Shown: positions 1 through 64,000 of the stretch, piece after piece
Layout of the letters: each line of letters opens with the position of its first letter
Position numbering within the stretch: the stretch's first letter is position 1
Assembly: GCF_027364955.1 (NCBI RefSeq)
Contig: NZ_DAHXOI010000002.1
Location: forward strand, 129,600 to 193,599
DNA: 64,000 nt
From: Ferrimicrobium sp.
GTDB taxonomy: Bacteria; Actinomycetota; Acidimicrobiia; Acidimicrobiales; Acidimicrobiaceae
Direction of reading: 5' to 3'
Made by a program: the position numbers and the translations under genes
Notes under the pieces: model-generated
What the model was told of the DNA's origin: nothing
The model's input: the letters and a program-made list of their open reading frames with translations, nothing else
Databases searched by the model: none

Positions 1-449
1 GCTGGCAGGTTCGTACCTCTACCCGTGCGGGAACGAATGATACCCAAAGCGTCGGGTAAACTCCGCCGCCTAGGCATTCCAACTGCTCGGGACCGAATTG
101 TGCAAGCCAGTCTGAAACTGGTCCTTGAGCCGATCTTCGAGGCGGACTTTAAGCCTGCAAGCTATGGGTTCCGTCCTCGTCGCCGACCACACGATGCAAT
201 CGCTGAGATTCACATGTTCGCTAGTCAGGGATATACCTGGGTATTAGAAGGTGACATCACGGCGTGCTTTGACGAGATTGACCACTCGGCCCTAATGGAT
301 CGAGTCCGTCATCGAGTTGGAGATAAACGCGTCTTGGGGACGGTGAAGGCACTCCTGCATAGCGGCATCCTCTCTGAGGAGGGCCTAACAAGAGAGACCA
401 AGAGCGGCACGCCTCAGGGCGGGTTATGCGAAGCTTCGCATAAGGATCC

Positions 450-481
450 TTATGAGAAGTAGACGATTATGCGAAGTTGAC
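450..481 (+). repeat. Left terminal inverted repeat (32 bp)
   Basis: Begins TTATGAGAAGTAGACGATTA and is matched without mismatch by the reverse complement of 967-998. It is preceded by the palindrome TTATGCGAAGCTTCGCATAA at 424-443. Confidence 0.85.
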
Positions 482-574
482 GGACATACTCCCATGTCAA
501 GGTGTATCCATGGGCGCAGTAGCTTCGCATAATGCGTCGTCACTTTGTTGAGGACTTGCAGGCCATTGAAGAGG

Positions 575-844
575 TCAGCAACGCCGGTCTAATCGGGCAG
601 TCTCGGGGTGGTGTGTTCGGATGTCTCTCAACGTTCCGGTCTCCTGACGAGACAAGAAATCATATTGTTGGTCTAAAAACCCTACACCTAACTCCTCAGT
701 GAGGTCTGGGGCGTGCTCGGCCTCCAGAAACGCAGCAGTACGGCTCCACATGCGCCGATAGTAACTGATCGTCCCCTCGGCGTAGTGCAGCCGATGTAGC
801 TCCTGTTCTAAGGCAGTGGTCAATTGGAAAAATGATTCAGACAT
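575..844 (-). pseudogene. Tyrosine recombinase/integrase N-terminal fragment
   Basis: 89 codons resembling the SAM-like core-binding domain at the N-terminus of tyrosine recombinases (ALEQELHRLHYAEGTISYYR, then RTAAFLEAEH and FLDQQYDFLS). A good ribosome site (AGGAGGT) precedes the start. The catalytic domain with the R-H-R-Y residues is missing, so it cannot recombine DNA. It is the only ORF of the inverted-repeat element at 424-998 and is presumably the relic of the enzyme that once moved a longer parent. The similarity is by eye and the domain is short. Confidence 0.55.
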
Positions 845-966
845 GAACTAGGTACCTCCTCAATGGGTTAGCGGGATCGTGAAGATCCTCCACTCCACTT
901 TGGCCCATGGTGACGTTATGCGAAGTACATAAGACCTGGATGCCAATCTGACCTGCGAGTCTGGGT

Positions 967-998
967 GTCAACTTCGCATAATCGTCTACTTCTCATAA
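967..998 (-). repeat. Right terminal inverted repeat (32 bp)
   Basis: Exact inverted copy of 450-481. It directly abuts the second GGCGGG copy at 999, where the reverse-transcriptase frame resumes. Confidence 0.85.
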
Positions 999-1764
999 GG
1001 CGGGATTCTGTCACCACTACTTGCCAATATCGCACTCTCGGTACTCGACGAACACTTCGCCGAAGTCTGGGAGCGCGATATGGGAACTCGTTCTCAACGA
1101 GCCACGCGCCGGACGCACAAGCAAGCCACATACCGACTCATTCGGTACGCGGATGACTTTGTTGTAATGGTGCATGGAACTGAGGAACATACCGAGGCCT
1201 TGCGAGCCGAGGTTGCAGTGGTACTCTCCAAGGTAGGTCTACGCCTATCACCGGAGAAGACGATGACCGTCCACATTGACGAGGGGTTTGACTTCCTTGG
1301 CTTTCGCATCCAGCGACAGACCAAGAGAGGATCAAACAAGGCATACGTCTACACCTGGCCATCGAAGAAGTCGCTCTCCTCGATAAAGGCCAAGGTGAAG
1401 GCGATTACCAAACAGGGAACGAATAACCCGCTCTCTAGTCTCTTAGCCCAGATTAATGGTGTTCTGAGGGGCTGGACAAACTACTTCCGGCATAGCGTAT
1501 CCAAAGATAGCTTCGCCTATCTGCACCAGTACACCTGGTTGCGGGTAGTGCACTGGCTACGACGGAAATATCGCCGTGCGAACTGGGGGTGGCTGCGACG
1601 GCATTACCTGGCCAACGCCTGGATGCCCGAGCAAGACGGTGAAGTACTCTTTGACTGCAGAGCAGTCAAAGTGACCCGCTACCGCTACCGTGGTGCGGCA
1701 ATCCCTTCACCGTGGGTGGGGACAGATGAGAAGGCATCTTAGCCAGATGGCATAGGTTCGGGGA

Positions 1765-1861
1765 GAGCCGGATGCGGTGGAAGTCGCAAGTCCGGTTCGG
1801 AGGGCGGACCAGAGAAACCCACCAGCGGAAACGTTGGCAGGGCGTTCTGGTCCGACCCTAC
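1765..1861 (+). ncRNA. Group II intron domains V and VI, intron 3' end
   Basis: Bases 1765-1798 form the canonical 34-nt domain V hairpin (GAGCCGGATGCGG ... GTCGCAAGTCCGGTTC), the catalytic heart of group II introns. Bases 1803-1859 fold back as domain VI (GGGCGGACCAGA against TCTGGTCCGACCC). The intron then ends at CCTAC (1857-1861) and the interrupted transposase frame resumes at 1862. The location 20-30 bp after the maturase stop codon is typical. Confidence 0.85.
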
Positions 1862-2409
1862 TTGGGAACCGAGGCCCTCGAAGACGTACGCAAAGACCTC
1901 TGGCGGGAGATGAGGAAGCTTCCCTCACCAGTCTATGCCCGTAAGTTTGCTGGAGCACGGTGGGCTCTGTTGAAGAATCCAGGAACCCTGACCAAACGCC
2001 AAGGAACAGCTCTCGCGGCCATCAAACGCCGCGGGGGAGCCTTATGGCGAGCCTATGAGATGAAGGAGTCCCTACGGGCAATCTTTGCTGGAGACCTCGA
2101 AATCGGCGAGGTGAATGAGATGCTTGATCACTGGTGCAAGCGGGCCTCACGTTCGAGATTGCAAAGCTTCGTTCGCCTCTCAAAGACCATCCGAACTCAT
2201 CGAGACGGGATTCTTGCCTCCATCAGACTTGGGGGTCCAACGGGAGGGTTGAGGGACTCTAACGCATGAGTCCGCTCCATCATCGCTCGCTCCTATGGGT
2301 TCCACTCTGCCAAGGCTACCCTGGCACTAGTGATGCTAGCTTGTGGACCGATTGACTTGAAGCTGCCCTACGAGACGGCATTTTCATCCACATGAATGTC
2401 AGGAGAGCC
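1862..2409 (+). pseudogene. ISL3-family transposase, 3' exon, decayed
   Basis: C-terminal part of a DDE transposase of the ISL3 type. Reading from 1862 gives LGTEALEDVRKDLW, WALLKNP and LTKRQGTALAAI, then a helical C-terminal region. Near 2235-2268 the frame is damaged and a stop at 2267-2269 follows; the homologous DNA continues to an IS terminus at 2385-2409. The 5' half of the gene lies outside the window, on the far side of the group II intron, so the intron inserted into this transposase gene. A second, shorter and more diverged copy of the same 3' end is at 36821-37185. Confidence 0.75.
2385..2409 (+). repeat. ISL3-type IS right terminus, copy 1
   Basis: Ends ...ATGTCAGGAGAGCC after CATCCACATGA. 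The same 25-bp end recurs at 3314-3338 and 37161-37185 with two or three substitutions, in each case followed by unrelated sequence, which defines the IS end. Confidence 0.7.
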
Positions 2410-2842
2410 CAAAACCATCCAGATACGTGAGACAGTCAAAGCGAGGAGCTAGTTTCGCGTACCACCGATGGAGCTATGCCCCAAGGATTTTATGCTTCAC
2501 AATCGTGTGAGGTTTAATCTCCCAGGACTTCCCATTACCCTTGAACTGCCATTCTAGCAGACGATTTGGCTTGAACTCAGTGGAGGGATTCTCCATCACC
2601 GTCCTAGATGGTTTACTACTGGCCATGCCAAGCGGCATCGGGATAGAACTATGGCCAGCCGTACCCTACAAAGATGACTAGGAACAATAGTAGATAACTG
2701 GCACCGTCTCCTTGGACTCTGTGCCATTCGCGTCAAATACGCAGGCGTCGATCGGAGTCTGATCATCCGTAAGGCATAGTTCCCAGGCAGACTGGACACA
2801 CTCTGGAGCATATATATTTAGGAGGACAGCACAGTTGCTAAA
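2410..2842. other. Intergenic stretch between IS end and group II intron remnant
   Basis: No convincing gene. On the minus strand there are two short open stretches: 2474-2638 (54 codons, MPLGMASSK... to ...VKHKILGA) and the stretch just 3' of the intron end (2678-2842), separated by stops. They may be pieces of one decayed gene that received the intron at 2843, but no family is recognisable. Confidence 0.3.
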
Positions 2843-3290
2843 GTAGGGTGGCGGGGAGGAACTGCCCCTCCCCGCTCCCGTCAAACCGGACGTGAACCTC
2901 TCAATTCATCCGGCTTCCTGCTCGCAGCTGTTCTGTGTTGGCTCATCACCATTGCTAGGTTGGCTAGTTCATCACAGCCCGTTCGCCTGGGGCCTTTGCT
3001 CGACTCTCATTACAAGACCTTCATCACTAATACACCCCAGTCCGCCCCAGCGCGTAGCATCTGAGTACTCTCGCCTTCGGCTTTCTGGCCTCGGCGTACT
3101 CGGGTTCCCTGGGTTTACCAGGGACAACTACACGACTGGTTCCTCGGTTCGATATGAAAGCCAGTACTACGCTCATGCCACCTCTACGCCGGACACCGCC
3201 TGACCAGAACGAGACAACCTGCCAGACTTATCCGGAAGCAGTCTTGCAACCCCGGTTCTGATGTCCTCTTGAGCGTTTGAACTAGGACTA
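2843..3290 (-). mobile_element. ORF-less, 5'-truncated group II intron remnant
   Basis: On the minus strand, 2916-2883 is a domain V hairpin (AGCCGGATGAATTG ... CACGTCCGGTTT). It is followed by a domain VI stem rich in GGGGAGGGGC/GCCCCTCCCC-type pairing and an intron end CCCTAC at 2848-2843. The roughly 370 bases upstream read like structured intron RNA rather than protein: no reverse-transcriptase ORF is present in any frame. The left limit on the 5' side (about 3290) is uncertain because the GTGYG-type 5' end is not seen. It therefore looks like an internally deleted or truncated intron. Confidence 0.6.
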
Positions 3291-3313
3291 CGGCTCAGAT
3301 CCTGGTGAAATCT

Positions 3314-3338
3314 ATCCACATAAATGTCAGGAGAGCCT
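3314..3338 (+). repeat. ISL3-type IS right terminus, copy 2 (solo end)
   Basis: TATCCACATAAATGTCAGGA followed by GAGCC. It matches the ends at 2385-2409 and 37161-37185 but no transposase coding sequence precedes it here. It lies 54 bp before the start of the membrane-protein cassette. Confidence 0.6.
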
Positions 3339-3391
3339 ATTATACTAATGGTCGCCATGCGGATCGTCCATACCTAGAGAGAGGACCGCTA

Positions 3392-5965
3392 ATGATTTGT
3401 GATATGTGTGGGGCACGTATGCCGGCAGAGTCGGTTAGCTGTCCTAGTTGTGGTCAGTTGACAGGTTTTTGTACCGGCTGTCGAGCGTCAGTTCCAATGG
3501 GGAGCACCCTCTGCGACAGCTGTTTGGCGTCTACCCCCAATCAAGACTCAAGCCAGGTCGCCACCGAGTCTCGCCCCAACTCCCTGGCCTACCAACTCTC
3601 GCGATTCGCCCCTTCGGTCCGCTACTCTATACGCGACGGAGCGATGATGGTGCTCGGTCTCTACGTCTTCCTCGTTGTTGTGTCAGTGGCAGTCGTCGGT
3701 GTAATTCACGGGAGCGGTCTTGGGAATGCGGGCGTTCTCCGAATTGCTGGATGGCTAACCGGACTGACCTTTCGGGGACATTTGATCGCCGCCGCCGGTA
3801 GCGGGAGTGAATTTAATGCTAGTCTAAGTGCTTACATCCAACTCGGTTTGCCGTTCGTACTTGCTATGAGCGCAATAGCTGTGCTCGCTAGGCGCACCGA
3901 GCGACTACACCCGTCGAAAGACTGGCACCAGATGTTACTTTATGCCACCGCAACTGGACTCGGTGCAGGCGTTGTAACGATAGTGATTTCTTTAATCACT
4001 TCGGCGTACGCGGACTTTGTTGTGGGTGGACTAAACATCAACGCTGACGTCCATATGAACATTGTTTCGGCTTTCCTTGGAGTCTTCTTTTTCACGGGCA
4101 TAGTGGCCGCAGTGACCAAAATCGTCACCGCCTGGAAAACCGAGGTCATTCCCGAAAGGCTTCGCCACCACGTTGCTCTATGGACGCCGGGTGCTATAGG
4201 TTTTGCCTGGTTCGCTACGGTTGGCGTAGTCCTGTCCGCACTGACACTTATCATTACTCTTCTGGTGTTACCCTCATCGGCTCAGGTGTGGCTCACTACA
4301 TTGACCGAACTTCCTTTTATTCTTCTCTGGGTATTCATGGTGAGCTTCGGCATACCTGTCTCTGTTTCGGGCTCGCTAGGATTGCTCGGCTCGGTTGGTG
4401 GAGCCACCAGCCAGAGCGTGGGGCTTACCTACGGGTCCTGGCCCGTCGCGGCATGGCTGATTGTGCTCATACCTCTTACGGCGTTGATTGTGGGAGGAAT
4501 CAAGATCACGACTAGATACCCCGCTCAGCCAAAACCAGCGTGGGCACACTGCTGGCGAACCGCGTTGCTAGGTGCAGTCGGTGGGTGGCTCACCAGCTTC
4601 CTAACGCTGATTCTCATAGGAGGCAGCGGGAACGTCAGTATGTTTTCGGGACAAATATACGGCTCCATCGGAGTTAACTGGGCAGTTGCTATAATAGGTG
4701 GGGCAACAATCGGGGCACTTATCCCGCTTGTTGGCTTCTACTTAACTCGGCTGCTCGGTGCTCGTTTGCCCAAGCCGATCGCCTTTGTGGTACTCTTCCA
4801 CAAAGGTACAATCGACCCCAGTTGGGAGCAGATTCTCGGTTCTACCAACTCGCTTAATACAGGGGTATCGTTCGGCGCCCCCGGAACGGATGAACGGCAC
4901 TCATCGGTGCTAAGCGACAGAATTAACGCATCCGGTCTTATGTCGCTTCATCCGAAGCAACTAGCCAAAACATTTAGGATGACCAAGCGATGGTGGATCG
5001 GGGTTGTTGCGACGGTCAGCCTCGCAGTAATGGCGGTAGCCGCAGTAATTGTCATTAACGTTATGGGATCTGCTTTTACTCCTAGCTCAGTAGCCAAAAG
5101 CTATCTAAGCGATATTGCTACTGGTAACGCCTCCGGTGCGTTGTCACGGGGCGGTGGTCATTGGGCGGGGCCGTGGTTGACCTCTACTGTACTCCGCCGA
5201 CAAGACGCTGCTTCGCCAATCAGCCATATCGTCGTAGGTACCGCCTCAATCCAAGGCTCGACCGCCACTGTTCCGGTTTCGTATTGGGTAGGGACTACTC
5301 CGGTACTGCACGACGACCTGACACTCTACAGATCAGGCTCACAAGATCTATTTTTCTCCCATTGGATAGTGGCCACTCCTGTCGTCCGACTAGGTACGCC
5401 ATCTGGCGGGGTGTTCGTGGACGGTATAAAGACCCCCTCGAAAGGGGGCACAATCCTAGTCTTCCCCGGATCGCCCATCAAGACGACGCCCCCGGATTCC
5501 GACCCTTACGTGTCGACTCAATTAACCCACAGTGGATCGTCGGTATTAACTCCAGGTGCTAGCACTCTGTTGGGTGTCAGACAGCAACTCACTCCCGTTG
5601 GTCGGCACACTGTTATCTCTAGCATCGACAACGCTCTCAAACGGTGCCTCAGCTCCACCTCGGTCACTCCTCCTGGTTGCCCATTCAACGATCCCTACGC
5701 TAGCTTTTATCAGCCCATCAGTCATATACGGTGGACTGTGTCGGCTATGCCGTCGCTTCGTAACGTCGCGCTCTCCTTGCATGGAAAATCTCTCGTAAAT
5801 GTTGACGCTCAGTACGACGTCATAGAGGTGAATTGCAGCTACGATTACTCTTCGTTTTTTGGGACACAGAGCAACCAGGACACCGATATTTCAGCTATGA
5901 CTACTGCCTCGGTCACTCTAACGCCTCACGAGACGCCAAAGGTTACCTTCCAGAGCTTTCAATGA
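3392..5965 (+). CDS. Zinc-ribbon polytopic membrane protein with large extracytoplasmic C-terminal domain
   Basis: 857-residue protein of unknown function. Residues 1-45 form one or two zinc ribbons with paired cysteines (CDMCG, CPSCG, CTGC, CDSC). About ten hydrophobic segments follow (roughly 75-480), then one more helix near 535-560 (WWIGVVATVSLAVMAVAAVI) and a Ser/Thr-rich C-terminal domain expected outside the membrane, reminiscent of TcaA-like zinc-ribbon/membrane/exported proteins. An in-frame upstream start exists at 3305 but falls inside the IS end; the start at 3392 has AGAGAGG about 8 bases upstream and begins directly with the zinc ribbon. It is the first gene of a four-gene chain with ATGA overlaps. 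Function is not assigned. Confidence 0.8.
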   Translation: MICDMCGARMPAESVSCPSCGQLTGFCTGCRASVPMGSTLCDSCLASTPNQDSSQVATESRPNSLAYQLSRFAPSVRYSIRDGAMMVLGLYVFLVVVSVAVVGVIHGSGLGNAGVLRIAGWLTGLTFRGHLIAAAGSGSEFNASLSAYIQLGLPFVLAMSAIAVLARRTERLHPSKDWHQMLLYATATGLGAGVVTIVISLITSAYADFVVGGLNINADVHMNIVSAFLGVFFFTGIVAAVTKIVTAWKTEVIPERLRHHVALWTPGAIGFAWFATVGVVLSALTLIITLLVLPSSAQVWLTTLTELPFILLWVFMVSFGIPVSVSGSLGLLGSVGGATSQSVGLTYGSWPVAAWLIVLIPLTALIVGGIKITTRYPAQPKPAWAHCWRTALLGAVGGWLTSFLTLILIGGSGNVSMFSGQIYGSIGVNWAVAIIGGATIGALIPLVGFYLTRLLGARLPKPIAFVVLFHKGTIDPSWEQILGSTNSLNTGVSFGAPGTDERHSSVLSDRINASGLMSLHPKQLAKTFRMTKRWWIGVVATVSLAVMAVAAVIVINVMGSAFTPSSVAKSYLSDIATGNASGALSRGGGHWAGPWLTSTVLRRQDAASPISHIVVGTASIQGSTATVPVSYWVGTTPVLHDDLTLYRSGSQDLFFSHWIVATPVVRLGTPSGGVFVDGIKTPSKGGTILVFPGSPIKTTPPDSDPYVSTQLTHSGSSVLTPGASTLLGVRQQLTPVGRHTVISSIDNALKRCLSSTSVTPPGCPFNDPYASFYQPISHIRWTVSAMPSLRNVALSLHGKSLVNVDAQYDVIEVNCSYDYSSFFGTQSNQDTDISAMTTASVTLTPHETPKVTFQSFQ

Positions 5966-6282
5966 CATCCCCAGCCGCGCCCGATGACGTCACTTGCCTA
6001 TTTTGTGGCGCATTCAATCCTCGCGAGGCAAACTTCTGTCACGTTTGCGGACAGGGCAATCCTGGATTAACACCAACAAACCAGGAGGCCCCGCATGATC
6101 CGATCGAGCCAGTCGACCTAACGAACAGGCAACTCAAAGTCGGTGTCATTCGCCGTCACCCCTGGGCGACATTAGCCTGGTTGCTGCTTACGGTGGGCAT
6201 TTCTGCCGTTGCCCTAATGACGGGTATTGGTGCGGCATCCATTCCACCTGTTGTGATTCCCGTACATGGGATACGTCCATGA
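5962..6282 (+). CDS. Small zinc-ribbon protein with one membrane helix
   Basis: 106 residues. An N-terminal zinc ribbon (CLFCG ... CHVCG, about residues 11-31) is followed by a short acidic linker and a single hydrophobic helix (about 77-98, WATLAWLLLTVGISAVALM). The start overlaps the stop of the preceding gene (ATGA at 5962-5965), which also defines this start against a longer frame, and the next gene begins 4 bases before its end. The ribbon resembles that of the first protein of the cassette, suggesting both bind the same partner or metal on the cytoplasmic face (inference). No known family is recognised. Confidence 0.75.
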   Translation: MTSPAAPDDVTCLFCGAFNPREANFCHVCGQGNPGLTPTNQEAPHDPIEPVDLTNRQLKVGVIRRHPWATLAWLLLTVGISAVALMTGIGAASIPPVVIPVHGIRP

Positions 6283-8933
6283 GCGCTACGCTCTCTCGCA
6301 AGAAGCAATTTTCTATTGGTTTTCGAACATTGGCTGTTGTGGTGGTGCTCAGCATGCTTGCTTCTACCGTGGTAGTGACTGGTGCTCGCGCCGCTCAACA
6401 AGCGTGGGTCCCCACGACACGAACAATCCAGATGCATGTCGCACTCCGGGGACAAGTGGTAAAATCCGTCACCTTCGCCGGTTACCACAGCGTCGACGGC
6501 AAACTGCCCACATCCATAACGGCTCGAATGGACGCTACCGGCCTCGTCATTGCCTGGAACCGCTCAGGCGCTCCGGGTGGGATGGCTATCATTCCCGTCT
6601 CCACCGTTCTGCGCAATATTCCTCAGACTGTGAACTATACCAGTACTGCCGAGGCTTTAGTTGAGCTTTCGGCGTTTCCCTCGTCGTCTCCTATCCTGTC
6701 AGCATCTATTGAGATGGCCGCCATGGAAAGCCCGAGTTTCCCAGTCTTGGTATCCTTGTTGGCATCCGAGGCAGATAGCGATCCTCGCTATCTATCTAAC
6801 CTAAGTCCCGCCGCCCATACCGCTCTCGAACAGACCGACAGTGAGGTGCAGCAACGTCTCGAACAAATCTTTGCCTTGCCCACTATTCAGGAGCGGCCAC
6901 AACTAACGAGTGGCACCACAACACCAACCACTGCTACAGTACCGCCAATCGCCAGTGAAGCTCTCGACTCTTTAGTGCCTTTGTTGGACCAATACGGCCA
7001 AACCGCCTGTCAAAATCATGCCATTGCCCAAGCTACCTGTCTCGAGGCTCCATTGCCTTCCATGCATCAGTATCTGGATATGACCAATTGGTCGCAATCA
7101 TGGCAGCTTGTCTATAAGACAACCGACTTACAGTCTCCTGGTGGTGTTGCAAATCCAGTTGCTATACTGCCGCCAGCGGTAAACGCGCCGTTCACTATTA
7201 GTGGTGCGGTGGCTACGGCAGTCCAAACGATAGCATCGCCCGTGCTCAACGACAATATCTGTCAACAAGCCGCGAACGTTCCTGATCCAAGCCAAAACGA
7301 CTGGATACAACCATCCGCCTGCACCAATGATGCCGTCTCTTCCGCATTACTGAGCCAGCTCACCCTTACTTCCCAGTCATCGACGGTACAAGCTTATGTC
7401 TCACGATCATCAGGACTAGAAAAGGGTGGTCTCACCGTCGTCGGCGCGTTGGGACCTCGGGTTACGGCCCCCAACACGCTGCTCGGGTTCCAGGAAATAT
7501 TAGCTGGTGAAGTCAGTCTTGGGATCACCATGATCTCACAAGTCGTGGTACCTATCGCGCAGATCGTTCTTGATCAGGTCATTAGCAATATAAGCCAGAG
7601 CGACACCGCCGACGAAGCTACTGCTAGCGTAGAGACCAGCACGGAGGTATCCCAATCAGAAAGTAGTGTCGCCAAATTGGAGGCTAGCGAGGCTGACGCC
7701 GGCACGAACCTAGCTGGCGATTTAACACTATCTCCATCGTTGTCGGAATCTTCTGTTTTTGCGTCTATGGGGAAAGAGACGAAGGCAGAGGCATCTCAGA
7801 TGGTGACCGTTGAGGAGTCGGATCTGACGACTGATAGCAAGCGAGCAGAAAGCGAGTGGGCTCTGCGACCGCAGGCAGCAGGGGCGTCTGCGTTGTCGGC
7901 AGTAGTGGACGGTTTTCTTGGACAAGGCAATTACGTGAGTGCTATTGATTCTTCCTTGATAAGTGGTCAACCACTAAGTACGCTTAGCTTTCTAAAGACG
8001 TCGCTGGTCACCACTCTCTCGGTTCTTGACCACATCTCTTATCTTTTGCCTGTGCTGTTTCCGGCGTTCTTTAATAACGCTTCTTTGATGGGGATATTCT
8101 CCGGTGCTGCATTTAGCTACAGCTTGCCACTAATACCGTTTGTGGGTGAGGTCGCAGGAGGAGTGGTTGATACCATCGATCAAGCAGTTGGCCTCGTAGC
8201 CGACACTCAAAATTTGATTGGATTAGGAGAATCTATCGGCACGGGGGATATGGTTCATTCCTATGCGCCGCTCGATGAGCTGCGACAAACAGGCTCCACC
8301 TCCGTGGCACCCCTCTATCAATTAGTCGTGCCTCGAAGCCTCTATCAAGTGCTTAACAGTCGTCTTACTGCTACAGCGGTAATTGGACAAGACCAAGGCA
8401 GTGGCGCGACGTACACTTTAGATCCAGCGTCTCAAGTGGTTAACGATATTGTAGGAGTAGGCAACGTAACCCAGCTCAACGAGCTCCATCTGGCAGCGTC
8501 GGGTACTGCCGCGATCTCCACGCCCGCCTATCTGGGCCCAATCCAGTTCTCGGTGATGACGGCTCGGCTTCCGGTGGGGCAAGGACCGGTGAGCTTCGCA
8601 CTGCCGTCCGCCACCTCTCGTGACGTGACTATTGCCTACGAAGGCAATGGTACGCATCTTGTCACGGTGCAGGGGACTATCACTAATAGCATCGCACTGT
8701 CCTCGGACGGGCACAGTGGCATTGTAGCATTCCGAATTTCGGCACCCAGCGTCACTTCCAGCACTATGCCCTCCCTCGAAGGAGGATTCGTATTCGCGGC
8801 GACTGGACCAGCGGCCGGGCAACTGGTTGGGTTGATCGAAATGACCTCGGGCAGACTGCTTACTGCCGTCACCGGACTGGGTGCTCGCTATCTCTTCTGT
8901 CAAGCCGAGCCGACTTTGTGTGTTCAATCATGA
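6279..8933 (+). CDS. Large secreted or surface protein, unknown function
   Basis: 884 residues with an N-terminal signal sequence (basic SRKK, hydrophobic LAVVVVLSMLASTVVVTG, cleavage after ARAA near residue 39). The mature part is rich in Ser, Thr, Ala and Val, as in exported adhesin-like or matrix proteins, with an acidic low-complexity region around 455-530 and a hydrophobic stretch around 595-640 (ISYLLPVLFPAFFNN) that may insert in a membrane. No catalytic motif was found. It begins inside the last codons of the preceding gene (ATGA overlap) and is translated as part of the same chain. Confidence 0.75.
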   Translation: MSATLSRKKQFSIGFRTLAVVVVLSMLASTVVVTGARAAQQAWVPTTRTIQMHVALRGQVVKSVTFAGYHSVDGKLPTSITARMDATGLVIAWNRSGAPGGMAIIPVSTVLRNIPQTVNYTSTAEALVELSAFPSSSPILSASIEMAAMESPSFPVLVSLLASEADSDPRYLSNLSPAAHTALEQTDSEVQQRLEQIFALPTIQERPQLTSGTTTPTTATVPPIASEALDSLVPLLDQYGQTACQNHAIAQATCLEAPLPSMHQYLDMTNWSQSWQLVYKTTDLQSPGGVANPVAILPPAVNAPFTISGAVATAVQTIASPVLNDNICQQAANVPDPSQNDWIQPSACTNDAVSSALLSQLTLTSQSSTVQAYVSRSSGLEKGGLTVVGALGPRVTAPNTLLGFQEILAGEVSLGITMISQVVVPIAQIVLDQVISNISQSDTADEATASVETSTEVSQSESSVAKLEASEADAGTNLAGDLTLSPSLSESSVFASMGKETKAEASQMVTVEESDLTTDSKRAESEWALRPQAAGASALSAVVDGFLGQGNYVSAIDSSLISGQPLSTLSFLKTSLVTTLSVLDHISYLLPVLFPAFFNNASLMGIFSGAAFSYSLPLIPFVGEVAGGVVDTIDQAVGLVADTQNLIGLGESIGTGDMVHSYAPLDELRQTGSTSVAPLYQLVVPRSLYQVLNSRLTATAVIGQDQGSGATYTLDPASQVVNDIVGVGNVTQLNELHLAASGTAAISTPAYLGPIQFSVMTARLPVGQGPVSFALPSATSRDVTIAYEGNGTHLVTVQGTITNSIALSSDGHSGIVAFRISAPSVTSSTMPSLEGGFVFAATGPAAGQLVGLIEMTSGRLLTAVTGLGARYLFCQAEPTLCVQS

Positions 8934-9103
8934 CTACGTCTCGCCATCGTCGACTGCGCATGGTCATTATCTCCGCAATATTGATTGCACTAGTTGCGAC
9001 TACTTTAGTAGCGCTCCACTATCACTATGCCTCCACCTGTCAACTCGACGCCGCCTTCGGTGTGAGTCCCACCCTACCTATTAGGTTGGGGTGCTACTTA
9101 TAA
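8930..9103 (+). CDS. Small single-span membrane protein
   Basis: 57 residues: basic N-terminus (MTTSRHRRLRM), one hydrophobic helix (about 12-31), then a short tail with two cysteines. The start overlaps the stop of the large secreted protein by four bases, continuing the chain of overlaps, which is the main argument for a real gene. No family is recognised. Confidence 0.55.
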   Translation: MTTSRHRRLRMVIISAILIALVATTLVALHYHYASTCQLDAAFGVSPTLPIRLGCYL

Positions 9104-9123
9104 ATTGGGGGTCTACTTCTGAC

Positions 9124-9291
9124 TTACGAAGATAAGTCGGCAGTCTCGTCCTTGCGCCAACGACCCTTTTCTGTCGCGCGAGGCTCCTGCACCGTGAGTA
9201 GTTCAGCGTTGAGTTCGCACGTTGAATGATGATCGGTGCCATGACCAGGAACCGGATATCGCGCCGCTTTAACTTGGCCTCTCGCTTTCAT
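9124..9291 (-). CDS. Possible small protein downstream of the tmRNA-like RNA
   Basis: 55 codons from ATG at 9291 to TAA at 9124, very basic and hydrophilic (MKARGQVKAARYPVPGHG ... GRWRKDE). AAAGGACGG lies about 6 bases before the start, a fair ribosome site. It lies 34 bases past the 3' end of the tmRNA-like RNA on the same strand. Codon use looks coding, but the ORF is short and no homologue is recalled, so it may be spurious. Confidence 0.35.
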   Translation of the reverse strand: MKARGQVKAARYPVPGHGTDHHSTCELNAELLTVQEPRATEKGRWRKDETADLSS

Positions 9292-9324
9292 CGTCACCGT
9301 CCTTTAGCCGTTAATCACTTATCT

Positions 9325-9643
9325 TGGTGGAGGTGGCGGGAGTCGAACCCGCGTGCCGCGACCTGTCCTCAATCCATGTAATTTTGCCAAAGCCCCATAA
9401 CCTCTGCAGACCCACTTGATCACGGGAAATCTCACCATAGGTGATTGACAGTCAGGAATCAAGACCGAAGGAAGCATTCCTAGATCAACAGCCCTACGCT
9501 GCTTAAGGAACGGAACAATATCGGATCGGCCCTAGCAGGGACCAAACTGCATCCCAGGTGTTCGCTTCCTATGGCGAGCCTTCAATCTAATCCGATACGA
9601 CAAGGCCCTATAGGCTCGCGAGGTCGTTCGAACGGATCACTCC
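9325..9643 (-). ncRNA. ssrA: tmRNA-like RNA (ssrA candidate, divergent)
   Basis: The 3' end is a clear tRNA-like T-arm and acceptor: GCGGG TTCGACT CCCGC (9352-9336), then CACCTCC and ACCA ending at 9325. About 300 bases upstream GGAGTGATCC (9643-9634) can pair GGAG/CTCC and, with one bulge, TG/CA. CGACCT (9626-9621) can pair with AGGTCG (9364-9359) as the helix that closes tmRNA. A segment ATAGGAAGCGAAC (resume codon candidate GCG at 9565) resembles the bases around the resume codon of known tmRNAs. However, the encoded tag does not end in the usual LAA, and the acceptor pairing is imperfect, so this may be a divergent, or a damaged, tmRNA. Confidence 0.5.
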
Positions 9644-9737
9644 AACGAAAACTATCAGCAATCCAGAACGTCTCGATGTGTAAACACTGATCCATATTTC
9701 AACAACGACTCTCTCACGAGGTAGGCCATCCACTTGC

Positions 9738-10853
9738 CTAGGACCTCGGCCCGGATGTGTGTTGACTGGGCGGGCGCACAGTCGCCGCCCACGCTAGGAG
9801 CGGCGAGCCCGGGCGCGCAAATATGCCCCGCTGGGCGGCCTTGATCTGCCAAGTGTTGACACGCTCGACCCACGCAGCAGGAAGCACTCGATCTGCATCC
9901 GTCTTCGCGAGCGACACGAGCAGCGTCGGGCTGAAAGGCATAACCACGATATTCGCGCCACCAATCGGCATGCCTGCTTCGATGCCTTGGCGGAGGCCCG
10001 CCTGATCGGAGGTAATCACAGGAACATCCCCGATCAGGAACTCCGAATCGGCGGGTGGGCGAAGAATCTCAAGGCCAGCATCGGCTATTAAATCGGTTGC
10101 CTGCTTGAAGAGGTGGACTACACGGTACCGGAACATCACTCCGGAGTCTACGAGGTTGGCTATATCGTCATGGAATTTGCGTATGATCATCTCTTTCTCC
10201 GAGATGGCTGGCGCGCCGTCACTCCCGGTCTTCAGTCGGTACAGGGTGTCGACTAGTCCTGGACTGCTGCGAAGATTGTCTACTATCTCCGACAGCGACT
10301 GCTTCCAAAACTTATCGTCCAGATTCTTGACATCGAAGCTCCGAGCATAGTGAAGCGCGATCGCCTCCTTTAAGGTGTTCACATGCTCAGGGTGCTCGAA
10401 CAAGCACCCCGCCTCAGCCGCTGCGATTGCTGCGGGAAGATCGGTCTCGACCCTGCCCCAGACCTCCTCGGTCCGCCTGCTGTCGATCTTCACAAATCTG
10501 TCCAACTTCGCGACCCCCCGTGGTTCCACGTCGGGACGGAGGCCATACTCCGTCGAGTAGTGTCCCATCAACAGTCCCTTCGGAGTTGCCAAACGGAACC
10601 CCCGGAGCAGCGTTAGGGAAACGAGGTGTTGCTCGTCACGTCTCGGCGCGTTCGGATCGCTGCCAAGGGTCGCTTCATAAGCGAGCTCGTGCAACTCCTC
10701 CTCGCTCATTCCCGTTGCGGCAGAGATGGTCTTGATCTCGCTCAGGAAGCGGGGAAGGCCGTAGTTTAGAATGTATAGAACTGCGTTCTCGGGACTTTCT
10801 ACGCTCAGCAGCTTGCCTAGAAATTCATAGGCATGTTCGAGATATGTCGTCAC
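9738..10853 (-). CDS. DUF4238-family protein
   Basis: 371 residues matching my recollection of DUF4238 proteins: an N-terminal helical part with HYARS (about residues 166-170), and later the conserved FLIGDVPVIT segment (about 270-279) followed by a hydrophobic strand NIVVMPFSPTLLVSLAK. Biochemical function is unknown; such proteins often occur singly in accessory DNA. Its start overlaps the stop of the upstream Mrr-like nuclease gene by four bases (ATGA), so the two are translated together and probably act in one pathway. Family assignment is fairly sure, role is inference. Confidence 0.7.
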   Translation of the reverse strand: MTTYLEHAYEFLGKLLSVESPENAVLYILNYGLPRFLSEIKTISAATGMSEEELHELAYEATLGSDPNAPRRDEQHLVSLTLLRGFRLATPKGLLMGHYSTEYGLRPDVEPRGVAKLDRFVKIDSRRTEEVWGRVETDLPAAIAAAEAGCLFEHPEHVNTLKEAIALHYARSFDVKNLDDKFWKQSLSEIVDNLRSSPGLVDTLYRLKTGSDGAPAISEKEMIIRKFHDDIANLVDSGVMFRYRVVHLFKQATDLIADAGLEILRPPADSEFLIGDVPVITSDQAGLRQGIEAGMPIGGANIVVMPFSPTLLVSLAKTDADRVLPAAWVERVNTWQIKAAQRGIFARPGSPLLAWAATVRPPSQHTSGPRS

Positions 10854-12334
10854 GGATCAATCACTATCGACTTCGACCGTGACAATCGGACAGGACAGGT
10901 GGCCGGCAGCTCGACGGCCCAGAAGTCTCGATCGTCGTCCCAGTCAGCGATGGGATTAAATAGAAGTCCATCAGAGGTCCATGCAAGTTCGTAGCTCCAT
11001 AGTCGGTAAATCGCCTTAGGGCTTCGGAGTAGGTGCAGTGAACGGAGCGAGCAGATTATCAACTCCGAGTCCACCACCATCTTGGGCCAACCCTCCGGGG
11101 AGTCCAGTTGCCCGAGAGAAGTCCGACGGAATGGGTTGTCCGCGATCAACCCCACGACCCAGTCACCCTCGTTTTCATCGTGCTCTACGACGAATCCGAC
11201 GACATCCAAGATGACCCCCTGGTTTCCTTCGATGTGATATCGTGCGACCGATTTCTCACCACGGGGTCGGAAATACAGATTAGAAGTAATGCCAAACTGT
11301 TCGCAAAGATGGTGCAGCGGGGCCGGATCTATGGGCACGCCATTCAGCTGAAACGACAAAGAAGGTCGCCACACTACCCGCTCATCCCATGCTGCAAGCT
11401 GTCCAGTTAGGGTATAGAAGCCGAGTTCGTCATAGCTGTCGGCATAACAGAACTCCTCGGTGTGATGTAGGTCCAGAAGTCCCTTATAACGGGTCTTCCA
11501 GTCTGCCAATTGCGCAGCAAAGGCATCAGCCCCGGTGCCATGCCAAGTGTGCGCTGATTGTTGTATACTCCATCGACCACTACTTGTGACCCATCCAAGC
11601 GTTGCCAGTCTGTTCAAGAGTGCGAGTAAACCGTGCTCGTCAGTCACTTCAAGCGGGATGTCAAGAACCACTCCGAATCCCGCTCCGGGTACCCAATCGA
11701 TGTCGAAGAGTTCGCGCATGAAGATGAACCGGCCAAACCTACCTCCGCAGTAAAGCCAGCTTGATCGAGTCCCATCGCTGAGCACGAAAGTCTCTGGACT
11801 AGATGGGAGACTATTCGTCTGCTCTAGGGAGTTGACCTGTCGTTGATTCGACACAAAGATGGCCTTAGCGTGCGTAACCATGGCGTCACGCTTTCTCCGG
11901 AGCATGCGTGGAAAATCCTCCGCGTTACCTACGACTTGCTCCAACTCATCACCGGTGACTAGTAGGATCGGGCGCTCCGGCGTACCCTGGACCCTGTCGA
12001 TCGCCCCCTGGGTGAACCCCGAATAGCTCACGAAGAGCCCAAGGACGTTTGCTGCGGTACGTCGAAGCCGATCTTCAAGACCCTGAACCTCGGCAGGACC
12101 TGGCTTCCTCTTCCACCATTTCGCCTCTACAAGGTAGATCTGGCCGCCCATCTTGGCCAGGAGATCTACTTGCCGACTCCCTCCAACGCTTGGATTTTGG
12201 ATCACCTCAAAGTGGGCAGAGCGAAAAAGCGAACCGATGAAAGCCTCGAATTCGAAACCGCGCCGTCTTGGGTCAACGAGTACCTTCAACCGTTCCCAGT
12301 CCCTAACAATAGTGGACTCGTACCTCATGGTCAC
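10850..12334 (-). CDS. Mrr-like restriction endonuclease-fold protein
   Basis: 494 residues. The N-terminal 90 residues carry a PD-(D/E)xK nuclease core of the Mrr type: FEFEAF (E28/E30), QVDLL (D57), YLVEAKWW (E70, K72) and a following Q84 helix. This indicates DNA cleavage. The remaining 400 residues are not recognised and may sense the target; they contain many aromatic residues and no helicase or methylase motif. No methyltransferase is nearby, so it is either a modification-dependent nuclease or part of a two-gene defence module with the overlapping DUF4238 gene. It is first in the minus-strand pair; about 480 bp without genes separate it from csrA. Confidence 0.7.
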   Translation of the reverse strand: MTMRYESTIVRDWERLKVLVDPRRRGFEFEAFIGSLFRSAHFEVIQNPSVGGSRQVDLLAKMGGQIYLVEAKWWKRKPGPAEVQGLEDRLRRTAANVLGLFVSYSGFTQGAIDRVQGTPERPILLVTGDELEQVVGNAEDFPRMLRRKRDAMVTHAKAIFVSNQRQVNSLEQTNSLPSSPETFVLSDGTRSSWLYCGGRFGRFIFMRELFDIDWVPGAGFGVVLDIPLEVTDEHGLLALLNRLATLGWVTSSGRWSIQQSAHTWHGTGADAFAAQLADWKTRYKGLLDLHHTEEFCYADSYDELGFYTLTGQLAAWDERVVWRPSLSFQLNGVPIDPAPLHHLCEQFGITSNLYFRPRGEKSVARYHIEGNQGVILDVVGFVVEHDENEGDWVVGLIADNPFRRTSLGQLDSPEGWPKMVVDSELIICSLRSLHLLRSPKAIYRLWSYELAWTSDGLLFNPIADWDDDRDFWAVELPATCPVRLSRSKSIVIDP

Positions 12335-12763
12335 ACTAACACCTGCGATAGGGTCCGCTAGTCGCTCTCGGCTCGCCTGAGGTTTCCTCGAAATTATGCC
12401 ACCTATTCTTGCTCAAGGGTACACCACCTGCGCAGTATCGCTCAAATGTGCCCTCCTGTTCCCGTTGAACGCCACCCTCCTAGAGGGGTCAAAATGGACT
12501 GTTTGAACTTATAGTAGCAAGACTACAAGTCGCCTTCGTCTGAGTTGAATCGGTTCTATTATCAGGCTTGAGGCGGTTTGCTTGCTTCCCTAGGGCTACT
12601 TTGCGATCATAACACACTCCCTTACCCAATTTACATTTTAACTGTCACGCCATGACCAAGTCGCTGCTAGGCATTCCAATCTCGGCAAAAGGTGATCACG
12701 CTCTAGAACAGTCGTGTGCTATAGCCTCCAAACACTCCTTCTACCCCATTCACCCGCGCTGCC
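12335..12763. other. Intergenic region between nuclease gene and csrA
   Basis: A+T-richer stretch of about 430 bp containing the promoter region of the minus-strand nuclease gene and leading to csrA. No ORF, repeat or RNA structure could be supported. Confidence 0.4.
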
Positions 12764-12792
12764 TTGCCCCGACTCAATAGCAGTGGTATCGT
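12764..12792 (+). promoter_or_regulatory. Possible sigma-70-type promoter of csrA
   Basis: TTGCCC at 12764-12769 and TATCGT at 12787-12792 with a 17-bp spacer, 23 bp before the csrA start. The resemblance to consensus is moderate. Confidence 0.35.
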
Positions 12793-12815
12793 GCATCCAA
12801 GAGAGGGAGGCATGG

Positions 12816-12971
12816 ATGCTTGTACTAACACGCAAGGATGGCGAGAAAATCATGATCGGAGATGGCATCGAAATCACCATCGTCGAGACAAAGTCTGGTT
12901 CGGTGAAGCTCGGAATCGTGGCCCCACCAGAGGTAGCGGTCATGCGCGACGATGCGCGGGTCGTCAACTAA
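12816..12971 (+). CDS. csrA: Carbon storage regulator CsrA, mRNA-binding translational regulator
   Basis: 51-residue CsrA: MLVLTRKDGEKIMIGDGIEI, then strand-rich core with VKLGIVAP and the C-terminal VAVMRDDA helix. CsrA dimers bind GGA loops in mRNA leaders and repress translation, classically of motility and biofilm genes. The start at 12816 rather than upstream in-frame codons is chosen because the protein family begins MLVLTR and GAGAGGGAGG lies at 12801-12810. It converges with the Tad pilus gene cluster, only 34 bp away, so the neighbouring pilus mRNAs are candidate targets (inference). CsrA is uncommon in Actinobacteria and is mostly found with flagella there. Confidence 0.9.
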   Translation: MLVLTRKDGEKIMIGDGIEITIVETKSGSVKLGIVAPPEVAVMRDDARVVN

Positions 12972-13005
12972 CCCAAAACCAAGAGAATCGCCACTGTCGA
13001 CATGT

Positions 13006-13851
13006 TTAGCCCGGCATCGTAGTCTTTGGAACCACAGCCGCAGAGTTCGACGCCCACAGTCCGTAGACGTTCTGCGAGGCACCGGGTCCTGCGATCTCAA
13101 TGGTATAGCTGCCTGGACCGAACGTCTCAGACCAGAGGTTTTGTTGGGAGTCACCCGGCGTTTGATTGATCCCGTTGGTATCGGTGACATTAGGTTGTAC
13201 AACGCCGTTCACAGAGATGCTCGTTTCTCCATAGCAAGGGTGGCCTCCGGGTGGGATGCCATACGTGATGGTCGAAGACTGGCCAGCCGGGACCGTGAAC
13301 GAGTAACTCGCGTTTCCATTGACCCAGCCACCATCTGCCGATGGGCTCGCGTCAGAACCAGCCGCATAGGAATACCCGTACAGTTTGCGCCACCCAGGGT
13401 TGAGCGTGGTAGTACCTGCCGCAAAGATCGGTAGATTGGGTCCACTCGACGGTGAGCTCGTGTTGGTGGTCTGCACATTGGTTGCGTAGGTCCCGGTTGC
13501 GCTTGTCGTAGCGCTGACGGAGCCGAGAATCGGCATCGGCACCTTGAAATTGATGCTGCACGCATAGGAGTTCGTCGTTGCGCTGCATGACCAGTTGGTT
13601 ATGTAGGGTTTACCCGTGAGGAGGCCGGCGACAACAGCATTTGCCGCGGTCGCGTCCGCGGCTGATTGTGTACTCAATAACTGGTAGTTCCCCAGGGTGT
13701 TCAGGGTGCTGACGTCCTGTGCCGCCGCAGCAACCGCGGTCTGTGCAGCAGCATGCACCAGGATCGCGACATGGACGTAATCGAACACGCCCAACACCGA
13801 TGTGATAAAGATGCTGAACAACAAGACTGGGAAGAGGACGAATGCACCCAT
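13006..13851 (-). CDS. TadE/TadG-like pilus pseudopilin with extracellular domain
   Basis: 281 residues. One N-terminal hydrophobic helix (about 2-22, FVLFPVLLFSIFITSVLGVF) with the helical tail AAAQTAVAAAAQDV typical of TadE-like minor pilins, then a Ser/Thr/Gly-rich domain of about 200 residues with four cysteines expected outside the cell. It is the last gene of the Tad operon and starts one base into the end of the preceding pseudopilin gene. The long exposed domain suggests a tip or adhesin subunit, which is inference. Confidence 0.65.
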   Translation of the reverse strand: MGAFVLFPVLLFSIFITSVLGVFDYVHVAILVHAAAQTAVAAAAQDVSTLNTLGNYQLLSTQSAADATAANAVVAGLLTGKPYITNWSCSATTNSYACSINFKVPMPILGSVSATTSATGTYATNVQTTNTSSPSSGPNLPIFAAGTTTLNPGWRKLYGYSYAAGSDASPSADGGWVNGNASYSFTVPAGQSSTITYGIPPGGHPCYGETSISVNGVVQPNVTDTNGINQTPGDSQQNLWSETFGPGSYTIEIAGPGASQNVYGLWASNSAAVVPKTTMPG

Positions 13852-14276
13852 TACTCGGCCACCTGCTCTACCGGGACGCTAGCCGTCGCGGTCCAGGTGG
13901 TACTGATGTGTTTGCCGAGGAACGTTCCGAGATCGACGGTACAGACGCTTGAGACCACAAACGACTGACCAGCTTTCACTGGGACGCTCACGCTTAGAGG
14001 TGCACACTGGGTCTGTGCAGATTGTGGAATCGCCTTGGCAAACACCTCCTTTGCCACTGTGGTCGCCTGCGATGCTTGGGTAGGGAACTGGAACTGGGTT
14101 GCCGCTCTGGCACTCACGAGCGCTGCGTCATCAACCATGGTGCCCATGAGCGCGTACACGATCATCAGTACCGCAGCGACGATGAGGACAAAGGACAACA
14201 TGATGCCAAGCGTCATCTCCATCGTCGACACGAGGCCGCTCTGGTCGCTCAGTGTGTTTTGCAAGCGCGCTATCAT
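13851..14276 (-). CDS. TadE-like minor pseudopilin
   Basis: 141 residues. Short polar start, acidic residue before the hydrophobic helix (MEMTLGIMLSFVLIVAAVLM, about 19-40) and a small extracytoplasmic domain with two cysteines (about 92 and 113). This is the usual plan of TadE/TadF pseudopilins, processed by the prepilin peptidase. Its start overlaps the stop of the upstream pseudopilin gene by four bases. Confidence 0.65.
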   Translation of the reverse strand: MIARLQNTLSDQSGLVSTMEMTLGIMLSFVLIVAAVLMIVYALMGTMVDDAALVSARAATQFQFPTQASQATTVAKEVFAKAIPQSAQTQCAPLSVSVPVKAGQSFVVSSVCTVDLGTFLGKHISTTWTATASVPVEQVAE

Positions 14277-14710
14277 GAGGTTCGCCCGCCCTGCTGCCAG
14301 ATCGACACGGCCTTAGCGCTCCAGACGATCGGCATGTTAGCAACTGGGATCACTACCCGACGCTCGACCACAACCGTGCAGACGGGTTGAGCCGCAGAGC
14401 ATGGCTCAAAGACCACACAGGCGTTGGTATTGGGCGAGCACTGTGACTCGGAGGTGACGATACCAGTGGAGCCCGCCAGGAGATAGGTACTGCTCTCGGA
14501 CTTGGCCTCCGAATTGGCGAAGGTCGCCGTCGTAGAGGCCTCAATAGCTGCCAAGTGGTGAGCGACAATCGCAGATAGCGCCTGCGCACCCGCGGACCCG
14601 ATGAAGACTCCCCCAAAGACGAAGATCACCGTGAAGAGAAATACCTCCATCGCCAAGCCCAGCGCGTCATCGACTCCCCCATGGATACATCTGAGTCTTG
14701 TTCGCAGCAC
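14273..14710 (-). CDS. TadE/TadF-like minor pseudopilin
   Basis: 145 residues: basic N-terminus, hydrophobic helix preceded by a glutamate (MEVFLFTVIFVFGGVFIGSA) and a small domain with four cysteines. A GTG at 14752 gives a longer frame but lies at the foot of an RNA hairpin with no ribosome site; the GTG at 14710 has AAAGGA 8 bases upstream and is preferred. It sits immediately after the intercistronic hairpin that follows the major pilin gene. Confidence 0.6.
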   Translation of the reverse strand: MLRTRLRCIHGGVDDALGLAMEVFLFTVIFVFGGVFIGSAGAQALSAIVAHHLAAIEASTTATFANSEAKSESSTYLLAGSTGIVTSESQCSPNTNACVVFEPCSAAQPVCTVVVERRVVIPVANMPIVWSAKAVSIWQQGGRTS

Positions 14711-14751
14711 GGGCCTGATCCTTTCTTGATCTCGTAAGTCGAGCAACGCCA

Positions 14752-14781
14752 CTAGAGCGCGTAGGGGTTCACGCGCCCTAG
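14752..14781 (-). terminator. Intercistronic hairpin after the Flp-type pilin gene
   Basis: CTAG-A-GCGCGT, 8-base loop, ACGCGC-C-CTAG: a ten-pair stem with one internal A/C mismatch. It lies 18 bp after the pilin stop. There is no U-run, so it may act as an mRNA 3' stabiliser or partial terminator giving more pilin than downstream minor subunits (inference). Confidence 0.5.
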
Positions 14782-14798
14782 TGACTGTTGGCTCGGGG

Positions 14799-15047
14799 TT
14801 AAGGGAGTTGGCTAATCACGGTATTGGTTTTTGTCGTGGTACTTGTCACGCCCGGCGCGATGATGTTGGTGTAGAGCGCGATAGCGACGCCAGCGATCAC
14901 CATGATCCCGATGACCCATGCGATGGTGGTCGTTAAGTCTCCACTCTCGTCAAAGACCAATTGTTGCATTCGCATTGGCATGACCCTGTGGAGCCCTTCG
15001 CCAATCCAGGCACCAATAGTCGTGTACCAAACATAGATAGTAAGCAT
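14799..15047 (-). CDS. Flp/Fap-type major pilin candidate
   Basis: 82 residues with a short basic leader region (MRMQQLVFDESGD) and one hydrophobic helix (about 41-63, TTTIAWVIGIMVIAGVAIAL), the plan of Flp pilins. The acidic residue before the helix corresponds to the E/D needed for pilin assembly. It is preceded by a good GGGAGGTGA ribosome site at 15049-15057 and by a motif A site at 15096-15111, and followed by a hairpin, all consistent with a separately and strongly expressed major subunit. Confidence 0.65.
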   Translation of the reverse strand: MLTIYVWYTTIGAWIGEGLHRVMPMRMQQLVFDESGDLTTTIAWVIGIMVIAGVAIALYTNIIAPGVTSTTTKTNTVISQLP

Positions 15048-15095
15048 TATTCACCTCCCTCCCAGAGATACTCGTAATGGATTCTAACTAATCAT

Positions 15096-15111
15096 CTACA
15101 TATAGGTGTCT
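15096..15111 (-). promoter_or_regulatory. Motif A site upstream of the pilin gene
   Basis: Minus strand reads AGACACCTATATGTAG, 49 bp before the pilin start. It shares the CCTATnTnTAG core with the other motif A sites. Confidence 0.45.
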
Positions 15112-15123
15112 GTTCTATTTATG

Positions 15124-16002
15124 TCACAGTCCACCTTTCCCGAACGCAGATAACATAGGCACCATGATGAAGACCAACAGTGGCATGATCTGGAGTAGGG
15201 CAAATACCGAGAGCTTGGGTCGCTGAGCTTCGAGCTTCTTGGCATATCCTCGCATGAGTGACTGCTTCATCGTGCGCGCCTGTTGTAGGATCATGTCCGA
15301 GAGAGCATCCGGAGAGAAGAGCGATCCTCGCATGGTCTCACCGATGAGTTCGAGCTCGGGGATGGCCCAGTCTTGTCCAAGATCCAACATCGCCTGGGCA
15401 AGGCTCGCGTCCTCGGCGACACCCTCGCTGCTCATGGACTCAGCAGCACTATCGATACGCTCCTGGATCTCGCGGGTGATCCGGAACGCGACTGGCGAAT
15501 AGGTCACCTCCTCCATCTCGCGCAGGGCAATCTCTACAGGGTGAGTGCGAAGCTCAACACCAAAGACCATGAGATACATGGTGAGCACGGATCGGAAAGC
15601 TTCGCGTTCGGTTTTCGCCGTTCCCTCGATAGTTGCCTTTGTCAAGACCGTACTGACAGGTACGCTCGCTCCAGCTCCGATCACAAAGGCAATACCAGGA
15701 ATCAGTAGCCCGAAACCAGCGAGCGCCATCGTGAAGGCGACCGCGGCTGAGATGACCAAGCACAACACCAGACTGTTGGCGGTCTTGGCGTTGTAGTAGG
15801 TCGTGTCTCTGTCAAGAATAGCGAGCGCCTGGCGCAACTTTGGATCCTCGAGGGTAGTTCGGTAATGATTAACTCGCCCGACGAGATCGCGGACCCCAAC
15901 ACTCTTGGTGTCACTGCGGAACAACCACGTGATCCCCATGTTTCCAAGTACCACGACGGCGATGACCAACAGTGCCATCCCAATGAGGACATGACTAGTC
16001 AT
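15124..16002 (-). CDS. tadC: Tad pilus inner-membrane platform protein TadC
   Basis: 292 residues of the type II secretion F (GspF) fold: one helix at 5-25, two in the middle (about 84-125) and one at the C-terminus (LLQIMPLLVFIMVPMLSAFG). With TadB it forms the membrane platform on which the ATPase drives pilin extrusion. It overlaps the upstream tadB-like gene by four bases and precedes the pilin gene. Confidence 0.75.
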   Translation of the reverse strand: MTSHVLIGMALLVIAVVVLGNMGITWLFRSDTKSVGVRDLVGRVNHYRTTLEDPKLRQALAILDRDTTYYNAKTANSLVLCLVISAAVAFTMALAGFGLLIPGIAFVIGAGASVPVSTVLTKATIEGTAKTEREAFRSVLTMYLMVFGVELRTHPVEIALREMEEVTYSPVAFRITREIQERIDSAAESMSSEGVAEDASLAQAMLDLGQDWAIPELELIGETMRGSLFSPDALSDMILQQARTMKQSLMRGYAKKLEAQRPKLSVFALLQIMPLLVFIMVPMLSAFGKGGL

Positions 16003-17000
16003 TCTGTGACCTCCTTTCGATCCTCACTCTGGTGGGCAGATATGTTCCCAATCTGTTGTCCGAGCCTCTCTCTGAAGGTCTGTGGGACAATCAATCGCGT
16101 CTCGGCGAGCGGTGCAGAGAACTTGCGAAAGAGAAGGAGCAGGCCGACCGTGACCGCCTCGATCAGAACAAGGACGATGTTGCCAGAGATGGTGTGGTAG
16201 TAGGGCATGATGAAGTTTCCCATAAGTGCAGCTAGTGCGATCTCCATGATGACCACTGCAGGGAACATGATCTTGGCGATAGTGAAGATCTCTCGACGCG
16301 CACCGAGCGCGGTGTTCTGCTCGGCCAGCTCATCTTTGAGCTGCTGCTGGATCTGTGCCATGACCTCATAATCTGCGTCACCACCGCTTGAGGTGAAGTT
16401 GGCATTCACCATCGCTACCACCACGTCGACCTGGGGATCCTCTCGCTTGATCGCAAACAGGGTCAGTGCATCGCGTAGCCGGATGACATAGCCACCGATC
16501 GAGACGTTGGCTAGGTGTAGATTCTCCCGCAGATCCGCCGCGGCGTCGGATGGCAGTGACTTCGCTGAGATCATCAGCGACTCCCATGCTGTCTTGGAGG
16601 TTTGTAGGAGATATGAAAGCGTCTGAATCCATGTGATGTTGGCCTCCATGGATACCACGCGCGCCTCCATAGGGTCCCTGCCAAAGAATGCGCGGGTCAG
16701 ATACAAGATCACCGCCGAACCAACGGTAAGTACCGGCTGATGTGTGAAGATTGCCGCCCCAGCTCCGACCCCGAGAATAAGAACCCAGTCCTTAAGGGTC
16801 GTCCTGGCGATCGCAGATCTCGCTCTAGCGCGGGTCATGTTTGCAACGAGCTCGCCCCTGGTGGAGCGACGTTTGATTAGATACTGTCCCCAGAGATCGG
16901 TGACTCCCCACAGACCACCAAGCAGAACGAGCAGTCCCCCAAGGTAGAGGTAGATGGCGTACCTTTGTGCCACGGATCCAGTAATCATCGCCTGAACCAT
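15999..17000 (-). CDS. tadB: Tad pilus inner-membrane platform protein TadB
   Basis: 333 residues, GspF-like with hydrophobic helices at about 13-32, 75-95, 245-265 and 275-295. It is the partner of TadC in the pilus assembly platform. The gene starts at the end of the ATPase gene (one-base contact at 17000) and overlaps tadC by four bases, so the three are a translational unit. Confidence 0.75.
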   Translation of the reverse strand: MVQAMITGSVAQRYAIYLYLGGLLVLLGGLWGVTDLWGQYLIKRRSTRGELVANMTRARARSAIARTTLKDWVLILGVGAGAAIFTHQPVLTVGSAVILYLTRAFFGRDPMEARVVSMEANITWIQTLSYLLQTSKTAWESLMISAKSLPSDAAADLRENLHLANVSIGGYVIRLRDALTLFAIKREDPQVDVVVAMVNANFTSSGGDADYEVMAQIQQQLKDELAEQNTALGARREIFTIAKIMFPAVVIMEIALAALMGNFIMPYYHTISGNIVLVLIEAVTVGLLLLFRKFSAPLAETRLIVPQTFRERLGQQIGNISAHQSEDRKEVTE

Positions 17001-18568
17001 TAGTGCTCCCCCCTACGATCGCGAGCTCTGGGCGTGGATTCTGCCCCGAAGATTGCAGCAAAGACCTCAGCCTCGCTCGGGCTGGACGTAGAACCTTTCG
17101 GTTCAGACGCCGTCTGTGGAGCGACCGATGTGACAGCTTGGGACCCGTCTTGGCGCTGGTAGATCTGTCCCTCTGCGGACCCTTCTTTGGACCCATCGAC
17201 GATGCCGGCCAACAGCGGATCTAAAGCGCGGTTTGGGACACGGGCGAATCCAACATCGCCACCATTGTCAACAAGTCGTACGCCAGTTCGGTTCACCTTG
17301 TCTTGGATGGATTCAGGGATAACGCCTCTCCATTTCGTAGTGCGCAGTTCAGAGTCGAACCCCCAAAGCTCTCCATATACCGGCTTACCGTCAGCACCAA
17401 GCTGGTGGGTCAGCACCCAAACGTGTTCGATCTGTCGCTCTGGATCGCGTTCATAGCGTTGGCGCACAAACAGGATCACATCGACAGACTCGGCCATGCG
17501 CTCGAAGACCTCGCGCTCTGAGAGTTTGGAGCCCACCATGTTCTTAATGCGGCGCCAAATACTCGCTGGCTCCTCCGCGTGCATGGTGAGGCCAGATCCT
17601 CCAGTGACGTTGGCGACCGTGAACCAGTCGATGATCGAATCATCGAGCGCCTCTCCAATGACGATGCGATCTGCCATAAAGCGCTGGCTATCGCGAATGA
17701 GATTGGCCATGTTGCGCTCCTTGGTCGGTACGAGAGCCAAGATCATGTCATGACGCTCTACTCGCGAGTTGAGATCGAGTTCTGGGGAGTCCTCCACCAC
17801 ATAGAGGTAGTCGCTTGGATCAACACTGTGGAGGAGTCCCCTCAACAGAGTGGTCTTGCCAGAGCCCGTTGAGCCAACGACGAGAAACGTTGCACGTGAT
17901 GCCAGCATTGCTCTGAGAAACCAGTACATCCCTCGAGTTGGGATCATCCCCATCCGGTAGATCTCATCCAAGTCCGGCTGACCGGTGCGGTTCATTCGGA
18001 CCGAGGCGAGCACGGATCTCGTGTCGTGGAGCATGTTCGCTGCGATACGCACACGATGACTCGGTAGATAGAGGGTGATATGAGGAGATGAGTAGGTCCA
18101 GTTCACCGGCTGACCGGAGAACCTGATCGCCTTGCCACCAATAATGCTCTCACGAAATGTATTGAGGTTGTTCGCCAGCGGGTAGGCAAACTGTTCCTTG
18201 ACACTCGATCCGATTCGATGCAATCCAATCTGTGCATCTTCTCCATCCATCCATCGAATGGTGACGTTGAAGATGGTCTCATCACGGATGAGTGTCTCAA
18301 GTCCGCCGAGCCCAACAAGATCGTCAGCGACCACTACAGCGAACTCACTCGCCTGGTTTGCACCGATTCCGAACTCAGCAGCTTGTGAGCACACCAGATC
18401 CTCGACGATCTTGCGCTTTTGGGCATAGGACGCCGAGCCCTGCACGGTATCACTAACCGTTGGATTGCGCGAGAACTTACTCACAGCGCTTTGGCGCTGT
18501 TGGGTCAGCCTCCAATAAGGAGGGGCGTCACCCTTTGATCTCTTGGTGGTGGCCGCGACCTCAGGCAT
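17000..18568 (-). CDS. tadA: Tad pilus assembly ATPase TadA/CpaF
   Basis: 522 residues, a secretion ATPase of the CpaF/VirB11 type that powers pilus assembly. Walker A is GSTGSGKTT (about 232-240), followed by the acidic VVEDSPEL box, the DRIVIGEA Walker B segment and a histidine box (LTMHAEEP). The usual VGEVRG is here IGEALDD, a mild departure. The C-terminal 100 residues are an acidic, low-complexity tail rarely seen in the family. It overlaps the 3' end of the upstream CpaE/TadZ-like gene by eight bases. Confidence 0.88.
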   Translation of the reverse strand: MPEVAATTKRSKGDAPPYWRLTQQRQSAVSKFSRNPTVSDTVQGSASYAQKRKIVEDLVCSQAAEFGIGANQASEFAVVVADDLVGLGGLETLIRDETIFNVTIRWMDGEDAQIGLHRIGSSVKEQFAYPLANNLNTFRESIIGGKAIRFSGQPVNWTYSSPHITLYLPSHRVRIAANMLHDTRSVLASVRMNRTGQPDLDEIYRMGMIPTRGMYWFLRAMLASRATFLVVGSTGSGKTTLLRGLLHSVDPSDYLYVVEDSPELDLNSRVERHDMILALVPTKERNMANLIRDSQRFMADRIVIGEALDDSIIDWFTVANVTGGSGLTMHAEEPASIWRRIKNMVGSKLSEREVFERMAESVDVILFVRQRYERDPERQIEHVWVLTHQLGADGKPVYGELWGFDSELRTTKWRGVIPESIQDKVNRTGVRLVDNGGDVGFARVPNRALDPLLAGIVDGSKEGSAEGQIYQRQDGSQAVTSVAPQTASEPKGSTSSPSEAEVFAAIFGAESTPRARDRRGEH

Positions 18569-19304
18569 TCAACTCTGCTCCTCTCAGGTAGTGAGCGAGA
18601 TGGCTTACTCCATCTAGATATTGCTTGCTGGGCTTCTTGGCCTTCGACTCGGTGACGAGCGCATTTCGCCACAGGTGTATAGCGATATCCTCATCGAAGG
18701 GCAACACCTCTGCGCAAAGGACCCCACCAGTCGCATCGGTGACCTCTTGGGGCATCGAACGCAACTTAGAGATCACCACGATTGCCAGGCGATCCTGATA
18801 GAGGGTGAGTCGTGCGACTGCTCGTCGTGCCTCCTCTATGTTACGCACCACCACGAGGATGATCGCTGCGGTATTCAACACGCGGTTATGGATACCCATG
18901 TGCTCGGGTGCGACCCTACCCAGGTCAACAATGACATCCAAGTTGGTACTCAAGGCGAGGTCAACGCGCTTCTGCCACCACATGGGCTCACCAGGACGAG
19001 GAAAATCAGGGATAACCGGTGCGGGCACGACCGGCAGCTCCCACCCCTCGGGATTACGACCAGCGAGGCTGGGTGCCTGGACCTCTGAGAGGCCGAGGTC
19101 ATAGCCGTCGGCCAAGAGGTCCGATAGTGACGCTGGCGTGTTAGAAGCTTGCGCATCAAAGCCCATAACCTGCATGAGGCTTCCACCGGTGATACCGAGC
19201 TCGAGCAAGATACGAGGGTGAAGCGGCCACAGGTTTGTCAAGTTGGCGGCTAGAGTTGTTGTTCCGACTCCTCCAGCAACCTGCGTGAGTACGACCAACG
19301 CCAT
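18561..19304 (-). CDS. TadZ/CpaE-like MinD/ParA-family ATPase
   Basis: 247 residues with a deviant Walker A near the N-terminus (TQVAGGVGTTTLAANL), as in CpaE/TadZ proteins that position the Tad machine at the cell pole. The canonical lysine pair is absent (GGVGTTT), which occurs in TadZ. It lies between cpaB and tadA as in many Tad loci. Confidence 0.75.
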   Translation of the reverse strand: MALVVLTQVAGGVGTTTLAANLTNLWPLHPRILLELGITGGSLMQVMGFDAQASNTPASLSDLLADGYDLGLSEVQAPSLAGRNPEGWELPVVPAPVIPDFPRPGEPMWWQKRVDLALSTNLDVIVDLGRVAPEHMGIHNRVLNTAAIILVVVRNIEEARRAVARLTLYQDRLAIVVISKLRSMPQEVTDATGGVLCAEVLPFDEDIAIHLWRNALVTESKAKKPSKQYLDGVSHLAHYLRGAELNA

Positions 19305-19305
19305 G

Positions 19306-20019
19306 TTATCCCGATACCCGTGCTAGGGAGATGTCACTGTTTGCCCCAGCGGTGCTCAGTGTTGGGGCCAGATCTTTAGACACCAGGAGATCCACTAAGG
19401 TCCCAGAGCCCGATGTTCCAGGGATGATTGAGGTGACCGTTCCTGCGCCAAGCACCATGCCAGGATTCGCAACGCTCCCCTTTGGGCCAGTGCTGAGCGG
19501 CTGTTGACCAGTAAAGACCACCTCTACCCGACCTCCAACGTTAACCCCGGCACTTGGAAGGTGTCCTGGGGATAGGTCTAAGCCAATGACGGCCTGACTC
19601 ACCCCGAGGTGTCCTGCACTCACCAGCCCGGAGGTCAGTACTTCTCCAGGCAACAGACCAACCGTGGCGTGGGCGGTGAGGATCTGTCCCAACGACAAGG
19701 CACCCGGTACACCGGGAGTTGAGATGTTCGCTACTCCTATGTCAGCAGGAATGATCCGTGCACCAGCAGGGATAGCTCTCGTTGTGACATAGACAGGGGT
19801 GGTGCTTGTCGAACGGCTCAAGAGAACGACGCCACCCGTAACTCCAACGAGTCCAACAGCGACGAGCAACATGACGCGCGCGAGTCTGCGTTGGGACTTA
19901 CCGGGAGCGACTCCGGACTTGACTCGCGAACTACTCCGTCTGCGCTGAGGAGGTGCCTCGCTTTGCGTGACACCACCCTCAGCGTCTAGGTCCTTGGATC
20001 GCGCTTTCTTCTTCAACAT
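19306..20019 (-). CDS. cpaB: Flp pilus assembly protein CpaB (SAF domain)
   Basis: 237 residues: basic, disordered N-terminus (1-47), one membrane helix (about 48-68) and a SAF-type domain (VTTRAIPAGARIIPADIG) characteristic of CpaB/RcpC. CpaB is a periplasmic or cell-wall-side accessory protein of the pilus. It is preceded by a motif A site 45 bp upstream. The next gene downstream starts 2 bp after it. Confidence 0.8.
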   Translation of the reverse strand: MLKKKARSKDLDAEGGVTQSEAPPQRRRSSSRVKSGVAPGKSQRRLARVMLLVAVGLVGVTGGVVLLSRSTSTTPVYVTTRAIPAGARIIPADIGVANISTPGVPGALSLGQILTAHATVGLLPGEVLTSGLVSAGHLGVSQAVIGLDLSPGHLPSAGVNVGGRVEVVFTGQQPLSTGPKGSVANPGMVLGAGTVTSIIPGTSGSGTLVDLLVSKDLAPTLSTAGANSDISLARVSG

Positions 20020-20063
20020 CGCCTACGCAGCCGCCTTTCGTGAATTCAGATCCGGTCGCTACT

Positions 20064-20080
20064 GGTACTACATAGGCACA
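20064..20080 (-). promoter_or_regulatory. Motif A site upstream of cpaB
   Basis: Minus strand TGTGCCTATGTAGTACC, preceded by GAAAAA. It is 45 bp before the cpaB start and just after the stop of the prepilin peptidase gene. Confidence 0.5.
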
Positions 20081-20084
20081 TTTT

Positions 20085-20699
20085 TCAAAAAAGTATGGCC
20101 AGCGCAATAATCCACGAAATTATCGCAGCAATCGCAAGCGCTGGACCGGCGCGGAAGTGCCTGACATGACATAGCTGGAGGGCACTGAGAATGACTACGA
20201 GTATGAGGGCCCACCCCATGAGCGCTACAAGACCGGCAAGAACTGGGAACACTCCGAGCGTCAGCCAGGTTACGCCGATCATCTTCAAATCGCCACCGCC
20301 AGCGCCGCTACGGCCATGGCGCAGGCTCGCAAAGACGATCCAGACCACCGCGATGCAGGTAACGCGGATAGCAGCACCCGGCCAGCCATTCACATCCACC
20401 TGCAACGCGATGGAGGCGAGCGCGGCTGAGGCCATCAGTGCATTGGGAATCGTGCCGGTGCGGGAATCACTGAGCGCACCGAGAACGAAGATCCCACCAG
20501 TGAGACCGAACAAGGCGGCGACCAACCAGGCGTGCGTGACCAATAACACCCCGGTAGCCAACGCTGCGGCAAGGACCACAACCCCCATCAGTCCTACTGC
20601 ACGCACCGGGACCAGGGTGTCGAAGAACCGTTCGTGACCCTGAGGCGACCAGTTTGAAGCGGGCTTCACCTGCAGGACCAACTTCGCATTTCGGTGCAT
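20085..20699 (-). CDS. cpaA: Prepilin peptidase TadV/CpaA
   Basis: 204 residues, polytopic membrane aspartyl protease that removes prepilin leaders. The two catalytic aspartates are visible in DSRTGTIPN (about 78-86) and in GAGGGDLKM (about 131-139, the GxGD motif). Six hydrophobic segments fit the family. The start at 20699 overlaps a motif B site; no ribosome site precedes it, so either the gene is leaderless or starts further inside. Confidence 0.8.
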   Translation of the reverse strand: MHRNAKLVLQVKPASNWSPQGHERFFDTLVPVRAVGLMGVVVLAAALATGVLLVTHAWLVAALFGLTGGIFVLGALSDSRTGTIPNALMASAALASIALQVDVNGWPGAAIRVTCIAVVWIVFASLRHGRSGAGGGDLKMIGVTWLTLGVFPVLAGLVALMGWALILVVILSALQLCHVRHFRAGPALAIAAIISWIIALAILF

Positions 20700-20705
20700 A
20701 CATAC
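20694..20705 (+). promoter_or_regulatory. Motif B half-site upstream of the YdjM-like gene
   Basis: GTGCATACATAC reading toward the plus-strand gene at 20732, 26 bp upstream of its ATG. It also overlaps the cpaA start codon on the other strand. Confidence 0.45.
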
Positions 20706-20731
20706 TGCGCAAGCGAAGCGAGAGTGGTGAC

Positions 20732-21529
20732 ATGCAAACGAGAAACAAGGCGGTGATCGTTGGATTGGTAGCGGGCTCGATCGCCTGGAACACCACGCGC
20801 GTCCTCCCCTATGGGATTGAAGCCGGTGTCTTGGCGTGTTGGGCCGGGTGCTTGCCCGACCTTGATGCTGCCTATGAGTTCGCGGGCGACCACGCCAAGT
20901 ACCCGCCAGCCACTCTCACGCTTCCGTTTGGTCGAACGATTGTCGATCGCGTTCAGTCTGCGATGCACGTCAAGTTTCTCCATTCAGTTGTTGCGCTCAT
21001 CGCCTTTGTAGCGCTGGGCGAACTCGTAACGCTCCTTCCTAGTACTATCTACGCACATTTTCAGATGTTCTTAGCTGGATGGTTCTTTTATGTGTTCGCC
21101 AAGTACTTCTTCAAGACCATCCTGAGACACCTCATACAAGACGCCATCTCCGCAATTGTGATCTATTGGGCCATCACTGGGTTTGTGATCTGGGCATTGG
21201 TCTCTGAGCACTTTCCAGGATTTCATCCCTTGCCCACCCGCTGGTTTGTATTGACACTCCTACTCGGCTTCGGTGGAAGCGTTGCGATCGAGGTCTTTAG
21301 CGCCAGAGGGACCCCACTGCTCTGGCCAGTTACCTGGAGAGTCCGGATCCCCATGCTGGCCGAGACGGGTGGGGTGCGAGAAGTTATCGTAATCGTCTTC
21401 TTCGTCTGTGGTTGGTGCTGTTGGTGGTGGTATCACTACCCCACCTTTCACTTGGTCGCCATGGACCTTGGTGCAATATTTCACCTGATGTGTCGGGATG
21501 TTCTCACAAAGGTGGAGTCATTTTTCTGA
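20732..21529 (+). CDS. YdjM-like membrane-bound metal-dependent hydrolase family protein
   Basis: 265 residues with about six hydrophobic segments and the early CLPDLDAAYEF motif plus a KFLHSV histidine segment, as in the YdjM/LexA-regulated putative membrane hydrolase family (PF04307). The C-terminal half has further helices and a Trp/Cys-rich segment. The start at 20732 is chosen over an upstream in-frame codon because the hydrophobic protein begins here and GAGAGTGG lies upstream. Substrate is unknown. Confidence 0.6.
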   Translation: MQTRNKAVIVGLVAGSIAWNTTRVLPYGIEAGVLACWAGCLPDLDAAYEFAGDHAKYPPATLTLPFGRTIVDRVQSAMHVKFLHSVVALIAFVALGELVTLLPSTIYAHFQMFLAGWFFYVFAKYFFKTILRHLIQDAISAIVIYWAITGFVIWALVSEHFPGFHPLPTRWFVLTLLLGFGGSVAIEVFSARGTPLLWPVTWRVRIPMLAETGGVREVIVIVFFVCGWCCWWWYHYPTFHLVAMDLGAIFHLMCRDVLTKVESFF

Positions 21530-21554
21530 CCGTACCCTAAGACATTCCCATTTA

Positions 21555-21570
21555 GCGCCTATGTAGTTAG
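21555..21570 (+). promoter_or_regulatory. Motif A site upstream of the replication genes
   Basis: GCGCCTATGTAGTTAG, 85 bp before the start at 21655. It points toward the replication gene pair. Confidence 0.5.
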
Positions 21571-21654
21571 TCATAGTCCCCGTCTCGCTTGAGGCAACGA
21601 CCCGAAAGGAGCAACAGTGCCACTTCACGACTTCTGTCCCCTCAGGGAGGGTTC

Positions 21655-22005
21655 ATGAACCACCCCAAACGCAAATCACTCAAGGACGGCAACGACCAAG
21701 GTTGGGTTGACTATCCACCCCTTTCAGAGAGGGAGTTGTTGAGTCTTCTTGTGCTTCTAGACAAAGCAGACCTGTGGCTTCACTGTGAAGAACACTTGAC
21801 TGCGGGCCTTATGACTCTGGCGGTCCAGACCTATTTGGACATCGATGCACTTACAACAGTTGAGGCCATTGCTGATCAGCCCAGCCGACCCCGTGGTCTG
21901 TGGTCCGCGATCCAGCATGTACGCCAGGAACTTCTTGTGCACCTAGAGCAGCTCGACAAGTCCGAAACACATGATGCGCCTAGCGCACAGGAGGAGGAAC
22001 AATAA
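21655..22005 (+). CDS. Small acidic protein upstream of the replication protein
   Basis: 116 residues, mostly helical and acidic, no recognised domain. The ATG at 21655 has AGGGAGG 4 bases upstream and is preferred to an upstream in-frame start. Its stop overlaps the start of the replication protein (TAATG), so it is translationally coupled to it. A role in replication control is an inference from position only. Confidence 0.6.
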   Translation: MNHPKRKSLKDGNDQGWVDYPPLSERELLSLLVLLDKADLWLHCEEHLTAGLMTLAVQTYLDIDALTTVEAIADQPSRPRGLWSAIQHVRQELLVHLEQLDKSETHDAPSAQEEEQ

Positions 22006-23195
22006 TGGCAAGACGAAAGCAAATGTGGTTCCGGATGTACACCAAAACCATGCGGGACATGAAAATTATGAGGCTGTCTGTGACCCACCGTTGGCTGTGG
22101 GTAGCGGTGTTATCTGCTGCCAGAGAGTCCCCAATTAGTGGAGAGCTGATGCTGACCCAGACCTTAGCTGTGGACGAGCTGAGTCTGAGCCAATATGCAA
22201 ATTTACGCGTGCAGGATGTCCACGCAGGACTCAAACTCTTCCAGGACCTAGAGCTGATCTATTGGGATGACACAAAGAACGCTTGGGCTGTAACTGCCTG
22301 GTCAAACCGGCAATTTGAATCTGATGACGCAGCCGTACGGGTAGCGAATCACCGTTACAAGAAACAACATAGTAACGTTACAACGCCGTTACCGGTAACA
22401 ACGTTGCAACACACCATAGACAGAGACATAGACATAGAAAAAGAAGCTAAAGCTTCTTTAGCCGAACAGGGAAAATACACCGAGCCACAAACCGGTCTTT
22501 CTGACCGCGTGAGCGAGCTAGCTGACTCACCTGAACTCAAGGTGGTCCACAACCCAATCACACCCTCCGCGGCGAACCCAAAGGCGAGACGTACAAGACA
22601 AACGCGATCAACCACTAGGGAAACCACCAGTGGTCCCCAGGTTAGGAAACGAGACCCGCTCTTTGACGCGATGGCTGTTGCCTGTGGGCATGATCTCGAT
22701 AACCTCACCAAGTCCGAGGGGACAGCTATCGGGTCGGCGGTTGCAGAAGTCCGTCACCAACCGGATATAACTCCAGGGCTGATCCATGCCAAGGCTCAGG
22801 CGTATCGCTCGATGCACCCGGACTGGGAACTTACCCCGAGAGCGCTGGTTAAGCACTGGAGCGCGCTGGGACAGACTACGACTCCCTGGGTTGATCCACG
22901 ACAGAGGGAGCTTGCTGACTTTCGCGAGAAGTGTGGGATCAAGGACACGTTTCACGAGGAGCTCATCAACCACCTGAAAGCAAGCGCGGAAAAGCCCATA
23001 CTCCCACCGGGGGTAATACCCGCGGAACTCTTCCATCCGAACCAGCTGGAGTATTACAAAAAATACATGCCCGAGATCGAGATACGTTACACGGAGGTCA
23101 CGAGCGATGCTTCCGATGTTCCACCAGTCGACCCCATAGTCGAAGATCCGCCGGAACCCCCTCGACCAGAACTTTTAGAAGAAGATTGGGGGTGA
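22005..23195 (+). CDS. Replisome-organizer-like replication protein
   Basis: 396 residues. The first 110 resemble the N-terminal winged-helix region of phage replisome organizers (WFRMYTKTMRDMKI, RWLWVAVLSAARESP). A basic, probably disordered linker (about 110-220) follows, then a second helical region and an acidic Pro-rich tail (residues 365-396). Such proteins bind the origin and load the replicative helicase of phages and plasmids. AGGAGGAGG precedes the start. This suggests that the window belongs to a replicon or replicating integrative element; an origin was not identified. Confidence 0.6.
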   Translation: MARRKQMWFRMYTKTMRDMKIMRLSVTHRWLWVAVLSAARESPISGELMLTQTLAVDELSLSQYANLRVQDVHAGLKLFQDLELIYWDDTKNAWAVTAWSNRQFESDDAAVRVANHRYKKQHSNVTTPLPVTTLQHTIDRDIDIEKEAKASLAEQGKYTEPQTGLSDRVSELADSPELKVVHNPITPSAANPKARRTRQTRSTTRETTSGPQVRKRDPLFDAMAVACGHDLDNLTKSEGTAIGSAVAEVRHQPDITPGLIHAKAQAYRSMHPDWELTPRALVKHWSALGQTTTPWVDPRQRELADFREKCGIKDTFHEELINHLKASAEKPILPPGVIPAELFHPNQLEYYKKYMPEIEIRYTEVTSDASDVPPVDPIVEDPPEPPRPELLEEDWG

Positions 23196-23210
23196 GCGTG
23201 CAGATTTCCG

Positions 23211-23230
23211 GAAAACCGGCCTATGTAGTG
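23211..23230 (+). promoter_or_regulatory. Motif A site upstream of nrdJ
   Basis: GAAAACCGGCCTATGTAGTG, 133 bp before nrdJ. It shares 16 of 17 bases with the site upstream of the pilin-like gene at 42305 (GAAAACCGGCCTATATA). Confidence 0.55.
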
Positions 23231-23303
23231 TCTGTGTGGTAATCGAACACATTACAGGGGCTCGGAAGTACACAAACTCCGCTCGGCCAAGCCAGCAACG
23301 TTC

Positions 23304-23315
23304 GTGCATACATAT
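23304..23315 (+). promoter_or_regulatory. Motif B half-site upstream of nrdJ
   Basis: GTGCATACATAT, 47 bp before the nrdJ start and reading toward it. Confidence 0.45.
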
Positions 23316-23362
23316 CACCGGGGACGAAATCCCTCTAGAACCTCGATCCTTAAGGACGGCAC

Positions 23363-26300
23363 ATGTTTGACCGACACTACACGACCAACCGAAATCCTGA
23401 ACTCCAGTGGGAGAAGCGCGATGTCGTGATCACCCGCACCGATGGTACCATCGCGTTTGAGCAGCGCGGAGTAGAAGTCCCCGCAACCTGGTCGAACAAC
23501 GCCACGACCATCCTTGCCCAGAAGTACTTCAGGGGGACCCCTGGCAGTGAGGAACGTGAATCCTCGCTCGCGCAAGTTGTTCACCGAGTTGTGGTTGCAA
23601 TCGGGGCACGGGGTGTCGCAGACGGGTATCTGACGGATGAGAACGAGGTCGGCATCTTCCTCGACGAACTCACGTATGTCCTCACCAACCAGCTTGCATC
23701 CTTTAACTCGCCGGTCTGGTTCAATATCGGTGTTGAGGGAGTTCCCCAGCAGGCATCAGCCTGTTTTATCCTCTCCGTTGGTGACGAGATGGAATCGATT
23801 CTCAATTGGTATCGAGAAGAGGGGCTCATTTTCAAGGGTGGATCCGGCGCAGGTGTAAACCTGTCGGCGATTCGATCATCGGTAGAACTGCTAAAGGGTG
23901 GCGGAACCGCCTCAGGGCCGGTATCGTTCATGCGCGGAGCCGATGCCTCGGCTGGAACCATCAAGTCTGGAGGTAAGACGCGCCGCGCGGCCAAGATGGT
24001 CATCCTCAATGTCGATCATCCTGACATCGAGGAGTTCATCGAAACCAAAGCCAATGAAGAGCGCAAAGCACGAGTCTTGGCTCAAGCGGGTTTCGACATG
24101 GGCATCGACGGTAAGGACATCATCTCGATCCAATACCAGAATGCAAACAACTCAGTTCGTGTCACCGATGAGTTCATGGAGGCTGTTTTCGAAGATGGGA
24201 GTTGGGATCTTCGGAGCGTCACTACTGGTGAGGTGATCAAACAGGTGGCGGCCAAGGATCTCATGCGCAAAATCGCCCAGGCTGCTTGGGGGTGTGCGGA
24301 TCCAGGGATGCAGTACGACTCGACGATCAACCGTTGGCACACCACGCCCAGTGCGGGGAGGATAAACGGATCGAACCCATGCTTCACCGGAGAGACGTTG
24401 GTGGCCACAGCGGACGGGCGCAATGCTGTACGGATAGATGAGCTCGTTGGCACCGACGCCCCCGTCTATGCCAAGGATGCAAAGGGCAACACTGTCATCC
24501 GAACTATGCGCAATGTCCGCATGACGAGAGCTAATGCCGAGATCGTTGAGGTAACACTTGATGATGGTTCTTCGGTGCGCTGCACTCCAGATCACCTATT
24601 TATGCTCAACGATGGCTCGTACATTCCTGTGATCGAGCTACAGCCAGGCGATAGTCTGGAGCGGTTCGACTCCGAACATGAACCGTTCGTCGTAAATCCA
24701 ACTATCCCGGCCAACCATAAGGTTGCATCAATCAAACCGGTTGGACGCGCCGACGTATTCGATGGCGAGGTTGACGAGCTGCATAACTTTGCTATCGTCA
24801 CCTCGGTGTCGGGCGAGATGCGCGCAGCAGCACTCTCGGGGGTATTCGTCCACAACTGTTCGGAGTACATGTCCCTCGACAACTCATCGTGCAACCTTGC
24901 CTCAATCAACCTACTCAAGTTTCTCAATGACGATGGCTCATTCGATGTGGAGTCATTCGTCCACGTGGCGCAACTCATCTACACTGCTCAGGATATCCTC
25001 ATCAACCTCGCTGAGTATCCAACCGGGGCAATCGCAAGAACAACCCACTCCTATCGTCAACTTGGACTCGGTTACTCGAACCTTGGCGCATTGCTGATGA
25101 CACTCGGTCTCCCCTATGATTCGCCGCAGGCTCGACAACTCAGCGCCGTATTAACCGCGCTCATGACCGGTGTTGCATACCGTACAAGCGCTGAGCTTGC
25201 CCGTCAATTGGGGCCATTTCCCGGCTACTCTCAGGATGCCGATGCAGTGCTCCAGGTGCTCGAGATGCACCGCGACGCGCTCACCAAGATCAATGAGAGC
25301 CAGGCACCTGTTGATCTACTCCAAACCGCCCGGGACGTCTGGGATGAGACCCTGACTCTCGCACGCGAGTATGGTGTTCGAAACGCTCAGGCGACGTTGC
25401 TCGCGCCAACAGGCACGATCTCGTTCTTGATGGACTGTGAAACCACAGGAATCGAGCCTGCGTTCTCGCTGGTGACATATAAGAACACTATCGACGGCTC
25501 GACCATGGTGCTTCCACTGCGCTCGGTTCAGGTCGCTCTTGAGCGCTTGGGATACAGTGCTGCCGAACGTGAGAGCATCGCTTCGTTCATTGCGAACGGG
25601 GATGGAGATCTTCTCGCGAGTGGACTGTTGCGCCTCGAGCACGGACCGATCTTTGCCACAGCTGTCGGCACGAATCCCATCTCAGCAATGGGGCATTTAG
25701 AGATGATGGCCGCAGTTCAACCCTTCCTCTCCGGCGCAATCTCAAAGACCGTGAATGTCCCTGAGGACACATCTGTTGAGTTAATCGAGGAGCTCTACAT
25801 CCAAGGGTGGATATTGGGTTTGAAAGCCATCGCAATCTACCGTGACAACTGCAAGGTCGCCCAACCGCTCTCGGGCACCAGCACGGCTGGCGTTGAAGCC
25901 ACCGATGACAACATCTGGCGAGACCTAGCGCTCGAGGCCGAGGGCATCACCACCGCACTCTCTCTGCGCGTCAGAGAACTCGAAGCGATGCTCGACAACC
26001 CAGTGCGTGAACGGCTACCGAGGCAGAGACGATCACGTACCTATGCCTTTGAAGTCGGGGGTGCTGAGGGATACGCAACCGTTGGAGAGTACGACGACGG
26101 ACGGCCTGGTGAGATCTTTGTCAAGATCTCCAAGCAGGGATCGACGATCGCGGGCATCATGGACGCCTTCTCGATCGCAGTTAGCCTTGGGCTTCAACAC
26201 GGGGTTCCCCTAGAGTCCTTTGTGCGAAAGTTCACCAATATGCGTTTTGAACCCGCTGGGATCACCGATGACGCAGAGTTGAGGATCGCATCCAGCCTGG

Positions 26301-26668
26301 TGGACTATCTCTTCCGACGTATCGCACTCGACTACATGGATGCCGATTCACGAGCAGAACATGGCATCCATAGTACGGCTGAACGAGCGGTACACGCAGC
26401 TATCGATGCCCAATCGAGCGAGACTACCCGAGGGACAAGCGCTGGGGGGATAGCAGTACTGACCAAGGCCTTGGGTCAAGAGCCACTGGATGCGATACCA
26501 AAGCCTGCACTTGGGTCAACCGTTCGAGTTGGCTCCGAGACGACACTGAAGGTTTCACCTCAACGGCACGTGGATTCACCGATGTGCTATACCTGTGGAA
26601 CGTCAATGTTGCGGACTGGGAATTGTTATGCCTGCCCTTCGTGTGGCCAAACTTCCGGGTGTTCGTAA
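23363..26668 (+). CDS. nrdJ: Adenosylcobalamin-dependent ribonucleoside-diphosphate reductase with mini-intein
   Basis: 1101-residue precursor, about 942 after intein removal. Class II reductase that reduces ribonucleotides using B12. Visible are FNSPVWFN, SACFILSVGD (substrate-site cysteine), FKGGSGAGVNLSAIRSS, SEYMSLDNSSCNLASINL, LLAPTGTISF and a C-terminal zinc-ribbon/redox tail (MCYTCGTSM ... CYACPSCG). An intein occupies residues 340-498. The start has AAGGACGG about 6 bases upstream. It lies beyond a motif A and a motif B site and stands alone. A cobalamin uptake operon is present at 60429-63942 in the window. Confidence 0.92.
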   Translation: MFDRHYTTNRNPELQWEKRDVVITRTDGTIAFEQRGVEVPATWSNNATTILAQKYFRGTPGSEERESSLAQVVHRVVVAIGARGVADGYLTDENEVGIFLDELTYVLTNQLASFNSPVWFNIGVEGVPQQASACFILSVGDEMESILNWYREEGLIFKGGSGAGVNLSAIRSSVELLKGGGTASGPVSFMRGADASAGTIKSGGKTRRAAKMVILNVDHPDIEEFIETKANEERKARVLAQAGFDMGIDGKDIISIQYQNANNSVRVTDEFMEAVFEDGSWDLRSVTTGEVIKQVAAKDLMRKIAQAAWGCADPGMQYDSTINRWHTTPSAGRINGSNPCFTGETLVATADGRNAVRIDELVGTDAPVYAKDAKGNTVIRTMRNVRMTRANAEIVEVTLDDGSSVRCTPDHLFMLNDGSYIPVIELQPGDSLERFDSEHEPFVVNPTIPANHKVASIKPVGRADVFDGEVDELHNFAIVTSVSGEMRAAALSGVFVHNCSEYMSLDNSSCNLASINLLKFLNDDGSFDVESFVHVAQLIYTAQDILINLAEYPTGAIARTTHSYRQLGLGYSNLGALLMTLGLPYDSPQARQLSAVLTALMTGVAYRTSAELARQLGPFPGYSQDADAVLQVLEMHRDALTKINESQAPVDLLQTARDVWDETLTLAREYGVRNAQATLLAPTGTISFLMDCETTGIEPAFSLVTYKNTIDGSTMVLPLRSVQVALERLGYSAAERESIASFIANGDGDLLASGLLRLEHGPIFATAVGTNPISAMGHLEMMAAVQPFLSGAISKTVNVPEDTSVELIEELYIQGWILGLKAIAIYRDNCKVAQPLSGTSTAGVEATDDNIWRDLALEAEGITTALSLRVRELEAMLDNPVRERLPRQRRSRTYAFEVGGAEGYATVGEYDDGRPGEIFVKISKQGSTIAGIMDAFSIAVSLGLQHGVPLESFVRKFTNMRFEPAGITDDAELRIASSLVDYLFRRIALDYMDADSRAEHGIHSTAERAVHAAIDAQSSETTRGTSAGGIAVLTKALGQEPLDAIPKPALGSTVRVGSETTLKVSPQRHVDSPMCYTCGTSMLRTGNCYACPSCGQTSGCS
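24380..24856 (+). other. Mini-intein within NrdJ
   Basis: 159 residues between NP and CSEYM of the reductase. Block A begins CFTGETLVATADG, block B is VTLDDGSSVRCTPDHLF, block F is VFDGEVDELHNFAIV and block G ends GVFVHN before the +1 cysteine. All splicing residues (Cys1, TxxH-like PDH, His-Asn, Cys+1) are visible. There is no homing endonuclease domain, so it is a splicing-only mini-intein at the well-known nrdJ insertion site. Confidence 0.9.
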
Positions 26669-27030
26669 TTTTTAGGGTTCTTGGAGTGTCTTCCATTGCT
26701 TGACTAAGGAAACGCGTAAAGTCGTCTCTGCGGATAATTTTCCGATTGTCTGCATGTCTTCCGCCCTCACCCTGCATATGGGATTGGGCGGAGCAGTCTC
26801 ACAAACGAAGTGAACCGGGCGCGAGGGGCCTTCCAGACCGCGCCTACGATAATGCGACTGACCCCACAACTCCCGAAGGCGCGACGAGCCTTCGTTGTCA
26901 AGGTGAGCAGGCGAAGAAAGTCAGCCTCGATAGACGAAGGTTAGTGAGTTGATCAATGCTGCCTACCACAGACAGTGTGATGGGAATTGTTTGAGAACAC
27001 CACCGGCTCAGACGTTCTCCAAGAAGGGAC
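26669..27030. other. Intergenic region between nrdJ and the HAD gene
   Basis: No supported gene. It contains a hairpin at 26874-26894 (CGAAGGC, 7-base loop, GCCTTCG) that could terminate one of the converging transcripts, though no long T-run follows. Confidence 0.35.
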
Positions 27031-27750
27031 TTAGGCAAGTTCAGACTCCACGGCGTCAGCAAGAGCGTCCATTGATGTAAAGGTCCAGTCTGGTTTTACA
27101 GAGGCTGGCGGTTCTGGGGTGGCACCCCAACCTGGGTTGTCGTGGCGTCGGTTAATCCAGACGGTGTGCAGGCCTATTGCCTGAGCAGGTAGGTGATCGT
27201 GGAAGAGACTCTGCGCCACATGAAGGAGCTTTCCCTGCCCTACTCCCAGCCGGTCACTCTCAGCAAGAAGCGCTTCAAAGTTGCGTGGAGAGGGCTTGTA
27301 GGATCCAACATCCTGCGCGGTGAGAATCCCGGCGAACGTTACGCCCAAGCGTTCGTTAGAGCGCGCAAATGAAGCACGATCGACGTTGGAGAGTATGATC
27401 AACTTGTAGTGATGAGATAGCCTGATTAGGGCTTCCCTCGAATCACTGAAGGCGGGCCAATTGGGGACGGAGTTCGAGAATGTCTCCGCAACGGCATCTG
27501 TCACCGGTACGCCTAATTGTGCGCCGAGTGTGCGTATCGCGCGCGCAAGAATCGCAGGATATAGTTCGGCTGGATGTTCAGCCTCCGCTTGTGCCTCTTG
27601 CGTGCCGTAGGCAATCAAGAGCTCCTCGTTAGTCATCTGAAGACCGTTGGCGGCTGCCCAAGGTTCGAGAACTGCTGAGATCCCCGCCTCCCAGTCGATC
27701 AGAGTACCGTAGCAGTCGAAGCTCAGAGCCTCAAAGTCAGTCAGGTTCAT
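27031..27750 (-). CDS. HAD-family hydrolase, haloacid dehalogenase type II-like
   Basis: 239 residues of the L-2-haloacid dehalogenase branch: motif I FDCYGTLIDWE (nucleophile Asp11), motif II LIILSNVDR and the lysine/acidic motifs III-IV (VGSYKPSPRNFEAL, then VAQSLFHDHLPAQAIG). It probably hydrolyses a C-Cl or phosphate bond of a small molecule; the substrate is unknown. Its start overlaps the end of the GntR regulator gene by four bases, implying control by that regulator. Confidence 0.8.
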   Translation of the reverse strand: MNLTDFEALSFDCYGTLIDWEAGISAVLEPWAAANGLQMTNEELLIAYGTQEAQAEAEHPAELYPAILARAIRTLGAQLGVPVTDAVAETFSNSVPNWPAFSDSREALIRLSHHYKLIILSNVDRASFARSNERLGVTFAGILTAQDVGSYKPSPRNFEALLAESDRLGVGQGKLLHVAQSLFHDHLPAQAIGLHTVWINRRHDNPGWGATPEPPASVKPDWTFTSMDALADAVESELA

Positions 27751-28397
27751 AGTGTACGCTCCTTTATGAGATTCAGAAAGAACTGTTCGGACTCGTCGAA
27801 ATGCATGTCCCAGAGTGACTTTGCCCTGCTTAGGTCCCGAGCTTTTAAAGCGAGGAGCATGGGCTCATGCTCACCGGCGAGATCTGCTACGCTGCCGTAG
27901 CTGGGTCGTAGCTGGGCGATGAGTAGGCGCATCTCGGAGCCGACATCATCAAAAGTACGTAGTAGGTGGGGTGAACCAGCGGCGACAAAAACTGCGCGGT
28001 GAAAACCAATATCATGGTCAGCAACGACATCCCACGCAGAGTCCGACTCCAGTGCCGCAAAGCGATCCATTGCCAAAGCAATCCCGTCAAGCCGGTGGTC
28101 ACCCTCAATGACTAACTCAAGAGCTCGCGTCTCAATTGGCCGACGCAGTGTGTACAGATCAACCGCGTCTGAGGCCGTGAAACGGCGCACCTCCGCACTT
28201 CGACCGCGACCTCTCTCCAGAAGCCCATCAGCGACGAGCATCTGTACGGCCACTCGAACAGTCGGACGAGCGATACCAAATTCCTCAGACAGGTCGGTGT
28301 CGCGCAACTGTTCGCCTGCCAGATAATGGCCCGCCAGTAGACGACGACGCAACTCGTCTGCGACAGCGTCAGCAACGCTGACAGGGGTCACTTGCAT
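27747..28397 (-). CDS. GntR-family transcriptional regulator (FadR/FCD subfamily)
   Basis: 216 residues. N-terminal winged helix (about 8-75, with LAGEQLRDTDLSEEFGIARP) followed by an all-helical FCD ligand-binding domain with the metal-ligand pattern of an Asp and later histidines (HDIGFHRAVF, GEHEPML). It likely represses itself and the overlapping HAD gene in the absence of a small carboxylate ligand. A promoter with TATACT is seen immediately upstream of its ATG. Confidence 0.85.
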   Translation of the reverse strand: MQVTPVSVADAVADELRRRLLAGHYLAGEQLRDTDLSEEFGIARPTVRVAVQMLVADGLLERGRGRSAEVRRFTASDAVDLYTLRRPIETRALELVIEGDHRLDGIALAMDRFAALESDSAWDVVADHDIGFHRAVFVAAGSPHLLRTFDDVGSEMRLLIAQLRPSYGSVADLAGEHEPMLLALKARDLSRAKSLWDMHFDESEQFFLNLIKERTL

Positions 28398-28404
28398 GTC
28401 TACC

Positions 28405-28434
28405 AGTATAACAGTTAATCAGTCAAGTTTGCAA
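28405..28434 (-). promoter_or_regulatory. Promoter of the GntR/HAD pair, probably leaderless
   Basis: Minus strand TTGCAA (28434-28429), 18-bp spacer, TATACT (28410-28405), then GGTAGAC and ATG at 28397. The -10 box is 7 bases from the start codon and no ribosome site fits, pointing to a leaderless mRNA. Confidence 0.5.
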
Positions 28435-29104
28435 TACGGCGAGTTGTTCCGTTCAACGTCCACTACCACACATCAATTCAGAACCCTGGAATCGGAGCAA
28501 TGTCCAGCGGTGTTGCCCAGCTGGCTCGGCGACGATCCCACCGAAGACGTCGCAGTCACCGCCAAGGCAACTCATCTGGGTTGCCTAGTAGACAACTCGA
28601 GGTGTTTGTCGGACGGACAAGATTGAATCGCTCCTCGATTGGACCTCAGAACCAGCCAACTTCGGGACACGACAACCCGTGCGCGAGATGTGTCGTCGAC
28701 TCACCATCGGAACTGGACTGGTGCTCGCGTTATCGACATCGCAGTTTCTGAGTGCTAGGCCATGAACACACGACAAACATGTACTTTAGAACCATCTCAC
28801 AGTTGAGGCTTGGATCGACAGGGGCCTGATGGCCTAACAAACGTAGCAGTAACTAGTAGCGGCCGCTGCGGTTATAGCCTTCGGTTTCCGTGAGCAGATT
28901 GGGTTTCTGGAGTTCGGTCTCCTTAAGCGATGAAAATGCCACCAAGCCATGGAGTCGGATGATCGACACCCGAACAACGTCACACCAGGAGATGGCTAGA
29001 TCGGCACCCTACGCGTCGAGGATCAGCTCGACTCGACGTTGGTGCCTGGTCCATATCTGGAGCATCCTCAGGTGGATTGGCACTAAAGGGGCCGATGCAA
29101 GTAG
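28435..29104. other. Gene-poor stretch
   Basis: Several short overlapping ORFs in both strands, none with a ribosome site, domain or consistent codon use. Nothing supported; probably decayed accessory DNA. Confidence 0.3.
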
Positions 29105-29434
29105 CTAAGATAATGTCTCGCAGACTGTGTCCGGGTGAACAGTAGTCGAACTCGACAGCCCAACTATCTTCCCGTGGTCAAAGACGAGTTGATGAGGTGC
29201 GGAGTCGTTGCGGCGCATGACCTCGCTAGGGAATTTCACGGGAGGCTGCGAGGACCCGCCATCAGAGGCGAACCCAACACTCGCCTCGTGAAGGCGTTGA
29301 GCACCCCCGACTAGGACATCCTCGGAGCACACCCAGTTTGGTAGCGGATAGTCCGGGACATCACCCGCCATATGCGCGATAATCGCACAGTGATGGGCTT
29401 GCCACGCGCATGAGATACGTTCGCGATGGGCCAC
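29105..29434 (-). CDS. Hypothetical protein
   Basis: 109 codons (MAHRERISCAWQAHHCAII ... TVCETLS) with coding-like third positions but no recognised domain and no clear ribosome site. It contains several His and Cys residues. It may be a gene remnant. Confidence 0.3.
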   Translation of the reverse strand: MAHRERISCAWQAHHCAIIAHMAGDVPDYPLPNWVCSEDVLVGGAQRLHEASVGFASDGGSSQPPVKFPSEVMRRNDSAPHQLVFDHGKIVGLSSSTTVHPDTVCETLS

Positions 29435-29564
29435 GACACCTAGTCGACCCCGACTAAACGCTCAAATCCCAGTAACGGCACACTGTCGGGGTCCACGGGC
29501 CGGTCTGTCGCGGCCTAGTCTCGCTCCACAATGGCAGATGTTGTAGCACATTATGTAGAACGCG

Positions 29565-30065
29565 CTATTTGCGCTGTGCCTCGCGACGATGCCCCAGCTC
29601 CAGGTCGAGCAGGGTACGTTTTGCATCCAACCCACCGGCATATCCCGTGAGGGCGCCGTTTGCCCCGACGACCCGGTGACATGGGACGATGATGGCAATT
29701 GGATTATGTCCGTTCGCTAACCCGACAGCCCGAGCGGCACCGGGCTGACCGATCCGGCGCGCAATGTCACCATAGGAGCTGGTCTCACCATAGGGGATCT
29801 CCGACAGGGCTTTCCATACCTTTCGCTGGAAACTGGTTCCCCCTGGGCACAGGGCGACATCGAAGGCCGTCCGCTGTGCGGCAAAATAGGCTTCAAGCTG
29901 AGCAACTACATCTGCGAATGCCGCCGCGTCCTTGACCCACTGGTGGCGCTCAGAAGGCGGATGGGCCGTTTTTTCCATTACCAGGTTGGTAAGGCATGTA
30001 CTCTGACCTGCCAGAGTGAGCAATCCGACCGGACTGTTGATGATTCGATAACGGGTTAAACGCAT
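29565..30065 (-). CDS. ogt: Methylated-DNA--protein-cysteine S-methyltransferase
   Basis: 166-residue suicide repair protein that transfers alkyl groups from O6-alkylguanine to its own cysteine. The active site is PCHRVVG (about residues 132-138) with the upstream helix-turn-helix PYGETSSYGDIARRIG and the asparagine-containing GLANGHNP. The start at 30065 is preceded by GGAGGG. It overlaps the end of the Ada/AlkA gene by 10 bases, so alkylation reversal and base excision are co-expressed. Confidence 0.9.
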   Translation of the reverse strand: MRLTRYRIINSPVGLLTLAGQSTCLTNLVMEKTAHPPSERHQWVKDAAAFADVVAQLEAYFAAQRTAFDVALCPGGTSFQRKVWKALSEIPYGETSSYGDIARRIGQPGAARAVGLANGHNPIAIIVPCHRVVGANGALTGYAGGLDAKRTLLDLELGHRREAQRK

Positions 30066-31561
30066 GGTTGACCCTCCGTTACCCAGTTGTTTATTGGGTG
30101 GTCTTGAGTCGCCCAAAGGTACTGCACCGCACAGGATCGCCAGGGTCGCCATCTTCGGCTGTGGGCGACCAGCGCCGCAGGGGTCACAGGCAGGCCAAGC
30201 TCCTTTGCGCCCTTCACCACGCCCATGTCGGTGTTGGGGAAAGCATCAGGGTCGCCAAGCACACGCATGGAGATCTGCTCGAGCGTCCATGGTCCGATAC
30301 CGGCGAGTCTGGCCAGCTGATGGAGTGTGCGCTCCCGGTCAGTACCGGGGTCGAGCTCGATGGCACCGCTGGCCAACGCTGTTGCCAAAGCGAATACCGC
30401 TGTCTGGCGGCTCCTAGGCATGGCGAGAGCATCCGGGCCGATCTCCTGGAAGGCTTCGCTTGTGGGAAAGATTCGGTTCAGCCCGCCGGCGGGGTCATCA
30501 ATCGGGGTGCCGTAACACTCTGCCAAACGCGCACCGTGAGTGCGCGCGGCGCTGGTCGAAACCTGTTGGCCGAGTATAACCCGTATCGCCATCTCGGCGC
30601 CGTCGACGCTGCGAGGGATGCGCCGACCGGGAGCTCGTAGCACTTGGGAAACAAGCACCGAGTCTCCAGATAGCGCGTCGGTGACCGCTCCAGGATCTGC
30701 ATCCAGATCTAGAAGCCAGCGACATCTGGCGATGGCGACTGGAATGTCGCGCAGATTGTCGAGGGTCAGTCGGCAGACCACATGGTCCGAGAGTGGGGTA
30801 AGAGCGACGATGCCGTTGCCGTTGGGAAGCCGAAGCGTCCGGCGGTACGCACCATTACGGACCTCCTCGCAACCGGGTATAGCGGTAGCCGCCAGGTGGC
30901 CGAAGAGACTAGTCGGAACAAACGGTGCGCGAAAGGGGAGGCGGAAGACGAGAGTGCCCGGAGGCCCGCTTTCCCCCGCCACTTCCGAAGTGCCCTTACC
31001 GGCGGCACGAGCTCGTAGCTCGCTCGGGGTGTTGGCGAATATCGTGCGCACAGTGTCGTTGAACTGGCGAATGCTGGAGAACCCTGCTGCGAATGCGACC
31101 TCGCTAAAGGTCATGGCCGTGGTCTCGATGAGCAACCGTGCCGTCTGGGCTCGATTGGCCCGGGCGAGAGAGAGGGGACCAGCACCGAGCTCCGTCACGA
31201 GGTGGCGCTCCAACTGGCGGACGCTATAACCGAGATGCGATGCGAGACCAGCAACACCCACCCGATCTACAGTGCCATCGAGGATAAGCCTCGTTGCCCG
31301 TCCCACCAAGTCTTGACGGATGTCCCATTCGGGCGATCCGGGCGACGCGTCCGGCCGACACCGCTTGCAAGCCCGAAACCCTGCATGCTGTGCCGCAGCC
31401 GCCGTCGGGTAAAAGGTAACGTTGCGCGCCAAAGGTGAATGACCCGGGCAGCTTGGTCGACAGTAGATTCTAGTGGTCTCGACAGCGACCACGAACCAGC
31501 CGTCGAAGCGTCTATCTTTAGATTGCATCGCTCTGTAGCACCGGTCGAAATCCTCATGCAT
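30056..31561 (-). CDS. Bifunctional Ada-type regulator / DNA-3-methyladenine glycosylase (AdaA-AlkA)
   Basis: 501 residues. Ada metal-binding domain (FDGWFVVAVETTRIYCRPSC ... FRACKRC, four zinc cysteines including the methyl-accepting one, about 17-80), AraC-type helix-turn-helix region (about 90-185) and an AlkA-like glycosylase domain (about 200-500) with helix-hairpin-helix LARLAGIGPWTLEQI and the following catalytic aspartate (NTDMGV). It senses methyl-phosphotriesters and removes alkylated bases. A frame stays open to 31969, but the family start MHEDFDRCYRAM at 31561 is used. Confidence 0.87.
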   Translation of the reverse strand: MHEDFDRCYRAMQSKDRRFDGWFVVAVETTRIYCRPSCPGHSPLARNVTFYPTAAAAQHAGFRACKRCRPDASPGSPEWDIRQDLVGRATRLILDGTVDRVGVAGLASHLGYSVRQLERHLVTELGAGPLSLARANRAQTARLLIETTAMTFSEVAFAAGFSSIRQFNDTVRTIFANTPSELRARAAGKGTSEVAGESGPPGTLVFRLPFRAPFVPTSLFGHLAATAIPGCEEVRNGAYRRTLRLPNGNGIVALTPLSDHVVCRLTLDNLRDIPVAIARCRWLLDLDADPGAVTDALSGDSVLVSQVLRAPGRRIPRSVDGAEMAIRVILGQQVSTSAARTHGARLAECYGTPIDDPAGGLNRIFPTSEAFQEIGPDALAMPRSRQTAVFALATALASGAIELDPGTDRERTLHQLARLAGIGPWTLEQISMRVLGDPDAFPNTDMGVVKGAKELGLPVTPAALVAHSRRWRPWRSCAVQYLWATQDHPINNWVTEGQPCV

Positions 31562-32070
31562 GATGACAGAGTAGTACCTGGTGAGGCGATAGGTTGGCGG
31601 GATTACGACATGGCAGTGACGGGAGATTAGCGTACATCGATCACCGGTCACAACATTCAGATATGACAGGATCAAGTCACGATAGTGATGACTACTTAGT
31701 AACGACGGTGGGTGATGTTCGTCTAACCAACTACGCCAGTGGCGTTCAAGACCTCCATCTTCGAGAGGAGTACATAGTCGGCCCACAGCGGTCTCAACCG
31801 CGCCCCAGCCGTCGACAGAAAAACCCTCATGACTTGTATCAATACTCCCACCTTGCCCGAATCGGGCCACGACAACACAAGCAAACTGGTGACGGCCGAG
31901 ATCCGAACCATTGAACGTCTCGCCCATTCGGCAAGCATCGGAGCACCCCACCACGTTCTTGGACTTCACCGGCCGGAGTTAAGGCGACGGATGCGGACTC
32001 GGTGCGATTATGTCGTAATCCTTTTTGGAAGCTCTCTGCGGTCTCAGTGGTGAAAGCCACGGTATCTAAC
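31562..32070. other. Intergenic region upstream of the Ada-AlkA gene
   Basis: The minus-strand frame of the Ada gene stays open here but shows no domain. No other gene, repeat or RNA was identified. Confidence 0.3.
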
Positions 32071-32658
32071 CTATGCTCCCATGCTCTCGAAGACATCAAC
32101 GATCCCACTTTGAACTCCCAGGGACATGACGGTGAGTCGAGCGGCCTCGTCGATGCGGATCCGAGGCGGACCTGGCGGCGCATCCTGGTAATAGGTGTCG
32201 GGACCGTAGAACTGTCCGTAGCGGACGACAACTCCACCGGCGCCAAGTACCGTGCGCTCAAGGAACTCGACGGCTTCGGCATCGTCGCCAGGAAGCGACC
32301 AGGCGACGCTCTGGGCAATCATCCGGGCACCGCAAGTGGACGCCGCATCGACAAGGTTAGTCGTCCCCTCACGTCGCATCCGCCTGTTGGCCAACGCCTG
32401 CTTGCGAACCTCTGCGGGGTCGTTAGGCAGGTCAGTAAGCTGGTGAACCACGAGTTCAGGCGAAAAATCGGCCATGACTCGGAGCAATGTATCGCGCTCG
32501 AAGACGTCGCAGACGATCGGTTCGGCGCCAACGTCTCGCAACCAGTCCACCTTTCCCGGGGTGCGGGTCATCCCCGCGACAGTGTGACCCTCTCCGACGA
32601 GCAATGGTACGAGGTGCCGACCGATCACGCCGCTCGCACCTGCCAGAAAAATCCGCAT
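32071..32658 (-). CDS. NAD(P)-dependent epimerase/reductase-like protein, short
   Basis: 195 residues with the Rossmann signature near the start (MRIFLAGASGVIGRHLVPLL, GxxGxxG) and atypical short-chain dehydrogenase features (VVHQLTDLP, ARMIAQSVAWS). At 195 residues it is shorter than most members (about 250-320), lacking part of the substrate lobe. It may still be functional, but a shortened relic is possible. It is followed by the unlinked MFS gene on the same strand. Confidence 0.7.
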   Translation of the reverse strand: MRIFLAGASGVIGRHLVPLLVGEGHTVAGMTRTPGKVDWLRDVGAEPIVCDVFERDTLLRVMADFSPELVVHQLTDLPNDPAEVRKQALANRRMRREGTTNLVDAASTCGARMIAQSVAWSLPGDDAEAVEFLERTVLGAGGVVVRYGQFYGPDTYYQDAPPGPPRIRIDEAARLTVMSLGVQSGIVDVFESMGA

Positions 32659-32761
32659 TGCTCCATGTTACGTGCCGGGATATAGCTGACAATGCCTAGA
32701 CGCCGCACCGGTCTGGCTTAACTCTGCTCGACAGCTACTCAGAACGGGAGGCACAACAACG

Positions 32762-34156
32762 CTAGCGACGCGCCCGGCCGACATAGAGCGCAGTGAGTAA
32801 GGCCCCTAGAAAGAATACTCCGCTAGCAATCATCATTCCGGTGCGCAGACCAGTGACGAAGGCTCCTCGGGATGCGATGAGGGTTCCGAAAATGGCGACG
32901 CCGATCACGCCGCCCACCTGGCGGGCAGCGTTTAGCGTTCCCGAGGCGATCCCTCCTCGCTCGGTCGGTGCCGCTTCCATGACTGCTGCGGTCGCAGCCG
33001 GCATCACCAGCGACATGCCGAGTCCTGCTGCCATGAGAGGGACCACAAGTAGCCAGTAGGAATTGTGGGCTCCGCTAATGACAAGGCTCGCCAGCCCTAA
33101 GCCACCCACGACGAGACCCACCAGCATGGGGAGCCGTGGCCCGGTGTGGGCCATCACCCGGCCAGAGACGCTCGAACCAAAGATCGCCATAGCAAGCTCT
33201 GGTGTCAGTGCCATCCCGGCGGCAAGCGGGGTGAACCCGCGGAATTCTTGGAGGTAGATGCTCATGACAAATAGCTCACCGTAAAAGCCGAGGTTGATCA
33301 GCAGTCCGACAGCTGTCGCCGACGAGAACGTGGGAGAGGACAGCAGACCCATCGGTAGCACGGGGCTGCTCACACGGCGCTCGATAAGGATAAATGCGCC
33401 TCCGGCCACGACGAACACGGCCAGACCGGTCACCACCACTGGGGACGCCCAGCCGGATGCACCAACCTTGATAAGGGCTGCCGTGAGACCCACGAGAGAC
33501 ACGACCCCTACTAGCTGCCCGGCGACGTCGGCACCGCGAGGTCTCCGTGGCAGAGACGGCAGGAACCGGGCTGCAAGTGCCAGACCTGCGACACCGATAG
33601 GCACGTTCATAAAGAATACCGAACGCCATCCGAACCCCGACACGAGTGCACCACCCACCACCGGGCCGGCACCGGCAGCGATGCCAGCCACCGCACCCCA
33701 GATTCCGAAGGCCCGACGTCGAGCTGCCTGGTCAGGGTAAGCGGCTTGTAACAGCGAGAGAGAGGCTGGCACCGCGAGAGCGGCGCCTAGGCCTTCGACG
33801 CACCGCGCTACGATGAGCACGTCGGTCGTGGGGGCAAGCCCACATGCGAGCGAAGAGAGCCCAAAGATGGCCATGCCGATTTGGAAGACACCCTTCGCTC
33901 CCCGGCGGTCTCCCAGTGCGCCAGCGGAAAGCAGCAGCGCGCCGAACACGAGGCTATAAGCGTCGACAGTCCATTGCAATGCACCCGTTGAGGCATGCAG
34001 GTTGCGTGAGATTCCCGGAAGCGCGACATTGACGACCATGGTGTCGAGGATCACCATGAAGTACCCTACGCAAATCGCTACCAACGGCCATGGCGAGGAT
34101 CGTCTAGGCAGCCCACGCTTGTCATCGATCGGGTTCTCGTTGCTTGGTGTCTTCAT
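32762..34156 (-). CDS. MFS drug exporter, DHA2 (EmrB/QacA) type
   Basis: 464 residues with about 14 hydrophobic helices. Motif VILDTMVVNVALPGI in helix 1 and GALGDRRGAKG between helices 2 and 3 are typical of the 14-helix proton/drug antiporters. It likely expels lipophilic toxic compounds. Just upstream (minus sense) lies a scrap of group II intron, so it sits in accessory DNA. No regulator gene is attached. Confidence 0.85.
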   Translation of the reverse strand: MKTPSNENPIDDKRGLPRRSSPWPLVAICVGYFMVILDTMVVNVALPGISRNLHASTGALQWTVDAYSLVFGALLLSAGALGDRRGAKGVFQIGMAIFGLSSLACGLAPTTDVLIVARCVEGLGAALAVPASLSLLQAAYPDQAARRRAFGIWGAVAGIAAGAGPVVGGALVSGFGWRSVFFMNVPIGVAGLALAARFLPSLPRRPRGADVAGQLVGVVSLVGLTAALIKVGASGWASPVVVTGLAVFVVAGGAFILIERRVSSPVLPMGLLSSPTFSSATAVGLLINLGFYGELFVMSIYLQEFRGFTPLAAGMALTPELAMAIFGSSVSGRVMAHTGPRLPMLVGLVVGGLGLASLVISGAHNSYWLLVVPLMAAGLGMSLVMPAATAAVMEAAPTERGGIASGTLNAARQVGGVIGVAIFGTLIASRGAFVTGLRTGMMIASGVFFLGALLTALYVGRARR

Positions 34157-35154
34157 CCAGCCGTTCTAATCGCGAAATGCTGCGCTCTGCCTCGAAGTGT
34201 GGGCGCACCAGTCTGGTCGGCGGGGTCGAAGACTCTGCGTTGGCTCGCGGCGTCGACATCGTCTGGCCACCCGTTTCGTGCATGGATCAGCGCAAACCGT
34301 GATGCTGATGGTCCTCTCCTTGAGGTGTCGCTGCCTCTTAGTAGGGTAGCGGGGAGGAACTGCCCCGTTACCTTTTAGGTAAGCCTCGATGGTCGAGGTT
34401 AGGTCACTGGGCCTGGCATGACTCAATTTCCCTGTCATTGATGATCCGGGGGGGTGTTGTCGCCTGCGCCCAGAGATGCTTGTAAAAGACTATAGGGACA
34501 TGGCTTTGGAGTGATCCGGAGGTCTCGTCGTAGGAGTGGGTGTCTAAATCAGGTGTCTGAGGGTGGCCTTAACGAAGGAAAGGATACCAGCTCATGGAAT
34601 CCCCGTACGACATCTATTAGAGCCAGAGGTGGAGTGATCGTCACCAGGGCCAATACATCGTTTCACACTCGCTCCTCCAGTATGAGTGGCCTTAGGTGAT
34701 TGGTGGAATGTGGTAGCTTCGCGTCCGGGGATGACTGATCGGGATACCCTGTTGGACTACTTAAGTATCCTGCGAACGGGCACATCGTAGTGACGATAGC
34801 GAATTGATTAACTTAACATGCCGTCGCTGTTCCCCCGGAACCGAGCTAGCAGAAGACACTTTTTGAGTTAGGCGTACTTGGCAGGTTGGACAAGTGGGAA
34901 TCTGTGGGAGGACACTACACGGTGCCTAGAAGACACTTTTCATGTGGAAGACGCCCCTGGAGTTCGAAAGACTTCGTAAAAAGAGCAACTCTTTTGGTGT
35001 CTTCTCTCTGAGGAACTAAGCACTCAGTATCTGGACTTTCCTTAGCGATGGCGGGCTTGGCGACAGGCTCCTTGCGTCTTGGACGGAGGGGGCAGTCGTA
35101 CTTCATGTCAGAGCCTGATGTTACAATTGTTGCAATGCTTCGGGGAATCAGTTC
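34157..35154. other. Gene-free kilobase with mobile-element scraps
   Basis: No full gene. It contains a group II intron domain VI scrap (34341-34372, listed separately); a segment at 34539-34610 (GGGTGTCTAAATCAGGTGTC, then AACGAAGGAAAGGA and ATGGAATCC with an early stop) that looks like the left end of an IS, possibly IS256-type; and three copies of AGAAGACAC at 34851, 34928 and, inverted, 34997. A 63-codon minus ORF at 34915-35106 has no recognised domain. Confidence 0.4.
34341..34372 (-). ncRNA. Group II intron domain VI scrap
   Basis: The minus strand GGTAACGGGGCAGTTCCTCC followed by CCGCTACCCTAC nearly matches the domain VI and 3' end of the intron remnant at 2843. No domain V is attached, so only about 30 bp of the intron end survive. 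Confidence 0.5.
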
Positions 35155-35580
35155 ATGACATCGATAGTTAGGGTGGTTCGGGCACTCGATTTTGACCGTG
35201 AACGTATCGAGTTTCTCCTTGGCGAGAAGGCACTTTGTCTAGAGCATGTCGAAGCGCCGTCGATTCTCGTTGATGGTATCTACCGTACATCTGCAAGTCG
35301 CTGGCTTCGACGCAAACACGCCTTACGTCCTGTTGAATCAGCGATCTCAACCTATGCTTACCGCCTGGCCGGATATATCGCTTACCTGCGTAACGAGCGT
35401 GGGCTCATTGGTACGAGTGAGTGGTCGTCCGATGGATTTGCGGTGACGTCAGACGACCTGAGGGCTTTGTATCGGTCCCGACAGTTCGAAGATGCCACAC
35501 GGGTCAGTTCGGTGTCTTGGCGAGGGGTTGTGGTGTTGGGGCAGAGGAAACTTGGTTTAGAAAACGACCGCGCCGGGTGA
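35155..35580 (+). pseudogene. Truncated integrase, N-terminal SAM-like domain
   Basis: 141 codons. After a 60-residue N-terminal part (SILVDGIYRTSASRWLRRKH) comes a core-binding domain resembling phage-type integrases: YRLAGYIAYLRNERG, VTSDDLRALYRSRQF and VSSVSW. The catalytic domain is missing. The ORF runs directly into the MFS gene (GTGA overlap at 35577), suggesting that the exporter DNA replaced the 3' part. The similarity is by eye and moderately convincing. Confidence 0.45.
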
Positions 35581-36767
35581 CATCTTCCCGAAGATCTTTT
35601 CCACGCCAGTTTTGGGCTCTTTTCGTGAGCCGCTTGGTCACCCGCATGGGTTCCTTTGTGGTGCCGTTTCTCACTCTCTACCTCACTCATGCCAGGCTCG
35701 TCCCACTCCCCTTGGTGGGAGTTGTACTTGTTGCCTTCGGTCTTGGGGCACTCTTAGCCCCCGTCGCCGGGGGCGTGCTCACCGATCGATTCGGGCGAAA
35801 GATCGTGCTTATCGCGAGTCTCTTTGGTGCGGGTCTGTTGCTCGTACCCGTCTACTTCGCTCACAACATCGCATGGCTGAGCATCGCAGTACTGTGCTAT
35901 GGTTTTGTGCTTGGCCTCGGGCGACCCGCACAGACAGCCATGGTGGCCGATCTGATCGGTCCTGAGCAGCGTCGGCGTGCTTACGCCTTGTTGTTTTGGG
36001 CCACAAACTTGGGTTTTGCCGTCGCGATGGCGGCTGCGGGGATTCTTTCGACCCATGGGTTCAGTTATCTTTTTCTCGGGGATGGCTTGAGCTGCGTACT
36101 TGGTGGCGTGGTGGTGTTGGTCGGGACTCAGGAAACTCATGACAGACCCGTCCGCTCCGAGCGACCCTCTGGAGGCCTGACAACGGTTTTGCACGACGGC
36201 CAAGTGGTCATTCTGGTTGTGCTCGGCGTCGCCTATGCTTCGCTCTACCAACAGGTGTCCATCACCTTACCCCTTGCCATGGTCCACGCGGGGCTCTCCT
36301 CGGCCTCTTACGGCATTGACATTGCCCTCAACGGGATCTTGATTGTGGTGCTCCAACCTCTTGGGGCACGGTGGATACAGAAAATGCCAAGGATGCCGTT
36401 GCTCGCAGCCTCAACGGCTGTGGTCGGTGTCGGGATAGCCTCTTCGATTCTCGCCCACAGCACCGTGGGATACGCGTTTTCGATTGCCGTGTGGACGGTG
36501 GGAGAGGTGGGGACCGCCGGGATTTTGAGTTCGGTGATTGCCGACCTTGCACCACCGGCGCTCCGAGGTCGGTACGCCGGGATCCAAGGCTCCTCCTGGG
36601 GGATTGCACGGTTGGTTGCACCCGCAGTCGGCCTAGCAGCGTTCTACGCCTTCGGGCCGACCTGGCTCTTTGTCGGTTGCGGAGTTGATGGGGTTCTTGT
36701 TGCGCTCGGGTATCTCGCCATGACTGGTCCCCTGCGGCGACGGATGGAGCTCAAAGAGGTCGCCTAA
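35577..36767 (+). CDS. MFS transporter, 12-helix multidrug-type
   Basis: 396 residues with about 12 hydrophobic helices; the loop motif GGVLTDRFGRKIVL between helices 2 and 3 is the MFS signature, and GRYAGIQGSSWGIARLVAPA is the typical helix 11 region of drug efflux members. The start GTG at 35577 gives the expected MFS N-terminus; the frame is open further upstream but without meaning. The ribosome site is weak. It is flanked by a truncated integrase and an ISL3 remnant, hence probably mobile. Confidence 0.78.
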   Translation: MTSSRRSFPRQFWALFVSRLVTRMGSFVVPFLTLYLTHARLVPLPLVGVVLVAFGLGALLAPVAGGVLTDRFGRKIVLIASLFGAGLLLVPVYFAHNIAWLSIAVLCYGFVLGLGRPAQTAMVADLIGPEQRRRAYALLFWATNLGFAVAMAAAGILSTHGFSYLFLGDGLSCVLGGVVVLVGTQETHDRPVRSERPSGGLTTVLHDGQVVILVVLGVAYASLYQQVSITLPLAMVHAGLSSASYGIDIALNGILIVVLQPLGARWIQKMPRMPLLAASTAVVGVGIASSILAHSTVGYAFSIAVWTVGEVGTAGILSSVIADLAPPALRGRYAGIQGSSWGIARLVAPAVGLAAFYAFGPTWLFVGCGVDGVLVALGYLAMTGPLRRRMELKEVA

Positions 36768-36820
36768 GGGGCACGTTAGCCGACGCAAAGTAAGCCATCG
36801 TCGTTGGCTGGGTGGGATGG

Positions 36821-37185
36821 CGAGCCTATGAGATGACGGAGTCCCTACGGGCAATCTTTGTTGGAGACCTCGAAATCGACGAGATGAATGAGATGCTTGA
36901 TCACTCATGCAACCAGATCCTCTCAGCTCGCGAATGCCAAGCTTCGTCCGGCTCTTGTAAGACCATCGAACTCATCGAGACGGGATCTTTGCCTCCATCA
37001 GACTTAGGGGTCAAATGGGAGAGTCGAGGGACAGAGAACGCATGCGTCCGCTCCATCGTCGCTCGCTCCTACGGGTGCCACTCCACCAAGGCTACCCTGG
37101 CACTAGTGAGCAAGCTTCTAGGATCGACTGGCTTGCAGTTGCCCTACGAGACGGTGATTTCATCCACATCCATGTCAGGAGAGCC
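36821..37185 (+). pseudogene. ISL3-family transposase remnant, second copy
   Basis: Closely matches the 3' part of the IS at 2040-2409: WRAYEMTESLRAIFVGDLEI is read here, against WRAYEMKESLRAIFAGDLEI in the first copy. The frame is broken by several indels, and the copy ends at the same IS terminus. The 5' part is absent. It shows the DNA between 2.4 kb and 37 kb is bracketed by directly repeated IS ends. Confidence 0.75.
37161..37185 (+). repeat. ISL3-type IS right terminus, copy 3
   Basis: CATCCACATCCATGTCAGGA followed by GAGCC. Same end as at 2385-2409 and 3314-3338, same orientation. Confidence 0.7.
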
Positions 37186-37346
37186 AGAGTTTTTGCATCG
37201 CCTTCGATGGTTGGGTGTCTCAGAATATCGAAGGGGACCAAGCATCATTCATCCACGAACAACATCATAACTCAAGGCCGCTATCGCAAGCGGGGATACC
37301 CCTCAGCGGACGGGGTAGCTATACACAGTCGTTAGTATGAGCAACC

Positions 37347-37958
37347 ATGGCCACACGCGCACTAGTGGTAATTGATGTTCAGAACGAGTACATATCAGGA
37401 AATCTCCCTATCTCGTATCCCAAGTTAAGCGTCAGCTTGGCCAACATTGGCATCGCGATGGACACCGCTGCGGAATTAGGTATGCCAATCGTGGTCGTCC
37501 AGCAGGTGGCCCCAGAGACCTCACCAATTTTTGCCAAAGGGAGCAACGGTTATGCGTTGCATGAGGTCGTAACGAGCCGCAGCTGCGACCATCACGTGGA
37601 AAAGACATTGCCGTCTGCTTTTGTCGGTACTGACCTTGCTATGTGGCTGGAGACTCATGCCATCGACACCATCGTCATCGTCGGCTATATGACACAAAAC
37701 TGCGACGAATCTACTGCCCGTGACGCCTTGCACCACGGTTTGACGGTCGAGTTCCTCTCTGACGCAACTGGCACCTTGGCGATGGCCAATCAACAGGGTT
37801 CGCTGGGTGCAGAAGAACTCCACCGGGCTGTACTGCTTGTGCTGCAGTCGCGCTTTGCAGCAGTTAGCACGACCCGCGAATGGGTAGACGCAGTACGCAA
37901 CGGTATGGACCTGGAAAGGTCGAATGTCGTGGCCAGTACCGAGATAGCTCGGTCTTAG
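37347..37958 (+). CDS. Isochorismatase-family cysteine hydrolase
   Basis: 203 residues. The catalytic triad is visible: Asp in VVIDVQNEY (Asp9), Lys in VEKTLPSAF (about 88) and Cys in MTQNCDESTARDA (about 122). It probably hydrolyses an amide of a small molecule, as nicotinamidases and related enzymes do; substrate unknown. It follows the ISL3 remnant and is a single gene, possibly carried by the IS-flanked region. Confidence 0.85.
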   Translation: MATRALVVIDVQNEYISGNLPISYPKLSVSLANIGIAMDTAAELGMPIVVVQQVAPETSPIFAKGSNGYALHEVVTSRSCDHHVEKTLPSAFVGTDLAMWLETHAIDTIVIVGYMTQNCDESTARDALHHGLTVEFLSDATGTLAMANQQGSLGAEELHRAVLLVLQSRFAAVSTTREWVDAVRNGMDLERSNVVASTEIARS

Positions 37959-38281
37959 ATCGCGTAATGGCGACGGGTCACGCGTTTCTTTAGACCGATA
38001 CGCGTACCCTTAGAACGTGAACACCAATCCACTGATAGTCGTTGCTAACATTTGCGATGGGCGTGACGTTCTCAACATCGCTTACGAACACGAGACACCT
38101 GGGCTGTGTCTGTTGACTCGGAGGTCGATCGACAATTTCTGCCAACAGCCAAAGCTCAGCACTGGTTACACCTAACAGGCGAGGCGAAGATCGCACCCAA
38201 GATCACGGTAGCACGCTATAGCTGCTCAACAAGCGGAACCCCCTCCTCTTCACTTGGATGAGCACACCACTGCTCGTATCC
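37959..38281. other. Intergenic region downstream of the VirB1-like gene
   Basis: Contains a minus-strand frame at 37990-38196 (68 codons from GTG, SAELWLLAEIVDRP ... VHVLRVRVSV) with coding-like codons but no clear ribosome site or family. Otherwise nothing supported. Confidence 0.3.
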
Positions 38282-39526
38282 TCACTGAAGCGGATCCCCA
38301 ACGTAGCTGATCGTTGATGAGCCAACATGGGCGCCGACCTTGATTAGGGCATTCATGGCGATGATGGTAACACTGTTGGCACTAACGACAGCGACCGTGG
38401 ATGGGCCAAGAACTCGGGATCCTACTGAGGCAACTACACCGTAGTTCGCAGTAGCCCCTTTGAAGAGTATGATATCACCCTGCTCGGGGGTGGTTGCACT
38501 GGCTAGCTCCTGCCTCATTTGCGATGGTTGAGCAGACAGCGTGATCCCTTGGCGTGCCAGTATTGTCGGTATCACGTTGGGGCATGCGACGTTGACGAGC
38601 TGTTCGCAACTCCCGCCTGACCCAAGAACCGCCATCCATGCTGCTAGGCGTAGACGGGTATCCCCCACTGCTGAGGTTGAGAACGTTGGAATTTCGATAT
38701 TCACTGGGATGGAGGACCCTGATCCAGTGTTCGACCCGGCGTAGAGTTTGGCGTGGGCGAGAACGCTCTTGACGTAGGTAAGCGGATTGTCAGAACTGTG
38801 CAAGAAGAGTGCGTCGTTAAAGACGTACTGGATGGGCTGTCCGTGGGCCATGATGACCTGAACACCATTCATCCCCGCGTTATAGGTCCACAGTGCCAGC
38901 TCAGGGTTGGTCAGGATTCCGTTCGAGCAGAGTAGACGTGCGGCGGCAAAGGTAGCATCTACAGCATCGTAGACAGATGGTGGGCGGAGCGCACCGACAA
39001 AGTTCGGCACTGGAGCTGTGTAGGAGGCGAACGTTGCTGGTTCAAACTGGAATGGTCCCGCTGCTCCCGCACCATTGGCACCACTGCGCACACCTGGACT
39101 GGTGCTGGTACCGAAGGTCGACTCCTGATTTGTTACCCCGGCCAAGAATGTCCATGGCAGTTTGCACACTCCATTCTCGGTAGCGGCCGCATAGAGAATT
39201 GGAAAGGTCACGACGCTGGGGTTGGTCTGCCTATTCGGAATGTGTGACAACGCATAAGCGCTCTCTGCTGGCTGCTGTGACGAAATGGTGATCGAGAGAG
39301 ATCCAGTCGACGTAGAGGAGGAACCACCAGCGCTACAGCCTAGCTCTCCACCGAGCAGGGCCACATTGCAAGGGGTGCCATACAAGTAGGTAGCCACCGC
39401 AGCGACGAACATTGTTGATACCATCACCATGGCCGTGATGAAGCCAAGGCAAGCCAAGACGATGATCTTGGCGAGCTTGGCCCCTCCTACTTTCTTCGCA
39501 ACTGTTGTTGCCACCGGCAGCGCCAT
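38282..39526 (-). CDS. VirB1-like lytic transglycosylase of the conjugation system
   Basis: 414 residues. An N-terminal membrane helix (about 19-46) is followed by a Ser/Thr linker and an SLT-type domain: LPWTFLAGVTNQESTFG (catalytic Glu near 136), AAGPFQFEPATFASY, and the C-terminal ALWTYNAGMNGVQ. It would cut peptidoglycan to let the conjugation channel through. A second domain (about 290-414) may be an NlpC/P60-like or amidase-like fold without obvious catalytic residues. AGGAGG precedes the start. It is the last recognisable gene of the minus-strand T4SS arm. Confidence 0.75.
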   Translation of the reverse strand: MALPVATTVAKKVGGAKLAKIIVLACLGFITAMVMVSTMFVAAVATYLYGTPCNVALLGGELGCSAGGSSSTSTGSLSITISSQQPAESAYALSHIPNRQTNPSVVTFPILYAAATENGVCKLPWTFLAGVTNQESTFGTSTSPGVRSGANGAGAAGPFQFEPATFASYTAPVPNFVGALRPPSVYDAVDATFAAARLLCSNGILTNPELALWTYNAGMNGVQVIMAHGQPIQYVFNDALFLHSSDNPLTYVKSVLAHAKLYAGSNTGSGSSIPVNIEIPTFSTSAVGDTRLRLAAWMAVLGSGGSCEQLVNVACPNVIPTILARQGITLSAQPSQMRQELASATTPEQGDIILFKGATANYGVVASVGSRVLGPSTVAVVSANSVTIIAMNALIKVGAHVGSSTISYVGDPLQ

Positions 39527-39535
39527 ACAAACCTC

Positions 39536-40120
39536 CTACCCGTGGGCAATATCCAACCGCGACAGGCTCTCGGCAAGCATGGCAAAACCCGGATCTGAGG
39601 CAACCTCACACCGAACACCGATTTGTGCCGCCGTGTTGAGGAGAGCACGCTGGCATATCAAGGTGCCATCCCTCGGTGCCGAAACCTCGAGGGCAAAGCC
39701 CATTACCAAGTCTTCGGCCCGGCTCCATATGCTTATCCCCGCAATGCCGCGATAGCCGATCAACTTGGTACGCTCGGTCCCTTCATGGGCAACGGGGATC
39801 AGCTGCATCCCCACTCGCCAGGTACCCCTCAATGTCTTGGCGTAACTACCCCGACTTCGCATCTTGAGTGAGAGCGGATGAGCATGGGGCCAAGGGACAC
39901 CGAGCCAGTCCAGGTCGGCCTTTGAGTCAGTGGTGATTATCCGCCATCGTGCGTCATGACCAGACTCCGTGGTCACAAACACCTCAACCACACTGCTGGT
40001 CCTGCGGGCACGCACCACCTTTCGAACCAGATCTGTTGCGTCGTCGGTGACAACAATAACTTCGAAGTGGTGCTTCCCCGCAGGGACCACGGGACAGGGT
40101 TGTGCCCGACGCAGAAACAT
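39536..40120 (-). CDS. Conjugation-region protein of unknown function
   Basis: 194 residues, soluble, alpha/beta composition, no recognised domain. Its ATG overlaps the stop codon of the VirB6-like gene (TAATG), with GGAGG upstream, and the VirB1-like gene follows 10 bp later, so it belongs to the T4SS operon. It could be an accessory cytosolic subunit, which is inference. Confidence 0.6.
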   Translation of the reverse strand: MFLRRAQPCPVVPAGKHHFEVIVVTDDATDLVRKVVRARRTSSVVEVFVTTESGHDARWRIITTDSKADLDWLGVPWPHAHPLSLKMRSRGSYAKTLRGTWRVGMQLIPVAHEGTERTKLIGYRGIAGISIWSRAEDLVMGFALEVSAPRDGTLICQRALLNTAAQIGVRCEVASDPGFAMLAESLSRLDIAHG

Positions 40121-41934
40121 TACTCAGCCTCCGGACTAGTCGGGGGTTCTTGGACCGGTGGGGTCTGCCTCGGTTCGGGCTCCTGTACTGGTGGGGTCTC
40201 GTCCATGGCTGGGCGCTCATCTCCCTTCGAGGAGCGTGCCTTTGCTGCTGCTTGCTTTTGTTCGGCAATCGCCCGTTGGTCCTTGACCTGATGGATGCTC
40301 TCTCGCTTAGCGGTTCGCCATGATGAGCGCAGGTTGATCCCAGTTTGGACAGGGTGCTCAGGACTGACACCAGAGGCCCCAACAACCATGTTCGGTATCG
40401 CCTTCGCGGTACCCTTGTAGTGATCCACAAAGGCATGAGCTGCCCTTTCGCGTAAAGGCTTTGACTCCACCTTTTCGCTTCCCTTATCCTTTGCGGCACT
40501 GGCTGCTCCCTGAGCTCGGGCATTAGCGAGCGCTGCGGCTCCAACTACTGCATCGACCTCGTTGGGATCGGTTGCGATCGGGGGTTCACCCGTGGATACA
40601 TCAGGTGTCACCTCCGACAGGGGTGGGTCTGTATTTGGTGGGTCTCCGTTTGGTGGGTCTGTATTGGGTGAGTCGGTAGCACTAGCCCTCGGTGGTGCCG
40701 GTGGTGCCGACACATCACTCAGCGCAGACGCTGAATCACTTCGCGTACCCGTATTTGATCCTGGACTCGTAGGTTGGGCTATTGGTACACTCTCGGGGGA
40801 GGTCGGGCTGACCGATGGCGACTTGCTCCCTATCATTGCCGCGTCCTGGAGGCTGGATCTTCCGGGCGAAGTTCGGGTGTTGGCACCGGGTGGGCTTGTT
40901 GAGACATCCCCCTGGCTACTACCACTCAGCTTTGAGGATGCCTTCTGTGCTAGCTGGTGTAGTTTGCCACCCGCTGCTGGTTTCGCGGCAGCCGTAGCGG
41001 TGCTGGCAAGCTGTTGATGACCAGAGCGGAAGGCGTCATGTATAGCGTTACCCGCTTGGAACGCCATTGACAGAATGAACTTGGGAAGAAACACCGCAGC
41101 TCCGAGAATGAGAAGCCCGCCGAGTGCGTCGGAGAAGTAAGTGATGGCATTGGTAGACGTGGTAGCGCTCGTCAACGAGATCGCTTGAGTAATCGTTTGG
41201 CCACCGATCGAACCAGTTAAGGTGCCGGTGATAGGTTGGACACCCAGGGCGCCGTTGGTCGCGCCCATCATAGCGATGCCGACGGCCAGGATTGAGGTGA
41301 TGATGAAGGGCATGGCCAAGGCAGCGGTTACCCCCTCGACCGCTTCACGAAAGCCATCCTTGCGAAATAGCGTCAGGTACGGCGCAAAGTAGATGAGTAG
41401 GTAGACCACTGCGTGAGCGAGAATCAGCATCAGGATCAGAATTCCCGCGAGGATGAGTCCGACTACAAGAATGACGATCGACACGAAGATCGAGTCCTCG
41501 ATTCCTCCAATAGCACTGGTGGTCGCAATCATTGCGAAGGTAGTCGAGAGACCATGTGCACTCGCACCCGCTACGTTCATAAGTGCCGAGTCCATCGCAC
41601 CGATCAGGCTCTGGATCGGGTTGACGATAAGGCTGAGGGCGAACGACACCACTAGGGCACCGATGACTCGCTTGAGCATATCCTCCGTGCTGGCCTTGGA
41701 GTTCCCTCCGGTCAGGCCCTTGCCAACTAACCACACCAGAAACACCAGCATTGCGATGCCCGGGATGACAATCGCGTTGAAGCCAAGGAGATGCTCGAAG
41801 TTGCCACCAAATGGCAGGTTGTCATTAGCCGCAAAGCTCTGGACTAGCTTGAGTTCAGCCAGAAATGCTCCCGCGAGGGCAGCCCCAATTGCATTGAAGA
41901 TGCCCATAATGACGCTGGTGATGAGTGAACCCAC
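40120..41934 (-). CDS. VirB6/TrbL-like polytopic conjugation channel protein
   Basis: 604 residues. The first 320 hold six to eight hydrophobic helices with the TrbL/VirB6 arrangement (IAMLVFLVWLVGKGL, long helices around 150-180, GGLLILGAAVFLPKFILSMAF near 300). The C-terminal 280 residues are Pro/Ser/Thr-rich, with repeats of NTDPPNGDPP type, and basic, likely a cytoplasmic tail. In T4SSs this protein forms the inner-membrane pore. A tandem repeat lies directly before its ribosome site. Confidence 0.7.
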   Translation of the reverse strand: MGSLITSVIMGIFNAIGAALAGAFLAELKLVQSFAANDNLPFGGNFEHLLGFNAIVIPGIAMLVFLVWLVGKGLTGGNSKASTEDMLKRVIGALVVSFALSLIVNPIQSLIGAMDSALMNVAGASAHGLSTTFAMIATTSAIGGIEDSIFVSIVILVVGLILAGILILMLILAHAVVYLLIYFAPYLTLFRKDGFREAVEGVTAALAMPFIITSILAVGIAMMGATNGALGVQPITGTLTGSIGGQTITQAISLTSATTSTNAITYFSDALGGLLILGAAVFLPKFILSMAFQAGNAIHDAFRSGHQQLASTATAAAKPAAGGKLHQLAQKASSKLSGSSQGDVSTSPPGANTRTSPGRSSLQDAAMIGSKSPSVSPTSPESVPIAQPTSPGSNTGTRSDSASALSDVSAPPAPPRASATDSPNTDPPNGDPPNTDPPLSEVTPDVSTGEPPIATDPNEVDAVVGAAALANARAQGAASAAKDKGSEKVESKPLRERAAHAFVDHYKGTAKAIPNMVVGASGVSPEHPVQTGINLRSSWRTAKRESIHQVKDQRAIAEQKQAAAKARSSKGDERPAMDETPPVQEPEPRQTPPVQEPPTSPEAE

Positions 41935-41948
41935 GGACTCGCGTCCTC

Positions 41949-41988
41949 CTTATCGTGCCTAATCTTGTCTTGCCTTATCTTGTCGTGC
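41949..41988. repeat. 15-bp tandem repeat before the VirB6-like gene
   Basis: CTTATCGTGC, CTAATCTTGTCTTGC and CTTATCTTGTCGTGC in a row (2.7 imperfect units) in the 98-bp gap between the pilin-like and VirB6-like genes. On the mRNA the units read GCAnGACAAGATnAG, a possible binding or structural element in the leader. Confidence 0.55.
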
Positions 41989-42032
41989 TAGGAGGAGTCG
42001 ATGCACTACCCCACTGTGCTCCTCGACTCTGC

Positions 42033-42305
42033 TTAGAGACCCTTTAGCACACTGAAGAGCACGTTCAAGAGCACTGCCCCGATAACGATTCCAGCCCCAG
42101 CCTTCATCGCACGCGTACCCCACTGGGACATCCCTTGAGAGTTGTGCGTGGAGCCAAGACCATGTGCCACCAGTCCAAATAGAAACACCACCGGGCCCAA
42201 GATCAGCACGAAACTATTGAGAAACGTCTGAATTGAGGACATGATGGTGGTGATCTGTCCGGTCCCTGGTAGTGCTCCGATAATCGTTGCCATGATGGAG
42301 GTCAT
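42033..42305 (-). CDS. Small two-helix membrane protein, VirB2-like pilin candidate
   Basis: 90 residues with two hydrophobic segments (about 27-50, FLNSFVLILGPVVFLFGLVA, and 68-88, AGAGIVIGAVLLNVLF) separated by a short polar loop, the size and plan of VirB2/TrbC-like subunits. AAAGGAAG precedes the ATG. It sits between the VirB4-like ATPase gene and the VirB6-like gene, as VirB2/VirB3 genes often do. Motif A lies 26 bp upstream and motif B 68 bp upstream. Confidence 0.55.
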   Translation of the reverse strand: MTSIMATIIGALPGTGQITTIMSSIQTFLNSFVLILGPVVFLFGLVAHGLGSTHNSQGMSQWGTRAMKAGAGIVIGAVLLNVLFSVLKGL

Positions 42306-42330
42306 GTCACTTCCTTTCTTCCTAAGGAAC

Positions 42331-42348
42331 TTATATAGGCCGGTTTTC
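42331..42348 (-). promoter_or_regulatory. Motif A site upstream of the VirB2-like gene
   Basis: Minus strand GAAAACCGGCCTATATAA, 26 bp before the ATG. It is nearly identical to the site upstream of nrdJ at 23211-23230. Confidence 0.55.
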
Positions 42349-42372
42349 GCGATAAATTCCGAGCGCTACCGT

Positions 42373-42384
42373 ATGTATATGCAC
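42373..42384 (-). promoter_or_regulatory. Motif B half-site upstream of the VirB2-like gene
   Basis: Minus strand GTGCATATACAT, between the end of the VirB4-like gene and motif A, reading toward 42305. Confidence 0.45.
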
Positions 42385-42387
42385 GGA

Positions 42388-45081
42388 CTACTCCCATGGC
42401 GAAAAGATCTTCTCGGACGCGAGGATGTTTCGCTTAGCTCCCTGTCGTGTCCCAAGCGCAGCCGTCATGTTCTGGTCGGTGTTGGTGGTCTCTGAATCCG
42501 CGGTCGCGAGCACGCTTCGACAGAGATAGTGGTGGTTCCCTATCAGGCTGAGGAAGAGGCCTCGATAGTTGCCCGATGTCTCTTCTAAGTTGAGAATGCT
42601 CTTCTCAGCGTTCGTGAGTGTAAAGGTCTCACCGATCACCCCGATCTCGTTACCAGAGTTTGAGAAGATGAACGCTGATTGCACCGCATCGATAATCGTC
42701 TGTAGCTTGCCCGCTGTCGCAGTACCGGTGTTCGCAGCTCCTAGCACGTCTGAGAGCCCGTGCATGGTGAGCACGAGTGAGACACCGTAGGAGCGTGAGA
42801 GCTTCGTGGTTGTCTGTAAGAACGCGGCTAGGTTGTCAAGGATTGCCCAACCCTCGTCAACGATCAGGAATGATCGCTGCTCAAGGTGGGAAATCGCGTT
42901 GCGAAGCCAGAATGCCACGACATTTGACACTGGCTTAAAGAGAGCTGGCTCACGGAACACCTCAGACAGATTGATGATCATCCCTTTGGGGTTCACGGTG
43001 ACGGAGGTCTCACCATCAAAGAGTCCTCCGAGCTGGCCTGATCCTAGATATCGTTGTAGTCCTGCTATCACGGGGATCAGGCGCTGAATCGCCTCGGCCT
43101 TGGTTGGTGTACCCATCGCATAGACCAGCTCCGGTGGCACCGCGCGAAGCACATCGATCGCGTCGGCTAACGTCGCACCTTGGCCCAATAACTCCGCTGT
43201 CTTGTCGATCGCTGCTGCTTCGTCAGGACTTAGGTTACGGTCCATGACCGAGGCTGCCAAGATCGATAGCATGGTCGCCTTCGCACTTGGAGTGTCAAGA
43301 TCCAATGGGTTAATCCGGGTCTGGCCCGGTGCGAGCATGAGGTAGGGCAAGTCCAGCTCGCGTGCGGTATCGGCGTATTCACCCTTCGGGTCAAGCGCGA
43401 AGAATCCATACCCATGCACACCTGCGCCCCGGAGTGCCAGCAGTTTCGAGAAGGTCGACTTACCGGTTCCAACCTGACCAAGAACGATCGCAATCGGCGA
43501 GGTGATGATCTGGCGTGCATAGAGTTCAAAGGGATCCCACGAGAATGGAGCACCAGAGAGATCATCGCGTCCAAGAAGAATGCCAGGCACCTGCAGTGGC
43601 GAGGCGATTTGGGCCTGGTACAGTGACTGAGCCTGTCGGGTCGAGATGGTGTGGGTTTCAAAATATGGAGGGATGATCGCCAGTGGCAGTGAGGTAGCCC
43701 AACCCTCGTCATGTCGCCAGTCCGCTCGTCTAAGGCTCAGATAGGACATGCCCGCCTGTCGGTACAACCAGGTCTCGGCCTCATCGATGATCGCTGAACT
43801 ATCAGCGGTGATGGTGATGGTTCCAATCCCTCTGAGGATTGCCTCGCCGGTCGTGAGGTCGGCCTCGGTCTGGCGGGCAGCCTCCATCTCCGCATACTCG
43901 CGCGACATGATGCGTTGAGTACCGCGCCCAGATGCCCGGTTCAACGTCTCCATCTCGACCTTGTTGGCTTCGCGTTCGGCCTGGCGAAGCGCCATCGTTG
44001 GGTCACCCACCGTCCATGTGTAGGAGATCGCGTACCTAGCCACGTTTGCTGGGATGCTCCCCAATAGGTTGAGCTGCCAGGTCTCAGGGACATACATCTG
44101 GGGGAAGTTGTTGATCACATAGGTGCGCGAGACGTGATAGGGCAAAACCATATCAGTCGTAGACGATGCCAAGTTGTACTGCACCGGCACAAGAGAGTTC
44201 AGATCGGGCGCGTAGTAACCGAGCAACAGGCGCAAAAATGCGGTATCGGGGTTCTGTGCTCCACTGATAACCTCGATCAGCTCATCCGAGTCGAGCAATC
44301 GGGCCGCGGACACCACGCCCTTGATGGTCCGATCGATCTGGTCAATCATCGACTTGAGCGCTTCGGTCTCGCCCGAAGCAATCTTTGACAACTCAGTGAC
44401 GAGGTAGCTTCGCCGGTCATAGACCTGATCGCCAACACGCTCGGCTACCTCTCGATACCTTGTGACCAACCCCTGATCGAGATCTGGGTTCTCCTCAATG
44501 AGGCGCCGGAGGATCTCCTTGGGACCGACAGCAGCGGTGACCACGACGTCGGTCAAGAACTGCATCCGCCTCACCGACTGTCCCGCCAGGCTGGCCAATA
44601 GGCGCCCCCACTGGGCGAGCACATTGTGTTGTTCCGCATCTGAGAGGAGCAGTAGGTGGCTGCTGGATGGGATTAGCCACACACCCAGCCATGCAGACCT
44701 CGTTCCTTTCTTGTCGTCATACCACAAGACACCCTCGGTCTGGTTGAGACGGCTGATAGACACTGTTCCAAAAATACCCAGATCCATCTCAACGACTTGG
44801 TTTGCGATTCGGGTCTTGGTCGATGAGGTGCGGGTCCATGAGAACAATGATGTGAACCAAGAAGCTCGCTTGTGAATCAGAATCGTAATCCACTCAGTAA
44901 CAATATGGTGGCGAATCGGGACACTGTTGCCAATGATCAGAGTGCCACCGATCACCAGCTCAAGGGCGAGATTGTGCACCACAGGGATGAGTAAGACGAC
45001 GATGATCGCGGTCAATACGGAGTGGTTTCGGATGAACGGGATCCATGTTGGGGATCTGCGTCTTGGAAATTTTGTGGCCAT
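42388..45081 (-). CDS. VirB4/TraC-like conjugation ATPase (SCO6880-like)
   Basis: 897 residues. Two hydrophobic helices near the N-terminus (about 21-60) as in the actinobacterial SCO6880 proteins, a middle domain, then a P-loop ATPase with Walker A VLGQVGTGKST (about 530-540), FALDPKGEYADTA and the Walker B SFLIVDEGWAIL. It energises pilus or DNA transport. A GTG at 45099 extends the frame, but the ATG at 45081 gives the family-like basic start MATKFPRRRSP; no ribosome site exists because motif A occupies the bases immediately before, suggesting a leaderless transcript. Confidence 0.85.
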   Translation of the reverse strand: MATKFPRRRSPTWIPFIRNHSVLTAIIVVLLIPVVHNLALELVIGGTLIIGNSVPIRHHIVTEWITILIHKRASWFTSLFSWTRTSSTKTRIANQVVEMDLGIFGTVSISRLNQTEGVLWYDDKKGTRSAWLGVWLIPSSSHLLLLSDAEQHNVLAQWGRLLASLAGQSVRRMQFLTDVVVTAAVGPKEILRRLIEENPDLDQGLVTRYREVAERVGDQVYDRRSYLVTELSKIASGETEALKSMIDQIDRTIKGVVSAARLLDSDELIEVISGAQNPDTAFLRLLLGYYAPDLNSLVPVQYNLASSTTDMVLPYHVSRTYVINNFPQMYVPETWQLNLLGSIPANVARYAISYTWTVGDPTMALRQAEREANKVEMETLNRASGRGTQRIMSREYAEMEAARQTEADLTTGEAILRGIGTITITADSSAIIDEAETWLYRQAGMSYLSLRRADWRHDEGWATSLPLAIIPPYFETHTISTRQAQSLYQAQIASPLQVPGILLGRDDLSGAPFSWDPFELYARQIITSPIAIVLGQVGTGKSTFSKLLALRGAGVHGYGFFALDPKGEYADTARELDLPYLMLAPGQTRINPLDLDTPSAKATMLSILAASVMDRNLSPDEAAAIDKTAELLGQGATLADAIDVLRAVPPELVYAMGTPTKAEAIQRLIPVIAGLQRYLGSGQLGGLFDGETSVTVNPKGMIINLSEVFREPALFKPVSNVVAFWLRNAISHLEQRSFLIVDEGWAILDNLAAFLQTTTKLSRSYGVSLVLTMHGLSDVLGAANTGTATAGKLQTIIDAVQSAFIFSNSGNEIGVIGETFTLTNAEKSILNLEETSGNYRGLFLSLIGNHHYLCRSVLATADSETTNTDQNMTAALGTRQGAKRNILASEKIFSPWE

Positions 45082-45082
45082 A

Positions 45083-45101
45083 CCTATATACATAGGCACA
45101 A
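45083..45101 (-). promoter_or_regulatory. Motif A site immediately before the VirB4-like gene
   Basis: Minus strand TTGTGCCTATGTATATAGG ending one base before the ATG at 45081. With the plus-strand site at 45104-45120 it forms an inverted arrangement (ATAGGCACAAAAGTGGCCTAT) serving the two divergent T4SS arms. Confidence 0.55.
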
Positions 45102-45103
45102 AA

Positions 45104-45120
45104 GTGGCCTATTTAGTTGG
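45104..45120 (+). promoter_or_regulatory. Motif A site upstream of the plus-strand T4SS arm
   Basis: GTGGCCTATTTAGTTGG, 16 bp before the start at 45137, mirror-arranged with the VirB4-side copy. Confidence 0.55.
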
Positions 45121-45136
45121 GTAGCGAGGTGATTTT

Positions 45137-46792
45137 GTGGCTGACATGCCAATATTTCGAGTAGATGACTTGGGGTCACTGGTAGAGGAGCTATACCGCT
45201 TCTACCAAAACCTGGGTTATCCCGTCGCTTTTGCCTACATACGGGCCAACGGTTTGTGTGCCTGTGGTGACAGCGGCTGTGCTTTGGACCCCCACCTACT
45301 AGCGGGTGACACGCTCAAAGAGATAGGACGTTCCGGTTCGACAAACCAAGCCTCGCAATTGTCTGTCAGTCCACGACTGGTCATCCAAACCAACTTCACG
45401 GTGGCGACCGAAGGTAGCAGCGTGCTTGGACACATCAAGGACACGGTTAGCGTCCCAATTCTTCGACACGGCAACATCTGCTACCTCTTTGTCCGCGACG
45501 CTAGCGCATTCCCCAACCTTTGGCCAGTCCTTGGCCAACCGAGCATCTCTTGGGTATCGTTGCCCCCCTATCGCAGCGACTCCCCTGCTGGAGGATACGA
45601 CCTGCCCGCATGGTTGGCCCCACTTTCAATTGCTCATGATCAGCTCCCTCTCCTCAATGACCTCCTCCCCCAAAGTGTGTTCTCCCGCATTACCCAAATC
45701 CAGCGAGTAGGCATCGAGGTGCAACAGCGCACCGGTGAAGGAGTGATCCCCCTCGATCAGATTGTGACCTACGCCGCAGAGGAGTTACAGAGGAGTGGAC
45801 AGACTCAAGAGACACTGGCCCTTTTGGGAGCGGCATGCGTTGGTGAACTACTCAGCGTTGGCCAAGCTCATCGACTACTCGGCCACGACACCGATGAGCT
45901 GCGCGTGGCAATTCTTGACACACTCTTCGCCGAGGGCGATATCGCCACGGACGAGCTGATCGAGATCCTCTATGACTCCGCAGTTGCGATGATTATTGAG
46001 AGCGAGGGCATCGACAGCGAGGGCCTCGAGGATGAGGATGCGGACGCAGCCGAAAACGACGCCGAGGCTCAGGAGCTAGAGGGCTCAGTCCACCCTGGAC
46101 CGATGGCCGGCATTGGCGAGCTCAAGGGCAACGACGATTCTGCATCTGTAGCTATCTACGCCGAGAACTACCTCGACGAGCTCATTGAGTCCGATCAATG
46201 GGACGCGGACCCAGACGATATGTCAGTCACAGCCTTAGACTCAGACGCTCTCGATTGGGAGCAGATACTCGATGGAGTCGACCCCGCTACCTTAACCCCG
46301 CTGACACTGGTCGCGATTGTCCTAGATGAGTTGGGGATCTCGCGAGATCCTCTAACGAGTCTTGCTCTCCTTGACATGGCGTTAACAGCCATCTCGGAAC
46401 CTCCCATGCACCCAGACGAGTTGTTTGGCTATCTATGGCCCACACGTCAAGCACTCCTTGGGGAGCTTGAGTTCCATAGCGTAGTTGTACAGCTATTGGC
46501 CGGAATTCTGCTTCGCTTCGAGATGATGTGCGAGGCAGGGACGCTAGTGGCGGATGAGACCTTTCTCGACCAGCTCTTGCACCTCAACACGCCCTCCCTC
46601 GTCTCGGATCTCTTTGGTGCTCCAAACATTGTCTTCTGGCTAGAAAAGCACGTTCTCCAAGCTCCTCTCGTCCAGCTCGATACTCGAATCCACAAGATCG
46701 CCTATGTCCTCGACACGGTGGGCGCACAAATCATCCCCGACGTATCGACTCGGTACTACCTGGATCTCATCAGGGAGAGAATCGATGACTGA
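45137..46792 (+). CDS. Degenerate primase-polymerase-like protein with acidic C-terminal region
   Basis: 551 residues. The first 190 follow the layout of bifunctional primase-polymerase (Prim-Pol) domains: LYRFYQNLGYPVAFAYIRAN, then CACGDSGC, RHGNICYLFVR (cf. TGGGGxHxYFR), and SLPPYRSDSPAGGYD ending in WLAPL (cf. APPSxHPSGxxYxW ... APLPxWL). The catalytic Asp-x-Asp position reads IQTN, so polymerase activity is probably lost. Residues 280-420 are very acidic; helical repeats follow. GTG start with GAGGTGA. First gene of the plus arm, overlapping the sigma-like gene. The fold is an inference from pattern only. Confidence 0.55.
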   Translation: MADMPIFRVDDLGSLVEELYRFYQNLGYPVAFAYIRANGLCACGDSGCALDPHLLAGDTLKEIGRSGSTNQASQLSVSPRLVIQTNFTVATEGSSVLGHIKDTVSVPILRHGNICYLFVRDASAFPNLWPVLGQPSISWVSLPPYRSDSPAGGYDLPAWLAPLSIAHDQLPLLNDLLPQSVFSRITQIQRVGIEVQQRTGEGVIPLDQIVTYAAEELQRSGQTQETLALLGAACVGELLSVGQAHRLLGHDTDELRVAILDTLFAEGDIATDELIEILYDSAVAMIIESEGIDSEGLEDEDADAAENDAEAQELEGSVHPGPMAGIGELKGNDDSASVAIYAENYLDELIESDQWDADPDDMSVTALDSDALDWEQILDGVDPATLTPLTLVAIVLDELGISRDPLTSLALLDMALTAISEPPMHPDELFGYLWPTRQALLGELEFHSVVVQLLAGILLRFEMMCEAGTLVADETFLDQLLHLNTPSLVSDLFGAPNIVFWLEKHVLQAPLVQLDTRIHKIAYVLDTVGAQIIPDVSTRYYLDLIRERIDD

Positions 46793-47849
46793 AGACCTCT
46801 GGCTCGATATCTCCAAAGTCGCTCACGCCTTGGCAACACGACACGATACCGCCTCATACTATCGCCCACAGTACATCACATTGTTACTCGATTCCCTTCT
46901 AGAACCCGAATTCACGAGGCTCGGGCGGGTCATTGCGGATGATCTGTTTGCCGCGATTGAGGCACAATGTGGGACCTCGATCTGTGCCTCGGATCGAGAC
47001 ATGTTCTGGAGTGCATTTGGGGTTGAGCGCTGTGCCCCCGGCGTTGAGGTACTGCAGCGTTCTCGTGCGGCGCGGGGCCTCGACGCATTCCTTGCTGGTT
47101 CATCATTGCCACCCAGTCTTATTGACCGGGTTCGGACGCTACAACAAGCCCAGAATCCCTTCGCAGTCAGAGTACTGCAGATGCACCCTCCTCAGATAAC
47201 TGCGCGGCTATACCGTAACCCATTGGATGCCTACCGCTCCCTGTACGCCCTCTGTGAGTGGAGACTTGCCAAGGAGTCCAAAGAGGTAGAGATATTACAG
47301 AACTGGATAGGGAACGTGATCTACCATCAGGTTTGGTATCGCGTGGTGATCAACCAGATTGACCCGGGTGCAGTAGAGGACATCTCTCAGGATGTCACAT
47401 TGCGCACCCTTGAACAGCTCGCGATCTATCAACCCCAACGCAGAACTTCGCTCTCGAATTGGACCTTCAACATGGTGAATCAATCGATCTCCATGGCGGG
47501 AAGATCCCTGCGACGCGAACGTAATACGGTCGCCTTCTTCACCACGAATCCCGATCGTCTTGGCCCACCAGGCATGAGCTCTGATGAGGCTGCCGAGGTC
47601 GAGGCGGCCGAGCTGGTTGAGTACGCGATGACACGACTGCGCGCATCTGGCTCAACTCTAAACATCGGTGAGCGAATACGTACGTTTGTTGCAGCGATCC
47701 CTCATCTGCTCGGAGGAGAGCCACCACAGAACCTAGAGGAACTCGAGGCCCAGCTACGCCTCTTGTTGCCCAACATTGACTCAGAACACCTATATCGGAT
47801 TGCGGTCCATAGTGGCTTCATCCCCAACACTACCAAAGGATCCTCATGA
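46785..47849 (+). CDS. Sigma-70 region 2-containing protein of the conjugation operon
   Basis: 354 residues. Residues 180-245 look like sigma-70 region 2: VEDISQDVTLRTLEQLAIY followed by RTSLSNWTFNMVNQSISMAG and a basic RSLRRER, matching the core-binding and -10-recognition helices of ECF-type sigma factors. A region 4 helix-turn-helix is not evident in the C-terminal 100 residues. The N-terminal 170 residues are unrecognised. The start at 46785 lies 8 bp before the end of the upstream gene, and the next gene starts with an ATGA overlap. It may be an unusual sigma factor or a sigma-derived regulator. Confidence 0.6.
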   Translation: MTEDLWLDISKVAHALATRHDTASYYRPQYITLLLDSLLEPEFTRLGRVIADDLFAAIEAQCGTSICASDRDMFWSAFGVERCAPGVEVLQRSRAARGLDAFLAGSSLPPSLIDRVRTLQQAQNPFAVRVLQMHPPQITARLYRNPLDAYRSLYALCEWRLAKESKEVEILQNWIGNVIYHQVWYRVVINQIDPGAVEDISQDVTLRTLEQLAIYQPQRRTSLSNWTFNMVNQSISMAGRSLRRERNTVAFFTTNPDRLGPPGMSSDEAAEVEAAELVEYAMTRLRASGSTLNIGERIRTFVAAIPHLLGGEPPQNLEELEAQLRLLLPNIDSEHLYRIAVHSGFIPNTTKGSS

Positions 47850-50221
47850 CCTACTATCTGCGGCTCTATCGAAATGCGATCATCGCGGCGACAATCACCA
47901 TTCTTGTAATGATTGCAGTTCCCAGCGTCACCACCACGGTGGTGAATGATCTACCACCAGCTGTGGCCTCGGTGCTCTTGGGCCACCATGGATATAGCGT
48001 CATCGGCCTCGAGTGCCTAGCTCTCGCCATCGGCGCGCTTATTGTGTGGATGCTGGTTCGAGATCAAGTAGACACGCTCATTGAGTCCGATATGGATGAG
48101 ACTGCAGTTAGCGTCTACCGCGATATCCGAGACAGAGGGATCGCTCCGGCAATCGCCCAGCAGGTTGTGGACGCGAACGCCAACATGGACCAAGATGCAC
48201 GAGCCCACGACTGGCAACAGGCGAATCAACCCAGCTTCGCTGCTGAATTAGGGTATCGGCTCGGCGTTGACGGTGAGACGCGCAAGATGATGCGCGAGTT
48301 TTTTCACAACAGTGGAGCGGAGGCCGACATGCGTCGCACCTTCTCAACATCCCTGGAGGTAACGCTCGAGAACGGCAACATCCACAAGTCACACACCACC
48401 GATGCGACCATTGAGCCAGCATCACGCTTTCGTCCAGTTAACCCCGAACGAGACCCGCACTGGACGGGTGACGTCGCACCTGAGCTCGTTAAGGCCAAGA
48501 TCTTTACTGATTGGAACGAGGCGTCGGTGCCCAACAATGAGGTCATCGCGCCAGAGCCAACATCTGGGACACCCGGCGTCGCAACTGACGACGAACTAGG
48601 TGATGACACCCCAGACAACGAGTCATCTGATGACGAGGAAGAGGACGCCGAGCCCACAGAGTGCACCGAACCCGAGGTAGCAGCGGAACCCACAGAGGGC
48701 ACCGAGCCCGAGGTCCTGTTCGATGACGAGACTGACTTGCGAGCTCTTGAGCTGGAACCAGATGCACCAGGAGATGAGGAAGATATCACACTCGTAAACG
48801 ATGGCCCTTGTTTGGTCGAGAGTGATGACGAGGTGGACCAGGATATCCGAGAGGTGGGTACGCCTGGGTCCCAAGAGGTTCTATTTTCTCAGACCATTGA
48901 GGCTGTTGCACTCGAGCCCACAATCGTGGACCTTGAGCCCAGTGATGGTGACGAGCTAGGTGATGTTGAGACTGGTGATGTTGAGACTGGTGACGATACT
49001 ACGGGTCTAGATGTGGCCACCCAGGTCGATCGGGAGACAGAGGCACTCTATGCCTCGGTTGAGAATGACCCCGTCATCGCAGGACTTGTCGAGTCGATGA
49101 AGCTCACCCGCCGCTTGAGCGCTACGGACCAGATCCGATACGTCTATGCCTACTACGCGAGCGATCAAGCCTTGCTAGTCACTGAGCTCCGAGAACCGCT
49201 AGCGGTCCATGTTGATCGGTTCTCGCCCACGATGGTGCCACTGGCGGTTCAAGCAGGCGTGAGGCGCTGTCGGACTGTCTCGTGGATTGTTGATATCACG
49301 AGTAGCGCAAGTCGCGAGGCCGATCTGTCGGCGATTGTTTGGGTGCCGGTTGGGATTACTCGGCTTGGGGATGCTGGTAACCATACTGCCTGGAAGCTAG
49401 TGCCAGTGGCTTCGGGATCCACACGTTCCTTTCACGTCGGGCGTGACCATGCTGCATTGGCTGCGGTTCGCCTGGAGCGGGTGTTGGGTACCGTCTACAA
49501 CGACTGTGAGGTCGGCCAGGATGGGGCCTCAATGTTCTATACCATCCCCAGTCTTGGCGTGACTATCGAACTGAACGTGGACTCAGAACTCGAACCAACA
49601 GATGAGGACGTCATCCACACAGATGCCGATTATGTGCAGGGTCCTGTGCTGCCGGTGATCTACGATGTCCCACTGCTGGCTGACATGGCACGCACTTGGA
49701 TTGGGGAACGGCTCGGGGGATCCACTCTCGAAGTCAGCGACTGGTTGGCGCTCGTGAACATGATTACCACGCTCATCATGCGTATCGAACCAGTGCCATC
49801 GCGAGACTTACTTGGACAGTGGGCTGGACCCGATAGTGAGCGTGGAAAGGATCTCATCGCCAAGCTCGAGCGCATCTTTGGCGATGCTTTGAGCGGCGAC
49901 GCTAGCGGGTGGATGTTATCAAACGTTCGCTGTGATGTGCTCTGGCTCCAAGAACTTCTCTCCCCAACAGAGACTCGCCCCGACATCGCCGATCTGCTCA
50001 CACACTTTGTCATCAATACGTTCCGTCCTGGCTATTCTCAATCTCTACTGAGCCTGGGTGCCCTGGATCCGCGGATGCGAAGCACCGATGGCATCCGGCT
50101 TGAGCAGATCATCAAGGACGTCCTGGATGTGACGCTCGATCTGTTGAGTCCAGGTGCTGAGGGAGTCCTACGAGAACATCTCAACGCGATCGCAGCAATG
50201 CTTGGGAAGGAGCAGGTGTGA
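47846..50221 (+). CDS. Large acidic membrane-anchored protein of the conjugation operon
   Basis: 791 residues. Two N-terminal helices (about 10-30 and 47-70), then a long cytoplasmic part with a strongly acidic, repetitive region at about 230-400 (DDEEEDAEPTE, repeats of EPTEGTEPEV and GDVETGD). The C-terminal 390 residues appear folded but are unrecognised. Its position directly before the coupling protein (GTGA overlap) suggests it is a membrane partner of that ATPase or of the channel (inference). Confidence 0.65.
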   Translation: MTYYLRLYRNAIIAATITILVMIAVPSVTTTVVNDLPPAVASVLLGHHGYSVIGLECLALAIGALIVWMLVRDQVDTLIESDMDETAVSVYRDIRDRGIAPAIAQQVVDANANMDQDARAHDWQQANQPSFAAELGYRLGVDGETRKMMREFFHNSGAEADMRRTFSTSLEVTLENGNIHKSHTTDATIEPASRFRPVNPERDPHWTGDVAPELVKAKIFTDWNEASVPNNEVIAPEPTSGTPGVATDDELGDDTPDNESSDDEEEDAEPTECTEPEVAAEPTEGTEPEVLFDDETDLRALELEPDAPGDEEDITLVNDGPCLVESDDEVDQDIREVGTPGSQEVLFSQTIEAVALEPTIVDLEPSDGDELGDVETGDVETGDDTTGLDVATQVDRETEALYASVENDPVIAGLVESMKLTRRLSATDQIRYVYAYYASDQALLVTELREPLAVHVDRFSPTMVPLAVQAGVRRCRTVSWIVDITSSASREADLSAIVWVPVGITRLGDAGNHTAWKLVPVASGSTRSFHVGRDHAALAAVRLERVLGTVYNDCEVGQDGASMFYTIPSLGVTIELNVDSELEPTDEDVIHTDADYVQGPVLPVIYDVPLLADMARTWIGERLGGSTLEVSDWLALVNMITTLIMRIEPVPSRDLLGQWAGPDSERGKDLIAKLERIFGDALSGDASGWMLSNVRCDVLWLQELLSPTETRPDIADLLTHFVINTFRPGYSQSLLSLGALDPRMRSTDGIRLEQIIKDVLDVTLDLLSPGAEGVLREHLNAIAAMLGKEQV

Positions 50222-52620
50222 GCGCAACCAATCACGAAAGTGGCGTGCCAGCAGTCGTAGTCCTTGGCGGACTTGGCTTATCTCTCGTCGCGGGACTGTG
50301 GGTCGCCATGAAAGCCGTGAGCGCAATCTGGGGACCGGTGGATATGACATTTGCCAAGTTCTTGGCGACTCTGTGGCTGGTGCACTCTAGCGTGGTCTAT
50401 CGAACACACCAGCTGCTCCCCAATCCCCTGCTCTGGCGGGTGAGCGCCACAGCGATAGCTCTTCTCGTCTTTGGTGCGGGGATGGTGAGCCTGCTCGTGG
50501 GTATTCACCTCTTCCAATCAGTTGGATCGGGTTCCAAACTCTTTGGCTCTCGGTCCGCCCTTGACAAGAGATCCGATGATCCGGCGAGGTGGTTGCCCTT
50601 TGACTCGCGCAAGTACAAGCCCTTCAGCCCAGCCGAGGTCGTCCAACAAGACCAGGTCCACCCCAGTGGAACGACAATACCCGTTGGCGAGCGATGCTTA
50701 GACAGCTACGGTTTCATGCTCGGTTACGCACGCGATAACCCCGAGGACCCGATCGCAATCTCCTCCGAACTCTCGATGCTCCTCGCAGGAGAGGCACGAT
50801 CAGGCAAGACCATGGGGTTTGTGATCCCTTGGGTGTCACAATGGCTGGGTCCTATCATCACGACCAGTACCCGTGTAGAGGTGATCCGGGCAACCCTGCT
50901 CGCGCGCCGGCGTGTCTCGGATCACATCTATGTGCTCACCCTGCCAGGGGTGCAGATCCCGGAGGGAGTACAGCCGATCAGCTATGACATCTGCTGGTTC
51001 TACAATGAGGAACTCGACTCCCTCGTAGAGTCAGCTGAACGAAGGGCCGCTATCTTTGCCGCAGTCGCTGGCGACTCGAACCAACCGGTCTGGGAGAATG
51101 CAACGAAACAGATCTTCGCGTGTCTCTTGTTGATCGGCTTCGCCTGGCGATACGCCCAGGTGGAATTTCTTGGCAAGGACATCGCATCGGCAAAACCGAG
51201 CCTTGGAAGCGACGACCCAAAGACCCACCACATCGACATGCTGAAGAAATTCGCGAATCTCGAGTGGACCCGGACAAAGGAGAAGGTCGATACGGTGACG
51301 GAGTTCCTCAAAGCCAACATCCCAAACGGGAGAGGAGTACATGCTGGATCATACGTTGCAAGCGTCGCTCAGACCTTCCAGGGCAACGCTGGCAATACCG
51401 AGTTTGCCCAGACAATCACCGGCATGATCGCCGTTGCCTTAGGAAAGCTCAACGACCCCCAGGTGGCCGCCGTCTTTTCTACCCGCTGGGATCAGCCGGT
51501 GTTTGACCCTGAGACATTCTTGGCTGAATCTGGAACGCTGTATCTCATATCGCGCAGTGAGGATTCCACCGATCTCGCCAAGTTCTTCAGCCTTGTGGTG
51601 AACGAAGTCGCAGCCGCAGCACGAAGACGAGCGAGTCGCATGAGTCGATGCGATCCAGGGCTTGCCCTCATACTCGATGAGATCGCCAACATCGCTCCCC
51701 TCCCCAATCTCAGCACCTACATGTCCGAGGGTGGAGGTAACGGCATCACTACTGTTGCGGTGGTGCAAAACCTGCGCCAATTGATCACGCTCTATGGTGA
51801 GGGTAAGGGTAAAGAGATCATCTCGAGTGCCAACGTCATCGCGACCTTTGGCGGTTCCAAAGCTAGGGAAGACCTAGAGATGTTCTCCGAACTCGCGGGA
51901 CGCAGCACAGTCCAGGTGTCGAGCTATGACAAGAGCGGCAACATCACTGGGCGTAGTGACTCCACAGAGGCCGCTATCGACCCAAACCGAATTGCCAACA
52001 TGCCCCGGGGTTGGATTTACCTGAAGCTGCCAAACTCAGACCCGATACTTGTCAAGACATTCCACTGGGCAGGTGAGCCTGCACGCGTTTGGAGCGCACA
52101 CCCTTTCAAGGCACTCAAGTGGTCCCGAGAATGGGGACAATCACTGGGTGATGAAGGGTCCAGCTTCCCTTTCCACGGTACCAACCGGTCCCTCAGTTGG
52201 CGTGCAATTCATGACCTCACCCTCGAATCCAATGGACTCAGCCTCCATCCTCTCCAAGTGGAGATCAGCGCAAATCTCGGACTGGGCGACAAAGGAGGGC
52301 CCAAAACATCACAAGAAGACAGCGAAGAATCGGAGCCGCGAACGAGAAGGCACCGGGGAGAGGCAGTCCAAGACCTCCGTCCTAGCGACAGCAAGCCTAC
52401 ATCTGCGCCTGGACCTACACCACCGGCGGATATGGATATGCGACCCGCCCGACGTCTGGAAAACACGCCTACATCCCAAGTGAATACCCCACACAACCGT
52501 GGTGACAAGTTGGCACGGCTACGACAGCAGATGATCGACAACGCCGGCAAACGCTGGACCGCCAACGACGAGGATATGGACATCCTATTTAGAGAGGTAC
52601 CCGATGACACTGACGCCTGA
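50218..52620 (+). CDS. VirD4/TraG-family type IV coupling protein
   Basis: 800 residues. Two to three N-terminal helices, Walker A LLAGEARSGKTMGF (about 190-200), Walker B LALILDEIANI (about 482-492), and the C-terminal TraG/TraD box with VAVVQNLRQLI and NVIATFGGSKA. It would recruit the DNA-relaxase complex to the secretion channel. The last 120 residues are basic, disordered and Pro-rich. GTG start with AAGGAG, overlapping the preceding stop. Confidence 0.88.
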   Translation: MSATNHESGVPAVVVLGGLGLSLVAGLWVAMKAVSAIWGPVDMTFAKFLATLWLVHSSVVYRTHQLLPNPLLWRVSATAIALLVFGAGMVSLLVGIHLFQSVGSGSKLFGSRSALDKRSDDPARWLPFDSRKYKPFSPAEVVQQDQVHPSGTTIPVGERCLDSYGFMLGYARDNPEDPIAISSELSMLLAGEARSGKTMGFVIPWVSQWLGPIITTSTRVEVIRATLLARRRVSDHIYVLTLPGVQIPEGVQPISYDICWFYNEELDSLVESAERRAAIFAAVAGDSNQPVWENATKQIFACLLLIGFAWRYAQVEFLGKDIASAKPSLGSDDPKTHHIDMLKKFANLEWTRTKEKVDTVTEFLKANIPNGRGVHAGSYVASVAQTFQGNAGNTEFAQTITGMIAVALGKLNDPQVAAVFSTRWDQPVFDPETFLAESGTLYLISRSEDSTDLAKFFSLVVNEVAAAARRRASRMSRCDPGLALILDEIANIAPLPNLSTYMSEGGGNGITTVAVVQNLRQLITLYGEGKGKEIISSANVIATFGGSKAREDLEMFSELAGRSTVQVSSYDKSGNITGRSDSTEAAIDPNRIANMPRGWIYLKLPNSDPILVKTFHWAGEPARVWSAHPFKALKWSREWGQSLGDEGSSFPFHGTNRSLSWRAIHDLTLESNGLSLHPLQVEISANLGLGDKGGPKTSQEDSEESEPRTRRHRGEAVQDLRPSDSKPTSAPGPTPPADMDMRPARRLENTPTSQVNTPHNRGDKLARLRQQMIDNAGKRWTANDEDMDILFREVPDDTDA

Positions 52621-53080
52621 GGACAACCAATTCACAGCGATCGAGGCACCGCTGACCTTCCTAGCACTACGAGGATCTCTTGTATCGCAGCGACGGGTAG
52701 CTGAACAACTTGGGATGACCGACTTACTCGGCGAGATTGACCCGCTCTTAGCCGAGACCGAGGCTGCTACTCGTACCCTCTTGCTAAAGACACCGATGCC
52801 AGATGATGAGTATTTGGATCCGATCTTCGACGAGGAGTTCCTCGCCCTGTGCCAGCTGATGGGGGTCAACGTTCTCGCTTGGGTGAATCAGCCTCAGATT
52901 CTTGCGCGACTGCGCGACCCTGACGCCATCCTATCGAGGTGGGTCGCGACCGCCGCGTGGAACGCGGATGGTGTTGATGCCGCGGCTGAATCCACGATCT
53001 CATATTCAGAGAGTATCGCAGAGGTTAAGGGGGCTATTCATGCACTCTTCCGGATCCTTCTTGATAGCGGTCTTATATAG
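52604..53080 (+). CDS. Small acidic protein at the end of the conjugation operon
   Basis: 158 residues, helical and acidic, no recognised domain. It starts 17 bp before the end of the coupling-protein gene with GAGAGG upstream and ends the plus-strand chain of overlapping genes. Possibly an accessory or chaperone for the coupling protein (inference). Confidence 0.6.
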   Translation: MTLTPEDNQFTAIEAPLTFLALRGSLVSQRRVAEQLGMTDLLGEIDPLLAETEAATRTLLLKTPMPDDEYLDPIFDEEFLALCQLMGVNVLAWVNQPQILARLRDPDAILSRWVATAAWNADGVDAAAESTISYSESIAEVKGAIHALFRILLDSGLI

Positions 53081-53154
53081 GTTTCGTATGTCCTCTGTTT
53101 AAGTAACGCATACTCTCATACCGATAGATACTGTGAGGCATCACGAGGTATGGT

Positions 53155-53952
53155 ATGGGAACTGCATGTGACGATGAGGCAATCGCGCTAATTCAATCAC
53201 TACAAGCTGGGGATCAAGAGTCTTTCCCGGAACTTATGGAGATTCTGAAACCCATGGTGGAGTATGCCGTGTGGCAGTTCACTCACGGGAGTGTGCGCTA
53301 TGCTGATGACCTCTTACAAGAAGCATGGATTGGCGTTTACAAAGCCGCACAGCGCTATGACACAATTGCCTATCCGCATTTGCTCAAAACCTATTTCCGA
53401 ACTGCAATCATCAATCAGCTCGTGCTCGCCGATTCCCAAACAGCCGATTCATTGGCCCCACCAAGGGCTATCGCACGGTTCCAGCGCGATGCTGTCAAAG
53501 GACACGTCGACTGGTCCCAATCTAACGAGGAGATCCACCGCTCATACCCACAAGTCAACCTCGTCGAAATTGAACGGGTCCGCACGTTTGGTGGTTGTTC
53601 CGTCACCTGCATGAGCAATTTCCCTGAGGTGTACGACTCACTCACCGGTAAATACTCTGACGCCCCAGCGTTCGACGAGTGGGCAACCACTCGGGTTGAC
53701 ATTGAGCAGATCCTCACCGAGGTCAGGGCACAGGTTAGTCCTATACACTACCGTGTCTTTGAGCTACGATTCTTGCAGGACTTGAGTCGGCCAAGCGTGG
53801 CCAGGATGTTAGGGCTGAGCGTTGTTCGTGTCTATACGCTTGAACGCCAACTGCTCGCAACGCAATTTCTCGTTCGCTATACAGAGTCCAGCGCCCCGAC
53901 TCCAGAGACGCTGCGTTCGCTGTTGGCACAAACCCTCTCTGCAACTGCTTGA
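53155..53952 (+). CDS. Sigma-70-like (ECF-type) transcription factor
   Basis: 265 residues with region 2 (about 25-90: ADDLLQEAWIGVYKAAQRYD then YFRTAIINQLVLAD) and region 4 (about 195-240: HYRVFELRFLQDLSRPSVAR, MLGLSVVRVYTLERQ). An unusually long, roughly 100-residue insert separates them. It lies 74 bp after the T4SS operon and appears to have its own promoter region. It could direct RNA polymerase to the motif A or motif B sites found before the element's genes; this is a hypothesis. Confidence 0.7.
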   Translation: MGTACDDEAIALIQSLQAGDQESFPELMEILKPMVEYAVWQFTHGSVRYADDLLQEAWIGVYKAAQRYDTIAYPHLLKTYFRTAIINQLVLADSQTADSLAPPRAIARFQRDAVKGHVDWSQSNEEIHRSYPQVNLVEIERVRTFGGCSVTCMSNFPEVYDSLTGKYSDAPAFDEWATTRVDIEQILTEVRAQVSPIHYRVFELRFLQDLSRPSVARMLGLSVVRVYTLERQLLATQFLVRYTESSAPTPETLRSLLAQTLSATA

Positions 53953-53970
53953 GCAGCTAGGGTCGCCCAT

Positions 53971-54000
53971 AGCTGGCTATAGCCGAGCTGGCTATAGCCG
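53971..54000. repeat. Two tandem copies of a 15-bp unit
   Basis: AGCTGGCTATAGCCG twice in a row; each contains the perfect palindrome GGCTATAGCC. It spans the end of the minus-strand gene at 53992 just after the sigma-like gene, and may act as a bidirectional terminator or a binding site. Confidence 0.5.
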
Positions 54001-54630
54001 CCGGTGCCTGCGGTACCTTGGTCTGTCTGGTGTAGTCGCGGGGTTGACCGGTTGGGCGAGGTCCATCCCCTCATCGCCAGCATCAGCCATGGCTGGCACT
54101 GCCCCAGAGGCCTGGTCGTGACTTTGGATCTCCCCCAAGCTACGATCGGGACCACTTGTGGTTACTGCTACCGCGGGTTCGTCACCTTCGCCAGGGGTGG
54201 CCGTGAAGGCGATACCATCCTCGATCCCATAAGCGTAGGCATGGATGATCTTGGCAAGGATATCTGCATTGGTCTCGGGTGGAATGAATCGGCGCATCTG
54301 CTCAAGTACAAACTCTCGTCTCTCGGCATCCGACGGGTCCGGCGGGTCGATGAACTCGTCAATGAGCCCACGCTGGATCTCTCTGTGTGCACGGTTGCGC
54401 AGGGAGCGCAAACTGCCAATAGCCACCGCGATGTCGGTCTCGATTGGCAGCCTCGACAGGTACCAGAGAGGATTGCTCATGCTCTCGGCCAAATCGTGAG
54501 GGGTAAGACCTGATCCGAGCAGGCTCAAGAGTTCGCTGACTGTTGCTGGTCCGTCCATCTCATTCACACCGAAGCCTTTGGCATCGCGATCATCGATCGC
54601 AGCAGCTCCGGCCCTCCTTTCACTTGTCAC
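53992..54630 (-). CDS. Hypothetical protein with replication/partition-like helical N-terminus
   Basis: 212 residues from GTG at 54630, or 188 from ATG at 54558. Mostly helical (VSELLSLLGSGLTPHDLAES, IETDIAVAIGSLRSLRNRAH) with a disordered C-terminus. No family is recognised. A longer frame reaches 54903 but would run through the palindromic operator and the divergent gene, so it is rejected. Transcription probably starts in the shared palindrome at 54645-54674, giving co-regulation with the divergent gene. Confidence 0.5.
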   Translation of the reverse strand: MTSERRAGAAAIDDRDAKGFGVNEMDGPATVSELLSLLGSGLTPHDLAESMSNPLWYLSRLPIETDIAVAIGSLRSLRNRAHREIQRGLIDEFIDPPDPSDAERREFVLEQMRRFIPPETNADILAKIIHAYAYGIEDGIAFTATPGEGDEPAVAVTTSGPDRSLGEIQSHDQASGAVPAMADAGDEGMDLAQPVNPATTPDRPRYRRHRRL

Positions 54631-54644
54631 TAGCTCTTCACATG

Positions 54645-54674
54645 ATGTATATGCTCCGCGCGGTGCATATACAT
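54645..54674. promoter_or_regulatory. 30-bp palindrome of two motif B half-sites (divergent operator/promoter)
   Basis: ATGTATATGC - T - CCGCGCGG - T - GCATATACAT, perfect except for the T/T pairs flanking the centre. It lies between divergent genes and ends 5 bp before the plus-strand ATG at 54680. Both half-sites read outward toward a gene. Confidence 0.7.
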
Positions 54675-54679
54675 GGGTA

Positions 54680-55378
54680 ATGGCACAAGATTTTTCACAT
54701 GGCAAGATAGTACAGATACCAGTAGCGCGGTTTCCAAGGGATGACCTGCCCACTCTCGATCCCGATATCAAAGATGATGAGGAGCAGTATCGCGCAGGAA
54801 TCGAGCACGTCACGATCTCTCTAGAGCACAACAACGCCGAAGACTGGTACTGGCGGTACGGGAAGGAGAGGCTGTATGCCCAACTTCGAGTGCTGGATCC
54901 CAAAAAGAGAGTGTCCTGGGAGGAGCTACACCGGTTCGTGAGTACCTACGCATGGATTGAGGGCAAGTGGAGGTTCATGTTGTCCAAACCGTGTTGGATG
55001 TTGCACATGGATGTCGTCGATCGAGTGGTGATGCTTTATCAGGGGCGCAAGAACTATGAAGAGACTCGGTTTAAGGCCGATCCGCGGGCACACCTGGATT
55101 TCCTCAGCCTGTTGGATCGCATCGTCGAAGATGTACGCGAGTTGCTGTCACACTGTGAAATCAAGGTTGACTCAGAGGGCGATGAGAACTACGCCTACAT
55201 CCATCACGATGGTGGAGAGTATGTGCACACCTGGATCCCCAACCTCTTGCACCGTGTCACCGAATGGGAAGGCTTAGCCCCACCAGAGTCACCCGTCATG
55301 TGTGCGACTCCAGCGAGCTCCCCCGACGACAGATTGCCAGATGCGGGTGACCTCGACGACACGGAAAGCCCTTGGTAG
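54680..55378 (+). CDS. Hypothetical protein, probably leaderless
   Basis: 232 residues, soluble, rich in Trp/Tyr (EDWYWRYGKERLYAQLRVLD), acidic C-terminus; no known domain. The ATG at 54680 follows the motif B palindrome by 5 bases, leaving no room for a ribosome site, so the start may be leaderless; an upstream in-frame codon would lie inside the other gene. Divergent from the gene at 53992. Confidence 0.6.
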   Translation: MAQDFSHGKIVQIPVARFPRDDLPTLDPDIKDDEEQYRAGIEHVTISLEHNNAEDWYWRYGKERLYAQLRVLDPKKRVSWEELHRFVSTYAWIEGKWRFMLSKPCWMLHMDVVDRVVMLYQGRKNYEETRFKADPRAHLDFLSLLDRIVEDVRELLSHCEIKVDSEGDENYAYIHHDGGEYVHTWIPNLLHRVTEWEGLAPPESPVMCATPASSPDDRLPDAGDLDDTESPW

Positions 55379-55440
55379 GGTCGTACACTGTGGTGAGGAA
55401 TTCCAGTGGAGTTGCAATCTGATTGAGAACGGAGACCCCC

Positions 55441-55617
55441 ATGAACGTCGAAATACGAGACAACAAGCTCTACATCGAAATTGAACTCGACACACCGACA
55501 CCATCATCGTCTGGCAAGACGTTGGTGGTGGCCAGCACGCATGGGAATACCGTGACCTCAGCGATGATCAACGGCAAGCCAGTCATCATAGGACTAAACG
55601 CCTACATCAAGCCCTAA
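55441..55617 (+). CDS. Small conserved mobile-element protein
   Basis: 58 residues of strand-rich composition: MNVEIRDNKLYIEIELDTPT, SGKTLVVASTHGN and IGLNAYIKP. This closely resembles a widespread small protein of plasmids and integrative elements with the same SGKTLVVAST...GLNAYIK pattern; its function is, to my knowledge, unknown. The preceding 60 bp contain AACGGAGACCCCC as a weak ribosome site. Confidence 0.6.
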   Translation: MNVEIRDNKLYIEIELDTPTPSSSGKTLVVASTHGNTVTSAMINGKPVIIGLNAYIKP

Positions 55618-55707
55618 GACGGCGCACTAGGCCCACAAACGTCAAGCCCTGGACTCGACGTACATCTTCCAGAACGGCTGCATATATGACACCAGAAAGG
55701 AGGGCAG

Positions 55708-56523
55708 ATGCGCAGCGACCTAGTGCTGAATTTAGCCCAGCCGGGCGATGGGCAACCCTTCATCCCTATCCCATACCTAACACCGAAAGCCATGCGAAGC
55801 CTCGGGAGAAGTATCTGGAGAACGACCAAACATGTCCGCATCCAGGGAGGTCCGTTCGCGATCAACGGATGGGGAGCGTTCCAAGAGACGTTCGTCATTG
55901 ACGATATCGAATCTGCCCGTTATGTATCGTGGTACTACAAACTTCTGGCCCGGGCTTATCTCAACAACATTACTGCTGGTCAATTGTACGAAATGATGAC
56001 TGTCGACATGGTCTCTGACTTTGTCCGCACGTTCTACTTCGCGACGAAGCAACCCCGTCATCCGGCTATGGTTCTAGTTCACCAGGACCTAGGCGCGATA
56101 TTGGGTGCCCACCTGCGCTTTGACAACGACAAAGTGCACTGGGGCCTAGACAAGCGCTACGTGGGGCTCATGAGCAGGATAGCAAACCTGGGGATGCTGT
56201 TCCTGGTGGCCTCTCCAGAGCCGTTCTTTATGATGGGGTGGTTGTGGCGCGAGCCGGGCAAACCCTGGCGACGCAAGCGTGCGTGGTTCACTCACAGCTA
56301 CGATCCAACAAGTGACCTGCTGCAAACCACTCCGTTCCATGCGCCAGGGAGTGTTGGAGCATCGCACATCCCCACGCTCTATGACACCAACATCTACGTG
56401 CCCGGTCATGTTCGACACGTCAAGGAGAGGCGAATACCCGAAGGTGGATGGTCTGCACCCAAGAGTCGCCTGGCGCTGCGATCCGGTCCCAAGGATACGA
56501 GCGCGCCTACGTGGTTCGGTTAG
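55708..56523 (+). CDS. Hypothetical protein of the element
   Basis: 271 residues with no recognised domain. It contains ETFVIDDIESARYVSWYYKL, a hydrophobic run LGMLFLVASPEPFFMMGWLW (about 156-175) and a basic C-terminus. The start has AAAGGAGGGC 5 bases upstream. Upstream GCATATATGAC resembles a weak motif B. Its neighbours suggest a plasmid or integrative element function, but none can be named. Confidence 0.55.
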   Translation: MRSDLVLNLAQPGDGQPFIPIPYLTPKAMRSLGRSIWRTTKHVRIQGGPFAINGWGAFQETFVIDDIESARYVSWYYKLLARAYLNNITAGQLYEMMTVDMVSDFVRTFYFATKQPRHPAMVLVHQDLGAILGAHLRFDNDKVHWGLDKRYVGLMSRIANLGMLFLVASPEPFFMMGWLWREPGKPWRRKRAWFTHSYDPTSDLLQTTPFHAPGSVGASHIPTLYDTNIYVPGHVRHVKERRIPEGGWSAPKSRLALRSGPKDTSAPTWFG

Positions 56524-56784
56524 CCGTCTCTAAGGATGGATCTAGTTTTGCAAATGAGAAGAGGCTTCACTCGAGCATCGACTATTTATCGCCGATTCAG
56601 TCCAAACAATCCGCTACGCTGCAGGCTGCACAGATAAGCGGGATCCAGTGTCGCATTGGTGAGCAATTCCACCTATCCACTCGGTGAAGATTGCAGTGAA
56701 ACCTTGTGGATGGGGCGCGCAGTCCTTGTCTGTTCGGTTGCTGTCAACGTACCTGACGGAAGTGGACCTTGTGGAGGCTAGCTG
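56524..56784. other. Intergenic region
   Basis: 260 bp between converging genes; no supported ORF, hairpin or repeat. Confidence 0.3.
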
Positions 56785-57672
56785 TTATGAGAGCTCGTTG
56801 AGGCGAGAGAGGTCGGCTGGCGAAAGGACGATGGCTTCAACCGCAAGGTTCTCTTCGAGGTGTGCTACCGAAGAGGTGCCAGGGATGAGGAGCACGTTGG
56901 CTGATCGGGCGAGCAACCACGCGAGCCCAACCTGAGCTGGTGAGATCGCCCGCTCGGAGGCAACTTCCTTGACAACAGCCTGCTCCATTACCTTGGGCAT
57001 GTGGGGAAAGGCAGATCCAAGCGGGAAGTAAGGCACGTAGGGGATTCCTTCAGCAAGGCACCGTTCAAGGACAGGCGTGTCTGATTGATCAACCAGGCTG
57101 AAGGCATTCTGCACGCAGGCGATCGCGGTGGTGGACAGCGCAAAGTCCAATTGCTCCACGGTGACCGTCGACAGCCCGATGCCAGCGATCTTTCCCTCGT
57201 CCCTTAGGGCCGCCATCTCAGCCAGTTGGTCTTCAAGGGGAACGTCGTGTTTGTCATCCACTTCATGGCGACGCAAATTCACGGCGGTCAGATGATCCAC
57301 GCCCAAGCTCCGCAGATTCTCCTCAACGTCGGCGCGTAGATCTGAGGGCGCCTGAGCCGGGAGCCAGGCTCCCGCGCCATTGCGACGAGCTCCCACTTTT
57401 GAGACCAGTGCAAGGTCTGGCGGGTATGGATACAGAGCCTCGCGAATGAGTTCGTTTGCGACGTTCGGCCCGTAAAACTGTGCTGTATCGATGTGGTTCA
57501 CGCCAAGGTCAAGGGTGCGACGTAGCACCGCGAGCGCCTCGTGGCGGTCTTTGGGCGGTCCGAGCACCCCTGCCCCGGGCAGTTGCATCGCACCGAATCC
57601 AATCCGTCGCACAGTCCGGTCAGCGAGCTGTTGGGTGTCGTTCACCACGATTTCCTCCTGGTTGGTTGTCAT
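56785..57672 (-). CDS. Aldo/keto reductase
   Basis: 295 residues, NADPH-dependent reductase of small aldehydes and ketones. The catalytic tetrad is partly visible: Asp in NHIDTAQFYGP (with Tyr) and Lys in LALVSKVG; the conserved GIGLSTV strand and the C-terminal LIPGTSSVAHLEENL cofactor-binding segment are also present. It is followed on the same strand upstream by the glyoxalase-fold gene and is chromosomal in style, so it may be cargo. Confidence 0.85.
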   Translation of the reverse strand: MTTNQEEIVVNDTQQLADRTVRRIGFGAMQLPGAGVLGPPKDRHEALAVLRRTLDLGVNHIDTAQFYGPNVANELIREALYPYPPDLALVSKVGARRNGAGAWLPAQAPSDLRADVEENLRSLGVDHLTAVNLRRHEVDDKHDVPLEDQLAEMAALRDEGKIAGIGLSTVTVEQLDFALSTTAIACVQNAFSLVDQSDTPVLERCLAEGIPYVPYFPLGSAFPHMPKVMEQAVVKEVASERAISPAQVGLAWLLARSANVLLIPGTSSVAHLEENLAVEAIVLSPADLSRLNELS

Positions 57673-57723
57673 CTGGTAGCTATCAACGTACCTGCAGGGT
57701 GTGTATGTTATAGAGGCTAACTG

Positions 57724-58119
57724 CTAGAGGTTGGCGACGAGCTCGATCTCGAAGCCGTCGCTATTTTCGAGATAACTGGCGTGATTGTCGGCTCCCCCGG
57801 CACTGGGCTGGCCCTCGGAAAAAAGAAGCGTCCAGCCGTGCCGGGTGGCTCGTGCTGTGAGATCGGCAAGCTGGCCGAGGTCGCCAGCGTGAAACGCGAG
57901 GTGGTTGAGGCCAGGGCGGCATCGGTCGTAGTGGTCGCTCGTCAGGTCCCGTGATTGCTCAACAACGATGTAGGTGTCACCCAGTCGCCAGCTCTTGCCT
58001 TCGGCCCAGTCCTGATAGGGCGTGTAGCCAAGCGCGACAAGCAGCCAACCGAGGCTATCGACGGCTCGGCCGAGGTCTGGGACCCACAGCTCGACGTGGT
58101 GCAGCTCTCCGTACGTCAT
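57724..58119 (-). CDS. VOC (glyoxalase/bleomycin-resistance fold) protein
   Basis: 131 residues. Paired beta-alpha-beta-beta-beta units typical of the vicinal oxygen chelate fold: LHHVELWVPDLGRAVDS..LLVALGY and LNHLAFHAGDLGQLADL, with metal-ligand candidates His7, Glu55-like and His at the second unit, ending in DGFEIELV. It could detoxify or sequester a small molecule. The ATG at 58119 is preferred to an upstream in-frame codon because the domain starts there. Confidence 0.8.
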   Translation of the reverse strand: MTYGELHHVELWVPDLGRAVDSLGWLLVALGYTPYQDWAEGKSWRLGDTYIVVEQSRDLTSDHYDRCRPGLNHLAFHAGDLGQLADLTARATRHGWTLLFSEGQPSAGGADNHASYLENSDGFEIELVANL

Positions 58120-58315
58120 GCGGGCGTGGCCGGGTGCTCTAAGCACATAGCGGTAGGGAGCTCGACAAGGAGGGCTGGATGGGCGTCACGGTCGGCTTCC
58201 AATCCAGAACCCGGCATCGGCATCCGCTGGATCCCCTTCCGACTGATCTCTTCCAGGTCCACACTCAAGTCCACACGGACACCCTAAGGGTCGAGGCAAG
58301 AATAACTTCCCATTT

Positions 58316-58993
58316 TTGGGGATCCGGCCACCTGGGGCTGATGGTGTAGTTGCGGTTGGGCTGAGTGTCGTGAGGGCGGAGAGATGGACCCTTCATCTCC
58401 TTGTCGCTGACCTTGGCGCCTGTTGGATAGTTGATCTGGACAAGACGGGCGTCGACCCAGAGCGTAGATCTCTAGCGATTACCCTCGGCTCAACTCTGAT
58501 TGAGTTCACCAATGCCTCGATGGTTGTCATGCTAGAACCAACTCAAAGGATCGCGGGCATCGAAGTAGCTAGCCTCGGTGACCTTCTCGCGATGAAACTA
58601 GCGACGATTACAAGACGCAAAGCGTTGCGGGACTACGACGATATTCGCGCCATTGAACAAATTGGCGGTCGGAGAGTCGAAGAGGGGCTGGCTTTAGCTG
58701 CCAGGCGCTACATGATACCAGACGACGCAGGTTTGCTAGCTATCGTAAGAGCGCTTGCCAAGGTTGATCAATGCAGCCCTGACCCACTTGTGCCTACATC
58801 GCACTCCGACCTCGTCGGATACTGGTCGCGCCGATTGCCAGAGATTACAGCATCGCTGAGCCGATGGGCGGTTCCGGAGTTATCAGATGAGATCGCTGCT
58901 GGCGTGCTGGACGATAATGTAGACATTGACGGATCGCATGAAGGCGAAACACCCTCTGTTGGCAATAGCAGGCGCAAGCCCCGCAGATTCTAA
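58316..58993 (+). CDS. AbiEii-like nucleotidyltransferase toxin, N-terminally degenerate
   Basis: 225 residues. The central part matches the nucleotidyltransferase toxin family AbiEii/AbiGii: IEVASLGDLLAMKLATITR, then RDYDDIRAIEQIG, and DAGLLAIVRALAKVD with a DPLV segment. The expected N-terminal GGxALALxxGHRxSxDxDxF motif with catalytic aspartates is not seen, so the start may be lost or misplaced. No AbiEi antitoxin lies upstream. It converges with ardC, overlapping it by four bases at the stop codons. Confidence 0.6.
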   Translation: MGIRPPGADGVVAVGLSVVRAERWTLHLLVADLGACWIVDLDKTGVDPERRSLAITLGSTLIEFTNASMVVMLEPTQRIAGIEVASLGDLLAMKLATITRRKALRDYDDIRAIEQIGGRRVEEGLALAARRYMIPDDAGLLAIVRALAKVDQCSPDPLVPTSHSDLVGYWSRRLPEITASLSRWAVPELSDEIAAGVLDDNVDIDGSHEGETPSVGNSRRKPRRF

Positions 58994-60000
58994 AGATGCA
59001 TCATTACTCTGCCTAGCCCCCCTGCGGTCAAGACCTTCTCAGGATCGACCTCGACGGTTTCGGTCTCGTCCTCTGAGAGCGCGAGCCCGAGCACATAGTC
59101 GCTGATCTTCTGGGCAGCGCTGATTGCAGCCAACAGCTCCGTCTTTCGTTCTACCTCAGGCAGCGTACCAAGCCAGCTCTTGATGTAAGCGGCCTGGTTC
59201 TCGAGTTCGTCGCGATCTCCTTCGCACAGCTCACTTGGATCGATGGCGACGCCGAGCACGCACGCGCTCATCGATGCACCGATCTCGGCTTTCAACTCCT
59301 CCTTGGCGTAACCCTCGCTCCCAAAGGAGTGACCCTTAGGGCGGTTCAGTCTGGTCGCATGTCCGGTCGCATGCGCAATTTCGTGCAAGAGAGTCATGTT
59401 GTAATCAACCGCTGTCGGGAACGAGTCAGGCGGTGGGAGAACTATTCGATCCTGACTAGGGACGTAGTAAGCCCTCGTTCCCCGGTGGCTGAGAGGGACA
59501 CCCATTCTCTCTACTGTGTCGACCAGCCGTTGGTCACGCTCGAACGAGGGCGAAGAGTCGAATACTGGAAGTTCCGGTATCCCCTCAATCTGGGATGCAT
59601 GGAACACCGTGTAATAGCGCACGAACAAGTGGGGTTTCTCAAGCTCTACTCCATTCGTCGCGCCTACATCTTGGCCGTCTCTCTTTGCCTCACCGGTAGT
59701 CCCCCACTTCTCGATCGGTACTCCGTGCTCGCCCTTGCGTACACTCCAGCCCTGATCCTTTGCCTGTTTGAAGGTGCACCACCTGGGATCTGGCCCCGGC
59801 CGCAAGAGCGAGAGGCACCAGTAGTTGACTCCACGGTAGTTCTTGTTCGTCACGGCGTTCACCGGCGAGCCCTCATCATGGATCGGATCCCATGGCTGTT
59901 GCCAAGGTGCGGTGTCGGATTCGATACGGGCGAGGAGTTCCTCAACCAACCGCTCACGGATATTGATGCGTTCTGTCTGGGTTTCGGTTCTTGGTGCCAT
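58990..60000 (-). CDS. ardC: ArdC-like antirestriction protein with zinc metallopeptidase domain
   Basis: 336 residues. N-terminal ssDNA-binding domain (WQQPWDPIHD, NYRGVNYWCLSL, WCTFKQAKDQGW) and a metallopeptidase domain with LLHEIAHATGH (about 220-230) and the downstream glutamate in YAKEELKAEIGA. ArdC-type proteins protect incoming plasmid DNA against restriction during conjugation. The ATG at 60000 is only four bases from a motif B site and lacks a ribosome site, so it is probably leaderless. It fits a conjugative element. Confidence 0.88.
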   Translation of the reverse strand: MAPRTETQTERINIRERLVEELLARIESDTAPWQQPWDPIHDEGSPVNAVTNKNYRGVNYWCLSLLRPGPDPRWCTFKQAKDQGWSVRKGEHGVPIEKWGTTGEAKRDGQDVGATNGVELEKPHLFVRYYTVFHASQIEGIPELPVFDSSPSFERDQRLVDTVERMGVPLSHRGTRAYYVPSQDRIVLPPPDSFPTAVDYNMTLLHEIAHATGHATRLNRPKGHSFGSEGYAKEELKAEIGASMSACVLGVAIDPSELCEGDRDELENQAAYIKSWLGTLPEVERKTELLAAISAAQKISDYVLGLALSEDETETVEVDPEKVLTAGGLGRVMMHL

Positions 60001-60004
60001 GTGG

Positions 60005-60016
60005 ATGTATATGCAT
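60005..60016 (-). promoter_or_regulatory. Motif B half-site before ardC
   Basis: Minus strand ATGCATATACAT, four bases before the ardC ATG. It occupies the same position as the half-site before the gene at 54680. Confidence 0.55.
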
Positions 60017-60107
60017 CGAGCGTGATGGACTCACCTTCGCCCCCCTGTCGGCACCGAAGAGGCAACGCGTTCGTGCATAGAAATAGACGATCACCAAGGA
60101 GGTCCGG

Positions 60108-60251
60108 ATGCAGTTTCCAATCCGCTCGCAGAGCACAAAACCACGATTCATGGAGGCACCCCTCAACCCGCCTCGCATGAGTATCTACCCCGTAGCGGGA
60201 AAGGCAAGAGTGCCTTGGGATGAAGAACTGTCAGCGATGGCAAGGCACTGA
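60108..60251 (+). CDS. Small protein with strong ribosome site
   Basis: 47 codons (MQFPIRSQSTKPRFMEAPLN ... ELSAMARH), Pro- and basic-rich, no known family. AAGGAGGT at 60095-60102 is a near-perfect ribosome site 5 bases before the ATG. It lies divergent from ardC; a motif B-related promoter is not obvious on this side. Confidence 0.45.
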   Translation: MQFPIRSQSTKPRFMEAPLNPPRMSIYPVAGKARVPWDEELSAMARH

Positions 60252-60428
60252 GCAGAAGGCGTGCGCCCCTTGGCTCGCAAAGAGCCGACATCTTATCAAG
60301 ACTGAGGAGACTGCCACCCCAATCCCTCAAGGGGTAGAGCTATTGCCATGCTCAAAAGGCCAACGCTCTGGGATCACTGCACGAACTGGCGCTCCAGCCC
60401 GTCCCATGCTTAACCGCACGTAACAGGG
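60252..60428. other. Intergenic region downstream of the ECF operon
   Basis: No supported gene or hairpin with T-run; a short frame at 60220-60423 in another phase lacks a ribosome site. Confidence 0.3.
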
Positions 60429-61250
60429 TTAATGAAACAACTCAGAGCTAGGTGTACCGATACGACTCTGGCTTTCCTTCCCGGGTGTTGATCGATGAAC
60501 ACGCGCTGACATCTGGGCCCTCAATCGTCCCAGCGCGATCAAGATCGGAGTTCCTAGAACCATCACCATCAAGGCATTCCCGCCCGCACGGAAAGAGTCC
60601 CACACAAAAGAGGTCGTCAAATAGAAACGAACGAAATGAGACAGCGCTAACGAAAGCGACATGCCTGGGTGGAATCCGAGTCCAGGAGCTGCCTGGTAAT
60701 AGGTCCAGTCCCAGATATCCATCGCGATGCCAAAGCCATAGCCCGCAACAATCCCAATCATCGCCAAGATCGCGACGTCGCACCAGTCCGGCTTGTGGTC
60801 ACGGCGGTGGGCGAAGAACCCCGCAAAGGCCCCAACCCAACCGGCGGCGAACAGCTGATAAGGGAGCCAGGGGCCAATACCGCCGGTGACCACCGCAGAT
60901 ACAAGCAAGGAGCTCGCTCCAACAAGAAACCCGTACCTTGCACCAAATACGTACCCAGCACACAAGATCAAGAGGAAAATCGGGCTAAACCCTCCGATCC
61001 CTGTCACGAGAAGAGCGCGAGCTGCAGCGTCGATTGACGAAAGTGCCACAAGAAGGGCAAAGGAGCGCACATCGAGAGACCGTGATCCCATCTCGATCAA
61101 TATAAGCGCACCGCAGGTCCCAATACCGAGCGCCGCTATCGCTGCCACACTAGCATCGGATACAAAAAAGGGCCAAGCGAAGAGTGCGCACCCAATCCCT
61201 GTTGCCACCACCCAGCCGAGCAAGGTCAGAACGCGCCGCTGGGCTATCAC
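60429..61250 (-). CDS. ECF transporter substrate-binding (S) component, cobalamin-type candidate
   Basis: 273 residues, six to seven hydrophobic helices. The segments LILCAGYVFGARYGFLVGA and GGIGPWLPYQLFAAGWVGA are characteristic of S components co-encoded with DUF4430 proteins. It would bind the vitamin in the membrane. Its start overlaps the double-ATPase gene by four bases; it is last in the operon. Cobalamin specificity is inferred from the DUF4430 partner. Confidence 0.75.
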   Translation of the reverse strand: MIAQRRVLTLLGWVVATGIGCALFAWPFFVSDASVAAIAALGIGTCGALILIEMGSRSLDVRSFALLVALSSIDAAARALLVTGIGGFSPIFLLILCAGYVFGARYGFLVGASSLLVSAVVTGGIGPWLPYQLFAAGWVGAFAGFFAHRRDHKPDWCDVAILAMIGIVAGYGFGIAMDIWDWTYYQAAPGLGFHPGMSLSLALSHFVRFYLTTSFVWDSFRAGGNALMVMVLGTPILIALGRLRAQMSARVHRSTPGKESQSRIGTPSSELFH

Positions 61251-62596
61251 GTGCTGTCCTCCTCCTCGGGAACGAGCGTACCGCCAGAGATCTTCCAGAC
61301 GCGACGTGCCAGCTGATGAGCTAGCACCCGGTCATGGGTCGCAACGACGGTGGCAGTGCCGTAGTCGGCAAGCTGAGCAAGCATAGCGACAAGAGACATC
61401 CGTGCCCGTTCATCCATGCCGCGAGTCGGTTCGTCGAGAAGGGCAAGACGAGGCTGACCAGCTAACACAACTGCAAGTGCAGCGCGCTGGCGCTCCCCTC
61501 CCGATAGATCACGTGGATCGCGTTGCCCTAGATGAGCAAGGTCGAGGATCTTAAGGACATCGAAAGGGGAGGTCTCAAGGTGCAACCACTTAAGAGTCTG
61601 AGAAATTTCGTCGATCACACTTGCCCGGTGTAAGAGCACTCCGGGTTCCTGCGGAAGGTAGGCAATCCCCTTATCAGGGGCAAACCTCGTCCCTCCCGTC
61701 AGAGGGTGCAGCCCCCCAATCGCACGAAGCAGAGTGGTCTTTCCCCTACCGTTGGCCCCGGTGATGACCGTCATCTCACCCTTGTGGCCTACGAGATTGA
61801 TATCGCTAAGCAACGGGGTCCCCTCTACCGAAATCGCGGCGCCACAAAGTTCCCAAACCACTTCGGCTGAGTCTGGAACCGGAAGCCTTGGAGGGACAAC
61901 CATGGTGTTCATGGAGTCATCCTCCACGAGCACTCCCGCATGCATGCCAATGATACGATCGGCATTGAGGTAGCCCTCGAGACGATGCTCTGCAATAACG
62001 ACACGCGTCCCTGACTTTGCAATCGCGACGAGAGTCTCTATCAAGATACGTGCTCCATCGTCATCGAGTTGCGACATGGGTTCGTCAAGAACCAAGGTGC
62101 CTGGGTTGGTCGCAAGTGCCGCCGCGACTGCTACCCGTTGTTGCTCGCCTCCGGACAGAGATCTGATACGCCGATCGATCAGGTGAGCTATCCCTACCGC
62201 CTCGAGAGACTCGGTAATCCTCGCACGGATCAAGTCTCGATCGAACCCCAAGTTCTCAGGGCCAAAGGCTATCTCGCGTGCCAAGGTTCCTCGCACAAAA
62301 CCCGTCTCTGGCTCCTGGAAGACAAAACCCACCTGCTTTGCAAGTTCGCGTGTGGGCGTAGCTATTACATCACTCCCATTCACGGTGACTCGACCCGAAA
62401 AATCGCCCCCGTGAAAGTGAGGGATGAGTCCATTGATGAGGCGTAGCAGAGTCGACTTTCCAGATCCTGAGTCCCCGATCACAGCCGTGATACCATGACC
62501 GATTTCTCCGGAGACCCCATCAAGAGCCAACGCTGGTTCCACGCCCCAACCCGGGTAGCGATAACTGACATTCTCAAAGTTGATTCCAGGGTTCAT
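61247..62596 (-). CDS. ECF transporter ATPase, two fused nucleotide-binding domains (EcfA-A')
   Basis: 449 residues. First half: Walker A GDSGSGKSTLL (about 37-47), signature LSGGEQQRVA and Walker B LVLDEPMSQLD. Second half: Walker A TGANGRGKTTLL (about 278-289), signature LSGGERQRAAL and LALLDEPTRGMD. Fused EcfA1-EcfA2 is common in actinobacteria. It powers vitamin uptake together with the T and S components. Confidence 0.88.
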   Translation of the reverse strand: MNPGINFENVSYRYPGWGVEPALALDGVSGEIGHGITAVIGDSGSGKSTLLRLINGLIPHFHGGDFSGRVTVNGSDVIATPTRELAKQVGFVFQEPETGFVRGTLAREIAFGPENLGFDRDLIRARITESLEAVGIAHLIDRRIRSLSGGEQQRVAVAAALATNPGTLVLDEPMSQLDDDGARILIETLVAIAKSGTRVVIAEHRLEGYLNADRIIGMHAGVLVEDDSMNTMVVPPRLPVPDSAEVVWELCGAAISVEGTPLLSDINLVGHKGEMTVITGANGRGKTTLLRAIGGLHPLTGGTRFAPDKGIAYLPQEPGVLLHRASVIDEISQTLKWLHLETSPFDVLKILDLAHLGQRDPRDLSGGERQRAALAVVLAGQPRLALLDEPTRGMDERARMSLVAMLAQLADYGTATVVATHDRVLAHQLARRVWKISGGTLVPEEEDST

Positions 62597-62599
62597 CGT

Positions 62600-63430
62600 T
62601 TAACCTGGCGCAATTGCGAAAGCTGCCACCCCTAGCAGGATGGAGGGGATCCATACGAAGGGAGACAGCGAAGGAAGCGACGGAGTCGGATAGGGATACC
62701 AGGTCACTGGCATATGGGCGAGCCGAACGGCGAGAACAAGTCCACAGCAACCCACAACAACGGCTGCCCCAACCAGATTACGCCACTCGGGCTCTTGAAC
62801 GACTAACTGGGTTCGGGGTCCGGTTCCAAACCCGCGTGCTTCCATGGACTCTGCAAGTCGAGCTGAGCGCTCAATAGCGCCAAGAAGTACCGGAACGATG
62901 ATGTCAATCATCGCGCGAACACCTCTTGGGCGCCATCCACGGAACTGCTGGGCTTCCTTGATTGAACGGTAGCTTGCCGCCATCGCGGGAACCATGTTAA
63001 GAGCAGCGCCGAGAGCAGCACCAACGCGCGAGAGCGATCGAGGAAACGAGTCAGCCAGGTCGGTGGGATCCACCACCACCGAAAGGGTGGCTGCGGCTGA
63101 GATAGTCGCAATCAGTGCCAGCGCAATCGAGCCTCCTTGTAGGAAGCCTTCAACGGTGATGGCCCCAGAGACAAGCGGTACCCATGCTGGAACATACCCG
63201 ATGACGGTCGCACCCTCGTGCACAAGAACCCCGTTGATCACCACCGAAACGATACCCATGATCGCGAGTCCAATGGCGAAGGGGCGGAGATGACGTTCAC
63301 TCACGTGACGGCGTACCAGTACGCACCAAGACACCACAATCACGAGTGCCGACGACAGCGGGTTAGAGATGGTAAGCGCCACGATGAGCGCGCCTACAAC
63401 CCAAACCAGAAGGGCTGTCGGTCGTCTCAC
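62600..63430 (-). CDS. ECF transporter transmembrane (T) component EcfT
   Basis: 276 residues with about six helices and the two coupling motifs that contact the ATPases: AQQFRGWRPRG (about 171-181) and ESMEARGFG (about 204-212). It lies 3 bp before the ATPase gene and overlaps the lipoprotein gene upstream by four bases. It is the energy-coupling scaffold of the transporter. Confidence 0.85.
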   Translation of the reverse strand: MRRPTALLVWVVGALIVALTISNPLSSALVIVVSWCVLVRRHVSERHLRPFAIGLAIMGIVSVVINGVLVHEGATVIGYVPAWVPLVSGAITVEGFLQGGSIALALIATISAAATLSVVVDPTDLADSFPRSLSRVGAALGAALNMVPAMAASYRSIKEAQQFRGWRPRGVRAMIDIIVPVLLGAIERSARLAESMEARGFGTGPRTQLVVQEPEWRNLVGAAVVVGCCGLVLAVRLAHMPVTWYPYPTPSLPSLSPFVWIPSILLGVAAFAIAPG

Positions 63431-63942
63431 AGCCTGCCTGGACCCGCCGGATTTGGCGGATTCTTCACGTTAGAAACGTACCGAAGGCCAAGCGACTCGC
63501 CTCGCGTCAACTGAATATCGCTAATCCCTACCGACGAGGAGACCCACTTGCCCTTTGCCTTAGCAACATAGACATTCCAATAGTCAGCGTTTGCAGGGAG
63601 GCACTCCGTATAGTGAGCCGGGACGTGATCGGCCTGACACAATGCGACCCCGAAGTTGTACTTCTGAGTCCCAAGCTCGATGTGTGCCTTCTTGAGTAAC
63701 GTCAACGCTGCAATTGGAGATGTTCCTATCTCCGTGCAACCACTAATAACCTTGTGGGACGAGGGTTCCACCACAACCTTGACAGCTTTGGATGCCGGAA
63801 CCTGAGCACAAGAACTAGAGCCCCCAAAATCGATCGTCGAGGCCAAACTCGACGATGCCGACCCACAGGCAGCGAGCCCAAGACCCGCACCCGCGACGAT
63901 AAGTCCGTAGCGAATCCCTCGCGCCAAGACGCCATTAGCCAT
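63427..63942 (-). CDS. DUF4430-domain lipoprotein of the ECF operon
   Basis: 171 residues. Lipoprotein signal with lipobox GLAACGSA (Cys near residue 26), then a small beta-rich domain with YNFGVALCQAD, WNVYVAKAKGKW and LTRGESLGLRYV, the layout of DUF4430 (transcobalamin C-terminal-like). Such proteins probably capture corrinoids outside the cell for ECF uptake. The start at 63942 has AGGAGG 9 bases upstream and is preferred to an upstream in-frame codon at 63969. First gene of the operon within the window. Confidence 0.75.
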   Translation of the reverse strand: MANGVLARGIRYGLIVAGAGLGLAACGSASSSLASTIDFGGSSSCAQVPASKAVKVVVEPSSHKVISGCTEIGTSPIAALTLLKKAHIELGTQKYNFGVALCQADHVPAHYTECLPANADYWNVYVAKAKGKWVSSSVGISDIQLTRGESLGLRYVSNVKNPPNPAGPGRL

Positions 63943-64000
63943 TCCAACTACCTCCTCTGGGGTGTCCACGCCCCATCTAAGCGAGTAAGCAGCGGTCAGT

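Follow-up and report, generated by a model that had tools for sequence, protein, structure and literature searches.

Putative sigma factors of a mobile element of an acid-loving actinobacterium and two kinds of promoter that appear to match them

In the usual description, a conjugative element relies on host sigma factors, to which it adds repressors or activators. Genes for sigma-like proteins lie among the conjugation genes of a locus of Ferrimicrobium sp., which raises the question of whether these proteins read the promoters of the transfer genes. The stretch of DNA that we analysed, hereafter the window, is 64,000 nucleotides long (C2:129600-193599), in a genome of 3.08 Mb and 84 contigs. 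Just left of it, a 139-base run of N (C2:129461-129599) adjoins, by eye, reverse-transcriptase-like ORFs.

The initial annotation suggested that two sigma-like proteins and two recurrent promoter-like motifs form a self-contained transcription programme for transfer. The sequence comparisons reported here strengthen that idea: a large mobile element of an acid-loving actinobacterial host appears to have its own RNA polymerase specificity factors and two kinds of promoter matching them, and this private transcription programme may switch on the transfer genes.

The element and its transfer module

In the element region of the window we observed genes for a VirB4-like ATPase of the SCO6880 family, a VirD4-like coupling protein, ArdC (ArdcN match 2.1e-28, start at 60000) and a replication-type protein and, in the same region, a T2SSE-type ATPase inside a Tad-like set (Table 1). 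The true start of VirB4 is likely the ATG at 45081, judging from the alignment and the position of the promoter. A tyrosine integrase (C2:198641-199777) is found beside tRNA-Gln (C2:199896-199971), and the 3' end of this tRNA gene recurs as an exact 46-bp repeat on contig C11, near 81989. C11 also carries a TrwC relaxase with 57% identity to the relaxase of G033, a distant relative; three further TrwC relaxases are present elsewhere in the same genome. Two signatures of an integrative conjugative element (ICE) are thus found: an integrase at a tRNA gene with direct repeat ends, on contigs C2 and C11 that are unjoined in the assembly, and a relaxase with a coupling protein and VirB4, which would be placed together in one element. 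We infer that a single element is spread across C2 and C11, a join at the run of N being doubtful. The window probably holds part of an ICE of Ferrimicrobium-type Acidimicrobiia with its own sigma factors and promoters for them, and our best reading of the predicted genes is an ICE that encodes three sigma-like proteins and has promoters of two classes.

The transfer module has the order g45137-sig1-g47846-VirD4-g52604-sig2, with VirB4 back to back with g45137. It recurs in pieces, by tblastn, in G033 and G035 (28-67% protein identity) and partly in G006, a relative of the same genus. G033 has sig1 twice; both copies retain a 4-nt overlap with the upstream gene, and after one of them an OrfB/TnpB-type gene breaks the operon. 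It must be kept in mind that the G033 and G035 sequences are close and their orthologous sites not independent. Matches to sig1 were obtained in five of 60 genomes (the genome of the window, G006, G033, G035 and G049), the short 33% match in G049 being taken for a generic region 2. Among 395 genomes of the class, drawn without the known carriers, sig1 was found in its own genome only, and a contig scan with one short peptide pattern returned four loci, on the known contigs of G006, G033 and G035.

Table 1. Genes of the transfer module and motif sites, in coordinates of the window
Feature	Position	Strand	Remarks
sm, small membrane protein gene	42033..42305	-	opens T4SS membrane operon
VirB4-like ATPase (SCO6880 family)	42388..45081	-	NF042935 70.4 bits, over cut-off
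g45137	45137..46792	+	first gene of sig1 operon, without family
sig1	46785..47849	+	354 aa; Pfam region 2, AF2 model, operon overlaps
g47846	47846..50221	+	conserved operon gene, without family
VirD4/TraG-like coupling protein	50218..52620	+	PF02534 6e-25
g52604	52604..53080	+	small conserved gene, VirD4 on one side, sig2 on the other
sig2	53155..53952	+	265 aa; regions 2, 3 and 4 of group-3 type
Motif A before Tad-like operon (20019 to about 13000)	20069..20077	-	same operon has G033 promoter
Motif A before replication cluster (21589-23195)	21557..21565	+	
Motif A before ribonucleotide reductase	23219..23227	+	
Motif A before sm	42332..42340	-	kept in G006
Motif A before VirB4	45089..45097	-	TATGTA 7 nt before ATG 45081
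Motif A before sig1 operon	45107..45115	+	kept in G006
Motif B before membrane protein gene near 20732	20695..20704	+	
Motif B before ribonucleotide reductase	23305..23314	+	
Motif B before sm	42374..42383	-	in tandem with motif A; kept in G006
Motif B before g54680	54664..54673	+	TATACA 6 nt before ATG 54680; G033 counterpart
Motif B directly before ArdC start 60000	60006..60015	-	

Three sigma-like genes

Both proteins pointed out in the initial annotation proved to be sigma-like, sig1 by its region 2 and sig2 by region 2, region 4 and TIGR02937. In sig2, the Pfam model of region 2 (PF04542) matches residues 29-88 over its cut-off (8.9e-7), that of region 4 (PF04545) matches residues 194-232 under its cut-off (1.9e-3), and TIGR02937 spans residues 25-235 over its cut-off (1.4e-13, 50.8 bits). 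When a profile made of sig2 and two relatives was compared by hhalign with six group-3-type sigma factors, it scored 96.5% over 207 columns, and 97.6% over 219 columns with nine group-1/3 factors; five unrelated element families of the window, taken as a control, scored 0.5% or less. The alignment covers region 4, so that both regions are recognized as those of the sigma-70 family. Because it runs end to end, taking in residues 93-165, the stretch of about 105 residues between regions 2 and 4 corresponds to region 3, a distant one since Pfam detected no region 3 on the isolated stretch. The split of about 100 residues described earlier is real as a gap, but it is region 3. Likewise, the two proteins had both been called structurally unusual; judging from the profiles this is true of sig1 and not of sig2, which has the usual layout of regions 2, 3 and 4.

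In the PDB sequences, sig2 has relatives among sigma factors, with a SigF-type chain at the top (5e-9), and IMG/VR gave a single weak match over 57 residues (L048). A single-sequence model of sig2 was uninformative, with a pLDDT of 48 and best structural matches to proteins other than sigma factors. The possibility that sig2 is an ECF factor or a split sigma was also considered and rejected: about 105 residues separate its two regions, and the best ECF profile match concerns region 4 only. Regions 2, 3 and 4 are common to sig2 and to the group-3 factors FliA, WhiG, SigB and SigF, from which it differs in that it reaches no cut-off of the group-3 NCBIfam models, would go with another promoter sequence and is borne by a mobile element.

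sig1 matches Sigma70_r2 of Pfam just below the 24-bit cut-off (E=1.1e-4, 22.4 bits). Of its relatives, scanned singly, those in G033 had E-values of 4.6e-6, which is over the cut-off, and 1.3e-3, and that in G006 had 1.8e-3; with 26.8 bits in one relative, over the cut-off, a sigma-70 region 2 is recognized in the family. Pfam detected region 4 neither in sig1, nor in the three relatives scanned singly, nor in the C-terminal parts of the four sequences, in agreement with the earlier description of a protein with region 2 and no evident region 4. Its embedding in the operon was also borne out: the 5' end overlaps the upstream gene (ending at 46792) by 8 nt and the 3' end overlaps the downstream gene (starting at 47846) by 4 nt. 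The protein consists of a helical N-terminal part of 145 residues, region 2 at about 144-249 and a C-terminal part with four helices in the model (pLDDT 58-79); the N-terminal 145 and the C-terminal 100 residues match no known family.

An AlphaFold2 model of sig1 built from a five-row alignment is of low confidence (pLDDT 53.2), and Foldseek retrieved nothing with it at E 0.001 or better. With VIA-align, residues 144-249 of the model were aligned to sigma region-2 domains with a best Z of 11.8, a value in the range (below about 13) that can arise by chance for helical folds; all 50 rows shown were sigma entries, gp55 included. By hhalign, sig1 scored 43% with ECF and 2-6% with group 1/3 sigma profiles. 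In region 2.2 of sigma factors, a D-h-x-Q-D/E pattern forms a contact with core RNA polymerase, and this pattern is kept in all four rows of the sig1 alignment that cover that stretch. No match to sig1 was found among PLSDB plasmids, INPHARED phages or IMG/VR, and nothing relevant among PDB sequences. The late sigma factor gp55 of phage T4 is, like sig1, of region-2 type, and it lacks the region 4 that was not detected in sig1 either; the sig1 model is superposed on gp55 (7d7c_F) with a Z of 9.8 over 118 residues and an rmsd of 5.5, scores equalled or exceeded by many ordinary sigma chains, and sig1 is the larger protein.

A third sigma gene, sig3, lies at C11:73992-74912 and is a 40% relative of a G033 sigma gene found behind a promoter of class B (see below). 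Its region 2 is over the cut-off (1.4e-5), it scored 97.6% by hhalign with group-1/3 sigma factors, and its start directly follows GTGCATATAGA, which is class-B-like. By several signs in the sequence, sig3 probably belongs to the same element as sig1 and sig2.

Two classes of promoter-like motif

The two recurrent motifs had not been spelled out; we took them to be GCCTATDTA (motif A) and TGCATAYAYA (motif B), which recur before element operons. As both were discovered on the window before any counting, the first counts are post hoc. Motif A is present at six sites in the window, every one preceding an operon start, and motif B at five; four of ten loose CCTATNTA matches and three of eight loose TGCATA[CTG]A matches were dropped from the window set. 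Neither motif is clearly present at the promoter of sig2 itself.

In the whole 3.08 Mb, the strict form GCCTATDTARK has five sites, all within the window; its reversed control also has five sites in the genome. Genomes of the same genus without sig1 (G001 to G005) contain 2, 1, 6, 0 and 2 matches to motif A, and G006 contains seven. Three of these seven are found at the orthologues of VirB4, g45137 and sm; the other four, of which one looks like a promoter and three do not, are at no orthologue of a window gene. A shared -35 was not detected for motif A in the window, the best hexamer being equalled by 42 of 200 shuffles. Together, the two copies between VirB4 and g45137 (45089-45115) make up an imperfect palindrome, an arrangement that an operator could show as well.

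In G033, the starts of VirB4, g45137 and sm have instead a bipartite sequence, CCACCAGA-N11-GCRTAAATA. We observed six sites of the pattern CACCAG-N11-14-GYRTAWATA in G033 and four in G035, with none in either genome for the reversed control, and the spacing is N11 in nine of the ten. The five operons that they precede are ones that have motif A in the window. Among the sites found by the pattern, one stands before the Tad-like operon in both G033 and G035, and that before the cluster of the replication homologue is about 1.2 kb upstream of the homologue, with two ORFs between; the G033 site at L060:7049 is antisense inside a neighbour gene and has a spacing of N12. With a -35 of 8 nt, N11 and a GC-extended -10, this class A is of sigma-28 type; the consensus given for sigma-28 in the consulted part of PMC2859248, TAAAGTTT-n11-GCCGATAA, has the same geometry. 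The distance from TAAATA to the start is 7 nt for VirB4 and for g45137, as is that from TATGTA to the VirB4 start of the window, and their mRNAs would for this reason be leaderless.

Motif B, extended to GTGCATAYAYA, has 12 sites in the 3.08-Mb genome, which are confined to C2 (five, namely four in the window and C2:194407) and C11 (seven), and the reversed control has none. A mirror copy at about 54645 faces the gene opposite g54680. At the g54680/g53992 pair, the counterpart in G033 and G035 is CGCGCATATGTATAAG, which at up to two mismatches has seven matches in G033 and six in G035 (control, 0 and 1). Ten of these 13 matches were read, the other three being left out: the ATG lies 6 nt after TATGTA in eight of the ten, and CATCTTTG stands exactly N5 upstream in six. 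The downstream genes include a TrwC relaxase (twice), a ParA-type gene, a sigma gene, a ribonucleotide reductase and the g54680/g53992 pair. The two recurrent promoter-like motifs initially proposed are thus upheld, as an element-wide set, by their near-exclusive occurrence in the element and by the bipartite orthologous promoters of G033 and G035.

A proposed transcription programme

In the programme that we propose, sig2 would bind the core RNA polymerase of the host and direct it to those promoters of the element whose -10 is GC-extended. Made inside a class A transfer operon, sig1 would be a second, -10-only sigma factor or a modulator of sig2. Class A promoters (transfer, pilus, replication) would be read by sig2 and/or sig1, and those of class B (relaxase, sig3, ArdC and others) by sig3. 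Since sig1 lies inside a class A operon and sig3 behind class B, positive feedback is suggested, as for SigN, and both loops would be self-amplifying.

An element-borne sigma factor has a precedent. SigN (ZpdN), encoded by the Bacillus subtilis plasmid pBS32, has its regulon on the element and activates itself, according to the consulted part of PMC6751061; a regulon on the mobile element and self-activation are what we propose here. However, SigN is a single sigma factor, from a firmicute, and is linked to DNA-damage cell death rather than conjugation, whereas the present element would be a variant with three sigma-like genes, two promoter classes, and transfer and pilus operons. A search of the open-access PMC literature for element-encoded sigma factors in conjugation gave SigN as the only close case, a weak negative, and in the part consulted, a review on the regulation of Gram-positive conjugation mentions a host sigma factor only (PMC6540685). 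If the reading is correct, three sigma genes with two private promoter classes would allow the transfer programme to be switched independently of promoter recognition by the host, as in phages, and orthologous operons with lineage-specific promoters would offer a ready test of sigma/promoter co-evolution.

A phage-like cascade may even be imagined, in which sig3 and class B act early (relaxase, ArdC, sig3 itself) and sig2, the region-2-only sig1 and class A act late (secretion channel, Tad-like pilus, replication), sig1 being a gp55-like, -10-only sigma factor and the first in a conjugative element; we put this forward tentatively, as a rather doubtful extension. As an alternative, both motifs could serve as operators for a repressor or activator that the element itself encodes, with a -10 role for the main sigma factor of the host, sig1 and sig2 serving otherwise. 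The palindromic copies of motif A, the mirrored motif B at 54640-54673 and the window motif A without a -35 would fit such operators, but most sites are single, oriented copies, TATRYA/TAAATA stands at a fixed 5-7 nt from the start codon of leaderless genes in both lineages, and the -35/-10 spacing is fixed in G033 and G035, all of which makes operators unlikely.

That sig1 is an anti-sigma factor, a co-sigma factor or a structural protein retaining a region-2-like fold, rather than a sigma factor, has in our view a little under an even chance: region 4 was not detected in it, two large parts of it are unlike sigma factors, it is translationally coupled between conjugation genes and it scores poorly with sigma profiles, yet the core-contact pattern is kept in the four rows that cover it. 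Finally, sig2 could be a single plasmid-type sigma factor with a small regulon, for which SigN is a precedent, and sig1 a decaying paralogue. We consider this very unlikely, given that a third sigma gene exists and that, in three lineages, sig1 has kept its overlaps, with about 32% identity and no stop codons, which decay would not allow.

Putative promoters in front of the VirB4-like ATPase gene and the sig1 operon

In the window, the copies of motif A (GCCTATDTA) that precede the VirB4-like ATPase gene and the operon of the sigma-like gene sig1 lie back to back at 45079-45117 with 9 bp between them, and therefore the two putative promoters overlap. In the relative genome G033, they are separated by about 100 bp. 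The transfer module of G033 carries inserted genes at L040 and L041.

Features of the element and of the G033 module
Feature	Position	Content or context
Tad-like secretion/pilus set	window 13006-20699	T2SSE ATPase, prepilin peptidase-like, SAF-domain protein
Class II ribonucleotide reductase	window 23363-26668	intein-like insertion, residues about 338-477
AbiEii-type toxin gene and winged-helix partner	L041:3144-4600	between g52604 and sig2
OrfB/TnpB-type gene	L040:8846-10315	between sig1 and g47846

Other genes of the element and the sequence left of the window

Since the Tad-like set is located downstream of a putative motif-A promoter, it possibly encodes a mating pilus of the element. The ribonucleotide reductase gene is element cargo, downstream of both motif A and motif B (TGCATAYAYA). 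Its product matches Intein_splicing (6.1e-8, slightly below the cut-off), and the insertion is absent from its relative in genome G035.

To the left of window position 1, a run of 139 N (C2:129461-129599) adjoins reverse-transcriptase-like ORFs; the scaffold join to the chromosomal genes beyond may be false.
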